This document shows, piece after piece, positions 1 to 64,000 of a DNA stretch of 64,000 nucleotides (its first letter is position 1; each line of letters begins with the position of its first letter). The translations under genes were made by a program, and so were the position numbers. The notes beneath the pieces were generated by a model that was given only the letters and a program-made list of their open reading frames with translations, had not been told where the DNA came from and made no database searches. Origin of the DNA: Micromonospora sp. MP36 (GTDB taxonomy: Bacteria; Actinomycetota; Actinomycetes; Mycobacteriales; Micromonosporaceae). The stretch covers positions 62,001-126,000 of the forward strand of contig NZ_VSFA01000005.1 of NCBI RefSeq assembly GCF_008119785.1, given 5' to 3'.

Positions 1-570
1 AACATGGGCCCGGTCGTCACGATCAACTCCGCCACCATGGTCAACAAGGCCCTGGAGGTGATCGAGGCGCACGAGCTGTTCGACGTGCCGTACGCCGACA
101 TCGAGGTGATGGTGCACCCGCAGTCGGTGATCCACTCGATGGTCGAGTTCACCGACGGTTCCACCCTCGCCCAGGCCAGCCCGCCGGACATGCGGCTGCC
201 CATCGCGCTCGGCCTGGGCTGGCCGGACCGGGTGCCGGGCGCCGCCGCCGCGGTCGACTGGACCAGGGCGCACAGCTGGGAGTTCTTCCCGCTCGACGAC
301 GCCGCCTTCCCGGCGGTCGCCCTGGCCAAGGCGGCCGGGCAGGCCGGGCGCTGCCGGCCGGCGATCTACAACGCGGCGAACGAGGAGTGTGTGGCGGCGT
401 TCGTCGCCGGGCGGCTGCCGTTTCTCGGCATCGTCGACACCCTCCAGCGTGTGCTGGAGGACGCTCCCGATTTCGCCGAACCAGGTACCGTCGAGGACGT
501 GCTCGCCGCCGAGTCGTGGGCACGGGGGTACGCCCAGGAGATCATCTTCGGGTCGGTGGAAGGAGCTTGA
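1..570 (+). CDS. dxr: 1-deoxy-D-xylulose-5-phosphate reductoisomerase, C-terminal part (5' end outside window)
   Basis: This enzyme makes 2-C-methyl-D-erythritol 4-phosphate from DXP with NADPH, the committed step of the MEP isoprenoid pathway, in the cytosol. Only about the last 189 codons are present and the frame is open to the window edge. What is visible is the catalytic-domain segment [16 protein letters not shown], then [16 protein letters not shown] and the C-terminal helical part with [10 protein letters not shown]; all are characteristic of Dxr. The stop overlaps the ATG of the next gene (TGATG at 568-572), so translation is probably coupled to the site-2 protease. The gene order dxr - rip1 - ispG is the usual actinobacterial one, which supports the call. 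Confidence 0.95.
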
Positions 571-1811
571 TGGCATACCTGCTCGGGATGGTGCTCTTCG
601 CTCTCGCGATCCTCATCTCGGTGAGCCTGCACGAGGCGGGGCACATGCTCACCGCCAAGGCTTTCGGGATGAAGGTCACCCGATACTTCGTGGGCTTCGG
701 CCCGACGCTGTGGTCGTTCAAGCGGGGCGAGACCGAGTACGGCATCAAGGGCATTCCGCTCGGCGGCTTCTGCAAGATCGTCGGGATGACCCCGCAGGAC
801 GACGACGTCGAGCCGGCCGACCAGCCGCGCGCCATGTGGCGGTACCCGGTGTGGAAGCGGACGATCGTCATGTCTGCGGGCTCCATCACCCATTTCGCGC
901 TGGCGCTGGTCGCGATCTGGCTCGCGGCGATCTTCATGGGCCTGCCGAACCCGGCGTTGCAGGGCAAGCCGCTCGCCGCGTATGTCAAGGTCACCGACTG
1001 TGTGGTCACCGCGAACGAGCAGCGCGAGTGCAAGCCCGGTGACCCGGCCAGCCCGGCCCGGCAGGCCGGCCTGCGGGACAACGACCGGATCGTCGCGGTG
1101 AACGGGACGGCCGTGCCGACCTACGCCGACCTGGTCAAGAAGATCCGTGAGCTGCCGGTCGGCCCGGCCACCATCACGTACGAGCGGGACGGGGTGACCG
1201 GCGAGACCAAGGCCGACCTGGCCGCCGTGCAGCGCACCCCGATCGACAAGCCGGACGCCGCCCCGGTGACCGTCTCCGCGCTCGGCGTCGCCGGTCCGGT
1301 GCCGCCGCCGGGCGTCCCGCTCATGGTCAAGTACGGCCCGGTCGACGCGATCGGGGAGACCGCCCACTACACGGGCGACCTCGCCGTCGGCACGTTCGAG
1401 TCGATGAAGCGGATCCCGGAGAAGGTGCCGGCCCTGTGGACCGCGGTCACCGGCGGCGAGCGGGACGTCGACACCCCGATCAGCGTCGTCGGCGCCACCC
1501 GGCTCGGTGGTGAGGCGGTGCAGCACGACGCCTGGGAGCTGTTCGTCAGCCTCTTCATCGGCCTGAACTTCTTCATCGGCGTGTTCAACCTGCTGCCGTT
1601 GCTGCCGCTGGACGGCGGCCACATCATCATCGCCTGGTTCGAGCGGGTCCGGTCGTGGATCTTCGCCGGGCTGGGCCGCCCCGACCCGGGTCGCGTCGAC
1701 TACCTCAAACTCATGCCCATCACGTACGCGGTGATCCTCATCGGTGGCGCGTTCACGCTGCTGACCGTCACCGCGGACATCTTCAACCCGATCACGCTTT
1801 TCTCAAGGTGA
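570..1811 (+). CDS. rip1: RIP-family site-2 zinc metalloprotease (RseP/Rip1-like)
   Basis: This is a membrane-embedded protease that cuts transmembrane substrates such as anti-sigma factors (regulated intramembrane proteolysis). The predicted protein is 413 aa, a normal length. The first membrane helix carries the zinc motif HEAGH at residues 21-25. A PDZ domain lies around residues 150-235 (GLRDNDRIVAVNGTAV). The third zinc ligand is the Asp of LPLDGGH near residue 348, followed by further hydrophobic helices. The ATG at 570 was chosen because it overlaps the dxr stop and places HExxH in the first helix, as the family requires; a longer reading upstream lies inside dxr. It is followed directly by ispG. 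Confidence 0.94.
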   Translation: MAYLLGMVLFALAILISVSLHEAGHMLTAKAFGMKVTRYFVGFGPTLWSFKRGETEYGIKGIPLGGFCKIVGMTPQDDDVEPADQPRAMWRYPVWKRTIVMSAGSITHFALALVAIWLAAIFMGLPNPALQGKPLAAYVKVTDCVVTANEQRECKPGDPASPARQAGLRDNDRIVAVNGTAVPTYADLVKKIRELPVGPATITYERDGVTGETKADLAAVQRTPIDKPDAAPVTVSALGVAGPVPPPGVPLMVKYGPVDAIGETAHYTGDLAVGTFESMKRIPEKVPALWTAVTGGERDVDTPISVVGATRLGGEAVQHDAWELFVSLFIGLNFFIGVFNLLPLLPLDGGHIIIAWFERVRSWIFAGLGRPDPGRVDYLKLMPITYAVILIGGAFTLLTVTADIFNPITLFSR

Positions 1812-1820
1812 GTGCCTGAA

Positions 1821-2993
1821 GTGACCGCTGTCAGTCTCGGTATGCCGCCCGTACCGCCGCCGCCGCTCGCCCCGCGTCGGGCCAGCCGCCAGATCATGGT
1901 CGGCCCGGTGCCGGTGGGTGGGGGCGCGCCGGTCTCCGTGCAGTCGATGACCACCACCCTGACCGCCGACGTCAACGCGACGCTGCAGCAGATCGCCGAG
2001 CTCACCGCGGCCGGCTGCCAGATCGTCCGGGTCGCCGTGCCGTCCCAGGACGACGTCGAGGCGCTGCCGGCGATCGCGAAGAAGTCGCAGATCCCGGTGA
2101 TCGCCGACATCCACTTCCAGCCGAAGTACGTCTTCGCCGCAATCGACGCCGGCTGCGCGGCGGTGCGGGTGAACCCGGGCAACATCCGGCAGTTCGACGA
2201 CAAGGTCAAGGAGATCGCCAAGGCCGCCGGCGACGCGGGCGTGCCGATCCGGATCGGCGTGAACGCCGGCTCGCTGGACAAGCGGCTTCTCGCCAAGTAC
2301 GGCAAGGCCACCGCCGAGGCGCTGGTCGAGTCGGCGCTCTGGGAGTGCTCGCTCTTCGAGGAGCACGGCTTCCGGGACATCAAGATCTCGGTCAAGCACA
2401 ACGACCCGGTGGTGATGATCCGGGCCTACCGGCAGCTCGCCGAGAAGTGCGACTACCCGCTGCACCTGGGCGTCACCGAGGCCGGCCCGGCGTTCCAGGG
2501 CACCATCAAGTCGGCGGTCGCGTTCGGTGCGCTGCTGGCCGAGGGCATCGGCGACACGATCCGGGTCTCGCTCTCCGCCCCGCCGGTGGAGGAGATCAAG
2601 GTCGGCGCCGCGATCCTAGAGTCGCTGGGCCTGCGCGAGCGGGGCCTGGAGATCGTCTCCTGCCCGTCCTGCGGCCGGGCCCAGGTCGACGTCTACAAGC
2701 TGGCCGAGGAGGTCACCGCCGGCCTGGAGGGTCTGCCGGTGCCGCTGCGCGTCGCGGTCATGGGCTGCGTGGTGAACGGCCCGGGCGAGGCCCGCGAGGC
2801 CGACCTCGGCGTCGCCTCCGGCAACGGCAAGGGCCAGATCTTCGTCAAGGGCCAGGTCATCAAGACCGTCCCCGAGGCGCAGATCGTGGAGACGCTGATC
2901 GAGGAGGCGCTGCGGCTCGCCGACGAGATGGGCGCCGAGATCCCCGAGGAGCTGCGGGACCTGGTGCCCGGCGCCACGGTCACCGTGCACTGA
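1821..2993 (+). CDS. ispG: 4-hydroxy-3-methylbut-2-enyl-diphosphate synthase (flavodoxin/ferredoxin)
   Basis: IspG (GcpE) reductively converts ME-cPP to HMBPP in the penultimate MEP-pathway step, using a [4Fe-4S] cluster. The product is about 390 aa. Cluster cysteines are visible in SCPSCGR (about 281 and 284) and in [11 protein letters not shown] (about 316), the last being the family signature. GTG codons at 1812 and 1821 are both possible. I prefer 1821, because AAGGTGA just before gives it better spacing and the N-terminus ([10 protein letters not shown]) then resembles the mycobacterial GcpE start as I remember it. The gene is 9 nt downstream of rip1 and ends at a strong hairpin at 3007-3050. 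Confidence 0.95.
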
Positions 2994-3006
2994 CCACCGC
3001 ATCGCC

Positions 3007-3050
3007 GACGACGTGCGGCCGTCCCCGCCGGGGCGGCCGCACGCGTCGTC
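3007..3050. terminator. bidirectional hairpin terminator between ispG and the HxlR gene
   Basis: GTGCGGCCG (3013-3021) pairs with CGGCCGCAC (3034-3042). The stem continues inward as CCCC/GGGG and outward as GACGAC/GTCGTC across a 2-nt bulge. It lies between two convergent genes. There is no long T-tract, which is common for actinobacterial terminators. Confidence 0.75.
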
Positions 3051-3737
3051 TCAGGCCCGCGCCACCGGCCGGGGGACGGCGGCGAACTCGGAGAGGGTGA
3101 ACCACCGGGGCAGGGCCCGGCGGAGCGCCACCGGCCCGGCCACCTGCACCGCGCCGGTGCGTAGCGCCTCGGGCCAGCCCAGGTCGCCCAGCCAGACCTG
3201 CACCAGGGCGCGCAGGCTCGCGGTCACCGTCACGGACACCTCGTGCCCGGGGTCCACGTCGCAGACGTCGGCCTCCCCGGCGGCGATGACCAGCCACCAG
3301 GCCCGTAGGTCCGTGGGCATGTCCCGGAAGCGGAAGTGCACGACCGTCCGCCCCGCCGGCACGGCGGCGTGGTCGACGTGCCGGTGCATGTCCCACAGCA
3401 GCAGCTTCGGGTCCAGGTCCGCGTCGCCCAGCTCACCGATCCAGCGCACGCCCCAGGCGCCGAGGGCCTCGAGCACCGGCCGCAGTTCGCGTCCGGCCTG
3501 GGTCGGGACGTAGCGCACGTCGCCGCCGTCGACGTGCCGCTCCACGACGCCGGCCCGGACGAGCTGGTGCAGCCGCCGGGAGAGCAGGGTGGGCGACATC
3601 CGCGGCAGGCCCCGGCGCAGCTCGTTGAAGCGCTCGGACCCGCTCACCAGTTCCCGGATCACGAGCAGCGTCCACCGCTCGTCGAGCAGCTCCATGGCCT
3701 TCGCGACGGGGCAGAACTGGTGGTAGGAGGCCCCCAT
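3051..3737 (-). CDS. HxlR-family winged-helix transcriptional regulator with C-terminal sterol-carrier-like domain
   Basis: This is a probable DNA-binding repressor of 228 aa. Residues 1-105 form an HxlR winged helix (AMELLDERWTLLVIREL, then FNELRRGLPRMSPTLLSRRL). A cysteine at position 9 (QFCPVAKA) is at the site where several HxlR proteins carry a redox-sensing Cys. The C-terminal ~110 residues look like an SCP2-type domain seen in some longer actinobacterial HxlR proteins; that assignment is from general appearance. It is divergent from the methyltransferase at 3867, and the two share a 129-nt promoter region with a GTAC-N7-GTAC element. The likely target is that methyltransferase, but the inducer is unknown. 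Confidence 0.88.
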   Translation of the reverse strand: MGASYHQFCPVAKAMELLDERWTLLVIRELVSGSERFNELRRGLPRMSPTLLSRRLHQLVRAGVVERHVDGGDVRYVPTQAGRELRPVLEALGAWGVRWIGELGDADLDPKLLLWDMHRHVDHAAVPAGRTVVHFRFRDMPTDLRAWWLVIAAGEADVCDVDPGHEVSVTVTASLRALVQVWLGDLGWPEALRTGAVQVAGPVALRRALPRWFTLSEFAAVPRPVARA

Positions 3738-3790
3738 GGCGGGGACGGTACGCCGGGCCCGGCGGCCGGACCAGGAACCTGTCGGGACCG

Positions 3791-3805
3791 GTACACATCT
3801 CGTAC
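3791..3805. promoter_or_regulatory. possible HxlR operator (GTAC-N7-GTAC)
   Basis: GTAC at 3791-3794 and 3802-3805 form a small dyad between the divergent HxlR and methyltransferase genes. A TACCGT box at 3829-3834 could be the -10 of the methyltransferase promoter, which would put the dyad at or just above its -35. The half-sites are only 4 bp, so this is tentative. Confidence 0.35.
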
Positions 3806-3866
3806 TAGGGCACCGGTCTCCCGCTGCCTACCGTCCAGCTCAGAGGGACGAGGCAGAGGAGCAGCC

Positions 3867-4688
3867 ATGATCGAATCGAGGGAGCGGGACCGGGCCGTGA
3901 AGGCCGGGCACCGGCAGATGTGGGCGCTCGGCAGCTACGCCACGGTCGCCGCCGAGGTCATCCCCGAGCTGGGGGAGAACCTGGTCCGGGCGGCCGGCGT
4001 CGGCCCCGGCGACCGGGTGCTGGACGTGGCGGCCGGGACCGGCAACGCGGCCATTCCGGCGGCCCTGGCCGGGGCCAGCGTGGTGGCCAGTGACCTGACC
4101 CCGGAGCTGCTGGAGCTCGGGCGGGCGCTCGCCGCGCGGCGCGGCGTGACGCTGGAATGGCAGCAGGCCGACGCCGAGGCGCTGCCGTACGCCGACGGCG
4201 AGTTCGACCGGGTGCTGTCCTGTGTGGGCGTGATGTTCGCGCCCCGGCACCAGGCCGGCGCCGACGAGCTGGTCCGCGTCTGCCGGGCGGGCGGCACGAT
4301 CGGCCTGGTCAACTGGACACCCGAGGGCTTCATCGGGCAGCTGTTCGCCACCATGAAGCCGTACGCGCCCCCGCCGCCGCCCGGCGCGCAGCCGCCGCCG
4401 CTGTGGGGCGACGAGGACCACGTCCGCGGCCTGCTCGGCGACCGGGTCACCGACCTGGTGCTGCGGCGCCAGGCGGTCACCGTGGACCGGTTCGCCGCCC
4501 CCGAGGAGTTTCGCGACTACTTCAAGGCCCACTACGGGCCGACGATCGCGGTGTACCGGGCGATCGCCGGGGACCCGGAGCGGGTCGCCGCCCTGGACCA
4601 CGACCTCGCCGAACTCGCCCGGCGGCACACCGCGGGCGGGGTGATGCGGTGGGAGTACCTGCTGGTCACCGCCCGCCGGGCGGGCTGA
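3867..4688 (+). CDS. class I SAM-dependent methyltransferase
   Basis: This 273-aa protein is a Rossmann-fold methyltransferase. The SAM-binding motif I is VLDVAAGTGNAAIPAA (about residues 51-66), motif II is the acidic VVASDLTPEL, and motif III-like sequence is LPYADGEFDRVLSCVGVMF, as in UbiE/Methyltransf_11 proteins. The substrate cannot be told from sequence. The ATG at 3867 has an AGAGGAG Shine-Dalgarno 5 nt upstream. Its position opposite an HxlR regulator suggests control by that protein, perhaps in response to an electrophile or small aromatic compound; that is inference. Confidence 0.85.
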   Translation: MIESRERDRAVKAGHRQMWALGSYATVAAEVIPELGENLVRAAGVGPGDRVLDVAAGTGNAAIPAALAGASVVASDLTPELLELGRALAARRGVTLEWQQADAEALPYADGEFDRVLSCVGVMFAPRHQAGADELVRVCRAGGTIGLVNWTPEGFIGQLFATMKPYAPPPPPGAQPPPLWGDEDHVRGLLGDRVTDLVLRRQAVTVDRFAAPEEFRDYFKAHYGPTIAVYRAIAGDPERVAALDHDLAELARRHTAGGVMRWEYLLVTARRAG

Positions 4689-4694
4689 CGGCGC

Positions 4695-4733
4695 GCCGGC
4701 CGGGGTGGCGGTCCCGCGGCCACCCCGGCCGGC
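4695..4733. terminator. bidirectional terminator hairpin
   Basis: A perfect 15-bp stem, GCCGGCCGGGGTGGC (4695-4709) with its complement at 4719-4733, has a 9-nt loop. It separates the convergent methyltransferase and PadR genes. Confidence 0.8.
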
Positions 4734-4748
4734 GGGCGCGCATCGGGC

Positions 4749-5339
4749 TCACTCGGACTCGGCGAGGATGGCGTACAGCTTGCGGCGGGTCTCGTCGAGC
4801 ACCTGCGCGGCGCGTTCCCGCTGGTCGTCGGTGCCGGTCATCATCACCTGGCGCAGCGCGTGCATGGCCTGCTGGCCGGCGTCGCGGATGTCGTGCCAGC
4901 TGTTGACGGTCGTCTCGGCGAACTGTGCCCAGGGCGGGGTCTGGGCCGCCCCGGCCGCCTCCTCCCGCCCCTGCTCGGTGAGGGTGAACCGCTTCCGGCC
5001 GCCGTCGGAGTCGGCGGCGGCGGTGATCACGCCCTCGTCCTCGAGCAGTTGCAGGGTGGGGTAGATCGAACCGGGGCTGGGCCGCCACGCGCCGCCGGTC
5101 CGGGAGTCGATCTCCTGGATCATCTCGTAGCCGTGCATCGGCCGCTCGGTGAGCAGGGCGAGCACGGCGCCGCGCACGTTCGGCCGGCGCCCGCGCCCGC
5201 GGCCCCGTCCGCCCCGGCCGTGCCCGTGGCCGTGCGGCCCGGGCGGGAACGGCGGCGGGCCGGGCGGGACCGGCGGGAAGCCGAAGCCGCGTCGGCGCAT
5301 CTCGTCGTGCATGGCGTGCATTCGTCGGTGGAAACCCAT
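4749..5339 (-). CDS. PadR-family transcriptional regulator
   Basis: This 196-aa protein is probably a repressor. The N-terminal ~60 residues are Gly/Pro/His/Arg-rich (GHGHGRGGRGRGRG), then the PadR winged helix follows: RGAVLALLTERPMHGYEMIQEI and SPGSIYPTLQLLEDEGVI, then a C-terminal helical dimerisation region. The ATG at 5339 has AAGGAGA 7 nt upstream, so the longer open frame upstream is rejected. It is divergent from the MFS gene at 5461. A 34-bp concentric palindrome lies 27 nt upstream of its start, which fits autoregulation and repression of the transporter. The His-rich N-terminus could bind metal, but that is speculative. Confidence 0.92.
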   Translation of the reverse strand: MGFHRRMHAMHDEMRRRGFGFPPVPPGPPPFPPGPHGHGHGRGGRGRGRGRRPNVRGAVLALLTERPMHGYEMIQEIDSRTGGAWRPSPGSIYPTLQLLEDEGVITAAADSDGGRKRFTLTEQGREEAAGAAQTPPWAQFAETTVNSWHDIRDAGQQAMHALRQVMMTGTDDQRERAAQVLDETRRKLYAILAESE

Positions 5340-5365
5340 CGGGCTCTCCTTCTGTCGTCGTATCA

Positions 5366-5399
5366 CCGATGCATCAACGATATATCGGCAACGCATCGG
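5366..5399. promoter_or_regulatory. PadR operator: concentric double palindrome
   Basis: The inner perfect palindrome CGATATATCG (5378-5387) is flanked symmetrically by CCGATGC (5366-5372) and GCATCGG (5393-5399), all sharing one centre at 5382.5. It is the only AT-rich island in the divergent PadR/MFS promoter region. It is a strong candidate for the binding site of the adjacent PadR protein. Confidence 0.75.
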
Positions 5400-5447
5400 C
5401 GACAAGACGTTTCCGAGGGCGAACCGCAAACCGTACGTACGTCTTGT

Positions 5448-5453
5448 TAAGCT
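5448..5453 (+). promoter_or_regulatory. -10 box (TAAGCT) of leaderless MFS promoter
   Basis: TAAGCT matches TANNNT and lies 7 nt before the GTG at 5461. This spacing puts the transcript start at or next to the start codon, and no Shine-Dalgarno is present. Confidence 0.5.
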
Positions 5454-5460
5454 CGTCGGC

Positions 5461-6687
5461 GTGCCTCTGCTTCCCGAACCGGGCCCGTCCCGGATCCTCG
5501 CCCTCTCCACGCTGGTCAACACCGTCGGCCGCGGCACCTGGCTGACCGCCAGCGCTCTCTTCCTGACCCGCTCGGTCGGGCTCACGGTGGCCCAGGTCGG
5601 CCTCGGCCTCACCGTCACCGCGCTGGTGAGCCTGGTGGCCAGCACGCCGATGGGCTACCTGGCCGACCGGCTCGGCCCGCGCGGCCTCCAGATCGGCGCG
5701 CTGCTCGCCTCCGCCGGATTCACCGCCGCGCTGGTGGCCGTCCGCTCCTTCGCCGGATTCCTGCTGGTCGGGGTGCTGATGGCGGTCGCCGACTCGGCCA
5801 CCCGGGGCGCCCGAGGCGCGCTGATCGCCGGCGCGGTGCCCCCGGACCAGCGGGTGCGCACCCGGGCCTACCTGCGCGCGGTCACCAACGTCGGGATCTC
5901 GGTCGGCACGGTGCTGGCCGGCGTCGCCCTGGCCGCCGACACCCGGACCGCGTACGTGTCGCTGATCCTGCTCGACTGCGCCACGTACCTGGTGGCGGCC
6001 GCGGTGCTGCTCCGGCTGCCACCCGTGCCGCCGGTGCCGGCGCCGGCGCACGGGCCGCGGCTGATCGCCCTGCGGGACCGCCCGTTCCTCGCCTTCACCG
6101 TGCTCGACGGGTTGATGTCGATGCACTTCGGGCTGATCAACATCGCCCTGCCGCTCTGGATCGCCGGGCACACCACCGCCCCGCGCTGGCTCATCTCGGC
6201 GTGCCTGCTGGTCAACACGGTCGTCGTGGTGCTCTTCCAGGTCCGCGCCTCGCGCGGCACCGAGGACCTGACCGGCGCCGGCCGGGCCGCCCGGCGGGCC
6301 GGCGCGGTCATCGCGGTCGCCTGCGCGCTCTTCGCGGCCAGTGGCGGCGTACCCACCGCGGTCGCCGTGCCGCTGCTGCTCGGCGGGGCACTGGTGCACG
6401 TGGTGGGCGAACTGTGGCACGCCGCGGCCGGCTGGGGCATCTCGTTCGGCCTCGCCCCGGCACACGCGCAGGGCCAGTACCAGGGTGCCTACGGGATGGG
6501 CATGCAGCTCGGCTCGATGGTGGCACCGGTGGTGGTGACCACCCTGGCGGTCGGCTGGGGCGCACCCGGGTGGTTGCTGCTCGGTGGGCTGTTCCTGCTG
6601 CTCGGGGTGCTGGTGCCGCCGGTGGTGGCCTGGGCCGGGCGGACCCGCCCGGCCGAGCCGGCCCCCGTGCCGGTCCCGGTCGGCTGA
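5461..6687 (+). CDS. MFS efflux transporter
   Basis: This 408-aa membrane protein has about 12 hydrophobic helices and the major-facilitator motif A at GYLADRLGPRG (about residues 65-75). The overall pattern resembles drug exporters of the MFS_1 group. The GTG at 5461 begins MPLLPEPGPSR and places the first helix near residue 12. An upstream extension would read through the PadR operator and is rejected. It is probably repressed by the divergent PadR regulator and induced by a toxic ligand that it exports. The substrate is not predictable. Confidence 0.88.
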   Translation: MPLLPEPGPSRILALSTLVNTVGRGTWLTASALFLTRSVGLTVAQVGLGLTVTALVSLVASTPMGYLADRLGPRGLQIGALLASAGFTAALVAVRSFAGFLLVGVLMAVADSATRGARGALIAGAVPPDQRVRTRAYLRAVTNVGISVGTVLAGVALAADTRTAYVSLILLDCATYLVAAAVLLRLPPVPPVPAPAHGPRLIALRDRPFLAFTVLDGLMSMHFGLINIALPLWIAGHTTAPRWLISACLLVNTVVVVLFQVRASRGTEDLTGAGRAARRAGAVIAVACALFAASGGVPTAVAVPLLLGGALVHVVGELWHAAAGWGISFGLAPAHAQGQYQGAYGMGMQLGSMVAPVVVTTLAVGWGAPGWLLLGGLFLLLGVLVPPVVAWAGRTRPAEPAPVPVPVG

Positions 6688-6764
6688 GTCGCCGCTCGGC
6701 GATCCAGGTCCGGACATCCCGCCACGGTCCGCAGGTCAGCCCGCGCGTGTCGGGGTGCATCTGG

Positions 6765-6770
6765 CAGGCT
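6765..6770 (+). promoter_or_regulatory. -10-like box (CAGGCT) of leaderless GNAT promoter
   Basis: CAGGCT lies 7 nt before the GTG at 6778 with no ribosome-binding site between. It has the same layout as the MFS, GST and map starts in this window. Confidence 0.4.
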
Positions 6771-6777
6771 GGTACCT

Positions 6778-7617
6778 GTGCTGACGGTGCCGGTACGCCA
6801 ACTGGGGGAGTCGGAGCGCCGCGCGGTCGAGCGGTTGCTGGACCTCGATCCGTACGCCGGCGCGCAGGTCGCCGAGCGGGTGGCCGCCCGCGGGCTGGCC
6901 TGGTGGCGGGCCGAGGGACGGATCCTGGGCTATGGCAGCCGCCGCAACCTGGAGTCGATCTGTTGGCTGGGCGGCAACCTCACGCCGGTGCTCGCCACGC
7001 CGCCGGCGGTGGCGGCCTTCGCCGACCAGTTGAGCACCGAGGAGCGGCTCTGCTCCTCGATCGTCGGGCGGGCCGACGCGGTGCTCGGACTCTGGGATCG
7101 CCTCTCCGCCTACTGGGGGCCGGCCCGTGACGTACGCCCCAACCAGCCGCTGCTGGCCGCGGACGCCCTGCCCACCGTGGCGGCCGACCCGGAGGTACGC
7201 CGGGTGCGCAGCGGCGAGGTCGACCGGCTCTTCCCGGCGGCCGTGGCGATGTACACCGAGGAGGTCGGCGTCTCGCCGCTGGCCGAGGACGGCGGGCGCG
7301 GCTACCGGCGGCGGGTGGCCGACCTGGTCCGCGCGGGCCGCGCCTACGCCCGGTTCGCGGACGGCAAGGTGATCTTCAAGGCCGAGTTGGCCGTGGTCAC
7401 CCGGCGGACCGCCCAGGTGCAGGGGGTCTGGGTCGCGCCGGAGTGGCGGGGCCGGGGGATCGCCACGGCGGCCATGGCGGCGGTGGTCCGGGACGCGCTG
7501 ATCCGGGTCGCCCCCACGGTCAGCCTCTACGTCAACGACTTCAACCTGCCCGCCCGGCGAGTCTACGAGCGCTGCGGATTCCGCCCGGTGGGCACGCTCG
7601 CCACCGTGCTCTTCTGA
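6778..7617 (+). CDS. DUF4081-GNAT family N-acetyltransferase
   Basis: The 279-aa protein has an N-terminal DUF4081-like half (residues 1-~135) and a C-terminal GNAT domain. The acetyl-CoA loop is VAPEWRGRGIATAAMAAVV (about 221-239), followed by SLYVNDFNLPARRVYERCGF, the usual motif B. It looks like the mycobacterial Rv2867c-type protein, whose gene I recall lying directly after gcpE in relatives. Here four genes (3.0-6.7 kb) separate it from ispG, so the core neighbourhood seems interrupted. Its substrate is unknown; protein or small-molecule acylation are both possible. Confidence 0.88.
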   Translation: MLTVPVRQLGESERRAVERLLDLDPYAGAQVAERVAARGLAWWRAEGRILGYGSRRNLESICWLGGNLTPVLATPPAVAAFADQLSTEERLCSSIVGRADAVLGLWDRLSAYWGPARDVRPNQPLLAADALPTVAADPEVRRVRSGEVDRLFPAAVAMYTEEVGVSPLAEDGGRGYRRRVADLVRAGRAYARFADGKVIFKAELAVVTRRTAQVQGVWVAPEWRGRGIATAAMAAVVRDALIRVAPTVSLYVNDFNLPARRVYERCGFRPVGTLATVLF

Positions 7618-7625
7618 GGTGTAAC

Positions 7626-7638
7626 GAAGGGGCCCTTC
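7626..7638. repeat. GAAGGGGCCCTTC hairpin repeat
   Basis: GAAGGG and CCCTTC flank a single G, forming a compact inverted repeat 9 nt after the GNAT stop. A small stem (CCCGGC-ATG-GCCGGG, 7660-7674) follows. It may end GNAT transcription. A related GAAGG...CCTTC core forms the larger hairpin at 16061-16090. Confidence 0.4.
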
Positions 7639-7735
7639 CATAGCAAGTGGCCCTGCCAACCCGGCATGGCCGGGATCACGCCGCTCCGAATTGCGCCGAA
7701 CCGGACAGCCAGCGCTATGCTGGGCATGTTTTTGC

Positions 7736-7749
7736 ACTGACCAGTCAGT
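7736..7749. promoter_or_regulatory. TetR-type operator ACTGAC-CA-GTCAGT
   Basis: A perfect 6+6 palindrome with a 2-nt centre lies 20 nt upstream of the ATP-binding-protein gene. It abuts the AT-rich TATATT (7751-7756), which could be a -10. The motif is like operators of TetR-family repressors, and such a gene ends this operon at 11319, so autoregulation is likely. Confidence 0.65.
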
Positions 7750-7769
7750 TTATATTTCGGGACGGGGCG

Positions 7770-8495
7770 ATGAAGATCGTCGAGGCCAGCGGGCTCGGGC
7801 TGCGGACCCGCCGCGGCTGGGTGTACCGGGACGTCGACCTCACCGCCGAGGCGGGAGAGCTGCACGCGGTGACCGGTCCGCCGGGCAGCGGGCGTACCTC
7901 GCTGCTGCTCACCCTGGCCGGGCGCTTCCCGTACAGCGAGGGGGAGCTGCGCCGCCAAGGGCCTGCCGCGCTCGGGCAGGTCGCCGGGGTGCACGAGCCC
8001 GACCCGACGCTGACCGTGGCCGAACACATCCAGGAGCGGCTGCTGCTGCTCGGGCCGGTGCCGCGCCGCCGCCGGCAACTCGTTCCGGTCGCCGCGGTGC
8101 GGGCCCGGCGCGCGTACCGCCGGGACGCCTTCGCCGCCGCGATCGCCGGCGCCGGCCTCACCGACGCCCCCCTCGACCCCGACCGGTACGGCCGGGACCT
8201 CACCCCCGTCGAGCGGCAGGTGCTCGGCCTGGTGCTGGCCAGCCTGAGCGGCCCGAACCTGATCGTCGCCGACGACGTGGACGCCGGCTCCGACGCCCCC
8301 GAGCGGGAGTGGCTCTGGGCCGCGCTGGCCCGGCTCGCCGATCAGGGGTACGCGGTGATCGCCAGCGCCCGGGCCGTCGAGCCGGTCGCCACCGCGATCG
8401 TGCACCGGATCGGCGACCCGTCCCTCCCCACCCCCGCCCTGGTCGCGCCGCGCGCCGCCGTCGACCGGGACCAGACCCCCGAGGTGAACGCATGA
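7770..8495 (+). CDS. ABC transporter ATP-binding protein with altered Walker A and signature motifs
   Basis: This 241-aa protein has the ABC ATPase layout and is translationally coupled (ATGA) to the YhgE/Pip-type membrane protein. Walker A reads GPPGSGRTS (36-44): the catalytic lysine is replaced by Arg42. The signature region reads LTPVERQ where LSGGQ is expected, and Walker B is NLIVADDVD with Asp in the catalytic Glu position. It may bind nucleotide without normal hydrolysis, or act structurally. The ATG at 7770 follows GGGGCG, a weak ribosome-binding site. Upstream, a TetR-type palindrome suggests repression by the third gene of the operon. Confidence 0.8.
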   Translation: MKIVEASGLGLRTRRGWVYRDVDLTAEAGELHAVTGPPGSGRTSLLLTLAGRFPYSEGELRRQGPAALGQVAGVHEPDPTLTVAEHIQERLLLLGPVPRRRRQLVPVAAVRARRAYRRDAFAAAIAGAGLTDAPLDPDRYGRDLTPVERQVLGLVLASLSGPNLIVADDVDAGSDAPEREWLWAALARLADQGYAVIASARAVEPVATAIVHRIGDPSLPTPALVAPRAAVDRDQTPEVNA

Positions 8496-10642
8496 GCGTC
8501 GTTCGACTCGCGCTCTTCGAGCTGCGCCGGATGACCCGGGGCCGGCTGCCGCGCGCCGCGCTCGCCGTCCTCACCGTCATCCCGCTGCTCTACGGCGCCC
8601 TCTACCTCTACGCCTTCTGGGACCCGTACGGGAACCTCGACCGGATCCCGGTCGCCCTGGTCAACGCCGACCAGCCGGCCAAGGCCAGCGACGGCAGCGA
8701 GGTGCACGCCGGCCGGGACCTCACCGACGAACTGCTGGACCGAAAGGTCTTCGGCTGGACGGTGACCGACCAGGCCGACGCGACCGAAGGGCTGCGCGAC
8801 GGGCGGTACCACCTGGTCTTCTCGATCCCCGCCGACTTCTCCGCCACCCTCGTCGCCACCCCCGAGCCCGACCGACCCGCCCGGCGAGGCGAACTGAAGG
8901 TGGTCAACGACGACGCCACCAACTACCTGTCCGGGCTGCTCGCCCGCTCCGCCTTCAGCGAGATCCGGGCCGCCGCCGCGGAGAGCACCGCCGCGTCGTA
9001 CTTCGACAAGATGCTGATCGGTTTCACCGACGCGAAGGCCGAGACCGGCCGGGCCGCCGACGGGGCCGGGAAGCTCCACGACGGGCTCGGCACCTCGCAG
9101 CAGGGGGCCGGGCAACTCGCCGACGGACTGGGCACCGCCGAGGACGGCGCCGGGCAGCTCGCGGGCGGCCTCAACCGGTCCGTGCAGGGCGCCGACCAGC
9201 TCGCGAGCGGCCTCGACCAGCTCTACACCGGCGCGGCGCAGATCGCCGACGGCACCAGCCGGGCGGCCACCGAGACCCGCGCCGCCGCGGCGAAGGTGGA
9301 CGCCGCCGCCGACCGGTACGAGCCGCTGCTGCGTAAGAACGCCGCCGACATCCAGCGGGCCGCCACCCTGGTCGCGGAGGGCGCGCAGGCGCTCGCCGAC
9401 GGCCTGGACGCGCTGCCGGCCAGGGCCGACGAGGTGGTGACCCAGGCGGAGCAGGTCCGCGACCGCCTCGACGCGGTGGTCAAGGCACACCCTGAGCTGG
9501 CCGACGACCCGAACCTGGTCGCCGCCCGGCAGGCCGCCGGGCGGGCGGTCACCGCGGCCCGCGCCATGACGGCCGCGCTCGACCAGACCGACCTGGCCGC
9601 GCTCAAGAAGCAGATGACCGAGGTGGCGCAGACCGCCCAGGAGGTCGCCGCCGCCGCGCCGCACCTGGCCGACGACGTCGCCAGCGCCCGCGCCCAGGTC
9701 GACCAGCTCGCCAGCGGGCTCAACACGCTGGCTCAGGGCAGCGCCAAGCTCCGCGACGGGCTGGGCAGCGCCGCGGACGGGGCCGACCAGCTCCGCGGCG
9801 GGCTCTACCGGCTCGCCACCGGCGCCCGGCAGCTCGACGGCGGCCTGGCCCAGCTCAGCAGCGGCAGCAACCGGCTCGCCGACGGGTTGACCAAGCTGGA
9901 AGGCGGCGCCGGCGAGCTCGCCGACGGGCTGGCGGCCGGCGAGCGGAAGCTGCCCGGATACCACGACGCGGACACCCGCTCCGGCATCCTCGGCGACCCG
10001 GTCGGCCTGATCCGCAGCTCGCACCACCCGGCCGGCTCGTACGGGGTGGGCTTCGCCCCCTACTTCCTCGCCCTGGCGCTCTGGGTCGGCGCGATGATCA
10101 CGTACATGCTGCTGCGGCCGGTCAACCGGCGGCACGTGATGTCCGGCGCGCCCGGCTGGCGGGTCGCCCTCGCCGGCTGGCTGCCCGCCGCGGCGATCGG
10201 CCTGGCCCAGTCCGCGGTGCTGTTCACCGTGGTCACCCTGGTGCTCGGCCTCGACCCGCAGCACGGGCCGGCGACGCTGGGCCTGCTCGCGCTGGCCTCG
10301 CTGGCGTTCACCGCGATCATGCAGCTGCTCGGCGTGGCGCTCGGCCCGGCCGGCCGGCTCGCCGCGCTCGCACTGCTGATGCTGCAGCTCACCTCCTCCG
10401 GCGGCACCTACCCGGTGCAGACCTCGCCCGGCTTCTTCCAGGCGATCCACCCCTGGCTGCCGATGACGTACGTGGTGGCCGGGCTGCGGCACACCATCAA
10501 CGGCGGCCCGGCCGGGCCGGTGGTAACCGGGGCGCTGGCGCTGGTCGCCTTCGGGGCGGGCGCGCTGGCGCTCACCGTCGGCGCGGCCCGCCGGTCCCGC
10601 CGGCTCACCCCGGCCAAGCTGCACCCCGAACTTGCCATGTGA
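8492..10642 (+). CDS. YhgE/Pip-family membrane protein (ABC-2-type permease)
   Basis: The 716-aa protein has one N-terminal membrane helix followed by the YhgE/Pip extracellular start (FWDPYGNLDRIPVALVNAD). A long extracytoplasmic region (about residues 60-500) is built of repeated units of the type GAxQLADGL, and about five C-terminal helices of ABC-2 type follow. The repeats make a long amphipathic, probably coiled-coil stalk. Related proteins include phage-receptor Pip/YueB and type VII secretion-associated factors; that is family knowledge and does not assign a function here. It overlaps the ATPase gene by 4 nt and is followed by the TetR gene, so the three form one operon. Confidence 0.87.
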   Translation: MSVVRLALFELRRMTRGRLPRAALAVLTVIPLLYGALYLYAFWDPYGNLDRIPVALVNADQPAKASDGSEVHAGRDLTDELLDRKVFGWTVTDQADATEGLRDGRYHLVFSIPADFSATLVATPEPDRPARRGELKVVNDDATNYLSGLLARSAFSEIRAAAAESTAASYFDKMLIGFTDAKAETGRAADGAGKLHDGLGTSQQGAGQLADGLGTAEDGAGQLAGGLNRSVQGADQLASGLDQLYTGAAQIADGTSRAATETRAAAAKVDAAADRYEPLLRKNAADIQRAATLVAEGAQALADGLDALPARADEVVTQAEQVRDRLDAVVKAHPELADDPNLVAARQAAGRAVTAARAMTAALDQTDLAALKKQMTEVAQTAQEVAAAAPHLADDVASARAQVDQLASGLNTLAQGSAKLRDGLGSAADGADQLRGGLYRLATGARQLDGGLAQLSSGSNRLADGLTKLEGGAGELADGLAAGERKLPGYHDADTRSGILGDPVGLIRSSHHPAGSYGVGFAPYFLALALWVGAMITYMLLRPVNRRHVMSGAPGWRVALAGWLPAAAIGLAQSAVLFTVVTLVLGLDPQHGPATLGLLALASLAFTAIMQLLGVALGPAGRLAALALLMLQLTSSGGTYPVQTSPGFFQAIHPWLPMTYVVAGLRHTINGGPAGPVVTGALALVAFGAGALALTVGAARRSRRLTPAKLHPELAM

Positions 10643-10725
10643 GGATGCTCGTGGGCCGCACGGCAGCCGCGCCCGGCCCCGGCGCGGGTCGCTGCGGCGT
10701 ACGGACGGGTCGACGGGGAGGGCGA

Positions 10726-11319
10726 GTGACGGACGGACGGTCGCGCCGGCGGGGGGACACCCGCCAGCGCCTCTTCGTGGCGGCGGTGGAGCTCATCGCC
10801 GAGCAGGGCTTCTCCGCCACCACCGTGGACGACATCGCCGCCCGGGCCGGGGTGGCGAAGGGGACCGTCTACTACAACTTCGAGTCCAAGACGGTCCTCT
10901 TCGAGGAGTTGCTGCGGCACGGCATCGGCCTGCTCACCGCCGACTTCCGCGCCGCGGTCGACGGGCTGCCGCCCCGCGAGGCGCTCGCCGCGCTGGTCCG
11001 CGCCGAGCTGGAGTACATCCGCCGTTACCGGGCCTTCGCCCAGCTCCTGCTCTCCGAGATGTGGCGCACCAACCGGGAGTGGCAGCAGACCCTGCGGCTG
11101 CTGCGCGGCGAGGCGATCGAGGTGATCGCGGAGACCGTACGGGCCGGCGTGGCCAGCGGTGACCTGCCCGCCGACCTGGACGTGCGGACGGCCAGCTCGG
11201 CGCTGTTCGGGGTGGGTCTGGTGGTGGCCGTGGACTGGCTGGTCTTCCAGCCCGACCGCCCGATCGAGGACGTGCAGGAGGCCCTGCTGGGCATCGTCCG
11301 CCGGGTCGCCCAGACGTGA
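10726..11319 (+). CDS. TetR/AcrR-family transcriptional regulator
   Basis: This 197-aa protein has an N-terminal TetR HTH: RLFVAAVELIAEQGFSATTVDDIAARAGVAKGTVYYNF is the region, at about residues 15-52, with the recognition helix at VAKGTVYYNF. A C-terminal ligand-binding helical domain follows. The GTG at 10726 has GGGGAGGG just upstream and is preferred over GTG 10639 or ATG 10645, which would add an unstructured Gly/Arg-rich extension. It is the last gene of the ATPase-YhgE operon, and the palindrome at 7736-7749 is its likely operator. It could also control the ABC exporter that follows. Confidence 0.88.
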   Translation: MTDGRSRRRGDTRQRLFVAAVELIAEQGFSATTVDDIAARAGVAKGTVYYNFESKTVLFEELLRHGIGLLTADFRAAVDGLPPREALAALVRAELEYIRRYRAFAQLLLSEMWRTNREWQQTLRLLRGEAIEVIAETVRAGVASGDLPADLDVRTASSALFGVGLVVAVDWLVFQPDRPIEDVQEALLGIVRRVAQT

Positions 11320-11408
11320 CCGGCCGCCCGTAAATGGTTTGAGCCGGCCGGGCCGGACAGGAAGGCTGGAGTCACCGCCCCCACCGACCCGAGTCCGGAG
11401 GACTGTCC

Positions 11409-14400
11409 ATGCGCCTGCTCCGTGACCTCTGGGCCACCGCACCACGTCGGATGGCGGTCGTCCTCCTGCTCATCGTGCTCGGCGCCGGCGGTCAGGCGGC
11501 CGCGTCCGCCCTGGCCGGGCCGGTGCTGGTGCACCGGTCGGTCGGCTGGTTCACCGCCCTGGCCGTGGCGCTGGTCGCCGTCGTGGTCAGCGACCTGCTC
11601 ATCGGGCTGCTGATGGCCGGGCTCACCGCGGACTGGTCCGCCGACGTGCGGCGGCGGCTGTGCCGGGTGGCGCTCGGGCAGGACCTGCCCACCCTGGAGA
11701 CCACCCCCGTCGGCGAGCTGCTCGACCGCATCGACAACGACGTCTACCAGGTGGCCTCCGAGATGCGGAACACCGGCGTACGCCTGGCGCAGGGGCTCGG
11801 CGTCTGCCTGCTCGCCACGGTCAGCGCGCTGGTCGTCTGGTGGCCGGCCGGCGTCGGGATGATCGTGCTGACCGTGCTGCTCGGCGTGGTGCTGCGCCGC
11901 CCCACCAGCCGGATCGCCCCGGCCCGGATGGCCGAGGAGGAGGCCTGGTCCGACCTCGCCGCCGTGATGGAGGAGGCGGTGCACGGCCAGGACGACGTGC
12001 GGACCAGCCTCGCCCGGCCGTACGTGCTGCGCCTCTACGCCCGCCGGGCCGCCGAGGTGATCGCCCGGGGCGGCCGGGTGTTCCGGATGTCCGCCCAGGT
12101 CACCGCGCTCGCCGCCGGCGGCATCCGGGCCGGCATCGCCGCCGTGGTGCTCGCCGGGGCGTGGGCGCTCGCCACCGACCGGGTCGACGGCGCCCGGCTC
12201 ACCGCGATCTGGCTGCTCGCCCTCGCCTTCGGCGCGACCGTCGAGCACATCGCCCGCTGGGTGCCGCACCTGCAGTACGCGCTCGGCGCCTGGGCCCGGG
12301 TGCAGCTGCTCTCCACCGCCGCGCAGGAGCCCGCCGGCGGTCTCGCCCCGGTCGACGGGGACCTGACCGTCCGCGGGCTCACCTTCCGTTACCCCGCCGT
12401 CGGGGACGAGCGGGGGCCGGCGCTGCGCGACATCCGGCTCACCTTCGCCCGCGGCCGGTCGTACGCCCTGGTCGGGCGGACCGGGTCGGGCAAGTCGACG
12501 TTGGCAAAGGTGCTCACCCGGGCCGTGGACGTGCCGCGCGGCAGCGTGTTCCTCGGCGACACCGACCTGGTCGACCTGGACGTCGAGGCGCTGCGCCGGT
12601 GGATCGCGGTGGTGCCGCAGCGCACCGAGATCCTGGCCGGCACCCTCGCCGAGAATGTGGCCCTGTTCGACCCGGCCCTGCTCGACGACGCCACCCGGGC
12701 ACTGGAGGAGCTGGGCCTGGCCGGCTGGATCGCCGAACTCCCCGACGGGGTGCACACCCGGCTGGGTGAGGGTGGGCAGGCGCTCTCCGCCGGGCAGGAG
12801 CAGCTCGTGGCGTTCGCCCGGATCCTGGTCCGGGACCCGCAGGTGGTGATCCTCGACGAGGCCACCGCCCGGCTCGACCCGGTCACCGAGACCCGGGTAC
12901 GCCAGGCCACCGAACGGCTGCTCGCCGGCCGGATCGGCATCGTCATCGCGCACCGGCTCTCCTCGGTGCGCCGCTGCGACGAGGTCGTGGTGATGGGCGA
13001 CGGTGCCGTGCTGGAGGCCGGCCCGCTGCGCGAGTCCGCCCGCTTCGCCGAGCTGCTCGCCACCAGCCACGCCAGCGCGTACGCGGGGACCGGTGGTCGC
13101 CGCGGCGGGGTGGAGCTGCTCGACGGACCGGATGACGGGTGGGTCGCCGAGCCGGCCGACCAGGTCGCCGTGCCGCGGCAGGTCGCCGCGCCGCGTACCG
13201 AACCGCCGCCGCTGCCCGCCCCGCCGCCCGCGCGGACGCTGCGGGAGATCCTGCGGCTGGGCACCAACGACCCCCGGTACGGCCTGGTCTCCATCGGACT
13301 GTTCGTCGTGCTGACCCTGCTCGGGCTGGACGGCTCGGTGCTGCCCTGGCTCTGGGCCGAGGTGATCGCCGGGGGAGACCCCTGGCTGCCGGCGTTGGGC
13401 ATCGTGGCCGCGCTGCTGCTCGTCCTGCCGCTGCCGTACCTGACCAACCTCTGGTTCCCGCAGTGGTGGATCCGGCAGATGCTGCGGATCAGCCTGCGCC
13501 TGGTGCACGGGCAGACCGGTGCCCGCCGGGTCAGCAAGCACACCCCCGCCGAGGTGGTCGCCCAGGGCGGCGACACCGAGCGGGTGGTGCAGCTCGCCGA
13601 CAACCTGATGGACCAGTTCATCTCGCTGGCCATCGTGATCACCATGACCCTGGTGACGGGCAGCTTCGTGCCGGGGCTGTTTTTCCTCGGGACGATGGTG
13701 GTCTCCGGGCTGGCGGCGACGCTGTTCGCGCCCCGGCTGGAACGCACGGCCGGCGGCACCGTCAAGGCCCGGGCCGCGTTCGCCACCGCGCTGGTCTCCT
13801 CGCTCTCCGCCGCCCGTACGGTGAAGCTCGCCGGCGCCACCGGGCCGGTGCTGGACCATCTCGCGGCGCTGGACACCGTCCGCAGCGACCGGCAACGCCG
13901 GGAGATCGCCATGCAGGTGTGGGCCCGGTCCACCCCGTCGATGGCCAGCGGGCTGCTGCCGATCGGGGCGTGGGCGCTCTACCTGGCCGGTGGGCTCTCC
14001 GCCGGAGCGACCCTGGTGGCGGTCTCCACCCTGGGGGCGGCCCGCTGGTTCGCCTGGACCACCGCGTCGCTGGTCTCGCACTACCCGTCGGCGCGGGTGT
14101 GGACCCGGCGGACCGTGGCGATGACCGGGGTCGGCACGTACTCCGCGGCGGTGCCGGGGGTGGACCTGGCCGCCGGGACCGCCCCGGCGCCGGAGCCGCC
14201 GCCCCGGCATCCGTTGCGCCGGCTGGAGCTCGCCGGGTTCGGCGCGCTGCACTCCGACGGCGCCCTCGCCGTCCGGGACGTCGACCTCACCGTCGACCGG
14301 GGGCAGCTGGTGCTGGTGGTCGGGCCGGTCGGCTCTGGCAAGTCGTCGCTGCTGCGGGCCCTGGCCGGGATCGTCCACCACACCGGCACGCTGCGCTGGA

Positions 14401-14897
14401 ACGGCGAGCCGGTGACCGAGCCGGAGCTGTTCCTCCGTCCCAACCAGGTCGGGTACGTCGGGCAGCTGCCCCGGGTGCTCTCCGGCACCGTGGCCGACAA
14501 CATCGCGCTCGGGCACCAGGTGGACGCCGCCGAGGCGGTGTCGACCGCCCAGCTCGACCACGACCTGGCCGCCGCCGGGGGCGGGCTCGGGCTGCTCATC
14601 GGGCACAAGGGCACCCGGCTCTCCGGCGGGCAGCTCCAGCGGCTGGCGCTGGCCCGGGCGCTGGCGCCGCGTACCGAGCTGCTGGTCGCCGACGACGTGT
14701 CGTCCGCCCTGGACGTCACCACCGAGCTGGCGCTCTGGGCGGCGCTGCGGGAGCACGGGGTGACCGTGGTCGGCTCGACCGCCAAACGCGCCGCGCTGGT
14801 CCGGGCCGACCACGTCGTGGTGCTGGTCGACGGGGCGGTGGTGGCGCAGGGGTCGTGGCGCGACCTGGAGAACGACTGGGGGCACCTGGCCGGCTGA
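11409..14897 (+). CDS. fused ABC exporter with two transmembrane and two nucleotide-binding domains
   Basis: The 1162-aa protein has the order TMD1 (~1-310), NBD1 (~320-550), linker, TMD2 (~610-900), NBD2 (~935-1162), a full exporter in one chain. NBD1 has Walker A GRTGSGKST (~356), signature LSAGQ and Walker B VVILDEAT. NBD2 has GPVGSGKSS (~972), LSGGQ and Walker B LLVADDVSS. Its catalytic Glu is replaced by Asp, so site usage should be asymmetric as in heterodimeric exporters. The ATG at 11409 has GGAGGA 6 nt upstream. It may export a drug, lipid or peptide; the substrate is unknown. It ends at a perfect 42-nt palindrome. Confidence 0.9.
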   Translation: MRLLRDLWATAPRRMAVVLLLIVLGAGGQAAASALAGPVLVHRSVGWFTALAVALVAVVVSDLLIGLLMAGLTADWSADVRRRLCRVALGQDLPTLETTPVGELLDRIDNDVYQVASEMRNTGVRLAQGLGVCLLATVSALVVWWPAGVGMIVLTVLLGVVLRRPTSRIAPARMAEEEAWSDLAAVMEEAVHGQDDVRTSLARPYVLRLYARRAAEVIARGGRVFRMSAQVTALAAGGIRAGIAAVVLAGAWALATDRVDGARLTAIWLLALAFGATVEHIARWVPHLQYALGAWARVQLLSTAAQEPAGGLAPVDGDLTVRGLTFRYPAVGDERGPALRDIRLTFARGRSYALVGRTGSGKSTLAKVLTRAVDVPRGSVFLGDTDLVDLDVEALRRWIAVVPQRTEILAGTLAENVALFDPALLDDATRALEELGLAGWIAELPDGVHTRLGEGGQALSAGQEQLVAFARILVRDPQVVILDEATARLDPVTETRVRQATERLLAGRIGIVIAHRLSSVRRCDEVVVMGDGAVLEAGPLRESARFAELLATSHASAYAGTGGRRGGVELLDGPDDGWVAEPADQVAVPRQVAAPRTEPPPLPAPPPARTLREILRLGTNDPRYGLVSIGLFVVLTLLGLDGSVLPWLWAEVIAGGDPWLPALGIVAALLLVLPLPYLTNLWFPQWWIRQMLRISLRLVHGQTGARRVSKHTPAEVVAQGGDTERVVQLADNLMDQFISLAIVITMTLVTGSFVPGLFFLGTMVVSGLAATLFAPRLERTAGGTVKARAAFATALVSSLSAARTVKLAGATGPVLDHLAALDTVRSDRQRREIAMQVWARSTPSMASGLLPIGAWALYLAGGLSAGATLVAVSTLGAARWFAWTTASLVSHYPSARVWTRRTVAMTGVGTYSAAVPGVDLAAGTAPAPEPPPRHPLRRLELAGFGALHSDGALAVRDVDLTVDRGQLVLVVGPVGSGKSSLLRALAGIVHHTGTLRWNGEPVTEPELFLRPNQVGYVGQLPRVLSGTVADNIALGHQVDAAEAVSTAQLDHDLAAAGGGLGLLIGHKGTRLSGGQLQRLALARALAPRTELLVADDVSSALDVTTELALWAALREHGVTVVGSTAKRAALVRADHVVVLVDGAVVAQGSWRDLENDWGHLAG

Positions 14898-14911
14898 CCG
14901 GCACCCGATGC

Positions 14912-14953
14912 CCGATGTGGCGGTATCCCGGCGCCGGGATACCGCCACATCGG
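14912..14953. terminator. perfect 42-nt palindromic terminator
   Basis: The 21 nt at 14912-14932 (start CCGATGTGGCGG) are exactly complementary to 14933-14953, with no unpaired loop bases in the symmetric form. It lies between two convergent genes and should act in both directions. Confidence 0.85.
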
Positions 14954-14969
14954 CGAAATAGGAGTGGGG

Positions 14970-16037
14970 TCAGAAGGCGCGGGTGTACTGGTTCGGCCAG
15001 TCGGGGGTGGCGCCGAGCTTGGCGGCGGCGCGGCGCGTCCAGTACGGGTCACGCAGCAGCTCCCGGCCGAGCAGCACCAGGTCGGCCTCGCCGCCGGCGA
15101 CGATCTGCTCGGCCTGCTCCGGCTCGACGATCAGGCCGACCGCGCCGGTCGGCACGCCCGCGTCGCGGCGGATCCGGGCGGCCAGGGGCACCTGGTAGCC
15201 CGGGCCGACCGGGATGCTCGCCCCGGCCGAGGCGCCCCCGGAGGAGGCGTCCACCAGGTCCACGCCGGCGGCGGCCAGCTCGCCGGCGAGCACCACGCTG
15301 TCCTCGACGGTCCACCCGCCGTCCACCCAGTCCGTGGCGGAGATCCGGGTGAGCACCGGCACCGCCTCGCCGACGGTGGCGCGGACCGCCCGGGCCACCT
15401 CCAGGGTGAGCCGCATCCGGCCCGCCCGGTCGCCGCCGTACGCGTCGTTCCGGTGGTTGGTCAGCGGGGAGAGGAACTCGTGCAGCAGGTAGCCGTGCGC
15501 GGCGTGGATCTCCACGGCGCGGAAGCCGGCGTCCAGCGCCCGCCCGGCGGCGACGGCGAACGCCTCGACCACCCGGGCGATGCCGGCCCGGTCGAGCGCG
15601 GTCGGCCGCCGGTAGTCGGGCAGGAACGGCTCGTCGCCGGGGCCGACCGGCGTCCAGCCGCCCTCGGCGTCCGGCACGCCGCCCCGGTGGCCGGCCCACG
15701 GCCGGTACGTCGACGCCTTGAACCCGGCGTGCGCCAGCTGCACGGCCGGCACCGCCCCCTGCGCGGTGAGGAACGCGGTGACCGGCCGCCACGCGTCGAC
15801 GTGCGCGCCGGACCAGAGCCCGGTGTCCTGGGGGCTGATCCGACCCTCGGGCACCACGGCGGTGGCCTCGGTGATGATCAGCCCGGCCCCGCCGACGGCG
15901 CGGGAACCGAGGTGGACGCGGTGCCAGTCGGTGGGCAGGCCGTCCGGGCCGGCGCTGTACTGGCACATCGGGGCCATGGCGACCCGGTTGGGCAGGGTGA
16001 CGCCGCGCAGGGCGAGCGGGGTGAACAGGGCACTCAT
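14970..16037 (-). CDS. NADH:flavin oxidoreductase, old yellow enzyme family (YqjM/XenA-like)
   Basis: This 355-aa FMN enzyme reduces activated C=C bonds with NAD(P)H, often in detoxification of electrophiles. The start LFTPLALRGVTLPNRVAMAPMCQYSA carries the FMN-binding Pro-Met-Cys region; the Cys of MAPMCQYS is the YqjM-type redox-tuning cysteine. The active-site pair is in EIHAAHGYLLHEFLSP, and LLGRELLRDPYW is the C-terminal phosphate-binding and dimer part. Length fits the 340-370 aa YqjM group. The ATG at 16037 has GAGGAGG 8-9 nt upstream. Terminator hairpins lie on both sides, so it is probably transcribed alone. Confidence 0.93.
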   Translation of the reverse strand: MSALFTPLALRGVTLPNRVAMAPMCQYSAGPDGLPTDWHRVHLGSRAVGGAGLIITEATAVVPEGRISPQDTGLWSGAHVDAWRPVTAFLTAQGAVPAVQLAHAGFKASTYRPWAGHRGGVPDAEGGWTPVGPGDEPFLPDYRRPTALDRAGIARVVEAFAVAAGRALDAGFRAVEIHAAHGYLLHEFLSPLTNHRNDAYGGDRAGRMRLTLEVARAVRATVGEAVPVLTRISATDWVDGGWTVEDSVVLAGELAAAGVDLVDASSGGASAGASIPVGPGYQVPLAARIRRDAGVPTGAVGLIVEPEQAEQIVAGGEADLVLLGRELLRDPYWTRRAAAKLGATPDWPNQYTRAF

Positions 16038-16060
16038 GCGGGTGATCCTCCTCGGATACG

Positions 16061-16090
16061 ACGAAGGAGGGCCCGGGGGCCCTCCTTCGT
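16061..16090. terminator. strong terminator hairpin after the symporter gene
   Basis: ACGAAGGAGGGCCC (16061-16074) pairs perfectly with 16077-16090 around a 2-nt GG loop. It is 10 nt past the stop of the minus-strand symporter and just upstream of the old-yellow-enzyme gene, so it isolates the two. Confidence 0.85.
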
Positions 16091-16099
16091 GCGACGTGC

Positions 16100-17404
16100 T
16101 CAGGCGGGGACGGGGGCGAGCCGTTCGGCGGGCCGGTCCGTCTCGTCCGCGTCCACGAGGTCCCGCTTGCCGGCCGAGTCGTACGCCGTCCGGTCGAGGG
16201 TGCCCTCGCGGGCGGCCACGATGGTCGGCACGAGCGCCTGGCCGGCCACGTTGGTGGCGGTGCGGATCATGTCCAGGATCGGGTCGATGGCCAGCAGCAG
16301 GCCGGCGCCGGCCAGCGGCAGGCCCAGCGTGCTCAGGGTCAGGGTGAGCATGACGATCGCACCGGTCAGACCCGCCGTGGCGGCCGAGCCGACCACCGAG
16401 ACGAAGGCGATCAGCAGGTAGTCGGTGACGCCCAGGTGCACCCCGAACACCTGCGCCACGAAGATCGCGGCCAGGGCCGGGTAGATGGCCGCGCAGCCGT
16501 CCATCTTCGTGGTGGCGCCGAACGGCACCGCGAAGGAGGCGTACTCGCGGGGGACGCCGAGCCGCTCGACCGAGCGCTGGGTCACCGGCATGGTGCCCAC
16601 CGAGGAGCGGGAGACGAAGGCCAGCTCGATGGCGGGCCAGGCGCCGGCGAAGAAGCGCAGCGGGTTGAGCCGGCCGGCGGCCACCAGCAGCAGCGGGTAG
16701 ACCACGAAGAGCACGATCGCGCAGCCGACGTAGACGGCGGTGGTGAACTTGGCGAGCGGGGCCAGCAGGTCCCAGCCGTACGAGGCGACGGCGTTGCCGA
16801 TCAGGCCGAGCGTGCCGATCGGGGCGAGCCGGATGACCCACCAGAGCGCCTTCTGCACGATGGCGAGCACCGAGCGGTTGAGCGCCACGAACGGCTCGGC
16901 GGCCTCACCGATCAGCAGGGCGGCGGCGCCGACCACCAGGGCGAGGAAGACGATCTGGAGGACGTTGCCCTCGACGAACGCGCCGACCGGGTTGGTCGGG
17001 ACGATGCCGGTGAGGAAGTCGGTCCAGGAGCCGGTCTTCTTCGGCGCGGCGGCGCCGGCCAGGTCGAGGGTGACCCCCTTGCCCGGGTCGGTGAGCAGGC
17101 CGAGGCCGATGCCGAGGCTCACCGCGATCAGTGCGGTGATGCCGAACCAGAGCAGGGTCTTCAGCGCCAGCCGGGCGGCGTTGGCCACGCCGCGCAGGCT
17201 GACCACGCTGACCACGATGGCGGTGAAGACCAGCGGGGGCACGGCCAGCTTGAGGAGCTGGACGAAGAGGTGGCCGACGGTGTCGAGGGTGCTGGTCAGC
17301 CAGGCGAGGTCGTTGGCGCGGGCGAGGAAGCCGAGCGCCACGCCGAGCACGAGGCCGAGCAGGATCTGCACGGAGAAAGGGAACTTGCGCAGGGCGGAGG
17401 CCAT
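16100..17404 (-). CDS. DAACS-family dicarboxylate/amino acid:cation symporter
   Basis: This is a 434-aa glutamate-transporter-fold symporter. The family marks are the serine-rich loop SRSSVGTMP (265-273), the MDGCAA motif in TM7 (301-306, where related proteins have NMDG), and DPILDMIRTATNVAG in TM8 (374-388). Relatives carry C4-dicarboxylates, glutamate/aspartate or cystine (TcyP type). A 29-codon cysteine-containing leader ORF precedes it by 43 nt. Such leaders are associated with sulfur genes, so cystine or another organosulfur substrate is plausible. The substrate is inference. A strong hairpin follows the gene. Confidence 0.9.
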   Translation of the reverse strand: MASALRKFPFSVQILLGLVLGVALGFLARANDLAWLTSTLDTVGHLFVQLLKLAVPPLVFTAIVVSVVSLRGVANAARLALKTLLWFGITALIAVSLGIGLGLLTDPGKGVTLDLAGAAAPKKTGSWTDFLTGIVPTNPVGAFVEGNVLQIVFLALVVGAAALLIGEAAEPFVALNRSVLAIVQKALWWVIRLAPIGTLGLIGNAVASYGWDLLAPLAKFTTAVYVGCAIVLFVVYPLLLVAAGRLNPLRFFAGAWPAIELAFVSRSSVGTMPVTQRSVERLGVPREYASFAVPFGATTKMDGCAAIYPALAAIFVAQVFGVHLGVTDYLLIAFVSVVGSAATAGLTGAIVMLTLTLSTLGLPLAGAGLLLAIDPILDMIRTATNVAGQALVPTIVAAREGTLDRTAYDSAGKRDLVDADETDRPAERLAPVPA

Positions 17405-17447
17405 GAGGATGCGTCCAAGGTCTGGGAGAGGGCGGTCGGGGGCAGCG

Positions 17448-17537
17448 TCAGGAACGAGGCTGCGCCGGACAGATGCCGCTGGCCTGCCGTCGGAGGTCGA
17501 CGTACAGGCGCACGGTCAGGTGCCAGACGTTGGTCAT
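17448..17537 (-). CDS. 29-aa putative regulatory leader peptide upstream of the symporter
   Basis: A short ATG frame encodes 29 residues with the core RLYVDLRRQASGICP near the middle. This resembles the small Tyr/His-Val-Asp-Leu...Arg...Ser-x-x-Cys leader peptides that I recall upstream of sulfur-assimilation and thiol-transport genes in actinomycetes. A TAGCGT box lies 9 nt before the ATG, so the mRNA is probably nearly leaderless. The stop is 43 nt before the symporter start, and that gene lacks a good Shine-Dalgarno. Translation of the leader could therefore gate the symporter according to charged tRNA-Cys. The function is inferred; the reading frame and motif are seen directly. Confidence 0.6.
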   Translation of the reverse strand: MTNVWHLTVRLYVDLRRQASGICPAQPRS

Positions 17538-17607
17538 CGCCCGCCGACGCTACTCCCCGCCCAGCCAACGGCGGAAGGATCGACGAGAGTGATGCTCCTT
17601 ACAGCCG

Positions 17608-19023
17608 TCAGCCCGGCAGCACCTTCCCGGGATTCATCAGCCCGCGCGGGTCGAACAGCCGCTTGAGCCCCCGCATCAGCTCCAGCTCGTGGCCGTCCTT
17701 GTAGTCGGCGATGATCTCCCGCTTCGCCTGCCCGAGCCCGTGCTCGGCGCTGATGCTCCCGTCGAACGCGCCGGCCGAGTCGTAGATGACGCGGGCGAGG
17801 GTCGCGGCGCGCGCCCGGAACTCGGCGTCGTCGCTGCCCTCGGGTTTGCTGAGGTTGTAGTGCAGGTTGCCGTCGCCGATGTGGCCGTACGTCACGATCC
17901 GGATGCCCGGGACGGCCTCCTCGAGTGCCCGGTCGGTGCGGGCCACGAACGCCGGGATGCGGCTGACCGGCACGCTGACGTCGTGCTTGAGGCTGGGGCC
18001 CTCGTGGTTCTGCGCCTCCGAGATGCCCTCGCGCAGCGCCCACAGGGCGGCGGCCTGCGCCGGGCCGGCGGCGACGACGCCGTCCACCACCACACCCTTC
18101 TCGAACGCCTCGCCCAGCGCCGACTCGATCACCTCGTCGAGGCCGGCGGCGGGCAGCGTGTCGCTGAGCTCCACCAGCGCGTACCAGGGCTGGCGGTCGC
18201 CGAGCGGGTCACGCGCGCCCGTCACGTGGCGCAGCACGAACTCCACACTCTGCCGGGACATGATCTCAAAGCCGGTCAGCCGGTCGCCGGCCAATTCCCG
18301 GAGCACCCCGATCAGCTCGACCGCCGCCTGCGGGTTCGGCAGGGCCACCCAGGCCGTCGCGCGGCTGCGGACCGCGGGAAAGAGCTTCAGCACGGCTGCG
18401 GTGATCACGCCGAGCGTGCCCTCCGAGCCGATGAACAGCTGCTTGAGGTCGTAGCCGGTGTTGTCCTTCCGCAGTCCGCGCAGCCCGTTCCAGATCCGCC
18501 CGTCCGGGAGCACGACCTCCAGCCCGAGGGTCAGGTCGCGCATCGTCCCGTAGCGGAGCACGCCGGTCCCGCCGGCGTTGGTCGCGAGGTTGCCGCCGAT
18601 CGTGCAGCTTCCCTCCGCGCCCAGCGAGAGCGGGAAGAGTTGGCCGGCGGCGGCAGCGGCCTCCTGCACCGACCGCAGGACCGCGCCGGCCTCCACCGTG
18701 ATGGTCTGGTTGGCAACGTCGAGGTCGCGGACGCGCCGCATCCGGGTCAGGGAGAGCACCACCTGACGGCCGGAGCGGTCCGGGACCGCCCCGCCGCACA
18801 GCCCCGTGTTGCCGCCCTGCGGGACCACCGCGACGCCCGCCTCGGCGCACCGCGCGACGACCGCGGCCACCTCCTCCGTCCGGCCCGGCCGCACGACCGC
18901 CGCGGCGGTGCCCGCGTACGCGGCCCGCCAGTCGCTGACGTAGCCGGCCAGGTCGGCCGGGTCGGTGAGCACGGCGGCGGGCCCGACCACCTGCCGCAGC
19001 CGGCCGATGAGGTCCGCGGTCAC
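17608..19023 (-). CDS. FAD-linked oxidoreductase (D-2-hydroxyglutarate/D-lactate dehydrogenase-like)
   Basis: This 471-aa protein oxidises a 2-hydroxyacid and passes electrons to an acceptor. The N-terminal FAD_binding_4 domain holds VVPQGGNTGLCGG (67-79) and LGAEGSCTIGGNLATNAGG. The C-terminal FAD-oxidase domain has GHIGDGNLHYN and SAEHGLGQAKR, typical of the D2HGDH/GlcD group. The GTG at 19023 overlaps the mqo stop by 4 nt (GTGA), so the two are coupled. With mqo it forms a two-gene unit under a promoter shared with the aldarate genes. D-2-hydroxyglutarate, giving 2-oxoglutarate, is a fitting but unproven substrate; D-lactate is the main alternative. Confidence 0.85.
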   Translation of the reverse strand: MTADLIGRLRQVVGPAAVLTDPADLAGYVSDWRAAYAGTAAAVVRPGRTEEVAAVVARCAEAGVAVVPQGGNTGLCGGAVPDRSGRQVVLSLTRMRRVRDLDVANQTITVEAGAVLRSVQEAAAAAGQLFPLSLGAEGSCTIGGNLATNAGGTGVLRYGTMRDLTLGLEVVLPDGRIWNGLRGLRKDNTGYDLKQLFIGSEGTLGVITAAVLKLFPAVRSRATAWVALPNPQAAVELIGVLRELAGDRLTGFEIMSRQSVEFVLRHVTGARDPLGDRQPWYALVELSDTLPAAGLDEVIESALGEAFEKGVVVDGVVAAGPAQAAALWALREGISEAQNHEGPSLKHDVSVPVSRIPAFVARTDRALEEAVPGIRIVTYGHIGDGNLHYNLSKPEGSDDAEFRARAATLARVIYDSAGAFDGSISAEHGLGQAKREIIADYKDGHELELMRGLKRLFDPRGLMNPGKVLPG

Positions 19024-20537
19024 GAGTGCTTCGCCCCCGTCGTGGTCACCGGCACCGGGCCGAGCACCCGGCGGGCGCGGGCCAGGGTGTCGCCGAGCCG
19101 GTCGGGGTCGAGCTGCCGCACCGTCTCGGTGGACGGGGCGAGCCGCTCCAGCCGTGGTCCCCACTCCGGCATCCGTTCGGGAAAGCTCGCGGCGAGCACG
19201 TCGAGCATGGTCGACGCGGCGGTCGAGGCGCCGGGCGAGGCGCCGAGCAGGGCTGCCAGGGAGCCACCTGCCGAGGTGACGATCTCGGTGCCGAAGCCCA
19301 CCATCGTGCCGCGACCGCCGGTCTTCTTGAGAATCTGCACCCGCTGACCGGCGGTCAGCAGCGTCCAGTCGTCGGCCCGCGCGGACGGCACGAACTGGCG
19401 TAGCGCGGCGGTCCGGGCGGCCGCCGACTGGGTGACCTGGCGGACGAGGTAGGCCACCAGCGAGCGGTTGTCCCGGGCGGCGGCCAGCAGCACCGCGAGG
19501 TTGCCAGGCCGGACCGAGCGCGGCAGGTCGGTCCACCGGCCGCGGGTGAGGAAGCGGGGGGAGAAGGCCGCGAACGGTCCGAAGAGCAGGCTCTCCCGCC
19601 CGTCCACGACGCGCAGGTCCAGGTGCGGCACCGAGATCGGCGGGGCGCCCGGCGCGGCGTGCCCGTACGCCTTGCCCCGGTGGGCGGCCACGAGCTCGGG
19701 CCGGTCGGTACGCAGGAACCGGCCACTGATCGGGAAGGCGCCGTACCGCCGGATCTCCGGGATCCGGGCCGACTGCAGCAGCGGCAGGGTCCCGCCCCCG
19801 GCCCCGACGAAGACGTACGGCGTCCGCAGCCGCCGGCGGTGCCCCGTCCGGCGGTCGCGGACCTGCACCAGCCAGGTGTTCCCGTGCCCGCGTAGGGACC
19901 TGACCTCCTGGCCGGTGCGTACGGTGCCGCCGCGTTCCCGCAGGGCCGACAGGAGTTGCCGGGTGAGGACGCCGAAGTCGACATCCGTGCCCTGTGTCGA
20001 GCGGGTGGCCGCCACGGGTTCGTCCCCGGTCCGGCCCCGGCATATCAGCGGCAGCCAGGCGGCGAGAGCGTCGGGGTCCTCGGTGAACTCGAGGTCGGCG
20101 AAGAGCGGATGGTCCCGCAGGGCCTCCCACCGGGCCCGCAGGTACGCCACGCCGGCCGCGCCGCGGCCGAAGCCCAGGTGCGGGACCGAGCGGACGAACG
20201 CCGCGGGCGGTCCGAGCACCCCCCGCTCCACCAGACGCGACCAGAACACCAGGGAGGAGACGAACTGCTCGCCGATCCGTACCGCGCTCGACGCGTCCAC
20301 CGTGCCGTCGGGACGGCGGGGCGTGTAGTTGAACTCGCAGAGCCCTGCGTGGCCCGTGCCGGCGTTGTGCCAGGCGCTCGAACTCTCGAGGCCGGCCTCG
20401 TCGAGCCGCTCGACGACCGCGATCCGCCAGTCCGGCTGCACCTCGCTCAGCAGCACGCCCAGGGTGGCGCTCATGATCCCGCCGCCAACGAGGACGGCGT
20501 CCCAGTCCTCGTCCGAGCCGCTCCTCGACACGATCAT
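19020..20537 (-). CDS. mqo: malate:quinone oxidoreductase
   Basis: Mqo is a peripheral-membrane FAD enzyme that oxidises L-malate to oxaloacetate and reduces quinone. The 505-aa product has the FAD dinucleotide motif LVGGGIMSATLG (16-27), the family stretch SSAWHNAGTGHAGLCEFNYTP and the C-terminal TMLDVL...FPERMPEW segment; length matches Mqo (~500 aa). The ATG at 20537 lies 6 nt after a TAGCGT -10, so the mRNA is probably leaderless. Its promoter contains the same elements as the tctC and kdgD promoters. This suggests that it is induced with aldarate catabolism to handle the extra TCA-cycle flux. Confidence 0.93.
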   Translation of the reverse strand: MIVSRSGSDEDWDAVLVGGGIMSATLGVLLSEVQPDWRIAVVERLDEAGLESSSAWHNAGTGHAGLCEFNYTPRRPDGTVDASSAVRIGEQFVSSLVFWSRLVERGVLGPPAAFVRSVPHLGFGRGAAGVAYLRARWEALRDHPLFADLEFTEDPDALAAWLPLICRGRTGDEPVAATRSTQGTDVDFGVLTRQLLSALRERGGTVRTGQEVRSLRGHGNTWLVQVRDRRTGHRRRLRTPYVFVGAGGGTLPLLQSARIPEIRRYGAFPISGRFLRTDRPELVAAHRGKAYGHAAPGAPPISVPHLDLRVVDGRESLLFGPFAAFSPRFLTRGRWTDLPRSVRPGNLAVLLAAARDNRSLVAYLVRQVTQSAAARTAALRQFVPSARADDWTLLTAGQRVQILKKTGGRGTMVGFGTEIVTSAGGSLAALLGASPGASTAASTMLDVLAASFPERMPEWGPRLERLAPSTETVRQLDPDRLGDTLARARRVLGPVPVTTTGAKHS

Positions 20538-20543
20538 GCCGCC

Positions 20544-20600
20544 ACGCTAGAAGCCCGCGACGATGCCTGTCCAAGTCCACCCGGGCATGGGTGAATACCT
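20544..20600 (-). promoter_or_regulatory. LysR-type promoter of mqo (shared regulon element, copy 1)
   Basis: Read on the minus strand: AGGTAT box (20595-20600), then TTGGAC -35 (20569-20574), AGGCAT, and TAGCGT -10 (20544-20549), with 19 nt between -35 and -10. The 38 nt at 20563-20600 match copy 3 (27697-27734) at 27 of 38 positions with identical spacing, and the 17 nt at 20563-20579 match at 16 of 17. Confidence 0.75.
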
Positions 20601-20635
20601 TCGCGGAATCGCGCTCCGAACCCGCGGGATGGCGA

Positions 20636-21568
20636 TCAGGTGCCGCCCAGCAGCACGGCGAGCCCGACGAGCACGGGCACGGACAGGACGGTGGTGAGCA
20701 GCACGGTGTCCCGGGCCAGCAGGGTGTCCCGGTCGTAGGACGAGGCGTAGACGAAGACGTTCTGCGCGGTCGGCAGGGCCGAGGTGACCGTGACCGCCAG
20801 CAACGCCACCCCCGAGAGGCCGGCGGCCCACCGACCGAGGGCGTAGGCCAGCGCCGGCTGGGCGAGGGTCTTCAGCGCCACGGCCAGCCACACCCGCGAT
20901 GCCCCGTCGCCGGACGCGGGACGTGGTGCCCCGTGCAGGCTCATCCCGTACGCCAGCAACGCGGCGGGCACTGCGAGGGCGGCGGTGAGCTCGATCGGCT
21001 GGAGCACCAGCGGCGGCAGCTTCAGGCCGGTGGCCGCGACGAGCACACCCAGGCCGCAACCCACCACGACCGGCGTACGGAGCGGCTGGGTGAGCAGCCG
21101 CCAGCGGGCTGGGGCGTCGCCTGCCGGCTGGGAGCCGGCCAGGACGGCCAGCCCGATGGGTGCCATGACCAGCACCTGGAACAGCAGCACCGGGGCCACG
21201 AACGACGCGTCCCCGAGGACGTAGGCCGCGATGGGTACGCCCAGGTTGCCCGCGTTGACGTAGCCCGAGGCGAGGCCGCCGACCGCCAGCGCGGCCGGCG
21301 CCGACCGCCAGCGCCACCGGGCCAGCGCCGCGTACAGCAGCGCGCTGAGCAGCGCGCTGCCGGCGGTGGCGACGAGGGCGGCCGACACGAGCTCCGCCGG
21401 ATCGGCCTTCGCCAGCGTGAGCAGCAGCAGTGCGGGCGTCGCCACGAAGTAGGACAACCGCGACAGCACGCCGCCGGCGCCGGGGCCCAGGATGCCGGCT
21501 CGGCCGACGATCCAGCCGACGGCGATCACCGCGACCAGGGCGGCGAAGCCGCCGATGACGGCGTTCAC
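20636..21568 (-). CDS. AEC-family transporter (auxin efflux carrier/malonate-malate permease type)
   Basis: This 310-aa protein has about ten hydrophobic helices and the family motif GYVNAGNLGVPIAAY in the middle. Bacterial AEC proteins carry small organic acids such as malate or malonate. It is the last gene of the minus-strand aldarate operon, 96 nt after the semialdehyde dehydrogenase. It may be a second carrier for aldarates or a carboxylate exporter that prevents product overload. The substrate is inferred only from this context. Confidence 0.85.
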   Translation of the reverse strand: MNAVIGGFAALVAVIAVGWIVGRAGILGPGAGGVLSRLSYFVATPALLLLTLAKADPAELVSAALVATAGSALLSALLYAALARWRWRSAPAALAVGGLASGYVNAGNLGVPIAAYVLGDASFVAPVLLFQVLVMAPIGLAVLAGSQPAGDAPARWRLLTQPLRTPVVVGCGLGVLVAATGLKLPPLVLQPIELTAALAVPAALLAYGMSLHGAPRPASGDGASRVWLAVALKTLAQPALAYALGRWAAGLSGVALLAVTVTSALPTAQNVFVYASSYDRDTLLARDTVLLTTVLSVPVLVGLAVLLGGT

Positions 21569-21664
21569 CCGGCGGTGTGCGCGGCCGTGCCGCTCATGCC
21601 GCGGCGGATCCGGCGTCCGCCGGCCGCCCCGCGGCGGCCGGCGGTGCGACGGCGGTCCGGATGG

Positions 21665-23179
21665 TCATCGGGGCAGCTCGAGAACGCCGTCGACCCGCCG
21701 CGGGATGGCGCGGTAGTCGTCGGCGAGCTCGGGCGGGAGCAGGTCGGCGGGGGCCCCCTGCCAGGTGACCGGGCGCAGGAACCGCCGGATCGCCGTGGTG
21801 CCCACGGAGGTGTGCTGGGTGTTGGTCGACGGCCACGGCCCACCGTGGTGCTGGGCCCAGGAAACGGCCACGCCGGTCGGGTAGGCGTCGTAGATCAGCC
21901 GACCGGCCCGCGGGCGCACCTGCTCGGAGACCGCCAGGGGCAGCTCCGTCTCGCCCTGGCCGCGCAGCACGGTCGCGGTCAGCGACGAGGGCATCCCGTC
22001 CAGCGCGGCGAACAGCTCGGCCGGACCGTCGTAGCGGGCCACCACCGACACCGGCCCGAAGCACTCCTCGGTGACCTGCGGCGGCAGCCCCCGCGCCGAC
22101 GTCGCCAGCAGCAGGGGCGCCGCCTCGAAGCCGGCACCCTCCGGCTCCGCACCGCGGGCCAGCACCGTGACGCCGGGCGCCGCGGCGAGGCCGCCGGCGA
22201 TCCGGTCGTACGCGGCGGCGATGCCCTCGTTGAGCAACACCGGAGCGCCGCTCGCCCGGACCGCCTCCGCCATGGCGTCGACCACCGCGTCGCCGTCCGG
22301 GCCGGCCGGCACGAACACCAGGCCGGGCTTGGTGCAGAACTGGCCGCCGCCGAGGGTGAAGGAGCCGACGAGTTCGCCGCCGATCGCCGACCCCCGCTCC
22401 GCGGCCGCCTGCGGCGTCACGACGACGGGGTTGAGGCTGCTGAGCTCACCGAAGAACGGCACCGGGTCGGGCCGCCGCTCGATGATCTGCAGCAGCGCCC
22501 GCCCGCCGGTGACCGAACCGGTGAAGCCCACGGCCCGGATCGCCGGGTGCGCGACGAGGTCCGCACCGGCCTGCACGCCGTGGACCAGGCCCAGCGTGCC
22601 GTCGGGTGCGCCGGCCTTGCCGGCGGCGGTCGCCAGGATGTCGAACACCAGCTGCGACGTGGCGGGGTGGGAACCATGCGCCTTGACGACCACCGGGCAG
22701 CCGGCCGCGAGCGCCGAGGCGGTGTCGCCGCCGGGCACGGAGAAGGCCAGCGGGAAGTTGCTGGCGCCGAAGACCGCGACCGGGCCGATCGGGACGAGCA
22801 TCCGGCGCAGGTCGGGGCGGGGACCCATCGGGGTGTCGCCGGCGTGGTCGATCGTCGCCTCGAGGTAGCTGCCCTCGTCCAGCACCTCGGCGAACAGGCG
22901 CAGCTGGTAGCAGGTGCGGGTGAGCTCGCCGGTCAGCCGGGTCGGGCCGAGCGCCGTCTCCCGGTCGGCGACGGCGACGACGTCCTCGCGCCGGGCCTCG
23001 AGCGCGTCGGCGAGGGTACGCAGCAGCGCCGCCCGCCCGCTGCGGCCGAGCGCCTCCAGGCCGGGGGCGGCGGCGAGGGCGGCCGCGCAGAGCCGGTCCA
23101 CCTCGGCGGTGGTCGTCTCCTGGGCGACGACCTCGACCGCCTGGCCGGTCCGGGGGTCGATGCTGACGACGTCGGACAT
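21665..23179 (-). CDS. 2,5-dioxopentanoate (alpha-ketoglutarate semialdehyde) dehydrogenase
   Basis: This NAD(P)-dependent aldehyde dehydrogenase oxidises 2,5-dioxopentanoate to 2-oxoglutarate, the last step of aldarate breakdown. The 504-aa protein has FGASNFPLAFS (Asn141), the general base in FFGELSSLNP (Glu245) and the nucleophile in LGGGQFCTKPG (Cys282). GGGQFCTKPG is typical of the KGSADH-II/III group rather than of ordinary ALDHs. The ATG at 23179 has a GGAGGT ribosome-binding site. It follows the talarate/galactarate dehydratase by 23 nt in the same operon, which supports the substrate. Confidence 0.92.
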   Translation of the reverse strand: MSDVVSIDPRTGQAVEVVAQETTTAEVDRLCAAALAAAPGLEALGRSGRAALLRTLADALEARREDVVAVADRETALGPTRLTGELTRTCYQLRLFAEVLDEGSYLEATIDHAGDTPMGPRPDLRRMLVPIGPVAVFGASNFPLAFSVPGGDTASALAAGCPVVVKAHGSHPATSQLVFDILATAAGKAGAPDGTLGLVHGVQAGADLVAHPAIRAVGFTGSVTGGRALLQIIERRPDPVPFFGELSSLNPVVVTPQAAAERGSAIGGELVGSFTLGGGQFCTKPGLVFVPAGPDGDAVVDAMAEAVRASGAPVLLNEGIAAAYDRIAGGLAAAPGVTVLARGAEPEGAGFEAAPLLLATSARGLPPQVTEECFGPVSVVARYDGPAELFAALDGMPSSLTATVLRGQGETELPLAVSEQVRPRAGRLIYDAYPTGVAVSWAQHHGGPWPSTNTQHTSVGTTAIRRFLRPVTWQGAPADLLPPELADDYRAIPRRVDGVLELPR

Positions 23180-23202
23180 GCGGATTACCTCCAAGGTGTG
23201 GT

Positions 23203-24354
23203 TCAGCGGGCGGCGGTGACGTGGACCCGGTCCACGGTCCAGGCGCGGGCCTGCTCGCTCAGCGTGACGCCCAGGCCCGGCCGGTCGGAAAGGTACATGC
23301 GCCCGCCGCGCGTCTCCAGGCGCTCGTTGAACAGCGGGTACAGCCAGTCGAAGTGCTCCACCCACGGCTCGTGCGGGTAGGCGGCCGCCAGGTGCACGTG
23401 GATCTCCATGGCGAAGTGCGGCGCCAGTTGCAGGTTGCTGTGGTCGGCCAGCGTGGCGAGCTTGAGGAACTGGGTGATGCCGCCGATGCGGGGGGCGTCG
23501 GGCTGGAGGATGTCCACCGCGCCGGCGCGGATCAGCTCGTAGTGCTCCGCGACGCTGGTCAGCATCTCGCCGGTGGCCACCGCGGTGTCCAGCGACCGGG
23601 CGAGCTGGGCGTGCCCCTCGGCGTCGTACGCGTCCAGCGGCTCCTCGATCCACACCAGCCCGAACTCCTCCAGCGCCCGGCCGACCCGCATGGCGGTTGG
23701 CCGGTCCCACTGCTGGTTGGCGTCGACCATGAACGGCACGGCCTCGCCGAGGTGTTCCCGGACGGCGCGGACCCGGCGCAGGTCCTCCGCCGAGTCGGGC
23801 TGGCCCACCTTGATCTTGATGCCGCCGACGCCCGACTCCAGGGTCCGCGTCGCATTCTCCAGCACCTGCTCGATCGGCTCGTGCAGGAAGCCCCCGGAGG
23901 TGTTGTAGCAGCGGACCGAGTCGCGGTGGGCGCCCAGCAGCTTGGCCAGCGGCAGCCCGGCCCGCTTCGCCTTGAGGTCCCAGAGCGCGACGTCGATCGC
24001 GGCCAGCGCCTGGGTGGCCGCGCCGCTGCGCCCGACCGAGGCGCCGGCCCAGACGAGCTTGGTCCAGAGCCGGCCGATGTCGCTGGGGTCCTCACCGATC
24101 AGGTCGGGGGCGACCTCCCGGGCGTGCGCGAACTGGGCCGGCCCGCCGGCCCGCTTGGAGTAGCTGAAGCCGACGCCCTCGAAGCCGGCCTCGGTGCGGA
24201 TCTCGGCGAAGAGGAACGCCACCTCCGTCATCGGCCGCTGCCGGCCGGTGAGCACCTTCGCGTCGCTGATTCCGGTGGGCAGCGGCAGGGTGACCGACGA
24301 GAGGGTCACCGACTCGATCCGGTCGAGCACGGCGGAAGGGTTGGCGCTGGTCAT
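23203..24354 (-). CDS. L-talarate/galactarate dehydratase (enolase superfamily)
   Basis: This enzyme dehydrates galactarate (and L-talarate) to 5-dehydro-4-deoxyglucarate. The 383-aa protein resembles Salmonella TalrD/GalrD closely throughout, including SDAKVLTGRQ, LWAGASVGRSG-like (VWAGASVGRSG) and YNTSGGFLH. Catalytic Lys182 is in GIKIKVG and the His base in APHFAME (His313). The metal ligands are Asp211 (VDANQQ), Glu237 (IEEP) and Glu263 (ATGEM). All expected active-site residues are present. It lies between gudD and the semialdehyde dehydrogenase, so galactarate and glucarate enter the same route. Confidence 0.93.
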   Translation of the reverse strand: MTSANPSAVLDRIESVTLSSVTLPLPTGISDAKVLTGRQRPMTEVAFLFAEIRTEAGFEGVGFSYSKRAGGPAQFAHAREVAPDLIGEDPSDIGRLWTKLVWAGASVGRSGAATQALAAIDVALWDLKAKRAGLPLAKLLGAHRDSVRCYNTSGGFLHEPIEQVLENATRTLESGVGGIKIKVGQPDSAEDLRRVRAVREHLGEAVPFMVDANQQWDRPTAMRVGRALEEFGLVWIEEPLDAYDAEGHAQLARSLDTAVATGEMLTSVAEHYELIRAGAVDILQPDAPRIGGITQFLKLATLADHSNLQLAPHFAMEIHVHLAAAYPHEPWVEHFDWLYPLFNERLETRGGRMYLSDRPGLGVTLSEQARAWTVDRVHVTAAR

Positions 24355-24385
24355 GTCTCTCCTTGCTCGGGCGTCAGGGCGGTCG

Positions 24386-25717
24386 TCAGCGGACCAGGCA
24401 GGGGCGCTTGGGGTCGAACGCCCAGCCGGGGACGAGGTACTTCATCGCGACCGCGTCGTCGCGGGCGCCGAGGCCGTGCGCCAGGTACAGCTCGTGCGCG
24501 GCCGCCAGGGCGTCGCGGTCCAGCTCGATCCCCAGTCCGGGCGCGGTGGGCACGGCGATCCGCCCGTCCCGGATGCGCAGCGGCGCCCGGGTGAGCGACT
24601 GCCCGTCCTGCCAGATCCAGTGCGTGTCGAGGGCGGTGATGTCGCCGGGGGCGGCCGCGCCCACGTGGGTGAACATCGCCAGCGAGATGTCGAAGTGGTT
24701 GTTGGAGTGCGAGCCCCAGGTGAGGCCGAACTCGTGGCACAGCTGGGCGACCCGGACCGAGCCGCGCATCGTCCAGAAGTGCGGATCGGCCAGGGGAATG
24801 TCGACCGCGTTCGACCGGACCGCGTGGGCCAGCTGGCGCCAGTCGGTGGCGATCATGTTGGTGGCCGTCGGCAGGCCGGTGCGCCGCCGGAACTCCGCCA
24901 TCACCTCGCGACCGGAGAATCCGCCCTCGGCGCCGACCGGATCCTCCGCGTACGCCAGCACACCGTGCAGGTCGCGGCAGAGCTCGACGGCCTCGGCCAG
25001 CAGCCAGCCGCCGTTCGGATCGAGCGTGATGCGGGCGTCCGGGAACCGCGCGGCGAGGGCGCGGACCGCGGCGACTTCCTGCTCGCCGGCCAGCACGCCG
25101 CCCTTGAGCTTGAAGTCGGTGAACCCGTAGCGGGCGCGCGCCGCCTCGGCCAGCGCCACGATCGCGTCGGGGGTCAGCGCCGGTTCCCGGCGTAGCCGTT
25201 CCCAGTCGTCGGCGGGGTCGGGTTCGGCGAGGTAGGGCAGGTCGGTGCAGCGGCGGTCACCGACGTAGAAGAGGTAGCCGAGCATCGGCACGGCGTCGCG
25301 TTGCTGCCCGTCGCCGAGCAGCTCCGCGACGGGCACGCCGAGGTGCTGGCCGAGCAGGTCCAGCAGCGCGGACTCCAGCGCGGTCACCGCGTGGACCGTG
25401 GTCCGCAGGTCGAAGGTCTGCAGCCCGCGCCCGCCGGCGTCGCGGTCGGCGAACGCGTCGCCGACCGCGCGCAGCAGCCGGGCGTACCGGGAGATCGGCT
25501 GCCCGACCAGCAACGGGCCGGCCTCCTCGATGGTGCGGCGGATCGCCTCGCCGCCGGGCACCTCGCCGACACCGATCCGGCCCTCGCTGTCCGTGACGAT
25601 GGCGATGTTGCGGGTGAAGAAGGGCCCGTGCGCGCCGCTGAGGTTGAGCAGCATGCTGTCGTGCCCCGCGACGGGCACCGCCTCGACACGGGCCACGGTC
25701 GGGGTGCGGCCGGTCAT
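24386..25717 (-). CDS. gudD: glucarate dehydratase
   Basis: GudD dehydrates D-glucarate (and L-idarate) to 5-dehydro-4-deoxyglucarate. The 443-aa protein has the enolase-superfamily active site: Lys205 in DFKLKGG, His337 in [10 protein letters not shown], and metal ligands Asp233 (TLDPNG), Glu258 (YAEDP) and Asn287 (ATNMIATDW). The N-terminus [20 protein letters not shown] is typical of GudD. ATG codons at 25723 and 25717 are possible; GAGAGG directly before the first is better spaced for the second, so 25717 is used. It sits 28 nt after kdgD and 31 nt before the galactarate dehydratase. Confidence 0.95.
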
Positions 25718-25745
25718 CGCCATCCTCTCGGTGTCGGTGAGCTGG

Positions 25746-26660
25746 TCAGGAGATCTTCTCGATCAGGGTGGTCAGCTCGGCGAGCTCGGTCTCGGTCAGG
25801 TCGGCCAGCGGGGGCCGGACCGGGCCGCCGTCGCGGCCGACCGCGGTCAGGCCGGCCTTGATGATGGAGACGGCGTACCCCTTGGCCCGGTCCCGGATGT
25901 CCAGATAGGGGATCACGAAGTCGGTGAGCATCCGGTAGACCGCCGGCCGGTCCTGGGCGCGGACGGCCGCGTAGAACCGGAGCGCGAACTCGGGCAGGAA
26001 GTTGTACAGCGCCGAGGAGTAGGTGCTCACCCCGAGTTGCAGCAGCGGCAGGGCGAACGTCTCGGCCGTCGGCAGCCCGCCGATGTAGATGAGCCGGTCG
26101 CCGACCCGGGCGTACGTGCGGGTCATCCGCTCGATGTCGCCGATGCCGTCCTTGAGCCCGATCAGGTTCGGGTTGCGGTCGGCGATCTCGGCGACGGTGG
26201 CGTCGGTGAGCACCGCGTTCGCCCGGCTGTAGACGATGACGCCCAGGTCGGTCGCGCGGCACACGGCGCTGATGTGCTCGACCAAGCCGTGCTGGCTGGC
26301 CTCGGTGAGGTACGGCGGGAACAGCAGCACGCCGTCGGCGCCGGCGGCCTGGGCGGCCTGTGCCTGGGCGACGGAGAGGGCGGTGCCGCCGGTCGCTGGC
26401 GCGATGACCGGGACCTTGCCCGCCACCTCGTCGACGGCGGCCCGGACGACCCGGTCCAGCTCGGCGGAGGTGAGCGAGAAGCCCTCGCCGGTGCCGCCCG
26501 CGGCGAACAGGCCGGCGACGTCGAAGCTCGCCTGCCAGGCCAGGTGCTCGCGGTACCGGGCCTCGTCGAACTGCAGGTCGGCGTCGAAGTGGGTGACGGG
26601 GAAGGAGAGCAGGCCCGACTTCAGGCGGTCAGCGAGAGCGTCCGGGGATAGCAGCGTCAC
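25746..26660 (-). CDS. kdgD: 5-dehydro-4-deoxyglucarate dehydratase (decarboxylating)
   Basis: KdgD converts 5-dehydro-4-deoxyglucarate to 2,5-dioxopentanoate with loss of CO2 and water. The 304-aa DHDPS-fold protein has [11 protein letters not shown] (54-64), the conserved Tyr144 (VIVYSRA) and the Schiff-base Lys170 (LIGLKDG). The GTG at 26660 gives the family's usual length of about 303 aa. A longer start at 26732 is rejected because it falls inside the predicted -10 box (26731-26736). The product feeds the semialdehyde dehydrogenase in the same operon. This is the first gene of the minus-strand aldarate operon. Confidence 0.93.
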
Positions 26661-26730
26661 GGTGATCGTGTCCTTGGGTCCAGCGGGTCCGCGCCGCAGC
26701 CGATCAAGGGCGCGGACGGTGGTCGGGGTC

Positions 26731-26796
26731 ACCGTAGGAACCGTTGACGATGCATGTCCAAGAGTACTTCCGCATCGAGCGATGCCCGGGAGGTAT
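26731..26796 (-). promoter_or_regulatory. LysR-type promoter of the kdgD operon (shared regulon element, copy 2)
   Basis: On the minus strand TTGGAC (26756-26761), then ATGCAT, 19 nt in all to TACGGT (26731-26736), matches the mqo and tctC promoters. Upstream is a TTGATACCT box (about 26788-26796), the inverted form of the AGGTATCAA box of copy 3 and about 21 nt further out. A GCATCG-AG-CGATGC palindrome lies between them. The transcript would start near 26724, giving a leader of about 64 nt. Confidence 0.65.
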
Positions 26797-27689
26797 CAAG
26801 AGTCGCCGGCCCGCCGCTCCAGCACCTCGAGCGCCCGCCACAGGGCGGGGTTCTTCGATTCCCTGGCCCACAGCAGGTGGAGCTCCGCCGGCTTGGGCGT
26901 GGGTGTCTCCAGCCGGACGAACGCCACCCCGTCGATGGGCAGCCGCGCGGCGGACTCGGGGACGAAGGCGACGCCACGACCGGCCGCCACGAGCCAGAGC
27001 ATGGTCAGCACCTGACTCACCGTGTGCACGGTGTTCTCCGCGGCGATGGGTACCACGCCTGCGACCAGGTCGTAGAAGTACTTCGCCCTGGTCGGCGAAT
27101 GCATGACCACCGGCTCGCCCGCCAGGTCCGCGGCCGTCGCCGGCCGGCCCAGCTCCAGCAGCCGATGGCCCACCGGAGCGGCGACGAGCAGCGCCTCCCG
27201 GTGCAGCAGCCGCGAGCCGAAGGCCTCCTCGTCGAAGGGTGGGCGGGCCAGTCCGAGGTCGACCTCCTCCTTGAGCAGGCCGGCGACCTGCTCGCGGGTC
27301 ACCATCTCGGCCAGCTCGACGGCGACGTCGGGCAGCTCGCGGCTCAGCTCGTTGAGCAGTTCGCCGAGGACCCCGTACGCCGAGGCGGCGGTGAACCCGA
27401 TCCGGATCATCCCGCTGGCCCCGGACGACACCCGTCTGGCCAGCTCGGGAGCGGTGTCGGCGAGAATGAGCAGTCGGCGGGCCTCGACCAGGAACGCCGC
27501 GCCGGCCGCGGTGAGGGTGACCCGCCGGTTGTCCCGCTCCAGCAGCTGGGCGCCCACGATCCGCTCCAGCTTCTGGATCTGCCGACTCAAGGGGGGCTGC
27601 GTCATCTGCAGCCGGGCGGCCGCGCGACCGAAGTGCAGCTCCTCGGCCACCGTTACGAAGCCGCGAAGTTGCTCCAACGTAAAGGCCAT
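26796..27689 (-). CDS. LysR-family transcriptional regulator of the aldarate genes
   Basis: This 297-aa regulator has an N-terminal LysR HTH (FVTVAEELHFGRAAARLQMTQPPLSRQIQKLE is the region, residues 11-42) and a periplasmic-binding-like inducer domain (GMIRIGFTAASAYGVLGELL onward). It lies between the kdgD operon and the divergent tctCBA operon. The shared element (27697-27734) begins 7 nt upstream of its start, so it is probably autorepressed. The likely inducer is an aldarate or a pathway intermediate. Control of mqo, 6 kb away, is suggested by the matching promoter element. Confidence 0.92.
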   Translation of the reverse strand: MAFTLEQLRGFVTVAEELHFGRAAARLQMTQPPLSRQIQKLERIVGAQLLERDNRRVTLTAAGAAFLVEARRLLILADTAPELARRVSSGASGMIRIGFTAASAYGVLGELLNELSRELPDVAVELAEMVTREQVAGLLKEEVDLGLARPPFDEEAFGSRLLHREALLVAAPVGHRLLELGRPATAADLAGEPVVMHSPTRAKYFYDLVAGVVPIAAENTVHTVSQVLTMLWLVAAGRGVAFVPESAARLPIDGVAFVRLETPTPKPAELHLLWARESKNPALWRALEVLERRAGDS

Positions 27690-27696
27690 GTCAAGA

Positions 27697-27753
27697 AGGT
27701 ATCAATTGATGCTCCATTGGATTTGGACAGGCATGAGCCCACGTTCCTAGGCT
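27697..27753 (+). promoter_or_regulatory. LysR-type promoter of tctCBA (shared regulon element, copy 3)
   Basis: In order there are AGGTATCAATTGAT (27697-27710, with the palindrome ATCAATTGAT), TTGGAC -35 (27723-27728), AGGCAT, and TAGGCT -10 (27748-27753). The -35 to -10 spacing is 19 nt. The element also abuts the divergent LysR start codon. Confidence 0.75.
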
Positions 27754-27828
27754 CCGGTCATTCAGGCGTCCGTGACCCCACTCACAGCGCCCACCGATGA
27801 AACATGGCTGTGCTAAGAGGAGAACCAC

Positions 27829-28836
27829 ATGACGATCAAGCGCGTGCGCCGGTGGGCGACGGCGGGTGCCGGGTTCGCCCTGGCCCTCTCGCTCGCCGCC
27901 TGCGGCGGCAATGTCGGCGGCGGCGGCTCCGACGACGCAAAGTTCCCGGGGAAGTCCCCGATCACCATCCTGGTCGGGCAGGACCCGGGCGGCAGCACCG
28001 ACCTCATCGCGCGGGCGCTCGCCGACAAGGTCTCCAACGACCTCGGCGTCCCGGTGACCGTCGAGAACAAGCCCGGCGCCAACGGCGGCCTGGCCGCCAA
28101 GGAGTTGGCCGGCAAGAAGGCCGACGGGCACACCCTGATGGTCTACAACGGCAGCCTCGCCTACATCACGCCGCTGGCCGTCGCCGCGGGCCAGGCACCC
28201 GACATGGCCGACTACGACATCGTCACCGGCATCAGCCAGGACGACTACGTGATGGTCACGGCCGCCAAGTCCGGCTTCAAGACCGTCGACGACCTGGCCA
28301 AGGCCGGCCGCCCGATCACCTTCGGCACCACCGGCGTCGGCACCGGCAGCCAGCTGTCGCAGGAGCTGCTGTTCCGCCAGGCGAACATTCCGGCCAAGGC
28401 CGTTCCCTTCAAGGGCGGGTCGCCCACCCTCACCGCGGTGCTCGGCGGCCAGGTGGACGTCGGCTCGGTCCAGCTGGGCGAGGCCATCGAGCAGGTCAAG
28501 GCCGGCAAGCTCACCCCGATCGTGACGTTCGCCGAGAAGCGCCCGACGTACCTGCCCGACACCCCGACCGCGGTGGAGGCCGGCCACGACGTGCCCGTGC
28601 AGCAGTCGCGGGCGATCTTCGCCCCGAAGGGCACGCCGAAGGAGGTCATCGATGCCCTGCGCGCCTCGTTCCAGAAGGCGTTCCAGGCCGATGCCTACAA
28701 GAAGTTCAACGAGGACAACCTGCTCACCCCCAACGAGGTGGACGGCGAGGAACTGCGCAAGCAGTGGACCGCGAACCTGGACAAGTACCGCGCTGTCGTC
28801 CAGAAGTACAACATCCAGCTCGGCGAGGCGAAGTGA
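27829..28836 (+). CDS. tctC: tripartite tricarboxylate transporter substrate-binding lipoprotein
   Basis: TctC-type proteins (Bug family) capture a carboxylate outside the membrane and deliver it to the TctAB permease. The 335-aa product has a lipoprotein signal with lipobox LSLAAC (lipidated Cys25) and the Bug fold, with VGQDPGGSTDLIARAL and VENKPGANGGLAAKEL near the ligand loops. The ATG at 27829 has AGAGGAG upstream. Because it is divergent from the LysR regulator and near the aldarate enzymes, glucarate or galactarate is the likely ligand rather than citrate; this is inference. Confidence 0.92.
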   Translation: MTIKRVRRWATAGAGFALALSLAACGGNVGGGGSDDAKFPGKSPITILVGQDPGGSTDLIARALADKVSNDLGVPVTVENKPGANGGLAAKELAGKKADGHTLMVYNGSLAYITPLAVAAGQAPDMADYDIVTGISQDDYVMVTAAKSGFKTVDDLAKAGRPITFGTTGVGTGSQLSQELLFRQANIPAKAVPFKGGSPTLTAVLGGQVDVGSVQLGEAIEQVKAGKLTPIVTFAEKRPTYLPDTPTAVEAGHDVPVQQSRAIFAPKGTPKEVIDALRASFQKAFQADAYKKFNEDNLLTPNEVDGEELRKQWTANLDKYRAVVQKYNIQLGEAK

Positions 28837-29423
28837 GTTCGGTCCACCACGGAACACCGGGCAGCCCCGGCGGCGACACCGCCGCCGGGGCCACCCCCCG
28901 GGGCGGTGATTCCGCCGGCGAGGAGCTCAGCCTCGAGGAGGCGATCCACCGCGTCGAGGAAGCCGAGCACGAGGGCCGTCCGCCCGCGGCCGGGACGCTC
29001 AGCAACACCCTGACCGCCGCGGCGGTCGTGGCGCTCGGCATCGCCGCGCTCATCGGCTCCAGCAGACTCGGCCTCGGGACCGCTCGCAGCCCCGAGGCCG
29101 GCACCTGGCCGCTACTGGTCAGCGGCGCGCTCGTCCTGCTGGGCCTGGGCCTGCTCGCCACGGCCCGGCGCACCACTGACGCCGAGCGGTTCTCCCGGGC
29201 CAGCCTGCTGGTCCTCGGCGGCCTGGCCACCATGGTCGTCTTCGTCGCGGTCATCAGCGTGATCGGCTTCGAGATCCCGGCCGCCCTGCTCGCCTTCGTC
29301 TGGCTGCGGGTCCTGGGCCGGGAGGGCTGGCGCACCTCGATCCTCACGAGCCTGGGTGTGGTGGTCGCCTTCTATCTCCTGTTCGTGGCGGCCTTCTCGG
29401 TCCCCATCCCGCACCTGTTCTAG
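28833..29423 (+). CDS. tctB: tripartite tricarboxylate transporter small membrane subunit
   Basis: The 196-aa protein has four predicted membrane helices after an unusually long, acidic N-terminal tail of about 55 residues (GEELSLEEAIHRVEEAEHEG). TctB is the small permease subunit. The GTG at 28833 overlaps the tctC stop (GTGA), showing coupling. The tail is not part of the usual TctB core, and its role is unknown. Confidence 0.88.
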   Translation: MSSVHHGTPGSPGGDTAAGATPRGGDSAGEELSLEEAIHRVEEAEHEGRPPAAGTLSNTLTAAAVVALGIAALIGSSRLGLGTARSPEAGTWPLLVSGALVLLGLGLLATARRTTDAERFSRASLLVLGGLATMVVFVAVISVIGFEIPAALLAFVWLRVLGREGWRTSILTSLGVVVAFYLLFVAAFSVPIPHLF

Positions 29424-29431
29424 GAGGGTCC

Positions 29432-30961
29432 GTGGATTTCGCCCCGGTGCTCCACGGCTTCGGCGTCGTACTGGAGCCGACCAACCTGCTCTACTGCCTG
29501 ATCGGCGTCGTCATCGGCATGCTGATCGGCGTCCTGCCCGGCCTCGGCCCAGCAGCGACCATCGCGATCCTGCTGCCGGTCACCTTCGGCATCGAGCCGG
29601 TGACCGCGGTGATCATGCTCGCCGGCATCTTCTACGGCGCCCAGTACGGCGGCACCATCACCTCCGTCCTTCTGCGGCTCCCCGGCGAGGCGTCCTCCGT
29701 GGTGACCGTCTTTGACGGCCACGCGATGGCCCGCCAGGGCCGGGCCGGCACCGCACTCGGCATCGCCGCCATCGGCTCCTTCGTCGGCGGCACCGTCTCG
29801 ATCATCGCCCTGACCCTCGTCGCCCCCCTGGTGGCGGGCTTCGCCCTGGACTTCGGCCCGCCCGAGTACACGGCCCTGGCCCTGCTCGGCATTCTGCTGG
29901 TCGCCACGATCAGCAGCGGCGGACGCCTCAAGGCGGTCATCGCCGCGTGCGTCGGCCTGCTGCTCGCCACCGTCGGCCAGGACGGCTTCACGGGCGCCGA
30001 GCGGTTCACCTTCGACAACCTGTCGCTGGCCGACGGCCTGGATTTCGTCCCGATCGCCATGGGACTCTTCGGCCTCGGCGAGATCCTCTACAACCTCGAG
30101 GAACGCCATCGGGCCGCGCAGGCCCCGGTCGCCGTGGCAAACGTGTGGCCGTCGCGGGCCGACCTGCGTCAGTCGTCCGGGGCGATCGGCCGTGGCTCCC
30201 TGGTGGGCTTCGTGCTGGGCATCCTGCCCGGCGGCGGCGCCACCCTCTCCTCGCTGGCCGCCTACGCGCTTGAGAAGCGCCGCGCCAAGCACCCCGAGCG
30301 GTTTGGCAAGGGCGCCGTCGAAGGCGTTGCCGCGCCGGAGACGGCCAACAACGCTGCCGCCACGTCGTCGTTCATCCCACTGCTTACCCTCGGCATCCCG
30401 GCCAACGCGACCATGGCGGTGATCTTCGGCGCGCTGCTGATCCAGGGCGTGACCCCCGGCCCGCAGTTGGTCGAGCAGGACCCCGACCTGTTCTGGGGCG
30501 TGGTCAACTCGATGTACATCGGCAACATCCTGCTGCTGATCATGAGCATCCCGCTGGTCGGCCTGTTCGTGAAGATCCTCAAGGTGCGGGCCACGATCCT
30601 CGCCCCCGTCACGGTATTGATCACGCTGATCGGCGTCTACACGGTGCGAAACAGCGTCTTCGACATTGGTCTGGTGATCGTCTTCGGCGCCCTCGGCTAC
30701 CTGATGAAGAAGCTCGGCTTCGATCCGGGCCCGCTGGTGCTGGCCTTCGTGCTGGGCTCGCTGCTGGAGGAATCCCTGCGCCGCTCGCTGCTGATCTTCG
30801 ACGGCGACGCGACCGGCTTCTTCACCCGGCCGATCTCCGGGACCCTGTTCGTCGCGTTCCTGCTCGTGGCCCTGCTGCCGCCGCTGCGCACCGCCCTTCG
30901 CCGGCGCCGGCCGGCGGCCGTCCCGTCGGAGACCGCAACTCAGGACAAGGAGCTCGTGTGA
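29432..30961 (+). CDS. tctA: tripartite tricarboxylate transporter large permease subunit
   Basis: This 509-aa, roughly 12-helix protein forms the transport channel. Two family repeats are visible: IGVLPGLGPAATIAILLP near the N-terminus and LGILPGGGATLSSLAAYALE in the second half. They are the inverted-repeat substrate-binding loops of TctA. The GTG at 29432 follows GGAGGGT. It begins 8 nt after tctB and overlaps the downstream universal stress gene by 4 nt. Confidence 0.93.
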   Translation: MDFAPVLHGFGVVLEPTNLLYCLIGVVIGMLIGVLPGLGPAATIAILLPVTFGIEPVTAVIMLAGIFYGAQYGGTITSVLLRLPGEASSVVTVFDGHAMARQGRAGTALGIAAIGSFVGGTVSIIALTLVAPLVAGFALDFGPPEYTALALLGILLVATISSGGRLKAVIAACVGLLLATVGQDGFTGAERFTFDNLSLADGLDFVPIAMGLFGLGEILYNLEERHRAAQAPVAVANVWPSRADLRQSSGAIGRGSLVGFVLGILPGGGATLSSLAAYALEKRRAKHPERFGKGAVEGVAAPETANNAAATSSFIPLLTLGIPANATMAVIFGALLIQGVTPGPQLVEQDPDLFWGVVNSMYIGNILLLIMSIPLVGLFVKILKVRATILAPVTVLITLIGVYTVRNSVFDIGLVIVFGALGYLMKKLGFDPGPLVLAFVLGSLLEESLRRSLLIFDGDATGFFTRPISGTLFVAFLLVALLPPLRTALRRRRPAAVPSETATQDKELV

Positions 30962-31347
30962 CCGTCCTCGCCGCCTACCTCCCCACCCCCGAGGGCAACG
31001 CCGCCTTCACCGCCGCGCTCGCCGAGGCCGGCCGGCGCCAGGAACGGCTGGTGGTGCTCAACACCCCGCGGGAGGGCGCCCTGGTCAGCGCCGACCTGGC
31101 CGACGAGGACACCGTGGCGGCGCTCGTCGAGCGCGCGACTGCCGCCGGGGTCGACGTCGAGTTCCGCCAGGAAGCGCACGCCGGGGACCTCGCCGACGAG
31201 GTGGTCCGCGTCGCCGAGGCGGTTGACGCCTCGGTGATCGTGATCGGCCTGCGCCGCCGCTCGCCGGTGGGCAAGCTGATCATGGGCAGCGCGGCGCAGC
31301 GCATCCTGCTCGACGCCGACCGGCCCGTGCTCGCCGTCAAGCCCTGA
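30958..31347 (+). CDS. universal stress protein (UspA family)
   Basis: This 129-aa single-domain Usp has the ATP-binding signature GLRRRSPVGKLIMGSAAQ at residues 97-114. It overlaps tctA (GTGA at 30958-30961), so it belongs to the transporter operon. Usp proteins are sometimes encoded with TRAP or TTT transporters, where they may regulate the permease. It probably acts in the cytosol as an ATP-binding adaptor; its exact role is unknown. Confidence 0.9.
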   Translation: MTVLAAYLPTPEGNAAFTAALAEAGRRQERLVVLNTPREGALVSADLADEDTVAALVERATAAGVDVEFRQEAHAGDLADEVVRVAEAVDASVIVIGLRRRSPVGKLIMGSAAQRILLDADRPVLAVKP

Positions 31348-31362
31348 CCGCCGACGACCGGA

Positions 31363-31382
31363 CCGGCCTCGAATCAGGCCGG
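31363..31382. terminator. hairpin between the usp gene and the DUF998 gene
   Basis: CCGGCCT (31363-31369) pairs with AGGCCGG (31376-31382) around a 6-nt loop, between convergent genes. It overlaps the stop codon of the minus-strand gene. Confidence 0.5.
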
Positions 31383-32018
31383 ATCCGATCGCGCCGGCAC
31401 CCCGCCTCGGGCCAGGCCGAGCCGGGCGGCGGTGGCCAGGCCCCAGAGGGCGGCCACCGCCAGCAGCAGCCGCTCCAGCACACCCACCAGGCCGCCCCGC
31501 CCCACGGTCAGCATGGCCAGCCCGATCGCCGCGGAGAGCGGCAGGGCCAGCGTCACCCCAACCCCGGCGATCCGGCGCAGCGGCGGGTCCACGACCGGGG
31601 CGACGACCAGGGCCAGCATCGCGAAGACCACCGCGGCGGTGGCGGCGATGCTCGCGCCGCCGTGCACCAGGTCCGCCACGGTGGCGGCCTCGAACGGCGG
31701 AAGCGGGCAGCCGGCGCTGCACGTCACCGCGCCGGAGAGCACCGTGCCGGCCCCGCCGACGGCGAGCAGCACCGCCGCCGGGCGCAGCGCCGGAGGCAGC
31801 GCCGCCGCGAGCAGCAGCAGCGCCGCCGCCAGGGCGAAGACCCCGATCCGGTACGCCCCGGCGTACCCGCTGTCGGTGACGCCGGCCTCGCTGACGTACC
31901 CGGTCAGGCCCGGACCGGGACCGGCGACCACGGCGACCGTCACGGCGACCGTGCCGGCCACGATGCAGCCGGCGGCGGCGGACGCGGCGGCGGCCCGGAT
32001 TACGCCGGGATCAGCCAC
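31374..32018 (-). CDS. DUF998-family integral membrane protein
   Basis: This 214-aa protein has about six hydrophobic helices and the DUF998 layout, with polar loop YVSEAGVTDSGYAGAYRIGV after helix 1 and a conserved-looking Cys pair (TCSAGCPLP) in the extracellular loop. It overlaps the end of the GST-like gene by 8 nt, so they form one transcript. No function is known for the family. Confidence 0.8.
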   Translation of the reverse strand: MADPGVIRAAAASAAAGCIVAGTVAVTVAVVAGPGPGLTGYVSEAGVTDSGYAGAYRIGVFALAAALLLLAAALPPALRPAAVLLAVGGAGTVLSGAVTCSAGCPLPPFEAATVADLVHGGASIAATAAVVFAMLALVVAPVVDPPLRRIAGVGVTLALPLSAAIGLAMLTVGRGGLVGVLERLLLAVAALWGLATAARLGLARGGVPARSDPA

Positions 32019-32976
32019 GCCCGTGCGGCGTGGTCCAGCCGGACAGGTCCGGACCTAGCGGCACGATCCGGGTCGGGTTGATCATTTCGTGGGTGGCGTA
32101 GTAGTGCCGCTTGATGTGGTCGAAGTCCACCGTCTCGCCGAAGCCCGGGGTCTGGAACAGGTCTCGCGCGTACGCCCAGAGCACCGGCATCTCGGTGAGC
32201 TTCTGCCGGTTGCACTTGAAGTGCCCGTGGTACGCCACGTCGAACCGGACCAGCGTGGTGAACAGCCGCACGTCCGCCTCGGTGATCTGGTCGCCCATCA
32301 GGTAGCGACGCCCGGACAGCCGCTCCGACAGCGCGTCCAGCCGGGCGAAGAGCGCCGTGTACGCCTCGTCGTACGCCTGCTGCGAGGTGGCGAAGCCGCA
32401 CCGGTAGACCCCGTTGTTGACGTCCCGGTGGATCTCCGCCATCAGCGCGTCCATCTCCGGGCGCAGTTCGACCGGGTAGAGGTCCGGCGCGCCCGGCTTG
32501 TGGAACCGCCGCCACTCGGTGGAGAAGTCCAGGGTGAGCTGCGGATAGTCGTTGGTGACCACCCGCCCGGTCAGCGTGTCCACCAGCGCCGGCACGGTCA
32601 CCCGGCCGGTGTAGTCCGGGTCGGTCGCCAGGTACGCGTCGGAGAGGAAGCTGATCCCCAGCACCGGGTCGAAGCCGTCCGGATCGAGCGCGAACCGCCA
32701 GCCCCGCTCGTCCCGGATCGGGTCGACCGTGCCCAGCGAGATCACGTCCTCCAGCCCGAGCAGGCTGCGGACGATCCGGGCCCGGTGCGCCCACGGGCAG
32801 GCCCGGCACCAGATCAACCGATACCGGCCGGCCTCCAGCGGCCAGCGGTCCTGGTCGTCGGGGCCACCGCCCTCCGGGGAGGTCGAGTGCGGGGTGACCC
32901 GACCGGTGAACCGGTTGGGCTGGCGGACGAACTCCCCGCTGCGGGTGCTCTCTGCGCTGAACTGGGCCCGGGCCAT
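32011..32976 (-). CDS. glutathionyl-hydroquinone reductase-like Xi-class GST (YqjG/ECM4 family)
   Basis: This 321-aa protein has the Xi-class active-site motif CPWAHR with Cys60, an N-terminal thioredoxin-like domain interrupted by the family insert, and a C-terminal helical domain including NNGVYRCGFA. Family members reductively remove thiols from thiol-hydroquinones. Actinobacteria usually use mycothiol rather than glutathione, so the natural thiol may be mycothiol; that is inference. The ATG at 32976 is 6 nt after a TAGGTT box (minus strand 32983-32988), so the mRNA is probably leaderless. Confidence 0.9.
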   Translation of the reverse strand: MARAQFSAESTRSGEFVRQPNRFTGRVTPHSTSPEGGGPDDQDRWPLEAGRYRLIWCRACPWAHRARIVRSLLGLEDVISLGTVDPIRDERGWRFALDPDGFDPVLGISFLSDAYLATDPDYTGRVTVPALVDTLTGRVVTNDYPQLTLDFSTEWRRFHKPGAPDLYPVELRPEMDALMAEIHRDVNNGVYRCGFATSQQAYDEAYTALFARLDALSERLSGRRYLMGDQITEADVRLFTTLVRFDVAYHGHFKCNRQKLTEMPVLWAYARDLFQTPGFGETVDFDHIKRHYYATHEMINPTRIVPLGPDLSGWTTPHGRG

Positions 32977-32982
32977 GCCGTC

Positions 32983-32988
32983 AACCTA
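32983..32988 (-). promoter_or_regulatory. -10 box (TAGGTT) of leaderless GST promoter
   Basis: TAGGTT on the minus strand ends 6 nt before the ATG at 32976, with no Shine-Dalgarno. It is the same layout as mqo and map. Confidence 0.5.
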
Positions 32989-33082
32989 TCCGTTCCGGGC
33001 GCGGATATCCTGGCGCCGGGCGTCCCCGGGACCCGGGGGACGCCGCCGCCAGCCCCTTCCCACCCCCGAAGGACGCAGCACC

Positions 33083-34288
<1,206 letters not shown>

Positions 34289-34465
34289 CCGGGCCTCGCG
34301 GGCCGGGCGGCACACCGTCGTACGGCCCGCGGGCGTCGACAGTGGATCTCCCGTACCTGGTGGGCCGCGCCTAGAGTGGTCAGGACAACACGTTCCGCGG
34401 GTCGGCCGGTGTCCCTTCCGCACCGGGCGGCCCCGCCTACGCGGCGACGACCTGGGGGCCGAGCG

Positions 34466-35284
34466 ATGCAGACACCGGACGGACTTCCCGCCGAGATCGA
34501 CCTGACCCGGCCCAGCGCGGCCCGGGTCTACGACTACTTCCTCGGCGGCGCGCACAACTTCGAGATCGACCGGCAACTCGCCGAGCAGATCGCCAGCCTG
34601 ACGCCGCACCTGCCGGCCACCATGCGCGCGGGCCGGGAGTTCCTGCGCCGGGCGGTCCGGGTGCTGCTCGACGCCGGCATCGACCAGTTCCTCGACATCG
34701 GCTCGGGCATCCCCACCGTCGGCAACGTGCACGAGGTCGCCCAGGCGGCCAACCCCGAGGCCCGGATCGTCTACGTCGACATCGACCCGGTCGCCGTGGC
34801 GCACAGCCAGGAGTTGCTGGCCGGCAACGACCGGGCGGTCGCCATCCTGGCCGACCTGCGCGACCCGAAGCTGATCCTGGACGAGGCCCGGTCCAGTGGG
34901 CTGATCGACCTCGACCGTCCGCTCGGCATCCTGCTCGCCGGGGTGGTCCACTTCATCCCCGACGCCGACCGGCCCGCCGACATCCTGGCCACCCTCCGGG
35001 CCGCCGCCGCGCCCGGCAGCTACCTGGTCATCTCGCACTCCACCTACGAGGACCAGCCGCAGGAGATGCTCGACGCGCAGCGGCTGTCGGCGCGTACCGC
35101 CACCGAGATCACGCTCCGCTCCCGGGCCGAGGTGACCGGCTTCTTCGGCGACTGGACCGTGCTGGAGCCGGGCGTGGTGCACATGCCGCTGTGGCGGCCC
35201 GACTCGCCGTCCGACGTGGACGAGCGCCCCGAGCGGTTCGGGGCGTTCGGTGGCGTCGCCCGGTACGACCGGCCAGCCGGCTGA
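34466..35284 (+). CDS. SAM-dependent methyltransferase-like protein (DUF574/Methyltransf_19)
   Basis: This 272-aa protein belongs to the actinobacterial family with the N-terminal signature [20 protein letters not shown] and a SAM motif [19 protein letters not shown] (about residues 74-92). These proteins are highly amplified in actinomycete genomes, and their substrates are unknown. The ATG at 34466 is chosen because it begins the conserved domain. A TAGAGT box (34372-34377) is a possible -10, which would give a 5' leader of about 80 nt. It ends 6 nt before the c-di-GMP gene, so the two are probably co-transcribed. Confidence 0.88.
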
Positions 35285-35290
35285 GCCGAC

Positions 35291-37450
35291 ATGCGCGCCC
35301 CCGACGGGGACGACCTCAGCCGGCCGGGTGCCGCCGCGTACGCCGCGGAATGGGCCCGGGCGGTGCGGCGGCTCGGGTTCGTACCGATGAGCGTGGCCGA
35401 GACCGAGCGGCTGCTGCTGGCGCACGCCGTACGCCTGGGCCAGGCGCTGCGCGCCCCGACCTTCGCCGCCGAGGCCGGAGAGGACGTGGGGCGGGCCCTG
35501 GTGGCGGCGCACCTCACCGAGCCGGGGGTGCTGGACTGGTCGGTGCGGGCGCTCGGCGACCGCTTCCTGGCCTCGGTGCTGCCGAGCCACGCGGAGCTGC
35601 CCGAAACGCGGGACCGGGTCGCCGCCCTGCAGGGCGCGCTCGCCGCCGGCTTCGCCCGGGCGCTGCGCGACCGTACCTTCCAGCAGCAGGAGCGGATCGC
35701 CCGCTCGGCCTGGCAGGCCCGGGACGCGGTGGAGCAGGCTCTCCGGGACAGCGAGGCGCGCTTCCGGGCCGTCTTCGTGGGCGCGGCGATCGGGATCGGC
35801 ATCGCCGGCGTGGACGGGCGGATCATCGACGTCAACCAGTCGTTCGCGGACATGCTCGGCTACTCGGTCGCCGAGCTGCGCCAGACCAACGTGGCCACGC
35901 TGTTCTACACCGACGACGCGGCCGGCATGTGGGAGCTCTACCAGGAGCTGATCGAGGGGAAGCGGGACAGCGCCCGGGTGGAGAAGCGCTACCACCGCAA
36001 GGACGGCAGGGTCGTCTGGACCGACCTGGCCGTCTCCCTCATTCGGTACGACGACGGGCGCCCTCGGTTCACCGTCGCCATGATCGAGGACATCACCGAG
36101 CGGCACGAGCTCCAGCAGCGGCTGCGCTTCCAGGCGTTGCACGACCCGCTCACCGGCCTGCCCAACCGGACGCTCTTCTTCGAGCGGCTGGGCGAGGTCT
36201 TCGACCGGGCCGGTCCGGAGCAGCGGGTCGGGCTCTGCTTCCTCGATCTGGACGGCTTCAAGGCGATCAACGACAGCCTCGGCCACGACCTCGGTGACCG
36301 GCTGCTCAAGGTGATCGCCCGGCGGCTGTCCGACTGCGTGGCCGGCCGCGGCCACCTGGTGGCCCGGATGGGCGGCGACGAGTTCGTCATCCTGGTCGAC
36401 TCCGACGGTGGCCTCGACGACGCGGTGGAGGTGGCCGAGCTGGCTCTGGCCGCGGTGTCCGCCCCGGTCCACGTCGGGACCCAGCAGCTCGCCGTCTCGG
36501 CCAGCATCGGCATCGTCGAGTGCCCGGTGGCGGAGACCAGCGTGGCCGAGCTGATGAAGGCGGCCGACACCACGCTCTACTGGGCCAAGGCCGAGGGGCG
36601 GGGCCGCTGGGCGGTCTACGACCCGGAGCGCAGCGCGGCGGACATCGCCCGCTCGGCGCTGGCCGCGCGGCTGCCCGCCGCGCTGGACCTGGGCGAGTTC
36701 GTGCTGCACTACCAGCCCATCGTGTCGCTGCTCGACGGGTCCATGGTGGCGGTGGAGGCGCTGGTCCGCTGGCAGCACCCGGAGCTGGGCCTGATCGGCC
36801 CGGACCGGTTCATCGGGCTGGCCGAGGAGACCGGCCTGATCGTGCGCCTGGGCGCCTGGGTGCTGAAGCAGGCGTGCCGGGACGCGGAGGGCTGGCGGCG
36901 GGCGTACCCGGAGGCCCGGCTGGTGGTCAGCGTCAACCTGGCCGCCCGGCAGGCCGACGACCCGGCGATCGTGGAGACCGTCGCCGAGGCGTTGCAGCAC
37001 ACCGGGCTCCCCGCCGGCCTGCTGCAACTGGAGCTGACCGAGAGCGCCGTGATGGGTAGCGGCGGCGAGCCGCTGCGCGCTCTGCACCAGCTCGCGGACC
37101 TCGGCGTACGGCTGGCCATCGACGACTTCGGCACCGGGTACTCGAACCTGGCGTACCTGCGGCGGCTGCCGATCCACTGCCTGAAGCTGGCCGGCCCGTT
37201 CGTCGAGGGGATCCGGGCCGACGGGGCGGACGCCGTCGCCGACCACCGGGACGAGCGGATCGTCGACGCGCTGGTCCGGCTGGCCCACGCGGTCGAGCTG
37301 TGGGTGACCGCCGAGGCGGTGGAGACGGCGGCGCAGGCGGAGCGGCTGCGGGCGCTGCGCTGCGACACCGGGCAGGGCCGCTTCTTCGGCGCCCCGGCCC
37401 CGGCCGACCAGATCCGCCGTCGGCTGGCTGGTGAGGAGGCGGCGGCGTGA
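35291..37450 (+). CDS. PAS-GGDEF-EAL bifunctional cyclic-di-GMP protein
   Basis: The 719-aa cytoplasmic protein has an N-terminal ~130-residue helical region, a PAS domain (~155-275: AIGIGIAGVDGRIIDVNQSF, then a PAC segment), a GGDEF domain with intact RMGGDEF (361-365) and an EAL domain with intact EAL (489-491). The EAL metal and catalytic residues are present (ELTES, DDFGTGYSNL, LKL, AEAVE, TGQG). Both cyclase and phosphodiesterase activities are therefore possible. The PAS domain probably sets the balance in response to a ligand or redox signal. It follows the DUF574 gene by 6 nt. Confidence 0.93.
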   Translation: MRAPDGDDLSRPGAAAYAAEWARAVRRLGFVPMSVAETERLLLAHAVRLGQALRAPTFAAEAGEDVGRALVAAHLTEPGVLDWSVRALGDRFLASVLPSHAELPETRDRVAALQGALAAGFARALRDRTFQQQERIARSAWQARDAVEQALRDSEARFRAVFVGAAIGIGIAGVDGRIIDVNQSFADMLGYSVAELRQTNVATLFYTDDAAGMWELYQELIEGKRDSARVEKRYHRKDGRVVWTDLAVSLIRYDDGRPRFTVAMIEDITERHELQQRLRFQALHDPLTGLPNRTLFFERLGEVFDRAGPEQRVGLCFLDLDGFKAINDSLGHDLGDRLLKVIARRLSDCVAGRGHLVARMGGDEFVILVDSDGGLDDAVEVAELALAAVSAPVHVGTQQLAVSASIGIVECPVAETSVAELMKAADTTLYWAKAEGRGRWAVYDPERSAADIARSALAARLPAALDLGEFVLHYQPIVSLLDGSMVAVEALVRWQHPELGLIGPDRFIGLAEETGLIVRLGAWVLKQACRDAEGWRRAYPEARLVVSVNLAARQADDPAIVETVAEALQHTGLPAGLLQLELTESAVMGSGGEPLRALHQLADLGVRLAIDDFGTGYSNLAYLRRLPIHCLKLAGPFVEGIRADGADAVADHRDERIVDALVRLAHAVELWVTAEAVETAAQAERLRALRCDTGQGRFFGAPAPADQIRRRLAGEEAAA

Positions 37451-37496
37451 GCGGCTCGGCACCGGTCGCGCCCACCGCCGGATCAAGGGAGGCGGC

Positions 37497-37997
37497 GTGG
37501 ACCTGACCGACACGCAGGCGCTGGTCTCGGTGGTGGCCGGGCTGGCGATCCTGGCCGGGCTGGCCGGGGTGGTGGTGCCCGGGCTGCCGGCGCTGCCGTT
37601 GTGCTGGGCCGGGGTGCTGGTGTGGGCGCTCTTCGGCGGCGCCGGCGCGGGCCGCTGGGCGGTGCTCGCCGCGGCCACCGTGGTCGCCGTCGGCGGCGGG
37701 GTCGTCAAGTATCTCTGGCCGGGGCGGAACCTCAAGCGGACCGGGGTGCCCACCTCGTCGCTGCTGGCCGGGGGCGTGCTCGGGCTGGTCGGGTTCTTCG
37801 TCATCCCGGTGGTGGGTCTGCCGATCGGCTTCGTCGGCGGGATCTGGGGCGCCGAGCGGCTGCGCCTGGGCAGCAACCAGCTCGCCTGGCCGGCGACCGT
37901 GCAGGCGCTCAAGGCGGCCGGGCTGTCCATGCTGGTCGAGTTCCTGGCCGGCCTGGTCATCGCCGCGCTCTGGGTCGGCGGGCTGCTGTTCGCCTGA
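37497..37997 (+). CDS. DUF456-family membrane protein
   Basis: This 166-aa protein has four or five hydrophobic helices with glycine-rich turns (GLAGVVVPGLPALPLCWAG, then VGLPIGFVGGIWGAERLRLG), the DUF456 pattern. The GTG at 37497 has AGGGAGG upstream. It lies 46 nt after the c-di-GMP gene on the same strand and may be part of that operon. The family has no established function. Confidence 0.85.
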   Translation: MDLTDTQALVSVVAGLAILAGLAGVVVPGLPALPLCWAGVLVWALFGGAGAGRWAVLAAATVVAVGGGVVKYLWPGRNLKRTGVPTSSLLAGGVLGLVGFFVIPVVGLPIGFVGGIWGAERLRLGSNQLAWPATVQALKAAGLSMLVEFLAGLVIAALWVGGLLFA

Positions 37998-38379
37998 TCG
38001 GCCGGGCCGGTCGACATCGCCGAGCCGGGCCTGTTCACGGCCGGCGGACCGGGGTGCGACGGCGCGGGCGTCCGGGGTACGGCGAACCGCCGTACATCAG
38101 TGAGAGAGAGGTGGACGCCCCGCGCCGTCGCGGACCGGGCGTTGCCGAGCGCCCGGCGGTGGCCCGTCGCGATCGGGCCTGGTCACTGGCTCAAGGATGC
38201 CGTCGGCGCCCCGGTGCGGCAACGCATTTCGCGCCGGCGCGAGGGACGCGGGCGGCCAATGGTCTGATCCTGGCCGAATTTTCGGTCGATCTCCATTGAC
38301 CTGGCTGAGGGTCCGGGCCCATTATCCCGTCAGACGGTGGCGCAGGTCACAGTCTTCGCCCTCCTCAAGGGAGACACCG
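37998..38379. other. 382-nt intergenic region
   Basis: No credible ORF or RNA gene was seen. The right end carries the permease promoter (38296-38325) and an AAGGGAG ribosome-binding site. The left 290 nt are GC-rich without a clear hairpin or repeat. Confidence 0.6.
38296..38325 (+). promoter_or_regulatory. sigma-70-type promoter of the APC permease
   Basis: TTGACC (38296-38301) and CATTAT (38320-38325) are 18 nt apart, in an AT-richer stretch 55 nt before the start codon. Confidence 0.6.
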
Positions 38380-39945
38380 ATGAGCTCAACGATTGAGGAC
38401 GGAGTAACCCCACCTTCGCCGGTCTCGGACGAGGAACGGCTCGCGCAGCTGGGATACAAGCAGGAGCTGCGTCGAAAGCTGTCCGGCTTCTCCAACTTCG
38501 CGGTCTCGTTCTCCATCATCTCGATCCTGGCCGGCGCGATCACGTCGTACGGCATCGCGATGACGGCGGGCGGCCCGCTGGCGATCACCCTGGGCTGGCT
38601 CTTCGTCGGCGTCATGGTGATCTTCGTGGCGCTGGCCATGGCCGAGATCTGCTCGGTCTATCCCACCGCCGGTGCCCTCTACTGGTGGGCCGCCGCGCTC
38701 GCCAAACGGAACAAGGCGGTCTGGGCCTGGTTCGTCGGCTGGTTCAACTTCCTGGGCGAGGTGGCGGTCACCGCCGCGATCGACTTCGGCGCGGCCATCA
38801 CCACCTCGGCCTTCCTGAGCCTCGCCTTCGACATGGAGGTGACCGCGGGACGCACCTTCCTGATCTTCCTGGTGATCATCATCGCGCACGGCCTGCTCAA
38901 CACCTTCGGTGTCAGCCTCGTGCGGCTGCTCTCGGACGTCAGCGCCTGGTGGCACCTCGCCGGCGTCGCGGTCATCGTCATCGCCCTCGCGTTCGTGCCG
39001 GACCAGCACAAGCCCATCTCCGAGGTCTTCCTGGAGGTGCGCAACGAGACCGGCTTCACCTTCGCCGGCGCGGCCGGATACGCGGTGCTCATCGGCCTCC
39101 TGATGGCGCAATACACCTACACCGGCTACGACGCCAGCGCCCACGTGGCGGAGGAGACCCACGACGCGGCCCGCTCCGCGCCCCGCGGCATCGTGATGTC
39201 GGTCGTGGTCTCGGTCATCGCCGGCTTCGTGCTGCTGTTCGCCATCACCTGGTCCATCCAGGACTACGAGGCCGAGCGGACCACCGCGCTCGGTCTGCCC
39301 CCGGCGCAGATCTTCATCGACGCGGTGGGGCACGACCTCGGCACGTTCCTGCTCTTCATCTGCGTGGTCGCCCAGTTCTTCTGCGGCATGGCATCGGTCA
39401 CCGCCAACTCCCGGATGGCGTACGCGTTCAGCCGGGACGGCGCGCTGCCCGGCTCCGGGATCTGGAAGCGGGTCAACCCCCGCACGGGCACCCCGACCAA
39501 CTCGATCTGGCTCTGCGTCGCCTGCTCGACCCTGCTCGTCCTGCCGTCGCTCTGGAACACCACCGCCTACCTGGCGGCCACGTCGATCGCGGTGATCGGT
39601 CTCTACATCGCGTACGTGGCGCCGGTCTTCCTGCGCCGGCGCACGCCGGAATTCCGGGTCGGCCCGTGGAACCTGGGCCGGTGGAGCGCGCCGGTCGGGT
39701 GGATCGCCATCGTCTGGGTCGCGGTCATCTGCGTCCTGTTCGTGCTGCCGACCAGCAGCCCGGTCACCGCCAGCACGTTCAACTACACCATCGTCGCGGT
39801 CGGCGTCGTGCTCGGCGGTGCCTGGCTCTGGTGGGTGCTCAGTGCCCGGCGCTGGTTCACCGGCCCGCGCCACAACGTGCCGGATCCGGCGATCCCCAGG
39901 CCGGCGACGGTCACCGAGCCGGTCACGGAGCCGACCACAGAGTAG
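38380..39945 (+). CDS. APC-superfamily amino acid/polyamine permease
   Basis: The 521-aa protein has 12 predicted membrane helices, the APC fold. The first helix begins GFSNFAVSFSIISILAGAITSYG, a form common in actinobacterial amino acid/GABA-type permeases, and HVAEETHDAARSAPRGIV lies after helix 6. The ATG at 38380 has AAGGGAG 7 nt upstream, and a good promoter is present. Possible substrates are GABA, amino acids or choline-like amines; sequence alone does not decide. It is transcribed alone, convergent with the winged-helix regulator. Confidence 0.9.
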   Translation: MSSTIEDGVTPPSPVSDEERLAQLGYKQELRRKLSGFSNFAVSFSIISILAGAITSYGIAMTAGGPLAITLGWLFVGVMVIFVALAMAEICSVYPTAGALYWWAAALAKRNKAVWAWFVGWFNFLGEVAVTAAIDFGAAITTSAFLSLAFDMEVTAGRTFLIFLVIIIAHGLLNTFGVSLVRLLSDVSAWWHLAGVAVIVIALAFVPDQHKPISEVFLEVRNETGFTFAGAAGYAVLIGLLMAQYTYTGYDASAHVAEETHDAARSAPRGIVMSVVVSVIAGFVLLFAITWSIQDYEAERTTALGLPPAQIFIDAVGHDLGTFLLFICVVAQFFCGMASVTANSRMAYAFSRDGALPGSGIWKRVNPRTGTPTNSIWLCVACSTLLVLPSLWNTTAYLAATSIAVIGLYIAYVAPVFLRRRTPEFRVGPWNLGRWSAPVGWIAIVWVAVICVLFVLPTSSPVTASTFNYTIVAVGVVLGGAWLWWVLSARRWFTGPRHNVPDPAIPRPATVTEPVTEPTTE

Positions 39946-39997
39946 GGATCTGCCGCGCGGACCCGAACACATCGATCTGGAGGGCCCGGAAGGCCCA

Positions 39998-40621
39998 TCA
40001 CTCCCAGATCTGGTTTCGGCTCTCTCGCGCTTCTTCGGCGTTCGTTGACAGCACCGCGCCGGGGTCGACGAGACGCAGGCCGACGCCGCGCACCGCCTGA
40101 ATCCGCAGCGGGCAGTCCAATTCGTCGAGCTTGCGGCGGAGTCGCTTCACCACCGACCACACGTCGCCCCGGCCGCCGAGGTGGTCGTTGCCCCAGACCG
40201 CGCGGTGCAGCGACTCAAAGGTGCAGGTGTGGCCGAGTTGTGCCAGCAGAAGGTACCGAAGCAGGTCGTGCTCGAGGGGTGACAGGGGCACGGTGCGCCC
40301 GGACCAGGTTGCCACCCGCCTGTCCGAGTCGACCTCCAGGACGGCATCAGCCGTTCCTGCGGGGGCTCGCGGAAGCGGCTCGACGACGCGTGGACGGACT
40401 GACGGGGCTTCGGTGGGCGGGGCGCTGCTGACAAGTAGCGACAGGAGTTCCTCCGGCGACGAGACCAGCAGCACCGGAGCATGGCCGATCACCAGCGATG
40501 CCAGGCGCACTCTCTCCTCCCTCGAGGAGGCGATCGCGATGATCACGGTCGCGCCGTCGTCCCCCGGTGCACCTTCCACCCGGACGTCCTTGATGGACGT
40601 CTCCCCGTGAGCGAGAGTCAT
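39998..40621 (-). CDS. orphan OmpR-type winged-helix regulator with degenerate receiver
   Basis: This 207-aa protein ends in an OmpR/PhoB-type winged helix (VPLSPLEHDLLRYLLLAQLGHTCTFESL, VKRLRRKLDEL, IQAVRGVGLRL). The N-terminal ~85 residues (ATVIIAIASSREERVRLASLVIG) look like a shrunken receiver: a first strand and helix are discernible, but there is no phospho-acceptor Asp or conserved Lys. It therefore probably does not act in a classical two-component way. The ATG at 40621 has a very strong AAAGGAGG site. It lies next to the large subtilase gene, with a 261-nt region between. Confidence 0.82.
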   Translation of the reverse strand: MTLAHGETSIKDVRVEGAPGDDGATVIIAIASSREERVRLASLVIGHAPVLLVSSPEELLSLLVSSAPPTEAPSVRPRVVEPLPRAPAGTADAVLEVDSDRRVATWSGRTVPLSPLEHDLLRYLLLAQLGHTCTFESLHRAVWGNDHLGGRGDVWSVVKRLRRKLDELDCPLRIQAVRGVGLRLVDPGAVLSTNAEEARESRNQIWE

Positions 40622-40837
40622 TTTCCTCCTTTACTGGCCCCGCGCTTGGGTAGCTGTCCCAGGACCACCGATGTCTGATCTTGGTGCGGTTCCGTATGGT
40701 CGAGCGCTCGGACGACTGGTCCCGCACTCAGGGCCGCGCATGAAGATGAACCATTTGGCCCCTGGTGACGCAGGTTTTACCAACACCCCTGGCGGGACTT
40801 ATCGACGGGGATAAGGGGAAGTGGCAGCGGGGATGAA

Positions 40838-40875
40838 TGGCGGTGGGCGGGCGCCGGCGTGTCCACCCACCGCCA
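40838..40875. terminator. terminator hairpin of the minus-strand subtilase gene
   Basis: TGGCGGTGGG (40838-40847) pairs with CCCACCGCCA (40866-40875), a 10-bp perfect stem just past the subtilase stop codon. A separate small dyad, CTTAT-N8-ATAAG (40798-40815), lies further along. Confidence 0.6.
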
Positions 40876-40882
40876 CGAACGG

Positions 40883-43800
40883 TCAGTCGACCGACGTGAG
40901 CCCGTACGCCCGGATCAGCGTCTGGTCGATGCTGTTGCCGGCCACGTCGGTGGCCTTGACCCGCAGCGACACCGCGCCGGATGTGTTCGCCACGGCCGGG
41001 TGATGCACGATGGCGCGCACCGTGCCGTTGTTGAGACTGACCAGGTCGACCTTCGTCCAGGTGCCGCCGTCGTCGTACGACGCCCAGGCCGCCACGCTCC
41101 CGATGGCCGGGCCGGTCGCCCCCGGCAGGTGCCCGACGTTGAGGGTGAAGGTGTAGGCCCTGCGGTCATTGGCCCGGTTGTACTGGTCCAGCGCCAGGTG
41201 GTAGTCCACCTGTAGCAGCGGCGGGCGCTCCTGCTTCCCCTCGGCTGGCCGGCGCGAGGCGAACGTCCATGTGGTGTTGGCCTCGGTGGCATACCTCGAC
41301 CATGCGGTGGCGCGCTTTCCGGTGAACTCCAACCGGTACGTCGCCGGGTCGGCCAGGGCCGGGAAGGTGCCGATGGGGGCGGCGTCGATCTCCTTCAGCA
41401 GTTGACTGCCCGCGTAGAGCTTGGTACTGAGTTCGTCTCCGGCGGTTTCCCAACCGTGGTGCCCGCCGGAGTCGGAGAACGGGAAGATCGCCATGGAGAA
41501 CTCGTCCTCGGAGCGCGTGACCTGGGTGTCCACCAGTGCCGTGGCTCCCGGACGGGACGGCCGGCCGAACCAGTTCTCCGACCGCTTCGTCTTGGGCGAG
41601 TACCGGGTGTAGGCATCGTGGAACTCGCCGTCGAACGGGGCGTTCGACCAGCCGACGTGCCACCAGTCGGTGTCATTCGCCGATACGTAGTAGGTCCGCT
41701 GGAGCGGTCGCGGCACTTCGCGGAGGACGCCGACCGAGAACGTTGGCCATGGGCGGGAGATCTGCCGCACGTCGGCACCGAGCAGTCCGGCGCTGTCCGC
41801 CGTGTACCGGGTGTCGATCTCCGCGGTGTTGTTCTCGTTGATCTGGTAGCTCAACGATTGCGGGATGCGCTGCTTTTCCGGCAGCAGCAGGTCGTAGAAG
41901 TACGGGCTGACCTGGGTGCCGGACACCCGTACGGTGACCGGGCCCGCGCGGAGAAGGTCGACCAGTTCCAGACCCGGCGCCTGTTCGATGGTGAACGCGG
42001 GGATCCGGACGGTGCCGGGGTCACCGGCTCCGGCGAGCAGGAGGCCCGGCTTGTTGTTGAAGATCACCGCACCCCAGGCCCCGGCGTTCTGGGCGTTGGC
42101 GACCTTCGACGCGAAGGTCGTCTCCCCACGCGAGATCAACGCGATCTTGCCACGGAGGTCGAGCCCGGCGTAGTCCTCCGGTTTGCCGAGCCCGACGTAG
42201 ACCAGCGGCAGGGTGCGCTCGCCGTCAACCGGCAATGCGTTACTCATCGGCTGCGGATCGAGCGGGATGCTCTTCGGCTCGATCACCTCTGCCTGCAGAC
42301 GCGGGGCGACCAGGTCCCACCGGCTGTAGAACTCGAAGTTTCCCTTGTTCACGGTGGTGGTCGGTGAGGCGTAGCCGCGGCTGATCGGTGGGCTCAGCGT
42401 GAACGAGCTGTGGAAGTTCCGCTCTCCCATATCCCGGTGGTAGGACAGCGTAAAGGTGGACGGGGCCGTCGGTTCCTCGGTGTTGACCACGATCTGCTTC
42501 GTGCTTCTGGCGTCCAGGGTGATGCTTCGGTCCCCGGTGATCTCCAGTTGCGGCTCGGCGACGGTGGCGACCTCCGTCGCGTAAAGGTTGGCCGCATCAG
42601 CGGTGGCCAGGTAACCGGCCAGGTTGTAGGTGCCCGGTCGTACCCGGAAGGTGACGGTCGAGGTGTCCTGGGAGAAGTACTTCTGCGTGAACACCCCGGT
42701 CTCCAGGCTCCACAGCTCGGCCCAGCTGATCACCGCGGCCGGCCGGCCGTCGCGGGCGATCCCGGAGACAGTCAGGTTGTACATCTCCGGCTCGAGGTAC
42801 GCGCCGACCGAGGTGTGCACCACGACGTCACCCGCGGTGCCGACCATGTAGCCGCCGTAGAGGTCGAGCGCGCCGGCGGAGGGGTTCATGGTCAGGTCGA
42901 CCGTGGCGGTGCCACCGGCCGGCACCGTGACGCTCGGCCGGCTGAGGGTGAACATCCCGTCCGGCGCCGGCCCGCCCGCCTTACCCGCTACCTTCAGGGA
43001 CAGCGCGAGCGTCATGTCGGTCGCGGTGTCGTTGTGGTAGGTGACGGTCTTGGTGACCGGTTGCTGGTCGGTGTGCGGGTAGGGGAAGAAGCCGAGGTCG
43101 AGCGTGCCGGGGCTGGCATAGACCTGCTGGGTGTACGCCCGAGCCACGTCCAGCCGGCCGCCGCCCTGCTGGTACACGTTCTGCCCGGACTGGGTCTTGG
43201 CGGTCGAGATCAGCACATCCTTCAGCTGCCGGTTGGTGTGGTTCGGGAACCGTTGCGCGAGGATCGCGGCCGCCCCGGCCACGTGCGGCGTGGCCATCGA
43301 GGTGCCGTCGAGCTGCTGGTAGTTGCCGTCCACGATGGGGCCGAGCGTGGTGCCCTGTGCGCGGGCGGCGACGATGCCGACGCCGGGAGCGCTGATGTCC
43401 GGCTTGATGCCATAGTCACCCAGGCGCGGTCCGCGGCCGGAGAAGCCGGCGAGGCGGTCCTGCTTGTCGACCGCACTGACGGTCAGCGCCTCATTCGCCC
43501 ACCCCGGGCTCGCAATGGTCGACTCGCCACTGCCCAGGTTGCCGGCGGCGACCACGATCAGCATGCCGCTGGTCTGGCTGATCGAGTCGACCGCCTGCAC
43601 CAGCGGGTCGTTGCCGTCCGACGGGGCGCTGGTGCCCAGGCTCATGTTGGCGACGTCGGCGCCTTGGGCGGCGGCCCACTCCAGGCCCTCGATGATCTGG
43701 TCGAAGGTGCCCGAACCGCCGCTGTTGAGCACCTTGGCGTTGAGCAGGTGCGCGCCGGGGGCAACGCCCTTGCGTACGGTGGGTGCGCCCTCACCGGTGC

Positions 43801-44659
43801 CGGCCACGATCGACGCCACGTGTGTGCCATGTCCGAAGTGGTCGGCGGTGTCGGCGTCGTCGGAGAAGTTGGCGGCCGCGGTCACCTTGCCGCCATCCAG
43901 GTCCGGGTGGCTGTTGTCGATGCCGGTGTCCAGCACCGCTACGGTGACGCCGGTGCCGTCGTAGCCGGCGGCCCAGGCCTGCGGGGCACCGACCTGCGGG
44001 ACGCTGTCGGCGAGGGTGACCTTCGCCCGGCGGTTGAGCCAGACCTTACGCACCGAGTTGGCGGTCGCGGTCGTGGTCACGCCCGGCTCGGTTCCTGCCA
44101 GTGCGGTCCAGAACTGCTTGGCCTGATTCTTGTGCTCCTGCACGGAGCGGGCGTTGATGCTCTCCAGGGTCAGCCGTTTGGTGGTGCCGGGCGGAACGGC
44201 GGCGACCGCTGCCTTCGCCCGGGTGGGTGTGTACTGCACGATCAGTGGGAGGGTGGCGGCACGCGTGTCGTCGTAGCCGCTGTCGACCAGGGCCCGGACG
44301 TTGAACAGCTCCTCGTCGAGTTTGCCGGCGGCGAGCAGCGACATCGCGTCGCTCGGTATGACGTAGAGCGCCTCGCCGACCTTTCTGGTGGCGTAGCTGA
44401 CGTTGTGCCGGTCTGATGCCGGCCGTACGGTGGCGGTCGCGTCTCCATTGGACAGAGTGGTCAGGTCGACCACGTCACCGGTCACCAGCGTGACGGTGTT
44501 CTTGGCGAGTACGGCGGCCGCTGGCGGCGCGGCCGGTGGGACTTCCGGTTGCGCGGCGGCCGGGGCGGCGGCCGCGAGCATCGTGGCGACGGTCACGGCC
44601 GCTACCGCGGCGACAACCGTCCTGGGGCCGGGTCTGCACATTTGTTGCCGTCGATTCAT
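40883..44659 (-). CDS. secreted S8 (subtilisin-like) serine peptidase with C-terminal extension
   Basis: This is a 1258-aa secreted protease. Residues 1-36 form a signal peptide (basic start, then AAVAAVTVATMLAAAAPAAAQ). A propeptide runs to about 215, then the peptidase domain carries the triad Asp244 (AVLDTGID), His277 (GHGTHVAS) and Ser454 (DGTSMATPHVAG), with oxyanion Asn374 (AAGN). The long C-terminal part has beta-sandwich stretches and a PA-like segment (GKIALISRGETTFASKVANAQ). The ATG at 44659 has GAGGAGGAG upstream and starts the signal peptide correctly; a longer start is rejected. It is divergent from the tandem LuxR-type regulators. Confidence 0.92.
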   Translation of the reverse strand: MNRRQQMCRPGPRTVVAAVAAVTVATMLAAAAPAAAQPEVPPAAPPAAAVLAKNTVTLVTGDVVDLTTLSNGDATATVRPASDRHNVSYATRKVGEALYVIPSDAMSLLAAGKLDEELFNVRALVDSGYDDTRAATLPLIVQYTPTRAKAAVAAVPPGTTKRLTLESINARSVQEHKNQAKQFWTALAGTEPGVTTTATANSVRKVWLNRRAKVTLADSVPQVGAPQAWAAGYDGTGVTVAVLDTGIDNSHPDLDGGKVTAAANFSDDADTADHFGHGTHVASIVAGTGEGAPTVRKGVAPGAHLLNAKVLNSGGSGTFDQIIEGLEWAAAQGADVANMSLGTSAPSDGNDPLVQAVDSISQTSGMLIVVAAGNLGSGESTIASPGWANEALTVSAVDKQDRLAGFSGRGPRLGDYGIKPDISAPGVGIVAARAQGTTLGPIVDGNYQQLDGTSMATPHVAGAAAILAQRFPNHTNRQLKDVLISTAKTQSGQNVYQQGGGRLDVARAYTQQVYASPGTLDLGFFPYPHTDQQPVTKTVTYHNDTATDMTLALSLKVAGKAGGPAPDGMFTLSRPSVTVPAGGTATVDLTMNPSAGALDLYGGYMVGTAGDVVVHTSVGAYLEPEMYNLTVSGIARDGRPAAVISWAELWSLETGVFTQKYFSQDTSTVTFRVRPGTYNLAGYLATADAANLYATEVATVAEPQLEITGDRSITLDARSTKQIVVNTEEPTAPSTFTLSYHRDMGERNFHSSFTLSPPISRGYASPTTTVNKGNFEFYSRWDLVAPRLQAEVIEPKSIPLDPQPMSNALPVDGERTLPLVYVGLGKPEDYAGLDLRGKIALISRGETTFASKVANAQNAGAWGAVIFNNKPGLLLAGAGDPGTVRIPAFTIEQAPGLELVDLLRAGPVTVRVSGTQVSPYFYDLLLPEKQRIPQSLSYQINENNTAEIDTRYTADSAGLLGADVRQISRPWPTFSVGVLREVPRPLQRTYYVSANDTDWWHVGWSNAPFDGEFHDAYTRYSPKTKRSENWFGRPSRPGATALVDTQVTRSEDEFSMAIFPFSDSGGHHGWETAGDELSTKLYAGSQLLKEIDAAPIGTFPALADPATYRLEFTGKRATAWSRYATEANTTWTFASRRPAEGKQERPPLLQVDYHLALDQYNRANDRRAYTFTLNVGHLPGATGPAIGSVAAWASYDDGGTWTKVDLVSLNNGTVRAIVHHPAVANTSGAVSLRVKATDVAGNSIDQTLIRAYGLTSVD

Positions 44660-44754
44660 CTGCTCCTCCTCGATGGCGCGGGGGTGGCCGAGAAAGGCCC
44701 GCAGGGCGGCTACGATGCCGGTGCGGCTGACATGGACGGAGAACGATGGCTTGA

Positions 44755-44783
44755 TTGACCTTGGCACGGAGGTGACGTATTCC
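44755..44783 (+). promoter_or_regulatory. promoter of the tandem LuxR-type regulators
   Basis: TTGACC (44755-44760) and TATTCC (44778-44783) are 17 nt apart, and 55 nt lie between the -10 and the ATG at 44839. AAAAGGAGA provides the ribosome-binding site. Confidence 0.55.
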
Positions 44784-44838
44784 GGAAGGCGTCAAACTTT
44801 CCTATTGACGACAATGGCGGGAAAAGGAGACGGTGGAC

Positions 44839-45906
44839 ATGGCATCATCGGCCGTGCTCGGCGTACTCGGCCTGAATCAGACCGAACAGGACTTCTACGA
44901 GCGACTGATCGGTTGCCCGCCGATGACAGTCGGTCAGCTCGACGAGCTTGCCGACGAATGCGGCTATACCGGTCAGGCCGGCCGCGTCCTGTCGCGACTC
45001 GTCCAGCTCGGACTGGTCGCGGCCGTGCCCAGCGATCCCGAGCGCTGGTCGGCCACTCCGCCGAACACCGCCCTGCAGATGCTGCTCAGCGCCCGTGACC
45101 GCGCGCTGGCCGAGGCGCGCGGGCAGGTCGCCGACCTGGTCAGCCGGTTCGTTCGGACCGAGATCAATCACGACCACGCGGCCATGGTCGAGGTGATCCG
45201 CGGGCGCGAGAAGCACATCCGGCGGTTCTCGGAGCTGCAGCGCGGCGCGCGCCACCAAGTGCGCGCGTGCGACGGGCCGCCATATCCGGCCAACGACGCG
45301 GTCCAGCTCAACACCACGGAGGTCGACCAACTGCGAGCCGGGCTCCAGGTCCGGGTCATCTACGACCGCCGGGCACTGGACATCCCTGGCCGGCTGGCCG
45401 ACCTAGAGGCCGGTATCGCCGCGGGTGAGCAGGCCAGGGTGGCGGACATCCCGCTGAAGATGACGCTGTTCGACGACACGGCGGCGGTCCTGCCGCTGTC
45501 CCAGCCACCGGATGTGGAGACGCGACTGGTGGTCCACCACCCGGTACTGCTGGACGCGCTGTCCGCCTTGTTCGAGATCCATTGGCAACACGCGCTGCCG
45601 CTGCACGTCAGCGGAGGACGGGCCGAGCTGGACGGGAGCGGAACGACGCCCTCACCCATGGACCGGCACCTGCTCGTGCTGCTGGTCGCCGGTCAAACCG
45701 ACCAGGAGATCGCCGCCCAGCTCGGCGTTAGCGACCGCACGGTCCGCGCCCGGGTACGTGCCATGATGGCCCGGCTGGATGCAACCACGCGGTTCCAAGC
45801 CGGCTACCAGGCGGTGGTACGTGGCTGGCTGACGACCGGCAGCCAGGACTCCCCCGATGCCGTCCCGACCACCACGGCCCCAGCCGATGCCGCCAGACTT
45901 CGGTAA
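44839..45906 (+). CDS. LuxR-type transcriptional regulator with TrmB-like N-terminus (first of tandem pair)
   Basis: This 355-aa protein has an N-terminal winged-helix-like region (LGLNQTEQDFYERLIG...GRVLSRLVQLGLV, TrmB-like), a central domain with MVEVIRGREKHIRR and RHQVRACDGPPYPA, and a C-terminal LuxR HTH (LLVLLVAGQTDQEIAAQLGVSDRTVRARVRAMM). There is no receiver domain. The ATG at 44839 is 8 nt after AAAAGGAGA and is preferred to the GTG at 44833. A paralogue follows with a 50-nt overlap. Since secreted subtilases flank the pair, control of extracellular protease genes is likely, but this is inference. Confidence 0.85.
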   Translation: MASSAVLGVLGLNQTEQDFYERLIGCPPMTVGQLDELADECGYTGQAGRVLSRLVQLGLVAAVPSDPERWSATPPNTALQMLLSARDRALAEARGQVADLVSRFVRTEINHDHAAMVEVIRGREKHIRRFSELQRGARHQVRACDGPPYPANDAVQLNTTEVDQLRAGLQVRVIYDRRALDIPGRLADLEAGIAAGEQARVADIPLKMTLFDDTAAVLPLSQPPDVETRLVVHHPVLLDALSALFEIHWQHALPLHVSGGRAELDGSGTTPSPMDRHLLVLLVAGQTDQEIAAQLGVSDRTVRARVRAMMARLDATTRFQAGYQAVVRGWLTTGSQDSPDAVPTTTAPADAARLR

Positions 45907-46933
45907 CCAGGACAACTGTTCGGTGATCGGGCTCGCCCCAGCCGAGCAAACCGCCTACGAGCTGCTGATCGAACGGCCGTCGGCCACACTCGCCGACCTC
46001 GACGCGGCGTGGTCCCGGCCCGAGCCGCTGGCCGAGGTGCTGGCCGGCCTCGAAGAACGGTCCCTGATCAGCCGGGAGGCCGGCCCCCCGGTCCGGTTCC
46101 AGGCGGCCTCTCCCGCAGCGGCCTTCGGCGCGCTGTTCGCTGACTACGAAGAGCAGCTCGAGCGGGCCCGCCGGCACGTCGCCGTGCTCGACGCCGCCTA
46201 TCAGGCCCAGCCCGCGGTATCGGACAGCGCCAGCATGGTCGAGGTGATCACCGGACCGCGCGCAGTTCGCCAGCGATGGCTGCAGATCGAGCGAAGCGCC
46301 CGCCAACACATCAGCTGCCTGGCCAAGCCGCCCTACCTGTCGACGGCGGGGGGGATGGCGGTCGGGGTGCTCGACAGCACCAACCCTCGCGAACCCGACC
46401 GCGATGCGGTGCGCCGCGACCTGATCTGGCGCACCATCTACGACCGCTCGGCCATCAAGCATCCCGGTTCACTGGCCGCCGTGGAGCGCTCGATCCAGGC
46501 CGGACAGCTCGCCCGGGTGCTGCCCGACCTGCCGATCAGCCTCTGGTTGGCCGACGCGAAGGTCGCGTTCTTGCCCCTGCAACGCCATACGGCGGCTCAG
46601 GACGCAATCATCGTGGTCCACCCCTCGGCGCTCCTGGACGCCCTGGTCTCGCTGTTCGAAGGGCTGTGGCAGCGCGCGCTGCCGCTGCACCGGCCCGCGC
46701 CCGGCCAAGCGGAGCCCGATGACACGGGACGCCTCGGGGACGATGGGGACCGACTCATCACCTTGCTCCTGTCGGGGCTCACCGACGAGGCGATCGCGCG
46801 TCAACTCGGCCTGTCGCACCGCACGGTGCAGCGACGGGTCGCCGCCCTGATGGCCAATCTCGGCGCACACAGCCGGTTCCAGGCCGGGGTGCGTGCCGCG
46901 CTGCAACAGGCACCCCGCTGGTCGGCTGAGTGA
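45857..46933 (+). CDS. LuxR-type transcriptional regulator, paralogue of the preceding gene
   Basis: The 358-aa product has the same layout as its neighbour: N-terminal TrmB-like helix-turn-helix (IGLAPAEQTAYELLIE), the matching central motif MVEVITGPRAVRQR...ARQHISCLAKPPYLS, and the C-terminal HTH LLLSGLTDEAIARQLGLSHRTVQRRVAALM. The pair probably arose by tandem duplication. Two in-frame ATG codons (45857, overlapping by 50 nt, and 45887) are possible; neither has a clear ribosome-binding site, consistent with translational coupling. It may act as a partner or antagonist of the first regulator. Confidence 0.82.
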   Translation: MPSRPPRPQPMPPDFGNQDNCSVIGLAPAEQTAYELLIERPSATLADLDAAWSRPEPLAEVLAGLEERSLISREAGPPVRFQAASPAAAFGALFADYEEQLERARRHVAVLDAAYQAQPAVSDSASMVEVITGPRAVRQRWLQIERSARQHISCLAKPPYLSTAGGMAVGVLDSTNPREPDRDAVRRDLIWRTIYDRSAIKHPGSLAAVERSIQAGQLARVLPDLPISLWLADAKVAFLPLQRHTAAQDAIIVVHPSALLDALVSLFEGLWQRALPLHRPAPGQAEPDDTGRLGDDGDRLITLLLSGLTDEAIARQLGLSHRTVQRRVAALMANLGAHSRFQAGVRAALQQAPRWSAE

Positions 46934-47107
46934 CTCAGCTCCCCGGCGATGGGCCGAGTGCCATCTGCACCACGTTGGGACGAGGACCCGGCGACGCCGC
47001 ACGGTGACGACGCACTGACTATCAGTTGGCCGCAAGTTGACCGGATTGCTGCCGAGTTGCCCATGCCGCCGGGTAGCCCCAGCCGTGCCGAGTGATTCAT
47101 GTTGTTC

Positions 47108-47126
47108 TATAACCCACGACCGTGGG
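47108..47126 (+). promoter_or_regulatory. -10 box and overlapping palindromic operator of the second subtilase gene
   Basis: TATAAC (47108-47113) is followed directly by the palindrome CCCACG-AC-CGTGGG (47113-47126), which would cover the transcription start. The palindrome is a candidate site for one of the two LuxR-type regulators encoded just upstream. The -35 region is weak, which fits dependence on an activator. Confidence 0.5.
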
Positions 47127-47175
47127 GTGTCATGCGCGTCCTGTCTCTGCGGGCGCGCTAGTCCATGGAGGTTCC

Positions 47176-50100
47176 GTGCATACACGAACCAGGCATGCGA
47201 GACGCGCGTCAGTCGTGACAGCGGCTCTCGCGGTTCTCGCGACAGCGATGGCGAGCGCAGGACCCGCCGCGTTCGCCGCGCCATCGACCACAGCACCGTC
47301 AGCCAACCCGGCCGACAAGCTAACCTCGGCCGTCGAGAAGACGCTCACCACGCACGACTCGGCGGACTTCTGGGTGAAGCTGTCGGCGAAGGCCAACCTG
47401 GACGCGGCACCGGACATCGCCGACTGGGGCAAGCGCGGCCAGTACGTCTACGACAGGCTCACCAGCACGGCCAAGACGTCCCAGGCCGACGTGATCCAGC
47501 AGCTCGAGGCGAACGGCGTCGACTACGAGAGCTTCTGGATCAGCAACCGCATCCTCGTCGAGGACGGCACGCTGGAGCTCGCCAAGGAGCTCGCCGCCCA
47601 GCCCGAGGTCAGCCAGATCGCCGAGACCACGAAGTTCGACCTGGTCGAGCCGGTCAAGCGCGAGAAGGCGTCGGCGAACGCCCCGGCCACGGTCGAGTGG
47701 GGCCTCGACTTCATCAACGCCCCTGAGGTCTGGGCCCAGGGCTTCACGGGCGAGGGCATCGTCGTGTCGAGCGTCGACACCGGCGTCCAGTTCGACCACC
47801 CGGCGCTCGCCGACGGTTACCGCGGTCGGCAGCCCGACGGGACGATCGACAACAACTACAACTTCTTCGACTCCTCCGGACGGTGCGGCTCGTCCGGCAA
47901 TCCGTGCGACGTGAACGGGCACGGCACCCACACCATGGGCACCATGATGGGCGACGACGGTCACGGCAACCAGATCGGTGTCGCGCCCGACGCGCAGTGG
48001 ATCGAGGCCAACGGCTGCGACACCTGCTCGGACGCCGACCTGCTCGAGTCCGGTCAGTGGATCACCGCCCCGACCCGCACGGACGGCACCGCTCCCGACC
48101 CGACGAAGCGCCCGCACGTCGTCAACAACTCGTGGGGCTACACCGCCGCCGGGACCATCACCGACTGGTACCAGGACATCACCGACGCGTGGGCTGCCGC
48201 CGGCATCTTCGGCGCCTGGTCGGCGGGCAACAGCGGTCCCGGTTGCCAAACGACCTCCTCGCCGGGCGCGAACACTACGAACTACTCGGCGGGCGCGGTC
48301 GACTCCACGGGCCACATCGCGTCCTTCTCCTCGCGCGGTCCGGGTGAGGGCGGCGGGATCAAGCCGAACATCTCGGCCCCGGGCGTGAACGTCCGCTCCT
48401 CGGTCCCCGGTGGTGGGTACGCGAACTACAACGGCACCTCGATGGCCGCCCCGCACCTCGCGGGCGCCGTCGCCGTACTGTGGAGCGCCGCACCAGCACT
48501 GATCGGCGACATCCCGGGCACCTGGGAACTGCTGAACCGGACCGCCCACAACGTCGACGACACCTCGTGCGGCGGCACCGCCGAGAACAACAACGTCTAC
48601 GGCGAGGGCACGCTCGACCTGGCCGCGCTGATCGACGCTGCGCCGATCGGTGACATGGGCACCGTTGCCGGCACTGTCACCGAGGCCGACGGCGACCCGA
48701 TCAGCGGGGCGCGCGTGACGGTCGACGGCGAGCACGACCGTACCGTCACCACCGGCACGGACGGCACGTACTCCGTCCGCGTCGCCGTGGGCAACTACCA
48801 GGTCTCGGCCTCGGCGTTCGGCTACCTGCCGTCTGCCCCGACCGGCGCCACGGTGACCGTCGACGCGACCACCACGGTGAACATCAACCTCGAGGCCGCG
48901 CCACGCCACACCGTGTCGGGCACCGTCACGGACATCGCCACGGGCAACCCGTTCGTCGGCACCACGGTGAGCATCTCCGCACCGATCGACCCGGTCACCA
49001 CCGACGCCAACGGCACGTTCGCGTTCACCGACGTGCCCGAGGGCACCTACACGATCTCGGTCGAGGGCGGCTCCTGCACGAGCGAGTTCTCGGAGGAGGT
49101 CGTCGTCGACGGCGACGAGACGGTCACCGCCGAAATCGCCCGGAGGTACGACGGCTTCGGGTACTTCTGCACGGTCGGCAGCGACGGGCTCGCCACGGGT
49201 GACACCCGGGTGAACCTGACCGGTGACGACGCGGCGACCACGGTCCCGCTGCCGTTCTCGTTCCCGTACTACGACGGCGACTTCACGACGGCGTACGTGA
49301 GCACCAACGGCCACGTGAACTTCGCCGGGCTCTCGACGGCATACAGCAACGTCGCGATCCCGAGCAGTGCCCTGCCCAACGCGGCGATCTACCCGCTGTG
49401 GGACGACCTGTACTTCGACGCCTCGGCGGGTCTGTACACCGCGACCACCCAGGTCGATGGGGTCGACGCGTTCGTGCTCGAGTGGCGTAATGTCACGACC
49501 TACGGCAACCGCAACCTGCGGACGAACTTCTCCGTGACCCTCCTGGCGAACGGTGAGATCGAGCTCGGCTACGGGGCGAACTCGGGCGGAGCGGCGGCCG
49601 GCAGCTCGGCCACGGTGGGTATCGAGAACGAGAACGGCACCATCGCCCACCAGTTCTCCTACAACACCCCGGCGATCAACGCCGGAATGTCGATCCATTA
49701 CGACTCCGCGCCGCGGGGCACGGTGGCCGGCACGGTGACCGACCGGAACACGGGTGCGCCGATCTCCGGCGCGACCGTGGCAGTCTCCTCCGAGGCCCAG
49801 AGCAAGACCGTGACCACTGGAGCGGACGGCAAGTACTCGACGTCGGTCATCACCGGTGGCTACTCGGTCAAGATCACGGCGCCGAATTACAAGGATGCCA
49901 CCGGCTCGGTCATGGTCACCGAGGACGCCACCACGGCGTTCGACGCCGCGCTGGCCGCGGGCAAGGTGACCATCGTTTCTGATGGCGACACCCATGCCAA
50001 TCTGCCGATGGGCGGCTCCCACACCGAGAAGCTCACGATCACCAACGAGGGCACCGCCCCGGCGTCGGTCGATCTGGAAGCCGGCGGCGGCGAGTTCCAG

Positions 50101-51225
50101 CCGCTCGCCACGCGTGCTCTCACGGCGGTGAAGGGTAAGGCGACCGTCCCGGCGTCGGTGGCCCCGAAGGGGAAGCTGTCGGCGGGCGGCTCGTCGATGT
50201 CGCCTTCGAACGTCAAGGGCGAGACGGTGACACCTCAGGCGGCGCAGACCCCGGCCGACGAGATCACCATCACGCACTCCGCGTCGCAGGCGATCACGGC
50301 CGGCAACTCGGCGTCGTGCAACAACGGCGCCACCACCCGGAACAACTCGTACCTGCGGACGTTCACGCTGGCCGACTTCGGGCTCAACGGCCTGGACGTG
50401 TCGAGCGTGTCGTTCGGCGTGGAGACGAACCGGGGGAACCAACCGCTCACGGTCAACCTCTACACGCTCAATGGCGACCTGCGGTACGCCAACATGACGC
50501 TCATCGGCTCGGCCGACGCCACGGTTCCGGCCGGTACCGGCACTTTGGTGACGGTCCCGGTCGAGGGCGCGGTCCCGTCCGGCGGCACCCTGGTGGTCGA
50601 GGTGAAGGTCCCTGCCGATGGCTTCTTCTTCATCGGCTCGAACAACGCCGGCCAGACTGCGCCGTCGTACATCGCCTCGGTGGACTGCGGCATCTCCGAG
50701 CCGGCCGACACGGCGTCGATCGGTTTCCCGGGCATGCACATCGTGATGAACGTGACGGGTAGCTCGGGCGCTCCGGCGGACTGGGTGTCCTTCGACAACC
50801 CGTCCTTCACGCTCAACCCGGGCGAGTCGCGCACGGTGACGGCGACCATGTCGGCCGACGTCGACCAGCCGGGTGCGTACTCCGCCGTGATCGGTGCCAG
50901 CACCAACACGCCGTACAACGTGGGTGAGGTGCCGGTGTCGATGAACGTCACAGCCCCGAAGTCGTGGGGCAAGGTCACCGGCACCGTCACCTCGGCAAAC
51001 GGCCAGCCGCTCGGTGGGGCCATCGTCCAGGTGAACGGCGGCAAGGGATACCGCAAGACGCTGGTCACCGAGAGTGACGGTACGTACGCGTACTGGATCG
51101 ACTCGACGGTGAGCCCGCTCACGCTGGTCGTCGCGGCCGAGGGCCACGCGCCTGCGACGAAGAAGGTCACGCTCAAGGCGGGCCAGACGGTCAGGGCGGA
51201 CTTCTCGCTCGACCCGCTCCGGTAG
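47176..51225 (+). CDS. large secreted S8 peptidase with carboxypeptidase-regulatory-like repeats
   Basis: This 1349-aa secreted protease begins with a signal peptide ending near AGPAAFAA (about residue 35), then a propeptide (36-~160). The subtilisin domain has Asp201 (SSVDTGVQ), His249 (NGHGTHTMG) and Ser422 (NGTSMAAPHLAG). It is followed by CarboxypepD_reg-like beta-sandwiches (GTVAGTVTEADGDPISGARV ~500, TVSGTVTDIATGNPFVGTTV ~575, GTVAGTVTDRNTGAPISGAT ~855, KVTGTVTSANGQPLGGAIV ~1275) and other beta-rich segments. The GTG at 47176 has GGAGG 4 nt upstream. Such repeats often bind cell-wall or polymer surfaces. It degrades extracellular protein; the target is unknown. Confidence 0.92.
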   Translation: MHTRTRHARRASVVTAALAVLATAMASAGPAAFAAPSTTAPSANPADKLTSAVEKTLTTHDSADFWVKLSAKANLDAAPDIADWGKRGQYVYDRLTSTAKTSQADVIQQLEANGVDYESFWISNRILVEDGTLELAKELAAQPEVSQIAETTKFDLVEPVKREKASANAPATVEWGLDFINAPEVWAQGFTGEGIVVSSVDTGVQFDHPALADGYRGRQPDGTIDNNYNFFDSSGRCGSSGNPCDVNGHGTHTMGTMMGDDGHGNQIGVAPDAQWIEANGCDTCSDADLLESGQWITAPTRTDGTAPDPTKRPHVVNNSWGYTAAGTITDWYQDITDAWAAAGIFGAWSAGNSGPGCQTTSSPGANTTNYSAGAVDSTGHIASFSSRGPGEGGGIKPNISAPGVNVRSSVPGGGYANYNGTSMAAPHLAGAVAVLWSAAPALIGDIPGTWELLNRTAHNVDDTSCGGTAENNNVYGEGTLDLAALIDAAPIGDMGTVAGTVTEADGDPISGARVTVDGEHDRTVTTGTDGTYSVRVAVGNYQVSASAFGYLPSAPTGATVTVDATTTVNINLEAAPRHTVSGTVTDIATGNPFVGTTVSISAPIDPVTTDANGTFAFTDVPEGTYTISVEGGSCTSEFSEEVVVDGDETVTAEIARRYDGFGYFCTVGSDGLATGDTRVNLTGDDAATTVPLPFSFPYYDGDFTTAYVSTNGHVNFAGLSTAYSNVAIPSSALPNAAIYPLWDDLYFDASAGLYTATTQVDGVDAFVLEWRNVTTYGNRNLRTNFSVTLLANGEIELGYGANSGGAAAGSSATVGIENENGTIAHQFSYNTPAINAGMSIHYDSAPRGTVAGTVTDRNTGAPISGATVAVSSEAQSKTVTTGADGKYSTSVITGGYSVKITAPNYKDATGSVMVTEDATTAFDAALAAGKVTIVSDGDTHANLPMGGSHTEKLTITNEGTAPASVDLEAGGGEFQPLATRALTAVKGKATVPASVAPKGKLSAGGSSMSPSNVKGETVTPQAAQTPADEITITHSASQAITAGNSASCNNGATTRNNSYLRTFTLADFGLNGLDVSSVSFGVETNRGNQPLTVNLYTLNGDLRYANMTLIGSADATVPAGTGTLVTVPVEGAVPSGGTLVVEVKVPADGFFFIGSNNAGQTAPSYIASVDCGISEPADTASIGFPGMHIVMNVTGSSGAPADWVSFDNPSFTLNPGESRTVTATMSADVDQPGAYSAVIGASTNTPYNVGEVPVSMNVTAPKSWGKVTGTVTSANGQPLGGAIVQVNGGKGYRKTLVTESDGTYAYWIDSTVSPLTLVVAAEGHAPATKKVTLKAGQTVRADFSLDPLR

Positions 51226-51272
51226 CGCATACACGGGGCGCGCCGTAGCGCGTCCCGTAGCGCGCCTCCTGT

Positions 51273-51317
51273 ACGACGACGGCCCGGTCACCATCCAGGT
51301 GGCCGGGCCGCCGTCGT
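51273..51317. terminator. terminator after the second subtilase gene
   Basis: ACGACGACGGCCCGGTCACC (51273-51292) pairs with 51298-51317 around a 5-nt loop, with one mismatch and one G-U pair. Nothing else is evident between here and 51520. Confidence 0.75.
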
Positions 51318-51520
51318 GCATCGAACGGACCTGAGCGGCCTGCTCCGCCGGCATCAGGATCAGGGAGACTCCCGGCTCGCTGGCCCCACGACGACCATCG
51401 ATGTGTCCGATGGTCCCGCCAGGCACGGCGGTTGGTGAGCAGCGGAGACAGTTCCTGGGCAGACGACCGAGAAGGTCCCCCAGCACGGAGGCGGGAGGAC
51501 CTTCTGGAGTGCTGCCCAAA

Positions 51521-51721
51521 TCAGCCCACGGGGCCGATCTGCTTTGCCAGGTTGACGAAGGACTGCCACGACGAGGGGGCGACGTGGAGGGTGCCGCCCT
51601 CCCGGTCCTTGGTGTCGCGCACCAGCACGACGCCTGGCAGGTTGTCGGCCACCTCTACGCATGACCCGCCGTTGTTGCCGCTCTTCGTGCTCTTGCGCCA
51701 CTGCGCGCCGGTCATGTCCAT
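51521..51721 (-). CDS. DUF397 domain-containing small protein
   Basis: This 66-aa protein has the DUF397 pattern: WRKSTKSGNNGGSCVEVADN, then VLVRDTKDREGGTLHVAPSSW. DUF397 proteins are encoded next to WhiJ-type XRE regulators in actinomycetes and act as partners or antagonists, in a toxin-antitoxin-like or developmental role. The ATG at 51721 overlaps the end of the XRE gene by 10 nt, so translation is coupled. Confidence 0.92.
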   Translation of the reverse strand: MDMTGAQWRKSTKSGNNGGSCVEVADNLPGVVLVRDTKDREGGTLHVAPSSWQSFVNLAKQIGPVG

Positions 51722-52479
51722 GATCCTGCCGCTTTCCTGATCAGGTCTAGGGACTGGGTTCGGGACAGGGCCTCACCCCTGATGCGCTCCCATCTCCGAC
51801 TCAGCGTAGCAACGTCCGCAGCATCATTTACGATCTGCGCTCGCGCTTGGCTGTCGGCGTGAGCGACGTGCTCCCCGGCGGGCAACTCAGCGATGATGAA
51901 GCCTCCGCCGAGGCCCGGATACATTCCGACGTCCTTCGGCACCACGTGCACTTGCACTGAAGGCAGCGCCGCGCACGCGGCCAGGTGCTCGACCTGCTTG
52001 CGCATCAGGTCGCGGTCACCGTAGGCCGACTGGTAGAGCACCCCCTCGAAGACGACGGCGATGAGCAACGGAGGACGGTCGCGTCGCAGGATGACCTGCC
52101 GACCTATCCGCGACGCGACGAGCTCGTCAACCTCGCTCGGCGTCAGGGCCTCGCCCGAGAGCGTCGCCCGTGCGTATTCCTCGGTCTGGAGGAGGCCGGG
52201 TATCCACGTGTGCTCGAACCAGCGCAGCGCGACCGCCTCGCGTTCCCAGTCGACCCACTCGCGAAGCCAATGCGGCTCGCGTCGTTTCAGGACATCCGGC
52301 CAAAGGTCCCCAACGTCCCGGCCAAGGAGCGCGGCCACCTGAGCACGTCGACGAGGTTGTGGAACCCGTCCCGGCGAGATCCAACGTGCTGCCGTCTTCG
52401 GATCTACGCCCGTTTGAGCTGCCAGGCTCTCGGCTGTCTCGCCAGCTTCGGCCATGGCTGCTTGTAGTGAGTGGTTCAT
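51712..52479 (-). CDS. XRE-family regulator with DUF5753 (WhiJ-like)
   Basis: This 255-aa protein has an N-terminal helix-turn-helix (LAAQTGVDPKTAARWI...PQPRRRAQVAALLG) and a C-terminal DUF5753 ligand-type domain (WFEHTWIPGLLQTEEYARATL, then GGGFIIAELP). The ATG at 52479 begins MNHSLQAAM, directly before the HTH; a longer start is possible but has no support. It is co-transcribed with the DUF397 gene and divergent from three tiny genes. WhiJ-like proteins repress developmental or antibiotic genes in Streptomyces; a role here is inferred from the family. Confidence 0.9.
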   Translation of the reverse strand: MNHSLQAAMAEAGETAESLAAQTGVDPKTAARWISPGRVPQPRRRAQVAALLGRDVGDLWPDVLKRREPHWLREWVDWEREAVALRWFEHTWIPGLLQTEEYARATLSGEALTPSEVDELVASRIGRQVILRRDRPPLLIAVVFEGVLYQSAYGDRDLMRKQVEHLAACAALPSVQVHVVPKDVGMYPGLGGGFIIAELPAGEHVAHADSQARAQIVNDAADVATLSRRWERIRGEALSRTQSLDLIRKAAGSWT

Positions 52480-52501
52480 CCCGTCCCCAAGGAGGATGTC
52501 C

Positions 52502-52530
52502 TGAACGTCCTCTGAGAATAAATGAACGTC
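52502..52530. promoter_or_regulatory. direct repeats TGAACGTC, 21 bp apart, in the XRE promoter
   Basis: TGAACGTC occurs at 52502-52509 and 52523-52530, two helical turns apart, flanking the AT-rich GAGAATAAA. They lie between the XRE gene and the divergent small genes. They probably form the regulator's binding site. Confidence 0.55.
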
Positions 52531-52670
52531 GTGTACTGGTCCCGTTGCGCTGGGCAGTGTGTCACTCACGCGGGTCCGCTCGGCCGCAGGCGAGCAGTTG
52601 GGCGGGCTCCTGCCGGGGTCGCCCCGCACCCGATCGTGGGGCGGCCCCCTCCAATCACGAGGAGGTCGAT

Positions 52671-52853
52671 GTGCGTACCCGTTGGTTCCGGTGCCGGACC
52701 AAAGAGCTGCCGACGCTGCCGAAGCGCGAGCCGGGCACTAACCTGCCGGCGTGGATGCGGGAGCCGACCCGGGTGTTCCCCACGCTCCAGCCCGGTCGCC
52801 CGGGCCGGTTGACGCCGGGGCAGGAGTGGCGGGCGAACGGGGGCCGCTGGTGA
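52671..52853 (+). CDS. 60-aa hypothetical protein in WhiJ-like locus
   Basis: A short basic protein (MRTRWFRCRTKELPTLPKRE...) starts at a GTG with GAGGAGGT at good spacing and overlaps the next gene by 4 nt (GTGA). It has no recognised domain. It is rich in Arg and Pro. The context, three overlapping small genes divergent from an XRE/DUF397 pair, is a common actinomycete arrangement. I cannot assign a function. Confidence 0.65.
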   Translation: MRTRWFRCRTKELPTLPKREPGTNLPAWMREPTRVFPTLQPGRPGRLTPGQEWRANGGRW

Positions 52854-53143
52854 CCCGCCCCGGTGGCGTGCTCACCGCCACCGCCCATGTCGGCCGCCAG
52901 CCGACATGGGACTGCGAACGCTGCGGTGATCCCCGGCCCTGCCCGACCCTCCGGCGGATCCCCCGGGAACAGCTCGACCCGGCGGCGTGGACCCCGGCCG
53001 TGTCGGTGATCCTCCAGAGCGCGATCCGGGACCTGCGCGGACGCCCCGAGGGGCCGGAGCCGCCCGAGATCGTGCTGCGGTTCCTCTGGTTCCTGCCGCT
53101 GGTCGACGAGGAAGCCCGCGCCATCGCGCGGCGGATGCGGTGA
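52850..53143 (+). CDS. 97-aa hypothetical protein with Cys-rich N-terminus
   Basis: The N-terminal WDCERCGDPRPCP resembles a small zinc-ribbon knuckle, followed by a helical stretch (EIVLRFLWFLPLVDEEARAIARR). It starts at GTG 52850, overlapping the preceding stop, and its own stop overlaps the next start. The next gene carries a similar Cys motif (WRCRNCGAEWPC). It is probably a small metal-binding protein; its role is unknown. Confidence 0.65.
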   Translation: MTRPGGVLTATAHVGRQPTWDCERCGDPRPCPTLRRIPREQLDPAAWTPAVSVILQSAIRDLRGRPEGPEPPEIVLRFLWFLPLVDEEARAIARRMR

Positions 53144-53391
53144 TGGGTCGCCGCGTCATCCCGCACGTTCCGACGCGCCCGCTCTGGCGGTGCCGGAACT
53201 GTGGCGCGGAGTGGCCCTGCCAGCCGGCCCGGTTGTCGCTGCTGGTCGAGTACCGGGGGAATCGCACCGGACTGCTGCTCTACCTCGGTGGGCTGATGGC
53301 CGAGGCCCGGGAACAGCTCGCCCAGCTCAACCCGGACCACGTCCCGGACCTGCACCACCGCTTCATCGCCTGGGCGCGGGTCCGCGACTGA
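53143..53391 (+). CDS. 82-aa zinc-ribbon-like small protein
   Basis: The sequence has WRCRNCGAEWPCQPARLSLL and a C-terminal HHRFIAWAR. Proteins of this type, often next to XRE/DUF397 genes, are usually annotated as hypothetical (or, without support, as flavin reductase). The Cys-x2-Cys...Cys arrangement matches the preceding gene. ATG 53143 or GTG 53140 may start it; both overlap the previous stop. Confidence 0.7.
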   Translation: MGRRVIPHVPTRPLWRCRNCGAEWPCQPARLSLLVEYRGNRTGLLLYLGGLMAEAREQLAQLNPDHVPDLHHRFIAWARVRD

Positions 53392-53443
53392 CGGCGTGAC
53401 ACCCCGAAGCGGCGGGACCGGTCGATCACGTCCGGAGGGAGCA

Positions 53444-53473
53444 TTGACGGTGATCCGGTTCTGCGCGTAGACC
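53444..53473 (+). promoter_or_regulatory. promoter of the gamma-glutamyl-amine operon
   Basis: TTGACG (53444-53449) and TAGACC (53468-53473) are 18 nt apart, 20 nt before the ATG at 53494. Confidence 0.6.
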
Positions 53474-53493
53474 TTTCCCATGGAGGCGCACCC

Positions 53494-54858
53494 ATGAGGA
53501 AAGCCCCGCTCACGCTGGAACAGCTGCGCGTCGCGGTCGCCGACGGCGAGCTCGACACGGTGGTGCTGGCCCTGACCGACATGCAGGGCCGGCTCCAGGG
53601 CAAACGGTTCCACGCCCCGTACTTCCTCGACCAGGTGGTCGCGCACGGCAGCGAGGGCTGCAACTATCTGCTCGCCGTCGACGTCGACATGAACACCGTC
53701 GACGGGTACGCGATGTCCAGCTGGGAACGCGGCTACGGCGACTTCGCGCTCAAGCCCGACCTGGGCACGCTGCGCCGGATGCCGTGGCAGCCGGGCAGCG
53801 CCCTGCTCCTGGCCGACCTCGAGTGGCTGGATGGCTCCGGTCCGGTGATCGCCTCACCCCGGCAGATCCTGCGCCGGCAGCTCGACCGGCTGGCCGGGCA
53901 CGGGCTGACCGCGTACGCCGGGACCGAGCTGGAGTTCGTGCTGTTCCGCGACTCGTACGAGGAGGCGTGGCGGCGCGGCTACCGCGATCTGACGCCGGCC
54001 AACCAGTACAACGTGGACTACTCGCTGCTCGGCACCGCCCGGGTGGAGCCGCTGCTGCGCCGGATCCGCACCGAGATGGCCGGGGCGGGACTGACCCCGG
54101 AGAGCGCCAAGGGCGAGTGCAACCTCGGCCAGCACGAGATCGCCTTCCGCTACGACGAGGCGCTGGCCTGCGCCGACCACCACGTCATCTACAAGAACGG
54201 GGCGAAGGAGATCGCCGCCCAGGAGGGCATGTCGATCACCTTCATGGCCAAGCCGAACGCGCGGGAGGGCAGCTCCTGCCACATCCACTTCTCGCTGCGC
54301 GACGCCGCCGGCCGCTCCGCCCTGCTCGGGGACGGGCCGGCGCACCTCAGCGAGACCGGGCGGCGGGTGCTGGCCGGCCTGCTCGCCACCATGCGCGAGT
54401 TCAGCCTCTTCTTCGCCCCGAACGTCAACTCCTACAAGCGCTACCAGCCGGGCTCCTTCGCCCCGACCGCGCTGCGCTGGGGCACCGACAACCGCACCTG
54501 CGCGCTGCGCCTGGTCGGGCACGGCCAGGGCATGCGGGTGGAGAACCGGGTGCCCGGCGCGGACGTCAACCCCTACCTGGCGATCGCCGCGCTGGTGGCC
54601 GGCGCGGTGTACGGCATCGAGCGGGAGCTGGAGCTGGGCGAGGAGTGCACCGGCAACGCGTACGACGACGGGGCCGCGGCGCGGGTGCCGGGCACCCTGC
54701 GCGACGCGCTCGCTCTCTGGGAGTCCTCCGAGGTGGCCCGGGACGCCTTCGGCACCGAGGTGGTCGCCCACTACGCCAACCAGGCCCGGGTCGAGCTGAC
54801 CGCCTTCGACGCCGCCGTGACCGACTGGGAACTGGTCCGTGGCTTCGAACGTCTCTGA
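53494..54858 (+). CDS. glutamine synthetase-like gamma-glutamyl-amine ligase (GlnA3/GlnA4/PuuA type)
   Basis: This 454-aa protein ATP-dependently couples glutamate to an amine. GS-family features are the N-terminal LALTDMQGRLQGKRF, the metal site AGTELEFVLF and ECNLGQHEIAF, the catalytic KPNAREGSSCHIHFSL, and ENRVPGADVNPYLAIAA near the C-terminus. It differs from true GlnA and matches PuuA/GlnA3/GlnA4. With an aldehyde dehydrogenase, an SDR and a class I amidotransferase following, it heads a gamma-glutamyl amine utilisation operon. Polyamines or ethanolamine are the likely substrates. The ATG at 53494 has GGAGG upstream and an adjacent promoter. Confidence 0.88.
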   Translation: MRKAPLTLEQLRVAVADGELDTVVLALTDMQGRLQGKRFHAPYFLDQVVAHGSEGCNYLLAVDVDMNTVDGYAMSSWERGYGDFALKPDLGTLRRMPWQPGSALLLADLEWLDGSGPVIASPRQILRRQLDRLAGHGLTAYAGTELEFVLFRDSYEEAWRRGYRDLTPANQYNVDYSLLGTARVEPLLRRIRTEMAGAGLTPESAKGECNLGQHEIAFRYDEALACADHHVIYKNGAKEIAAQEGMSITFMAKPNAREGSSCHIHFSLRDAAGRSALLGDGPAHLSETGRRVLAGLLATMREFSLFFAPNVNSYKRYQPGSFAPTALRWGTDNRTCALRLVGHGQGMRVENRVPGADVNPYLAIAALVAGAVYGIERELELGEECTGNAYDDGAAARVPGTLRDALALWESSEVARDAFGTEVVAHYANQARVELTAFDAAVTDWELVRGFERL

Positions 54859-54886
54859 TCCGCCGCGACGTGCAGGAGGAGGGCAT

Positions 54887-56242
54887 GTGACCGAGGTGCG
54901 GAACCCGGCGACGGGGGAGGTGCTGCGCGAGGTGCCGGCCACCTCGGCGAACGAGACCGACGCGGCGATCGCCCGGGCGGCCCGGGCGTACGAGTCGTGG
55001 CGGGCGGTGGCGCCGGGGGACCGGGCGCGCCTGCTGCGACGGTTCGCCGCCGTGGTGGACGCGCACCTTGGGGAACTGGCCCTGCTGGAGGTCCGCAACG
55101 CGGGCCACACCATCGGCAACGCCCGCTGGGAGGCGGGCAACGTCCGGGACGTCCTCGACTACTACGCCGGCGCGCCGGAGCGGCTCACCGGGCGGCAGAT
55201 CCCGGTGCCCGGCGGGCTGGACGTCACCTTCCACGAACCGCTCGGCGTGGTCGGCGTGATCGTGCCGTGGAACTTCCCGATGCCCATCGCCGGCTGGGGC
55301 TTCGCGCCCGCCCTCGCCGCCGGCAACACGGTGGTGCTCAAGCCGGCCGAGCTGACCCCGCTCACCGCGCTGCGCCTGGCCGACCTCGCGCTGGAGGCCG
55401 GGCTCCCGGAGGGCGTGTTCACCGTCCTGCCCGGGCAGGGGAGTGTGGTCGGGGAACGGTTCGTCACCCACCCGGCGGTCCGCAAGGTCTGCTTCACCGG
55501 CTCCACCGAGGTCGGCACCCGGATCATGGCCGGCTGCGCGGCCCAGGTGAAGCGGGTGACGCTGGAGCTGGGCGGGAAGTCAGCCAACCTGGTCTTCGCC
55601 GACGCCGACGTGGCGAAGGCGGCGGCCACCGCGCCGTACGCGGTCTTCGACAACGCCGGCCAGGACTGCTGCGCCCGCTCCCGGATCCTGGTCCAGCGCC
55701 CGGTGTACGACCGCTTCCTGGAACTGCTCGAACCGGCCGTGCGCGGCCTCCGGGTCGAGGACCCGGCCGCCGAGACGGCCGAGATGGGACCGCTGATCTC
55801 CGCCGGGCACCGGGAGCGAGTCGCCGGGTACGTCGACGGGGCGAAGGTGGCCTTCACCGGCTCCCGCCCCGACGGCCCCGGCTGGTGGTACGCCCCGACC
55901 GTGCTGCTCGCCGACTCGCCGGCCGACCGGCACTGGCGCGAGGAGGTGTTCGGCCCGGTGGTCTCGGTGCTCCCCTTCGACGACGAGGCGGACGCGATCC
56001 GGCTGGCCAACGACACCGAGTACGGCCTGTCCGGCTCGATCTGGACCCGGGACGTGGGCCGGGCGGTCCGGGTGGCCCGGGCCGTGGAGTCCGGCAACCT
56101 GAGCGTGAACTCGCACTCCTCGGTGCGCTACTGGACCCCGTTCGGCGGGATGAAGCGCTCCGGGCTCGGCCGGGAGCTGGGTCCGGACGCGCTGCACGCC
56201 TTCACCGACGTCAAGAACGTGTTCATCTCGACAGAGGAGTGA
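54887..56242 (+). CDS. aldehyde dehydrogenase
   Basis: The 451-aa NAD-dependent enzyme has Asn129 (VPWNFPMP), general base Glu227 (LELGGKSAN) and nucleophile Cys261 in NAGQDCCARSR. It most resembles betaine-aldehyde and gamma-glutamyl-aminoaldehyde dehydrogenases. Only GTG 54887 fits: the ATG two bases earlier is followed at once by a stop. AGGAGGAGG gives a strong ribosome-binding site. In this operon it should oxidise the aldehyde formed from the gamma-glutamylated amine. Confidence 0.9.
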   Translation: MTEVRNPATGEVLREVPATSANETDAAIARAARAYESWRAVAPGDRARLLRRFAAVVDAHLGELALLEVRNAGHTIGNARWEAGNVRDVLDYYAGAPERLTGRQIPVPGGLDVTFHEPLGVVGVIVPWNFPMPIAGWGFAPALAAGNTVVLKPAELTPLTALRLADLALEAGLPEGVFTVLPGQGSVVGERFVTHPAVRKVCFTGSTEVGTRIMAGCAAQVKRVTLELGGKSANLVFADADVAKAAATAPYAVFDNAGQDCCARSRILVQRPVYDRFLELLEPAVRGLRVEDPAAETAEMGPLISAGHRERVAGYVDGAKVAFTGSRPDGPGWWYAPTVLLADSPADRHWREEVFGPVVSVLPFDDEADAIRLANDTEYGLSGSIWTRDVGRAVRVARAVESGNLSVNSHSSVRYWTPFGGMKRSGLGRELGPDALHAFTDVKNVFISTEE

Positions 56243-56246
56243 CGCA

Positions 56247-57014
56247 GTGCAGGGACGGCTGGAGGACCGGGTCGCGGTGGTGACCGGAGCGGGCAGCGGC
56301 ATCGGGCTGGCCACCGTACGGCGGTTCGCCGCCGAGGGGGCCCGGGTGGTCTGCGTCGACATCGACACCGAGGCGGGCAAGCGGGCCGCCGACGAGGTGG
56401 GCGGCGAGTTCGTCGCCTGCGACGTGGCCGACGAGAGCTCAGTCCGGGACCTGTTCGACGGGGTGGCCGAGCGGCACGGCCGGGTCGACGTGGCGTTCAA
56501 CAACGCCGGCATCTCGCCGCCGGACGACGACTCCATCCTGGACACCGGGCTGGACGCCTGGGAGCGGGTGCTGCGGGTCAACACCACCAGCGTCTACCTG
56601 TGCTGCAAGTACGTCATCCCGCACATGCGCCGCCAGGGCAAGGGATCGATCATCAACACCGCCTCGTTCGTCGCGCTGATGGGCGCGGCGACCTCGCAGA
56701 TCGCGTACACGGCGAGCAAGGGCGGGGTGCTCGCGATGACCCGGGAGCTGGGCGTGCAGTTCGCCCGGGAGGGGATCCGGGTCAACGCGCTCTGCCCCGG
56801 CCCGGTGGCCACGCCGCTGCTGCTGGAGCTGTTCGCCAAGGACCCGGAGCGGGCGGCCCGCCGCCTCGTCCACGTGCCGATGGGCCGGTTCGGCAACCCG
56901 GCGGAGATCGCCGCCGCGGTGGCCTTCCTGGCCAGCGACGACGCGTCGTTCATGACCGCCGCCCAGTTCGTGGTGGACGGCGGGATCACCGGCGCCTACG
57001 TGACACCCCTGTGA
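56247..57014 (+). CDS. SDR-family oxidoreductase
   Basis: This 255-aa classical SDR has the cofactor motif TGAGSGIG (13-20), NNAG, Ser140 and the YxxxK pair Tyr154/Lys158 (AYTASKGG). Asp38 and Asp40 after the second strand suggest NAD rather than NADP. The GTG at 56247 follows GAGGAG and lies 4 nt after the aldehyde dehydrogenase. Classical PuuABCD operons have the flavin oxidase PuuB, absent here. An SDR would instead oxidise an alcohol group, fitting a gamma-glutamyl aminoalcohol such as gamma-glutamylethanolamide. Confidence 0.9.
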   Translation: MQGRLEDRVAVVTGAGSGIGLATVRRFAAEGARVVCVDIDTEAGKRAADEVGGEFVACDVADESSVRDLFDGVAERHGRVDVAFNNAGISPPDDDSILDTGLDAWERVLRVNTTSVYLCCKYVIPHMRRQGKGSIINTASFVALMGAATSQIAYTASKGGVLAMTRELGVQFAREGIRVNALCPGPVATPLLLELFAKDPERAARRLVHVPMGRFGNPAEIAAAVAFLASDDASFMTAAQFVVDGGITGAYVTPL

Positions 57015-57024
57015 GCGCGAGGAT

Positions 57025-57072
57025 GCGCATTCCGGGGCGGCTCGCGTGGGACGCGGCCGAGCCGGAATGCGC
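57025..57072. terminator. hairpin between the SDR and amidotransferase genes
   Basis: GCGCATTCCGG (57025-57035) pairs perfectly with CCGGAATGCGC (57062-57072). A competing inner pairing, CGGCTCG with CGAGCCG, overlaps the right arm. It could be an attenuator or partial terminator inside the operon. Confidence 0.5.
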
Positions 57073-57120
57073 GCTTGAGCCGGGTTTGCGAGCCCCGCAG
57101 TCGCGAACGGTGCCGGCCCG

Positions 57121-57825
57121 GTGAGCCGGCCGCTGATCGGGATCACCGCGTACGTCGAGCCGGCCGGCTGGGCGGTGTGGCGGGACGTCCCGGCGGCGCT
57201 GGTGCCGCAGGCGTACGTCCGGGCGGTGACCGCCGCCGGCGGCCGGGCCGTGGTGCTGCCCCCAGACGACGGGGACGCGGACGTGCTGCGGGTCCTCGAC
57301 GGGCTGCTGCTGGCCGGCGGCGCGGACGTCGGCCCGGAGCGGTACGGGCAGCCACCCGACCCGCGCACCGAGAGCCGGCCGGACCGGGACGCGGGTGAGC
57401 TGGCTCTGCTGACCGCCGCGCTCGCCGCCGACCTGCCGGTGCTCGGGGTGTGCCGGGGCATGCAGCTGCTCGCGGTCGCCCACGGTGGCGCGCTGCACCA
57501 GCACCTGCCGGACGTGGTCGGCCACGACGGGCACCGGCCGGCCCCCGGGACGTACGGCGGCCACCCGGTCCGGTTCGCCCCCGGCAGCCTGGCCGGAGCG
57601 GTGATGGCCGGGGTGGACCGCGTCAACTCGTACCACCACCAGGGGGTGGCCGACCCGGGCGGCCTGACCGCCACCGGCTGGGCCGACGACGGGGTGGTGG
57701 AGGCCGTCGAGGACCCGGGGCGACGCTTCCTGCTCGGGGTGCAGTGGCATCCGGAGAACGACCCCGATCCCCGGCCGGTGGCCGCCCTGGTCCGCGCAGC
57801 CAGCGGCGAGCGGGTGACGGAGTGA
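57121..57825 (+). CDS. gamma-glutamyl-gamma-aminobutyrate hydrolase family (class I glutamine amidotransferase)
   Basis: This 234-aa PuuD-type hydrolase releases free glutamate and the oxidised amine product. The nucleophile Cys111 is in LGVCRGMQ, and the His210/Glu212 pair is in GVQWHPEND. The GTG at 57121 starts MSRPLIGITAY, as in PuuD. A 106-nt gap with a perfect hairpin separates it from the SDR. It completes the ligase - dehydrogenase - hydrolase set, so its natural substrate is the gamma-glutamyl product of this operon. Confidence 0.9.
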   Translation: MSRPLIGITAYVEPAGWAVWRDVPAALVPQAYVRAVTAAGGRAVVLPPDDGDADVLRVLDGLLLAGGADVGPERYGQPPDPRTESRPDRDAGELALLTAALAADLPVLGVCRGMQLLAVAHGGALHQHLPDVVGHDGHRPAPGTYGGHPVRFAPGSLAGAVMAGVDRVNSYHHQGVADPGGLTATGWADDGVVEAVEDPGRRFLLGVQWHPENDPDPRPVAALVRAASGERVTE

Positions 57826-58027
57826 CCCGGATCACCGGCCCGCGCCGGGGTGCCGCGGCGACGTGCCGCCCGGGTCGCGGTCGGTTCGCGGTTACGCCAG
57901 GATGAGGCGGAGGTGACAGCGTCCCGCGTCGGGCGTGCGTTAGGTTGCTCCGCCGCCTGGGTACAAGGCGGGGACGGCCGGCGGAGTTGCGTCGGCCGTC
58001 GTGGACATGGCCGGAGCGGGAGGCTGC

Positions 58028-61000
58028 ATGGGCTCGGCCCAGGGGGGCGAGGACGGAGGACACTCCTCCTCGGGGACCGTCGCGGCGCAGCTTCCACCGC
58101 TGCTGACCGCGGCGTTCGCCGCCGGCGGTGAGATGGGTGCGCGGCTGGGCGCCTTCGACTGGTCCGGCACCCCGCTCGGCGCCCCCGAGACCTGGTCGCC
58201 CGCGCTCTGCCACGCGGTTAGCACCATGCTCTCGTCCCGGGCCCAGCTCGTGCTGTTCTGGGGCGAGGACCACCGCGCGTTCTACAACGACGCCTACCGG
58301 CCGACCATCGGCGACAAGCACCCGGCGGCGATCGGGCAACCCGCCCGCGAGCACTGGGGGGAGACCTGGGACGTCCTCGGGCCGCTGCTGGAGGGGGTCC
58401 GCCGCACCGGCGAGCCGTATCGCGGTGAGAACCACCCCTTCGTCCTCAACCGGCACGGCTTCCTGGAGGACGTCTACTTCGACGTCTCGTACGACCCCAT
58501 CCGGGACGCCGACGGCACCGTCAACGGCGTCTTCTGCTTCGTCAACGAGACCACCGGCCGGGTGCTTGGCGAGCGCCGGCTGCGCGCCCTGGCCGAGCTG
58601 GGCAGCCGGCTGGTCGACGTGCCGGACACGGCGGAGCTGGGGCGCGCCGCCGCTCGCGTGCTCGACGCGTACCGGTCGGACCTGCCGCTCAGCGCGATCT
58701 GGCTGACCGACTCCGACGGCGTCCCGGCGCTGGCCGGCTGCGCCGGGGTCGACCCGGGCCGCCTCGCCGGCGGGCCGCCGGCACCGGGCGATGGCGCGGC
58801 CCGCTGGGTCTCCGTCGCGGACCTGCTCGGCGAGGTGCCGCCGGACGCCGCCGACCGGGCCCTGGTGCTGCCGCTCACCGCCACCAACGAGCCGGCCGGC
58901 GTGCTGCTGGTCGGGGTGGCCCGCCGGCTGCCGTTCACCGACGACTACCGCGACTTCGTCGACCTGGTCGCCGCCCAGATCTCCCGCGCGCTCGGCAACC
59001 AGCGCGCCCACGAGCAGCAGCGCGCCCGGGCCGCCGAGCTGGCCGCCCTGGACCGGGCCAAGACCAACTTCTTCGCCAATGTCAGCCACGAGTTCCGTAC
59101 CCCGCTCACCCTGGTCCTCGGCCCGTTGGAGGACCTGCTCGCCGACCCGATGCTGCCCGAGGCGTACACCGAGCGGCTGAATGTCGTGCACCGCAACGGC
59201 TTGCGGCTGCTCAAGCTGGTCAACACCGTGCTCGACTTCTCCCAGCTGGAGTCCGGCCGGCTGGCCGCCCACTACCAGCCCACCGACCTCGCCGACTACA
59301 CCGCCCGGCTGGCCAGCACCTTCCGCTCGGCCACCGAACGAGCCGGTCTGCGGCTGGTGGTGGACTGCCCACCGCTGCCCGCGCCGGTCTACCTCGACCG
59401 CGACATGTGGGAGAAGATTGTCCTCAACCTGGTCTCGAACGCGGTCAAGTTCACCTTCGACGGCGAGATCCGAGTCCGGTTACGCCCCGGCGACGGCGTG
59501 GCCGTGCTGACGGTGACCGACACCGGAGTCGGCATCACGCCGGAGGAACTGCCGCAGGTCTTCGAGCGGTTCCACCGGGTGCCCGGCGTGCGCGCCCGCA
59601 CCCACGAGGGCACCGGGATCGGCCTCGCCCTGGTCCGCGAGCTGGCGGAGATGCACGGCGGGACGGTGTGGGCGGACAGCGTTGTGGACCAGGGCACCAC
59701 GTTCACCGTGACCGTCCCGTTCGGGTACGCCCACCTGCCCGCCGACCGAGTGGCCGCGGGCGCGCCCGTGCCGCTGAGCGAGCCCGCGCAGGCCCGGCTG
59801 CACGTCGCCGAGACCGCGATCTGGACCGCCGAGCCGGCCGCGCCCGGCGCCCGGCCGGAACCGGCCCGGGTGCCCGGCGGGCCGGGGCGGATCCTGGTCG
59901 CCGACGACAACGCCGACCTGCGCGAGCACGTCAGCCGGCTGCTCTCCCCCGCGTACGAGGTGGTCGCCGTCCCGGACGGCGCGGCGGCGCTGCGGCTGGC
60001 CGTCGAGTCCCCGTTCGACCTGGTGCTGGCCGACGTGATGATGCCCCGCCTGGACGGCTTCGGGTTGGTCACCGCGCTGCGGGCCGACCCGGTGACCCGG
60101 CACGTGCCGATCGTGCTGCTCTCCGCCCGCGCCGGCTCGGCCGAGGAGGTCGCCGGGCTCTCGGTCGGCGCTGACGACTACCTGACCAAGCCGTTCTCCA
60201 GCCAGGAGTTGATCGCCCGGATCCGGGCCAACGTCGAGCTGGGCCAGCTGCGCGGGCAGATCATCCGTGGGCTGCGGGCCCTCGCCGACGCGGCCGTGGC
60301 GGTCAACACCGCCCGATCCACCGCCGAGGTGGTGCAGGTCGCCGCCCGTCACGCGCTCAGCCTCGCCGAGGCCGCCCGGGTGGTGGTCACCGCCACCGGC
60401 GGCCGGTACGAGGTCGACGGCGGCGGCGAGACGAGCGGCGAACCGTCGGTCGTCCTGCCGCTGACCGGCACCAGCGGGGTGCAGCTCGGCGAGCTGCGGG
60501 TCTGGCGCCGGGAGGGCGGCGGCACCGAGCAGGCCGCGCTTGTGGAGCTGGCCCGGCTGATCGGCGTACGGCTGGAGAACGCCCAGCTCTACGAGGCCGA
60601 GCACCGGATCGCCACCACGCTCCAGCACAGCCTGCTGCCGCGTACGCTGCCGCAACTGCCTGGCGCGGTGGTGGCCAGCCGCTACCTGCCCGGCAGCGCC
60701 GACGTCGAGGTCGGCGGGGACTGGTACGACGTGATCGGCACGCCGGACGACGAGCCGGTGCTGGTGATCGGTGACGTGGTGGGCAAGGGGGTCCGCGCCG
60801 CCGCCGCGATGGGTCAACTACGCAACGCGCTGCGGGCATACGTGCTGGAGGGCTACGACCCGGGGGAGGCGCTGACCCGGCTGAACCGCCTGGTCGGCTC
60901 CACCGAGGGCGGTTCCTTCGCCACCCTGGTCTGCCTCCGGTTCGCCCCGCGCACCGGCCGGCTGTGGTACGCGAGCGCCGGTCACCCGGCACCCCTGGTG

Positions 61001-61678
61001 ATCCGCGGCGACGAGGTGTCGTACCTGCACGACCAGGCCCTCGGGCCGCCGGTCGGGGCGATCCCGCAGGCCGAGTACCGGACCGTCGAGGGCGAGCTGG
61101 CCCCCGGCGGCCGGCTGCTGCTCTACACCGACGGGCTGATCGAGGACCGGCGGCTCGGCATCGACGCCGGGCTCGACCGGCTCCGACTGGACGCCACCAC
61201 CCGGGGGGAGCACGTGGCCGACCTGGTCGATGCGGTGGTCGAGCGGGTCGCCGAGCGTACCCGGCACGACGACGTGGCCGTGCTCGCACTGGAGGCGACC
61301 GAGCTGAACCGTTTCGTGCTGCGGCTGGCGGCGGAGCCGACCCGACTTAGCGTGCTGCGCAAGCGGCTGGAGGACTTCCTGGTCGCCCATGAGGTCGGCG
61401 AGACCGACCTCTTCGACCTCACCGTGGCGATCTCCGAGGCCGCCGCGAACGCCATCGAGCACCCGGTGTCACCCACCGAGCCGGTGATCGGCGTCGAGGT
61501 GGTCATCGAGGATCGGGTGGTGACCGCCACGGTCCGGGACAGCGGCCGGTGGCGGGAGTCCACCGGGTCGAGTTTCCGCGGCCGGGGGCTGGCGTTGATC
61601 CAGGCGCTCGGTGAACTGACCCTGACCCGGACCGAGCAGGGCACCGAGGTGACGCTGCGCCGCCCGCTGGCGGACTGA
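58028..61678 (+). CDS. hybrid histidine kinase - receiver - PP2C phosphatase - anti-sigma kinase-like sensor
   Basis: In this 1216-aa cytoplasmic protein the domains run: PAS (~35-180), GAF (~190-330), HisKA with His354 (NVSHEFRTP), HATPase (~445-565, NLVSNAVKF and GTGIGLAL), receiver with Asp669 (VLADVMMPRLDG), a second GAF-like domain (~740-860), a SpoIIE/RsbU PP2C phosphatase (~860-1085, GGDWYDV, STEGGSFATLV, DGLIEDR) and an RsbW-like HATPase (~1090-1216, AISEAAANAIEHPV). So phosphorelay and partner-switching parts are joined. The ATG at 58028 follows GGGAGG at good spacing; earlier in-frame starts exist. It is convergent with a STAS antagonist gene, its likely partner. Confidence 0.9.
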   Translation: MGSAQGGEDGGHSSSGTVAAQLPPLLTAAFAAGGEMGARLGAFDWSGTPLGAPETWSPALCHAVSTMLSSRAQLVLFWGEDHRAFYNDAYRPTIGDKHPAAIGQPAREHWGETWDVLGPLLEGVRRTGEPYRGENHPFVLNRHGFLEDVYFDVSYDPIRDADGTVNGVFCFVNETTGRVLGERRLRALAELGSRLVDVPDTAELGRAAARVLDAYRSDLPLSAIWLTDSDGVPALAGCAGVDPGRLAGGPPAPGDGAARWVSVADLLGEVPPDAADRALVLPLTATNEPAGVLLVGVARRLPFTDDYRDFVDLVAAQISRALGNQRAHEQQRARAAELAALDRAKTNFFANVSHEFRTPLTLVLGPLEDLLADPMLPEAYTERLNVVHRNGLRLLKLVNTVLDFSQLESGRLAAHYQPTDLADYTARLASTFRSATERAGLRLVVDCPPLPAPVYLDRDMWEKIVLNLVSNAVKFTFDGEIRVRLRPGDGVAVLTVTDTGVGITPEELPQVFERFHRVPGVRARTHEGTGIGLALVRELAEMHGGTVWADSVVDQGTTFTVTVPFGYAHLPADRVAAGAPVPLSEPAQARLHVAETAIWTAEPAAPGARPEPARVPGGPGRILVADDNADLREHVSRLLSPAYEVVAVPDGAAALRLAVESPFDLVLADVMMPRLDGFGLVTALRADPVTRHVPIVLLSARAGSAEEVAGLSVGADDYLTKPFSSQELIARIRANVELGQLRGQIIRGLRALADAAVAVNTARSTAEVVQVAARHALSLAEAARVVVTATGGRYEVDGGGETSGEPSVVLPLTGTSGVQLGELRVWRREGGGTEQAALVELARLIGVRLENAQLYEAEHRIATTLQHSLLPRTLPQLPGAVVASRYLPGSADVEVGGDWYDVIGTPDDEPVLVIGDVVGKGVRAAAAMGQLRNALRAYVLEGYDPGEALTRLNRLVGSTEGGSFATLVCLRFAPRTGRLWYASAGHPAPLVIRGDEVSYLHDQALGPPVGAIPQAEYRTVEGELAPGGRLLLYTDGLIEDRRLGIDAGLDRLRLDATTRGEHVADLVDAVVERVAERTRHDDVAVLALEATELNRFVLRLAAEPTRLSVLRKRLEDFLVAHEVGETDLFDLTVAISEAAANAIEHPVSPTEPVIGVEVVIEDRVVTATVRDSGRWRESTGSSFRGRGLALIQALGELTLTRTEQGTEVTLRRPLAD

Positions 61679-61693
61679 GGGGTGTGGCGCGGT

Positions 61694-62008
61694 TCAGGCG
61701 GGGGCCAGCCAGCCCTGGTCGCCCAGGCCGGATATCTCCAGCACCCGGCGTACCTGGCGGGACGGCAGCACGGTCAGTGTGCCGGCGAACCGCTGGGCCA
61801 GCCGGACCAGCGCGTGGATCGCGGCCGAGTCGAAGAAGGTGACGGCGCGCAGGTCGAGGGTGAGGTGGGCGACGGGCTCCCGGAGCGCGGTCCGGTACAT
61901 GGTGTCGGCGGTCGCCATGTCGACCTCGCCGGTCACCACCACCCGGACGCGGTCGCCGTCGACCTCCGTGGTCGCGGAGAAAACGGGAGGTGCGCCCCCT
62001 TGATCCAC
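61694..62008 (-). CDS. STAS-domain anti-sigma factor antagonist
   Basis: This 104-aa STAS protein binds an anti-sigma kinase when unphosphorylated. The phosphorylatable Ser61 is in VTFFDSAAIHALV. The GTG at 62008 is preceded by a CATTGT box 6 nt away (minus strand 62015-62020), so it is probably leaderless; a TTG at 62047 would give a Cys-rich extension and is rejected. Its convergent neighbour carries both a PP2C phosphatase and an RsbW-like kinase. The pair likely forms a partner-switching module controlling a sigma factor elsewhere. Confidence 0.88.
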   Translation of the reverse strand: MDQGGAPPVFSATTEVDGDRVRVVVTGEVDMATADTMYRTALREPVAHLTLDLRAVTFFDSAAIHALVRLAQRFAGTLTVLPSRQVRRVLEISGLGDQGWLAPA

Positions 62009-62092
62009 GCAGCCACAATGGCACAGCCCGACCGGGCGCGGCAACAAGGCCGGGCCGGTGGCCTGTGGCCGGGGTCACCGCGGTGCCGGCGA

Positions 62093-62098
62093 TAGGCT
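62093..62098 (+). promoter_or_regulatory. -10 box (TAGGCT) of leaderless map promoter
   Basis: TAGGCT lies 6 nt before the ATG at 62105 and there is no Shine-Dalgarno. It is the same layout as mqo and the GST gene. Confidence 0.55.
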
Positions 62099-62104
62099 GT
62101 GGTC

Positions 62105-62962
62105 ATGACCGTCCGTGCGCCGCTGACCCCAGGCACGCTCTCCCCGTGGCGAGCGGTGCCCGCCCACATCCCGCGCCCCGAGTACGTGGGCAAGAAGCGT
62201 CCCCAGGAATACCGCGGCTCGCACGTGCAGACGCCGGAGACCATCGAGAAGATGCGGGTCGCCGGCCGGCTCGCCGCCCAGGCCACCCAGCTCGCCGGCG
62301 AGCACTGCAAGCCGGGGGTGACCACCGACGAGATCGACAAGGTGGTCCACGAGTTCCTCTGCGACCACGGCGCCTACCCGTCGACGCTGGGCTACAAGGG
62401 CTTCCCGAAGTCCTGCTGCACCAGCCTCAACGAGGTTGTCTGCCACGGCATCCCGGACTCGACCGTGCTGGAGGACGGCGACATCATCAACGTCGACGTC
62501 ACCGCGTTCATCGGTGGCGTGCACGGCGACACCGACGCGACGTTCTGCGTGGGCGAGGTGAGCGAGGAGGCCCGCCTGCTGGTCGAGCGGACCCACACGG
62601 CGATGATGCGCGGCATCAAGGCGGTCGCTCCGGGCCGCCAGATCAACGTGATCGGCCGGGTCATCGAGTCGTACGCCAAGCGGTTCGGCTACGGCGTGGT
62701 CCGCGACTTCACCGGCCACGGCATCGGCGAGTCCTTCCACAGCGGCCTCTACGTGCCGCACTACGACAGCCCGCGGCCCACGGACGTGATGGAGCCCGGC
62801 ATGACGTTCACCATCGAGCCGATGATCACCCTCGGCACCTACCAGTACGACATGTGGGACGACGGGTGGACGGTGGTCACCCGGGACCGCAAGTGGACGG
62901 CGCAGTTCGAGCACACCATCGTCGTGACCGACGACGGCTACGAGATCCTCACCCTGCCGTGA
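62105..62962 (+). CDS. map: type I methionine aminopeptidase
   Basis: This enzyme removes the initiator Met from nascent proteins. The 285-aa product has the N-terminal extension typical of actinobacterial MapB ([15 protein letters not shown]) and the pita-bread metal site: Asp131, Asp142 ([18 protein letters not shown]), His205 (GHGIGESFH), Glu238 (TIEPM) and Glu269 (QFEHT), with substrate His114. All are present. Translation from the ATG at 62105 is probably leaderless. It overlaps the VIT-family gene by 4 nt. In mycobacteria mapB lies a few genes from dxr-ispG, whereas here it is about 57 kb away. Confidence 0.95.
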
Positions 62963-63675
62963 CCGACACCCCGGCGGCGCTGCGGGAGGCGCACCACGCG
63001 GACGTGTCCGGCGGCTGGCTGCGCCCGGCCGTGTTCGGCGCGATGGACGGCCTGGTCACCAACATCGCCCTGATCGCCGGTGTGGGCGGCGGTGGGGTCT
63101 CGCCGCGCAGCATCGTCCTCACCGGCGCCGCCGGCCTGGTCGCCGGCGCCATCTCGATGGGCCTGGGGGAATACACCAGCGTCCGGTCGGCCAACGAGCA
63201 GGTGGCCGCCGAGGTGGCGAAGGAACGGCGCGAGCTGGAACGACACCCGGAGGCGGAGGCCCGCGAGCTGGCCGACGCGTGGGTCGCCCGGGGGCTGCCC
63301 CGGGACCTGGCCATGCAGGTCGCCAACGCGGTCCGGCGCAACCCGGAGGAGGCGCTGCGGGTGCACGTCCGGGAGGAGCTGGGCGTCGACCCCGACGAGC
63401 AGCCGAGCCCGTGGGCGGCGGCGGTCTCGTCGTTCCTCTGCTTCTCGGTGGGCGCGCTGGTGCCGCTGCTGACCTACCTGCTCGGCTTCACCAGCCTGGG
63501 GCTGGCGCTCGCCGTCGGCGGGCTGGGGCTGTTCGTGGCCGGTGCCGTGGTCGCCCGGTTCACCCGCCGCCCCTGGTGGTCCAGCGGGCTGCGGCAGCTC
63601 CTGCTGGGCGCGCTGGCGGCCGGCGCGACGTACCTGGTCGGCGCCCTGATCGGCGTCCAGGGCGGCCTCGGCTGA
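62959..63675 (+). CDS. VIT1/CCC1-family integral membrane protein
   Basis: This 238-aa protein has the VIT-type layout: an N-terminal helix pair ([21 protein letters not shown] and [20 protein letters not shown]), a charged cytoplasmic helical domain (~75-145, [22 protein letters not shown]) and three C-terminal helices. Relatives move Fe2+/Mn2+. The GTG at 62959 overlaps the map stop (GTGA). Metal export or storage is likely from the family, and map is itself a metalloenzyme; a link between the two is only suggestive. Confidence 0.88.
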
Positions 63676-63726
63676 CCGAACGATCACAGTTACCCCCGGC
63701 GACCTGCCGGCGGCGTGCGCGGCGGG

Positions 63727-64000
63727 TCAGGCGGTGAGGAGGTCGTCGACGCTGCCGTCGACCGGGCGGCCCCGGGCGGCCAGTTCCTCGGCCTGGCGGG
63801 TCAGCACCGCGCCCACCTCGGTCATGTCCGCGCCGGCCAGGCCGGTACGCCGTACCGCGTCGCCGGGGTCGCGGAAGTAGGTGCGGCTGAGCAGCCCGTG
63901 CACGGTGGCCGCGGCCAGCCGCGCCTCGCCGAGCATGAGCAGCGCCTGGTCGGTCTCGTACCACTCGGCGAGCCGGAGCGCCCGGGAGTGCGCCGCGCTG
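63727..64000 (-). CDS. hypothetical protein, C-terminal part (start outside window)
   Basis: A minus-strand frame is open to the window edge and ends at 63727. The visible ~91 residues are helical (SRALRLAEWYETDQALLMLGEARLAA, then a basic-acidic tail ending VDDLLTA). I do not recognise a family. The ATG at 63936 is internal because the frame continues upstream. Confidence 0.6.
   Translation of the reverse strand, partial: SAAHSRALRLAEWYETDQALLMLGEARLAAATVHGLLSRTYFRDPGDAVRRTGLAGADMTEVGAVLTRQAEELAARGRPVDGSVDDLLTA

Follow-up and report, generated by a model that had tools for sequence, protein, structure and literature searches.

A predicted LysR-type operator at the kdgD, tctC and mqo-family promoters of an aldarate locus in Micromonospora sp. 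MP36

Introduction

A stretch of 64,000 nucleotides from the soil actinobacterium Micromonospora sp. MP36 (hereafter the window) carries the gene for a LysR-type regulator between kdgD and tctC, and raises the question of whether the similar promoters of these two genes and of an mqo gene further along are read by one regulator. The original prediction had joined the three promoters into an aldarate/malate regulon under this LysR protein, and had seen in it a new link between sugar-acid breakdown and quinone-linked malate oxidation. From the position and conservation of the shared element, the three promoters are very probably targets of the LysR encoded between kdgD and tctC, which would activate kdgD, tctCBA and mqo-glcD.

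Results and Discussion

Gene content of the locus

The genes needed for a pathway from aldarates to 2-oxoglutarate are all present (Table 1), namely the dehydratase(s), the 5-dehydro-4-deoxyglucarate dehydratase and a semialdehyde dehydrogenase, the last assigned at the level of the Aldedh family only. Among the matches listed for this aldehyde dehydrogenase no NCBIfam model reached its cut-off; given its position in the pathway, it probably acts on 2-oxoglutarate semialdehyde. The longest open reading frame of kdgD starts at 26732, inside the -10, and the match to TIGR03249 begins at residue 32 of this long frame.

Table 1. Genes and predicted regulatory features of the locus (window positions)
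Feature	Position	Strand	Evidence or remark
Dicarboxylate symporter (DctA-like)	16100..17404	-	Pfam SDF; downstream of mqo-glcD, shared transcript putative
GlcD/D-2-hydroxyglutarate dehydrogenase-like FAD enzyme	17608..19023	-	overlaps mqo end by 4 nt
Mqo-family flavoprotein, cluster paralogue	19020..20537	-	Pfam Mqo 625.6 bits; separate clade, 100/100
mqo operator-promoter (predicted)	20544..20602	-	pattern and matrix score 49.1 (matrix without mqo training)
mqo element parts	20598-20585; 20574-20563; 20549-20544	-	dyad GTATTCACCCATGC; TTGGACAGGCAT; -10 TAGCGT
AEC-family membrane transporter	20636..21568	-	Pfam Mem_trans
Aldehyde dehydrogenase	21665..23179	-	Pfam Aldedh; closest solved 1eyy
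L-talarate/galactarate dehydratase	23203..24354	-	NCBIfam NF047820 702.5 bits, cut-off 500
Glucarate dehydratase	24386..25723	-	NCBIfam TIGR03247 821.3 bits, just under cut-off 828.7
kdgD	25746..26660	-	NCBIfam TIGR03249 above cut-off; Pfam DHDPS
kdgD operator-promoter (predicted)	26731..26789	-	pattern and matrix score 75.7 (in training set)
kdgD element parts	26785-26772; 26761-26750; 26736-26731	-	dyad GCATCGCTCGATGC; TTGGACATGCAT; -10 TACGGT
LysR-type regulator, 297 aa	26796..27689	-	Pfam HTH_1 and LysR_substrate; distribution matches paired sites
lysR -10 (predicted), TACCTT	27696..27701	-	6 nt before ATG; overlaps tctC operator dyad
tctC operator-promoter (predicted)	27695..27753	+	pattern and matrix score 82.2 (in training set)
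tctC element parts	27699-27712; 27723-27734; 27748-27753	+	dyad GTATCAATTGATGC; TTGGACAGGCAT; -10 TAGGCT
tctC, tripartite tricarboxylate transporter binding protein	27829..28836	+	Pfam TctC
tctB region	28837..29423	+	Pfam TctB match 29016-29411
tctA	29432..30961	+	Pfam TctA 534.2 bits

A composite element at three promoters

The full element, GYAT-N6-ATGC-N10-TTGGACANGCAT-N13-TANNNT, is found in register at mqo, kdgD and tctC. The TTGGAC-N19-TANNNT-type promoters originally predicted for these genes are all present at their places, with some details corrected: GCAT starts 2 nt and not 3 nt after TTGGAC, and 20563-20600 and 27697-27734 share 28 of 38 positions on recounting instead of 27. The inverted, displaced AGGTAT box described for kdgD does occur in the window as ATACCT, but only 3 of 45 kdgD sites have such a box in the 30 nt upstream of them, and the one here overlaps the lysR stop codon; it was rejected as part of the operator. 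The kdgD promoter has a dyad of its own in register, and its N10 spacing to TTGGAC equals that at mqo and tctC.

Exact copies of TTGGACANGCAT number three in the 9.17 Mb genome, all at these promoters. Near-matches to it carry no meaning, given that their frequency is no higher than expected or than in the control: with up to two mismatches there are 6 in the window for 6.0 expected, and with up to one mismatch 27 genome-wide, fewer than the 46 of the reversed control pattern. The 24 one-mismatch 12-mers were set aside as background, and none of the loci around them (L004-L027) had two of the query genes together. The longer ATGC-N10-TTGGACANGCAT with up to three mismatches occurs three times in the window, each time exactly, for 0.42 expected, and the 21-base composite at the same tolerance returned only these three sites genome-wide (control 0), with no fourth site in this genome. 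A matrix trained on lysR-flanking sites, from which mqo sites were left out, gives the three elements the scores of Table 1 and the next position of the window -25.7; the mqo sites excluded from training score 34-52. Clearly, the likeness of the three promoters is genuine and well beyond what chance would give.

TTGGAC was rejected as a plain -35, with a 19-nt spacer to the -10 and a place inside a longer conserved block; it is better read as part of the activation half of an operator than as a free-standing -35, and the shared element reads as a putative LysR-type operator that ends in a -10. TTGGAC is also retained in two genomes without this LysR (G233 and G264).

Conservation across lysR loci

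In 47 lysR loci the matrix places a site before kdgD in 45 of 45 cases and before tctC in 38 of 39, counts that lean on training with those same sites. Ninety positions score above 20: 38 at tctC, 45 at kdgD, 5 at mqo, 1 at glcD and 1 other, situated behind lysR in L088, a locus that lacks kdgD; the other 1,946,204 positions reach at most 16.3. The GYAT-N6-ATGC dyad is kept at 38/38 tctC, 44/45 kdgD and 4/5 mqo sites, TTGGACANGCAT at 37/38, 39/45 and 5/5, and TANNNT at its fixed place at 36/38, 43/45 and 4/5, respectively. With up to two mismatches allowed, the strict pattern misses the kdgD site of L083. This is the layout of a composite operator, its dyad upstream and its other half over the -35 region of the target, at distances counted from inferred transcription starts.

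No T-N11-A box is shared by the sites, the best common column pair being found in only 55% of 88 of them; within a single site class it reaches 82-84%, in differing registers and outside the dyad. The excerpted text of PMC8407307 gives T-N11-A as usual but not universal in LysR sites, and lists T-N10-A and T-N9-A as well.

Distribution of the regulator and its sites

This LysR (E<=1e-75) is found in 16 of 300 family genomes, and these are the same 16 that carry a pair of sites on opposite strands, no more than about 1.1 kb apart (Fisher p 7e-27, uncorrected for kinship). The match of 16 for 16 depends on the E<=1e-75 cut and does not represent 16 independent events, given the kinship of the genomes and the chance that the whole cluster is passed on in one piece. 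Outside this set, two genomes (G250 and G006) have at kdgD a variant of the site, next to a LysR of 48% identity, and in two others (G098 and G084) an exact copy of the site lies between tctC and kdgD, while no lysR was found within 18 kb and no LysR at E<=1e-75 in the whole genome; G233 retains ATGC-N10-TTGGACANGCAT exactly, without the LysR. A match without an E<=1e-75 LysR occurs in 20 family genomes, and the inspection of loci covered 15 of these, though not every match (G112, G057, G053, G078 and G058 were left out).

Elsewhere in the phylum, the site pattern occurs in 7 of 345 genomes. In four of them (G408, G331, G373 and G620) kdgD, lysR, tctC or gudD adjoins a site, one of the three matches of G331 being without such a neighbour, and in the other three no queried gene lies beside the site. 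Among the matches listed, the actinobacterial groups include Micromonospora, Geodermatophilus, Blastococcus, Modestobacter, Saccharothrix, Pseudonocardia and Nocardiopsis. The matching genome distribution and the fixed positions of the sites on both sides of lysR strongly support the prediction that this LysR controls kdgD and tctC.

The lysR promoter and a model of control

Of the 47 loci, 44 have a TANNNT-N6-ATG arrangement at the lysR start (45 when taken before the start of the match), while TANNNT at other offsets before lysR averages 0.05 loci. At tctC, the AGGTAT box overlaps this predicted promoter on the opposite strand. Given this overlap with the dyad, a leaderless and self-repressed regulator is suggested.

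In the proposed model, the regulator would bind GYAT-N6-ATGC, the upstream dyad, whose centre lies about 54 nt ahead of the inferred transcription start, with TTGGACANGCAT at about -37 to -26 as the downstream activation half. An aldarate, or an intermediate of the pathway, would probably be the inducer. The regulator would then activate the kdgD operon, for the conversion of aldarates to 2-oxoglutarate, together with tctCBA for import and, in the present genome, mqo-glcD. Since the tctC-side dyad covers the lysR promoter, the LysR probably also represses itself. The lysR and mqo mRNAs both look leaderless.

The mqo unit

The site is present at 5 of 19 cluster mqo genes, in two lineages (the window, L058 and L090; L060 and L062). 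Comparison of Micromonospora-type with Geodermatophilus genomes shows the region upstream of mqo to be conserved mainly inside the element, which differs in detail in L090 (ATGT for ATGC) and L062 (12-nt spacing to the -10). In two genomes that have mqo but not this LysR, the element has suffered damage, by a 1-bp insertion in the dyad in G233 and by ATGC to AAAC and GCAT to ACAT in G264. Direct inclusion of mqo in the predicted regulon is supported for this genome and a few relatives, and not in general. The regulon originally proposed is supported in part: the search of the genome and its relatives that went with the proposal returned, with the composite pattern, only these three sites in the genome, and in relatives extended kdgD and tctC, by distribution and geometry, but mqo only in the 5 of 19.

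Two other explanations of the sites have to be weighed. LysR may control kdgD and tctC directly while the copy of the site at mqo is non-functional, either a relic or a weak version, with mqo expressed by readthrough from the aldarate operon. The mqo site is indeed the lowest-scoring of the three in the window and is missing from 14 of 19 cluster mqo genes, in 12 of which mqo follows AEC on the same strand by 5-113 bp (match ends), L061 and L064 having neither the site nor the short gap; readthrough is also possible in three Micromonospora-type loci with the site, where the gap is 82-102 bp. Nonetheless, this explanation is unlikely, with the site occurring at five loci from two lineages, the -10 kept at 6-7 nt from the mqo start, and an exact site still facing glcD in G141, where mqo has decayed to a remnant. 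The element may instead be the promoter class of one alternative sigma factor, as its ending in TANNNT at near-fixed spacing and the resemblance of TTGGAC to a -35 would allow, and TTGGACAG and CTAGCGTG are kept in G233 and G264, both lacking this LysR. That is highly improbable: only three exact copies exist in 9.17 Mb, the conserved dyad stands upstream of the region that a sigma factor normally contacts, and the paired sites flank and track this lysR gene across 300 genomes. Control by the LysR is the preferred reading.

Relation to known systems

For aldarate use in several actinobacterial groups, the element and its LysR would supply a well-defined predicted operator with its regulator, and in some species the switch on a cousin of Mqo hints at a link between sugar-diacid breakdown and the respiratory chain. 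CdaR, a regulator of aldarate use, belongs to another family than LysR. Its regulon in E. coli covers galactarate, glucarate and glycerate (PMC10204090, in excerpt) and likewise places aldarate use under one regulator, here a different one. GguR, of the GntR family, governs a galactarate/glucarate regulon with TctABC in Halomonas (PMC5507952, in excerpt); both systems combine, under one regulator, aldarate genes and a TctABC predicted for galactarate/glucarate uptake, whereas the present one is actinobacterial, uses a LysR and adds an Mqo paralogue and a D-2-hydroxyglutarate-dehydrogenase-like enzyme.

LysR regulators with a divergent target are described in part of PMC8407307 as having a recognition site near -65 and an activation site over -35/-10. 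The present system resembles them in its LysR protein, its composite site of about 50-60 bp, the divergent target and the probable self-repression from a site overlapping the promoter. It differs in its GYAT-N6-ATGC dyad without a shared T-N11-A, in the placing of its sites, which stand at each of the operons beside lysR and, in some species, also at mqo about 6 kb away, and in a lysR that looks leaderless. The same source reports that BsrA of Pseudomonas aeruginosa, which is LysR-type, has mqoA among its targets, binds 765 regions and reduces the expression of mqoA. An mqo gene under a LysR-type regulator, as predicted here, is thereby already known in outline, and the malate half of the originally claimed link is uncertain; unlike BsrA, the regulator here is local, its strong sites number three and the Mqo is a diverged paralogue. 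In Acinetobacter the glucarate cluster has the regulator FadR and the LysR belongs to the carnitine cluster (PMC9162365), and the LysR PcaQ concerns protocatechuate (PMC4495286); as excerpted, neither paper describes the present regulon. The best-ranked literature titles and abstract openings described no LysR aldarate regulon in these bacteria and no aldarate-mqo link, the phrase used for the latter having probably missed the spelling malate:quinone with a colon.

Nature of the cluster Mqo

The Mqo encoded in the cluster belongs to its family, with 629.9 bits for TIGR01320 (cut-off 549.95) and PRK05257.2-1 and PRK05257.3-2 above their cut-offs, the other Mqo models staying below; against the L-lactate dehydrogenase (quinone) model NF040844 it scored 461 of the 915 bits needed. 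The family models name it plainly malate:quinone oxidoreductase. Malate is nonetheless an uncertain substrate, because the cluster Mqo forms a separate paralogue clade without a conserved Arg: position 96 is Arg in 32 of 33 other actinobacterial Mqo proteins and Leu in 18 of 18 cluster Mqo. Further changes are A65G, L69F, V124G, M301I, G324A, L413V and I427L. In the rest of the phylum, Mqo occurs in 18 of 345 genomes at 45-53% identity, none of the 18 within the identity range of the cluster type. The site is found at 0 of 14 loci of the second Mqo type, for 3 of 14 cluster-type loci fetched alongside, a weak contrast.

The mqo unit could serve a general malate/TCA function and merely lie beside the aldarate operon, for which speak the strong Pfam match, the TIGR01320 score above cut-off and the DctA-like carrier that follows. 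This is improbable, given that an Mqo at E<=1e-100 exists in only 4 of 300 family genomes, and that 13 of 24 searched lysR genomes hold, besides the cluster Mqo with its own clade, a second Mqo at 52-56% identity. A tentative proposal is that the cluster Mqo and the adjacent D-2-hydroxyglutarate/D-malate-type enzyme might form a quinone-linked, two-enantiomer branch of aldarate use, induced through the aldarate LysR and with a new 2-hydroxy-dicarboxylate specificity. The neighbouring enzyme, called a 2-hydroxyacid dehydrogenase in the original prediction, is closest to the D-2-hydroxyglutarate dehydrogenases, its nearest solved structures being 3pm9 and human D2HGDH (6lpn). A paralogue of Mqo that travels with sugar-diacid breakdown and lacks a conserved residue is a lead for a new quinone-linked enzyme. 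Candidate substrates for such a specificity are L-2-hydroxyglutarate or an aldarate-derived hydroxyacid. The predicted structure of the cluster Mqo has a mean pLDDT of 81.2, and 9dm1 is the only solved chain that it matched.

Shared element in the three promoters

The promoters of mqo, kdgD and tctC, for which the original prediction had proposed a common LysR-type architecture, are present in the sequence as stated, with small corrections. Oriented toward each gene, all three read GYAT-N6-ATGC-N10-TTGGACANGCAT-N13-TANNNT, and at kdgD the dyad GCATCGCTCGATGC lies in register. The inverted AGGTAT box that had been placed further out at kdgD overlaps the stop codon of lysR and is found upstream of 3 of 45 kdgD sites, and was discarded as part of the element.

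Allowing up to two mismatches, the bare TTGGACANGCAT is not over-represented in the window (6 occurrences versus 6.0 expected); the composite ATGC-N10-TTGGACANGCAT has three exact matches there, against an expectation of 0.42 with three mismatches allowed. Throughout the genome (9,167,385 bases in 339 contigs), the exact 12-mer TTGGACANGCAT has three copies, every one in the window, and the composite at up to three mismatches returns the window sites only. The 24 further matches of the 12-mer at one mismatch are background, because the reversed control pattern gave 46 versus 27. A matrix built from 83 distinct lysR-flanking sites, with the mqo sites left out, scores the mqo site of the window at 49.1; outside the sites, the window reaches -25.7 at best. 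Over 47 lysR loci (the window, 31 named loci and 15 from the family) a score of 20 is exceeded at 90 positions, and the other 1,946,204 stay at or below 16.3.

Distribution of the site and of the regulator

By this matrix a site is found upstream of kdgD in 45 of 45 loci and upstream of tctC in 38 of 39 (the exception is L075), counts that are partly circular, as sites of this kind went into the matrix. With the strict pattern, two mismatches allowed, the loci scanned show the same layout, apart from the kdgD site of L083, which was missed. The LysR of L058 is 93% identical to that of the window.

Among 300 family genomes, 36 have ATGC-N10-TTGGACANGCAT with no more than one mismatch, and 16 of these carry two sites at most about 1.1 kb apart on opposite strands. 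LysR at E<=1e-75 occurs in exactly the same 16 genomes (Fisher p 7e-27, uncorrected for kinship and for the cluster moving as one unit). The matches in the other 20 are scattered. In genomes G098 and G084, tctC and kdgD flank an exact site, and no lysR was found there. The match of G233 is at mqo, and in G250 and G006 a variant form stands at kdgD, adjoining a 48% identical LysR.

At L030, L042 and L160, kdgD and the gene of a remoter LysR (45-48%) are divergent and kdgD has a related site (the variant TTGGACAGGTAT in L030 and L042), which suggests a wider family of such switches. At L094 and L095 the divergent tctC and kdgD have an exact site between them and kdgD is faced by a weaker one; the 18 kb examined showed no lysR.

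In Halomonas, aldarate genes and TctABC, as in the window, were reconstructed as a regulon; the regulator there is a GntR protein (PMC5507952), and here it is predicted to be a LysR. The predicted LysR control of the cluster mqo resembles the action of a LysR-type regulator on mqoA of Pseudomonas aeruginosa (PMC8407307). Among the literature matches listed there is no description of a LysR operator of this form, of its actinobacterial regulon or of an aldarate-linked Mqo paralogue.

Predicted promoter function

If +1 is placed 7 nt after the -10, the dyad would be centred near -54 and TTGGACANGCAT would cover about -37 to -26. This placement, relative to a predicted +1, fits the LysR layout, in which recognition takes place upstream and the activation site covers the promoter (PMC8407307). 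A T-N11-A box is not common to the site classes. The transcription start sites of the regulon, like its inducer, are putative.

In 45 of the 47 loci a TANNNT lies 6 nt upstream of the start of the lysR match, compared with 0.05 loci on average at the 99 other offsets checked; L085 and L102 do not have it. The match opens with a start codon in 44 of these 45 loci (L083 reads ATCATG), and the TANNNT is kept in all nine loci that have no tctC-side site. The fixed position argues that one arm of the tctC-side dyad, AGGTATC, doubles on the other strand as the -10 of lysR, which suggests that the lysR mRNA is leaderless and that the regulator represses itself. At mqo, too, the -10 lies 6-7 nt upstream of the predicted start codon.

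The mqo branch

The cluster mqo is present in 19 lysR loci and is preceded by the site in five: the window, L058, L090 (one dyad base changed) and the Geodermatophilus loci L060 and L062 (the latter with 12-nt spacing to the -10). Readthrough from the AEC transporter gene would be allowed in 12 of the 14 site-less loci, since mqo there lies 5-113 bp behind it (match ends); the gaps of the other two, 918 bp in L061 and 620 bp in L064, are not of readthrough size. Similarly short gaps (82-102 bp) occur in the window, L058 and L090, which carry the site. Between the Micromonospora-type and Geodermatophilus mqo promoters, conservation is mostly within the element and the start.

Genome G141 has no mqo at the cut-off used; by eye, pieces of the start and the interior of the gene persist, and the exact site now precedes glcD. 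G297 has neither mqo nor the third site, and its aldehyde dehydrogenase gene adjoins glcD. In G233 and G264 mqo is present with no LysR at E<=1e-75 and no kdgD in the 18 kb stretches; the element has a 1-bp insertion in the dyad in G233 and reads AAAC for ATGC and ACAT for GCAT in G264, and both genomes keep TTGGACAG and CTAGCGTG.

At L089, a short leftover mqo frame overlaps the glcD start by eye, possibly with translational coupling.

Cluster Mqo as a separate paralogue

Mqo was found in 4 of the 300 family genomes at E<=1e-100 and in 15 of the 24 lysR genomes searched at E<=1e-60. Thirteen of the 24 hold both types, the cluster Mqo being 69-80% identical to that of the window and the second Mqo 52-56%. 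No site was found at 14 second-type mqo loci with up to four mismatches, but in the same search just 3 of 14 cluster-type loci had one. In the tree, 18 cluster Mqo form one clade (100/100 support, stem of 0.82 changes per column). Compared with 33 other Mqo, they show consistent differences at eight positions, including Arg96, present in 32 of the 33 and replaced by Leu in all 18. The predicted model places residue 96 in helix 83-104 and residues 65 and 69 in helix 64-70, where confidence is low (mean pLDDT of 53 over residues 61-70). Given the separate clade and the changed residues, the cluster Mqo may not oxidize malate.

Other genes of the cluster

The operon structure and the enzyme substrates of the cluster are putative. 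The nearest PDB entries to the GlcD-like protein are 3pm9 and human D-2-hydroxyglutarate dehydrogenase. The D-2-hydroxyglutarate dehydrogenase of Pseudomonas aeruginosa, an enzyme that oxidizes D-malate too, was modelled with 3pm9 as template (PMC12756731). Elsewhere, the genome encodes two weaker GlcD-like proteins (31-37% identity).

Genes of the cluster and features of related loci
Feature	Locus	Position	Strand or placement
kdgD, glucarate dehydratase, L-talarate/galactarate dehydratase, aldehyde dehydrogenase (operon-like run)	window		minus
AEC transporter, mqo, GlcD-like FAD enzyme, DctA-like carrier	window		minus, after the aldehyde dehydrogenase gene
tctC, tctB, tctA	window		opposite to the minus-strand kdgD-to-DctA-like run
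Second glucarate-dehydratase-like gene (41-42% identical)	L061	11977-13227	between kdgD and gudD
Second glucarate-dehydratase-like gene (41-42% identical)	L064	12079-13311	between kdgD and gudD
ORF of 287-320 aa	L060	16080-17042	between aldehyde dehydrogenase and AEC genes
ORF of 287-320 aa	L065	16066-16929	between aldehyde dehydrogenase and AEC genes
ORF of 287-320 aa	L070	16040-16903	between aldehyde dehydrogenase and AEC genes
mqo remnant	L089	10175-10310	between intact operator and glcD

The 287-320 aa ORF, seen in the three loci inspected, looks ATP-grasp-like by eye. Locus L070, whose cluster resembles those of Blastococcus, comes from a record named 'UNVERIFIED_ORG: Bacillus sp. AZ43' that is probably mislabelled.
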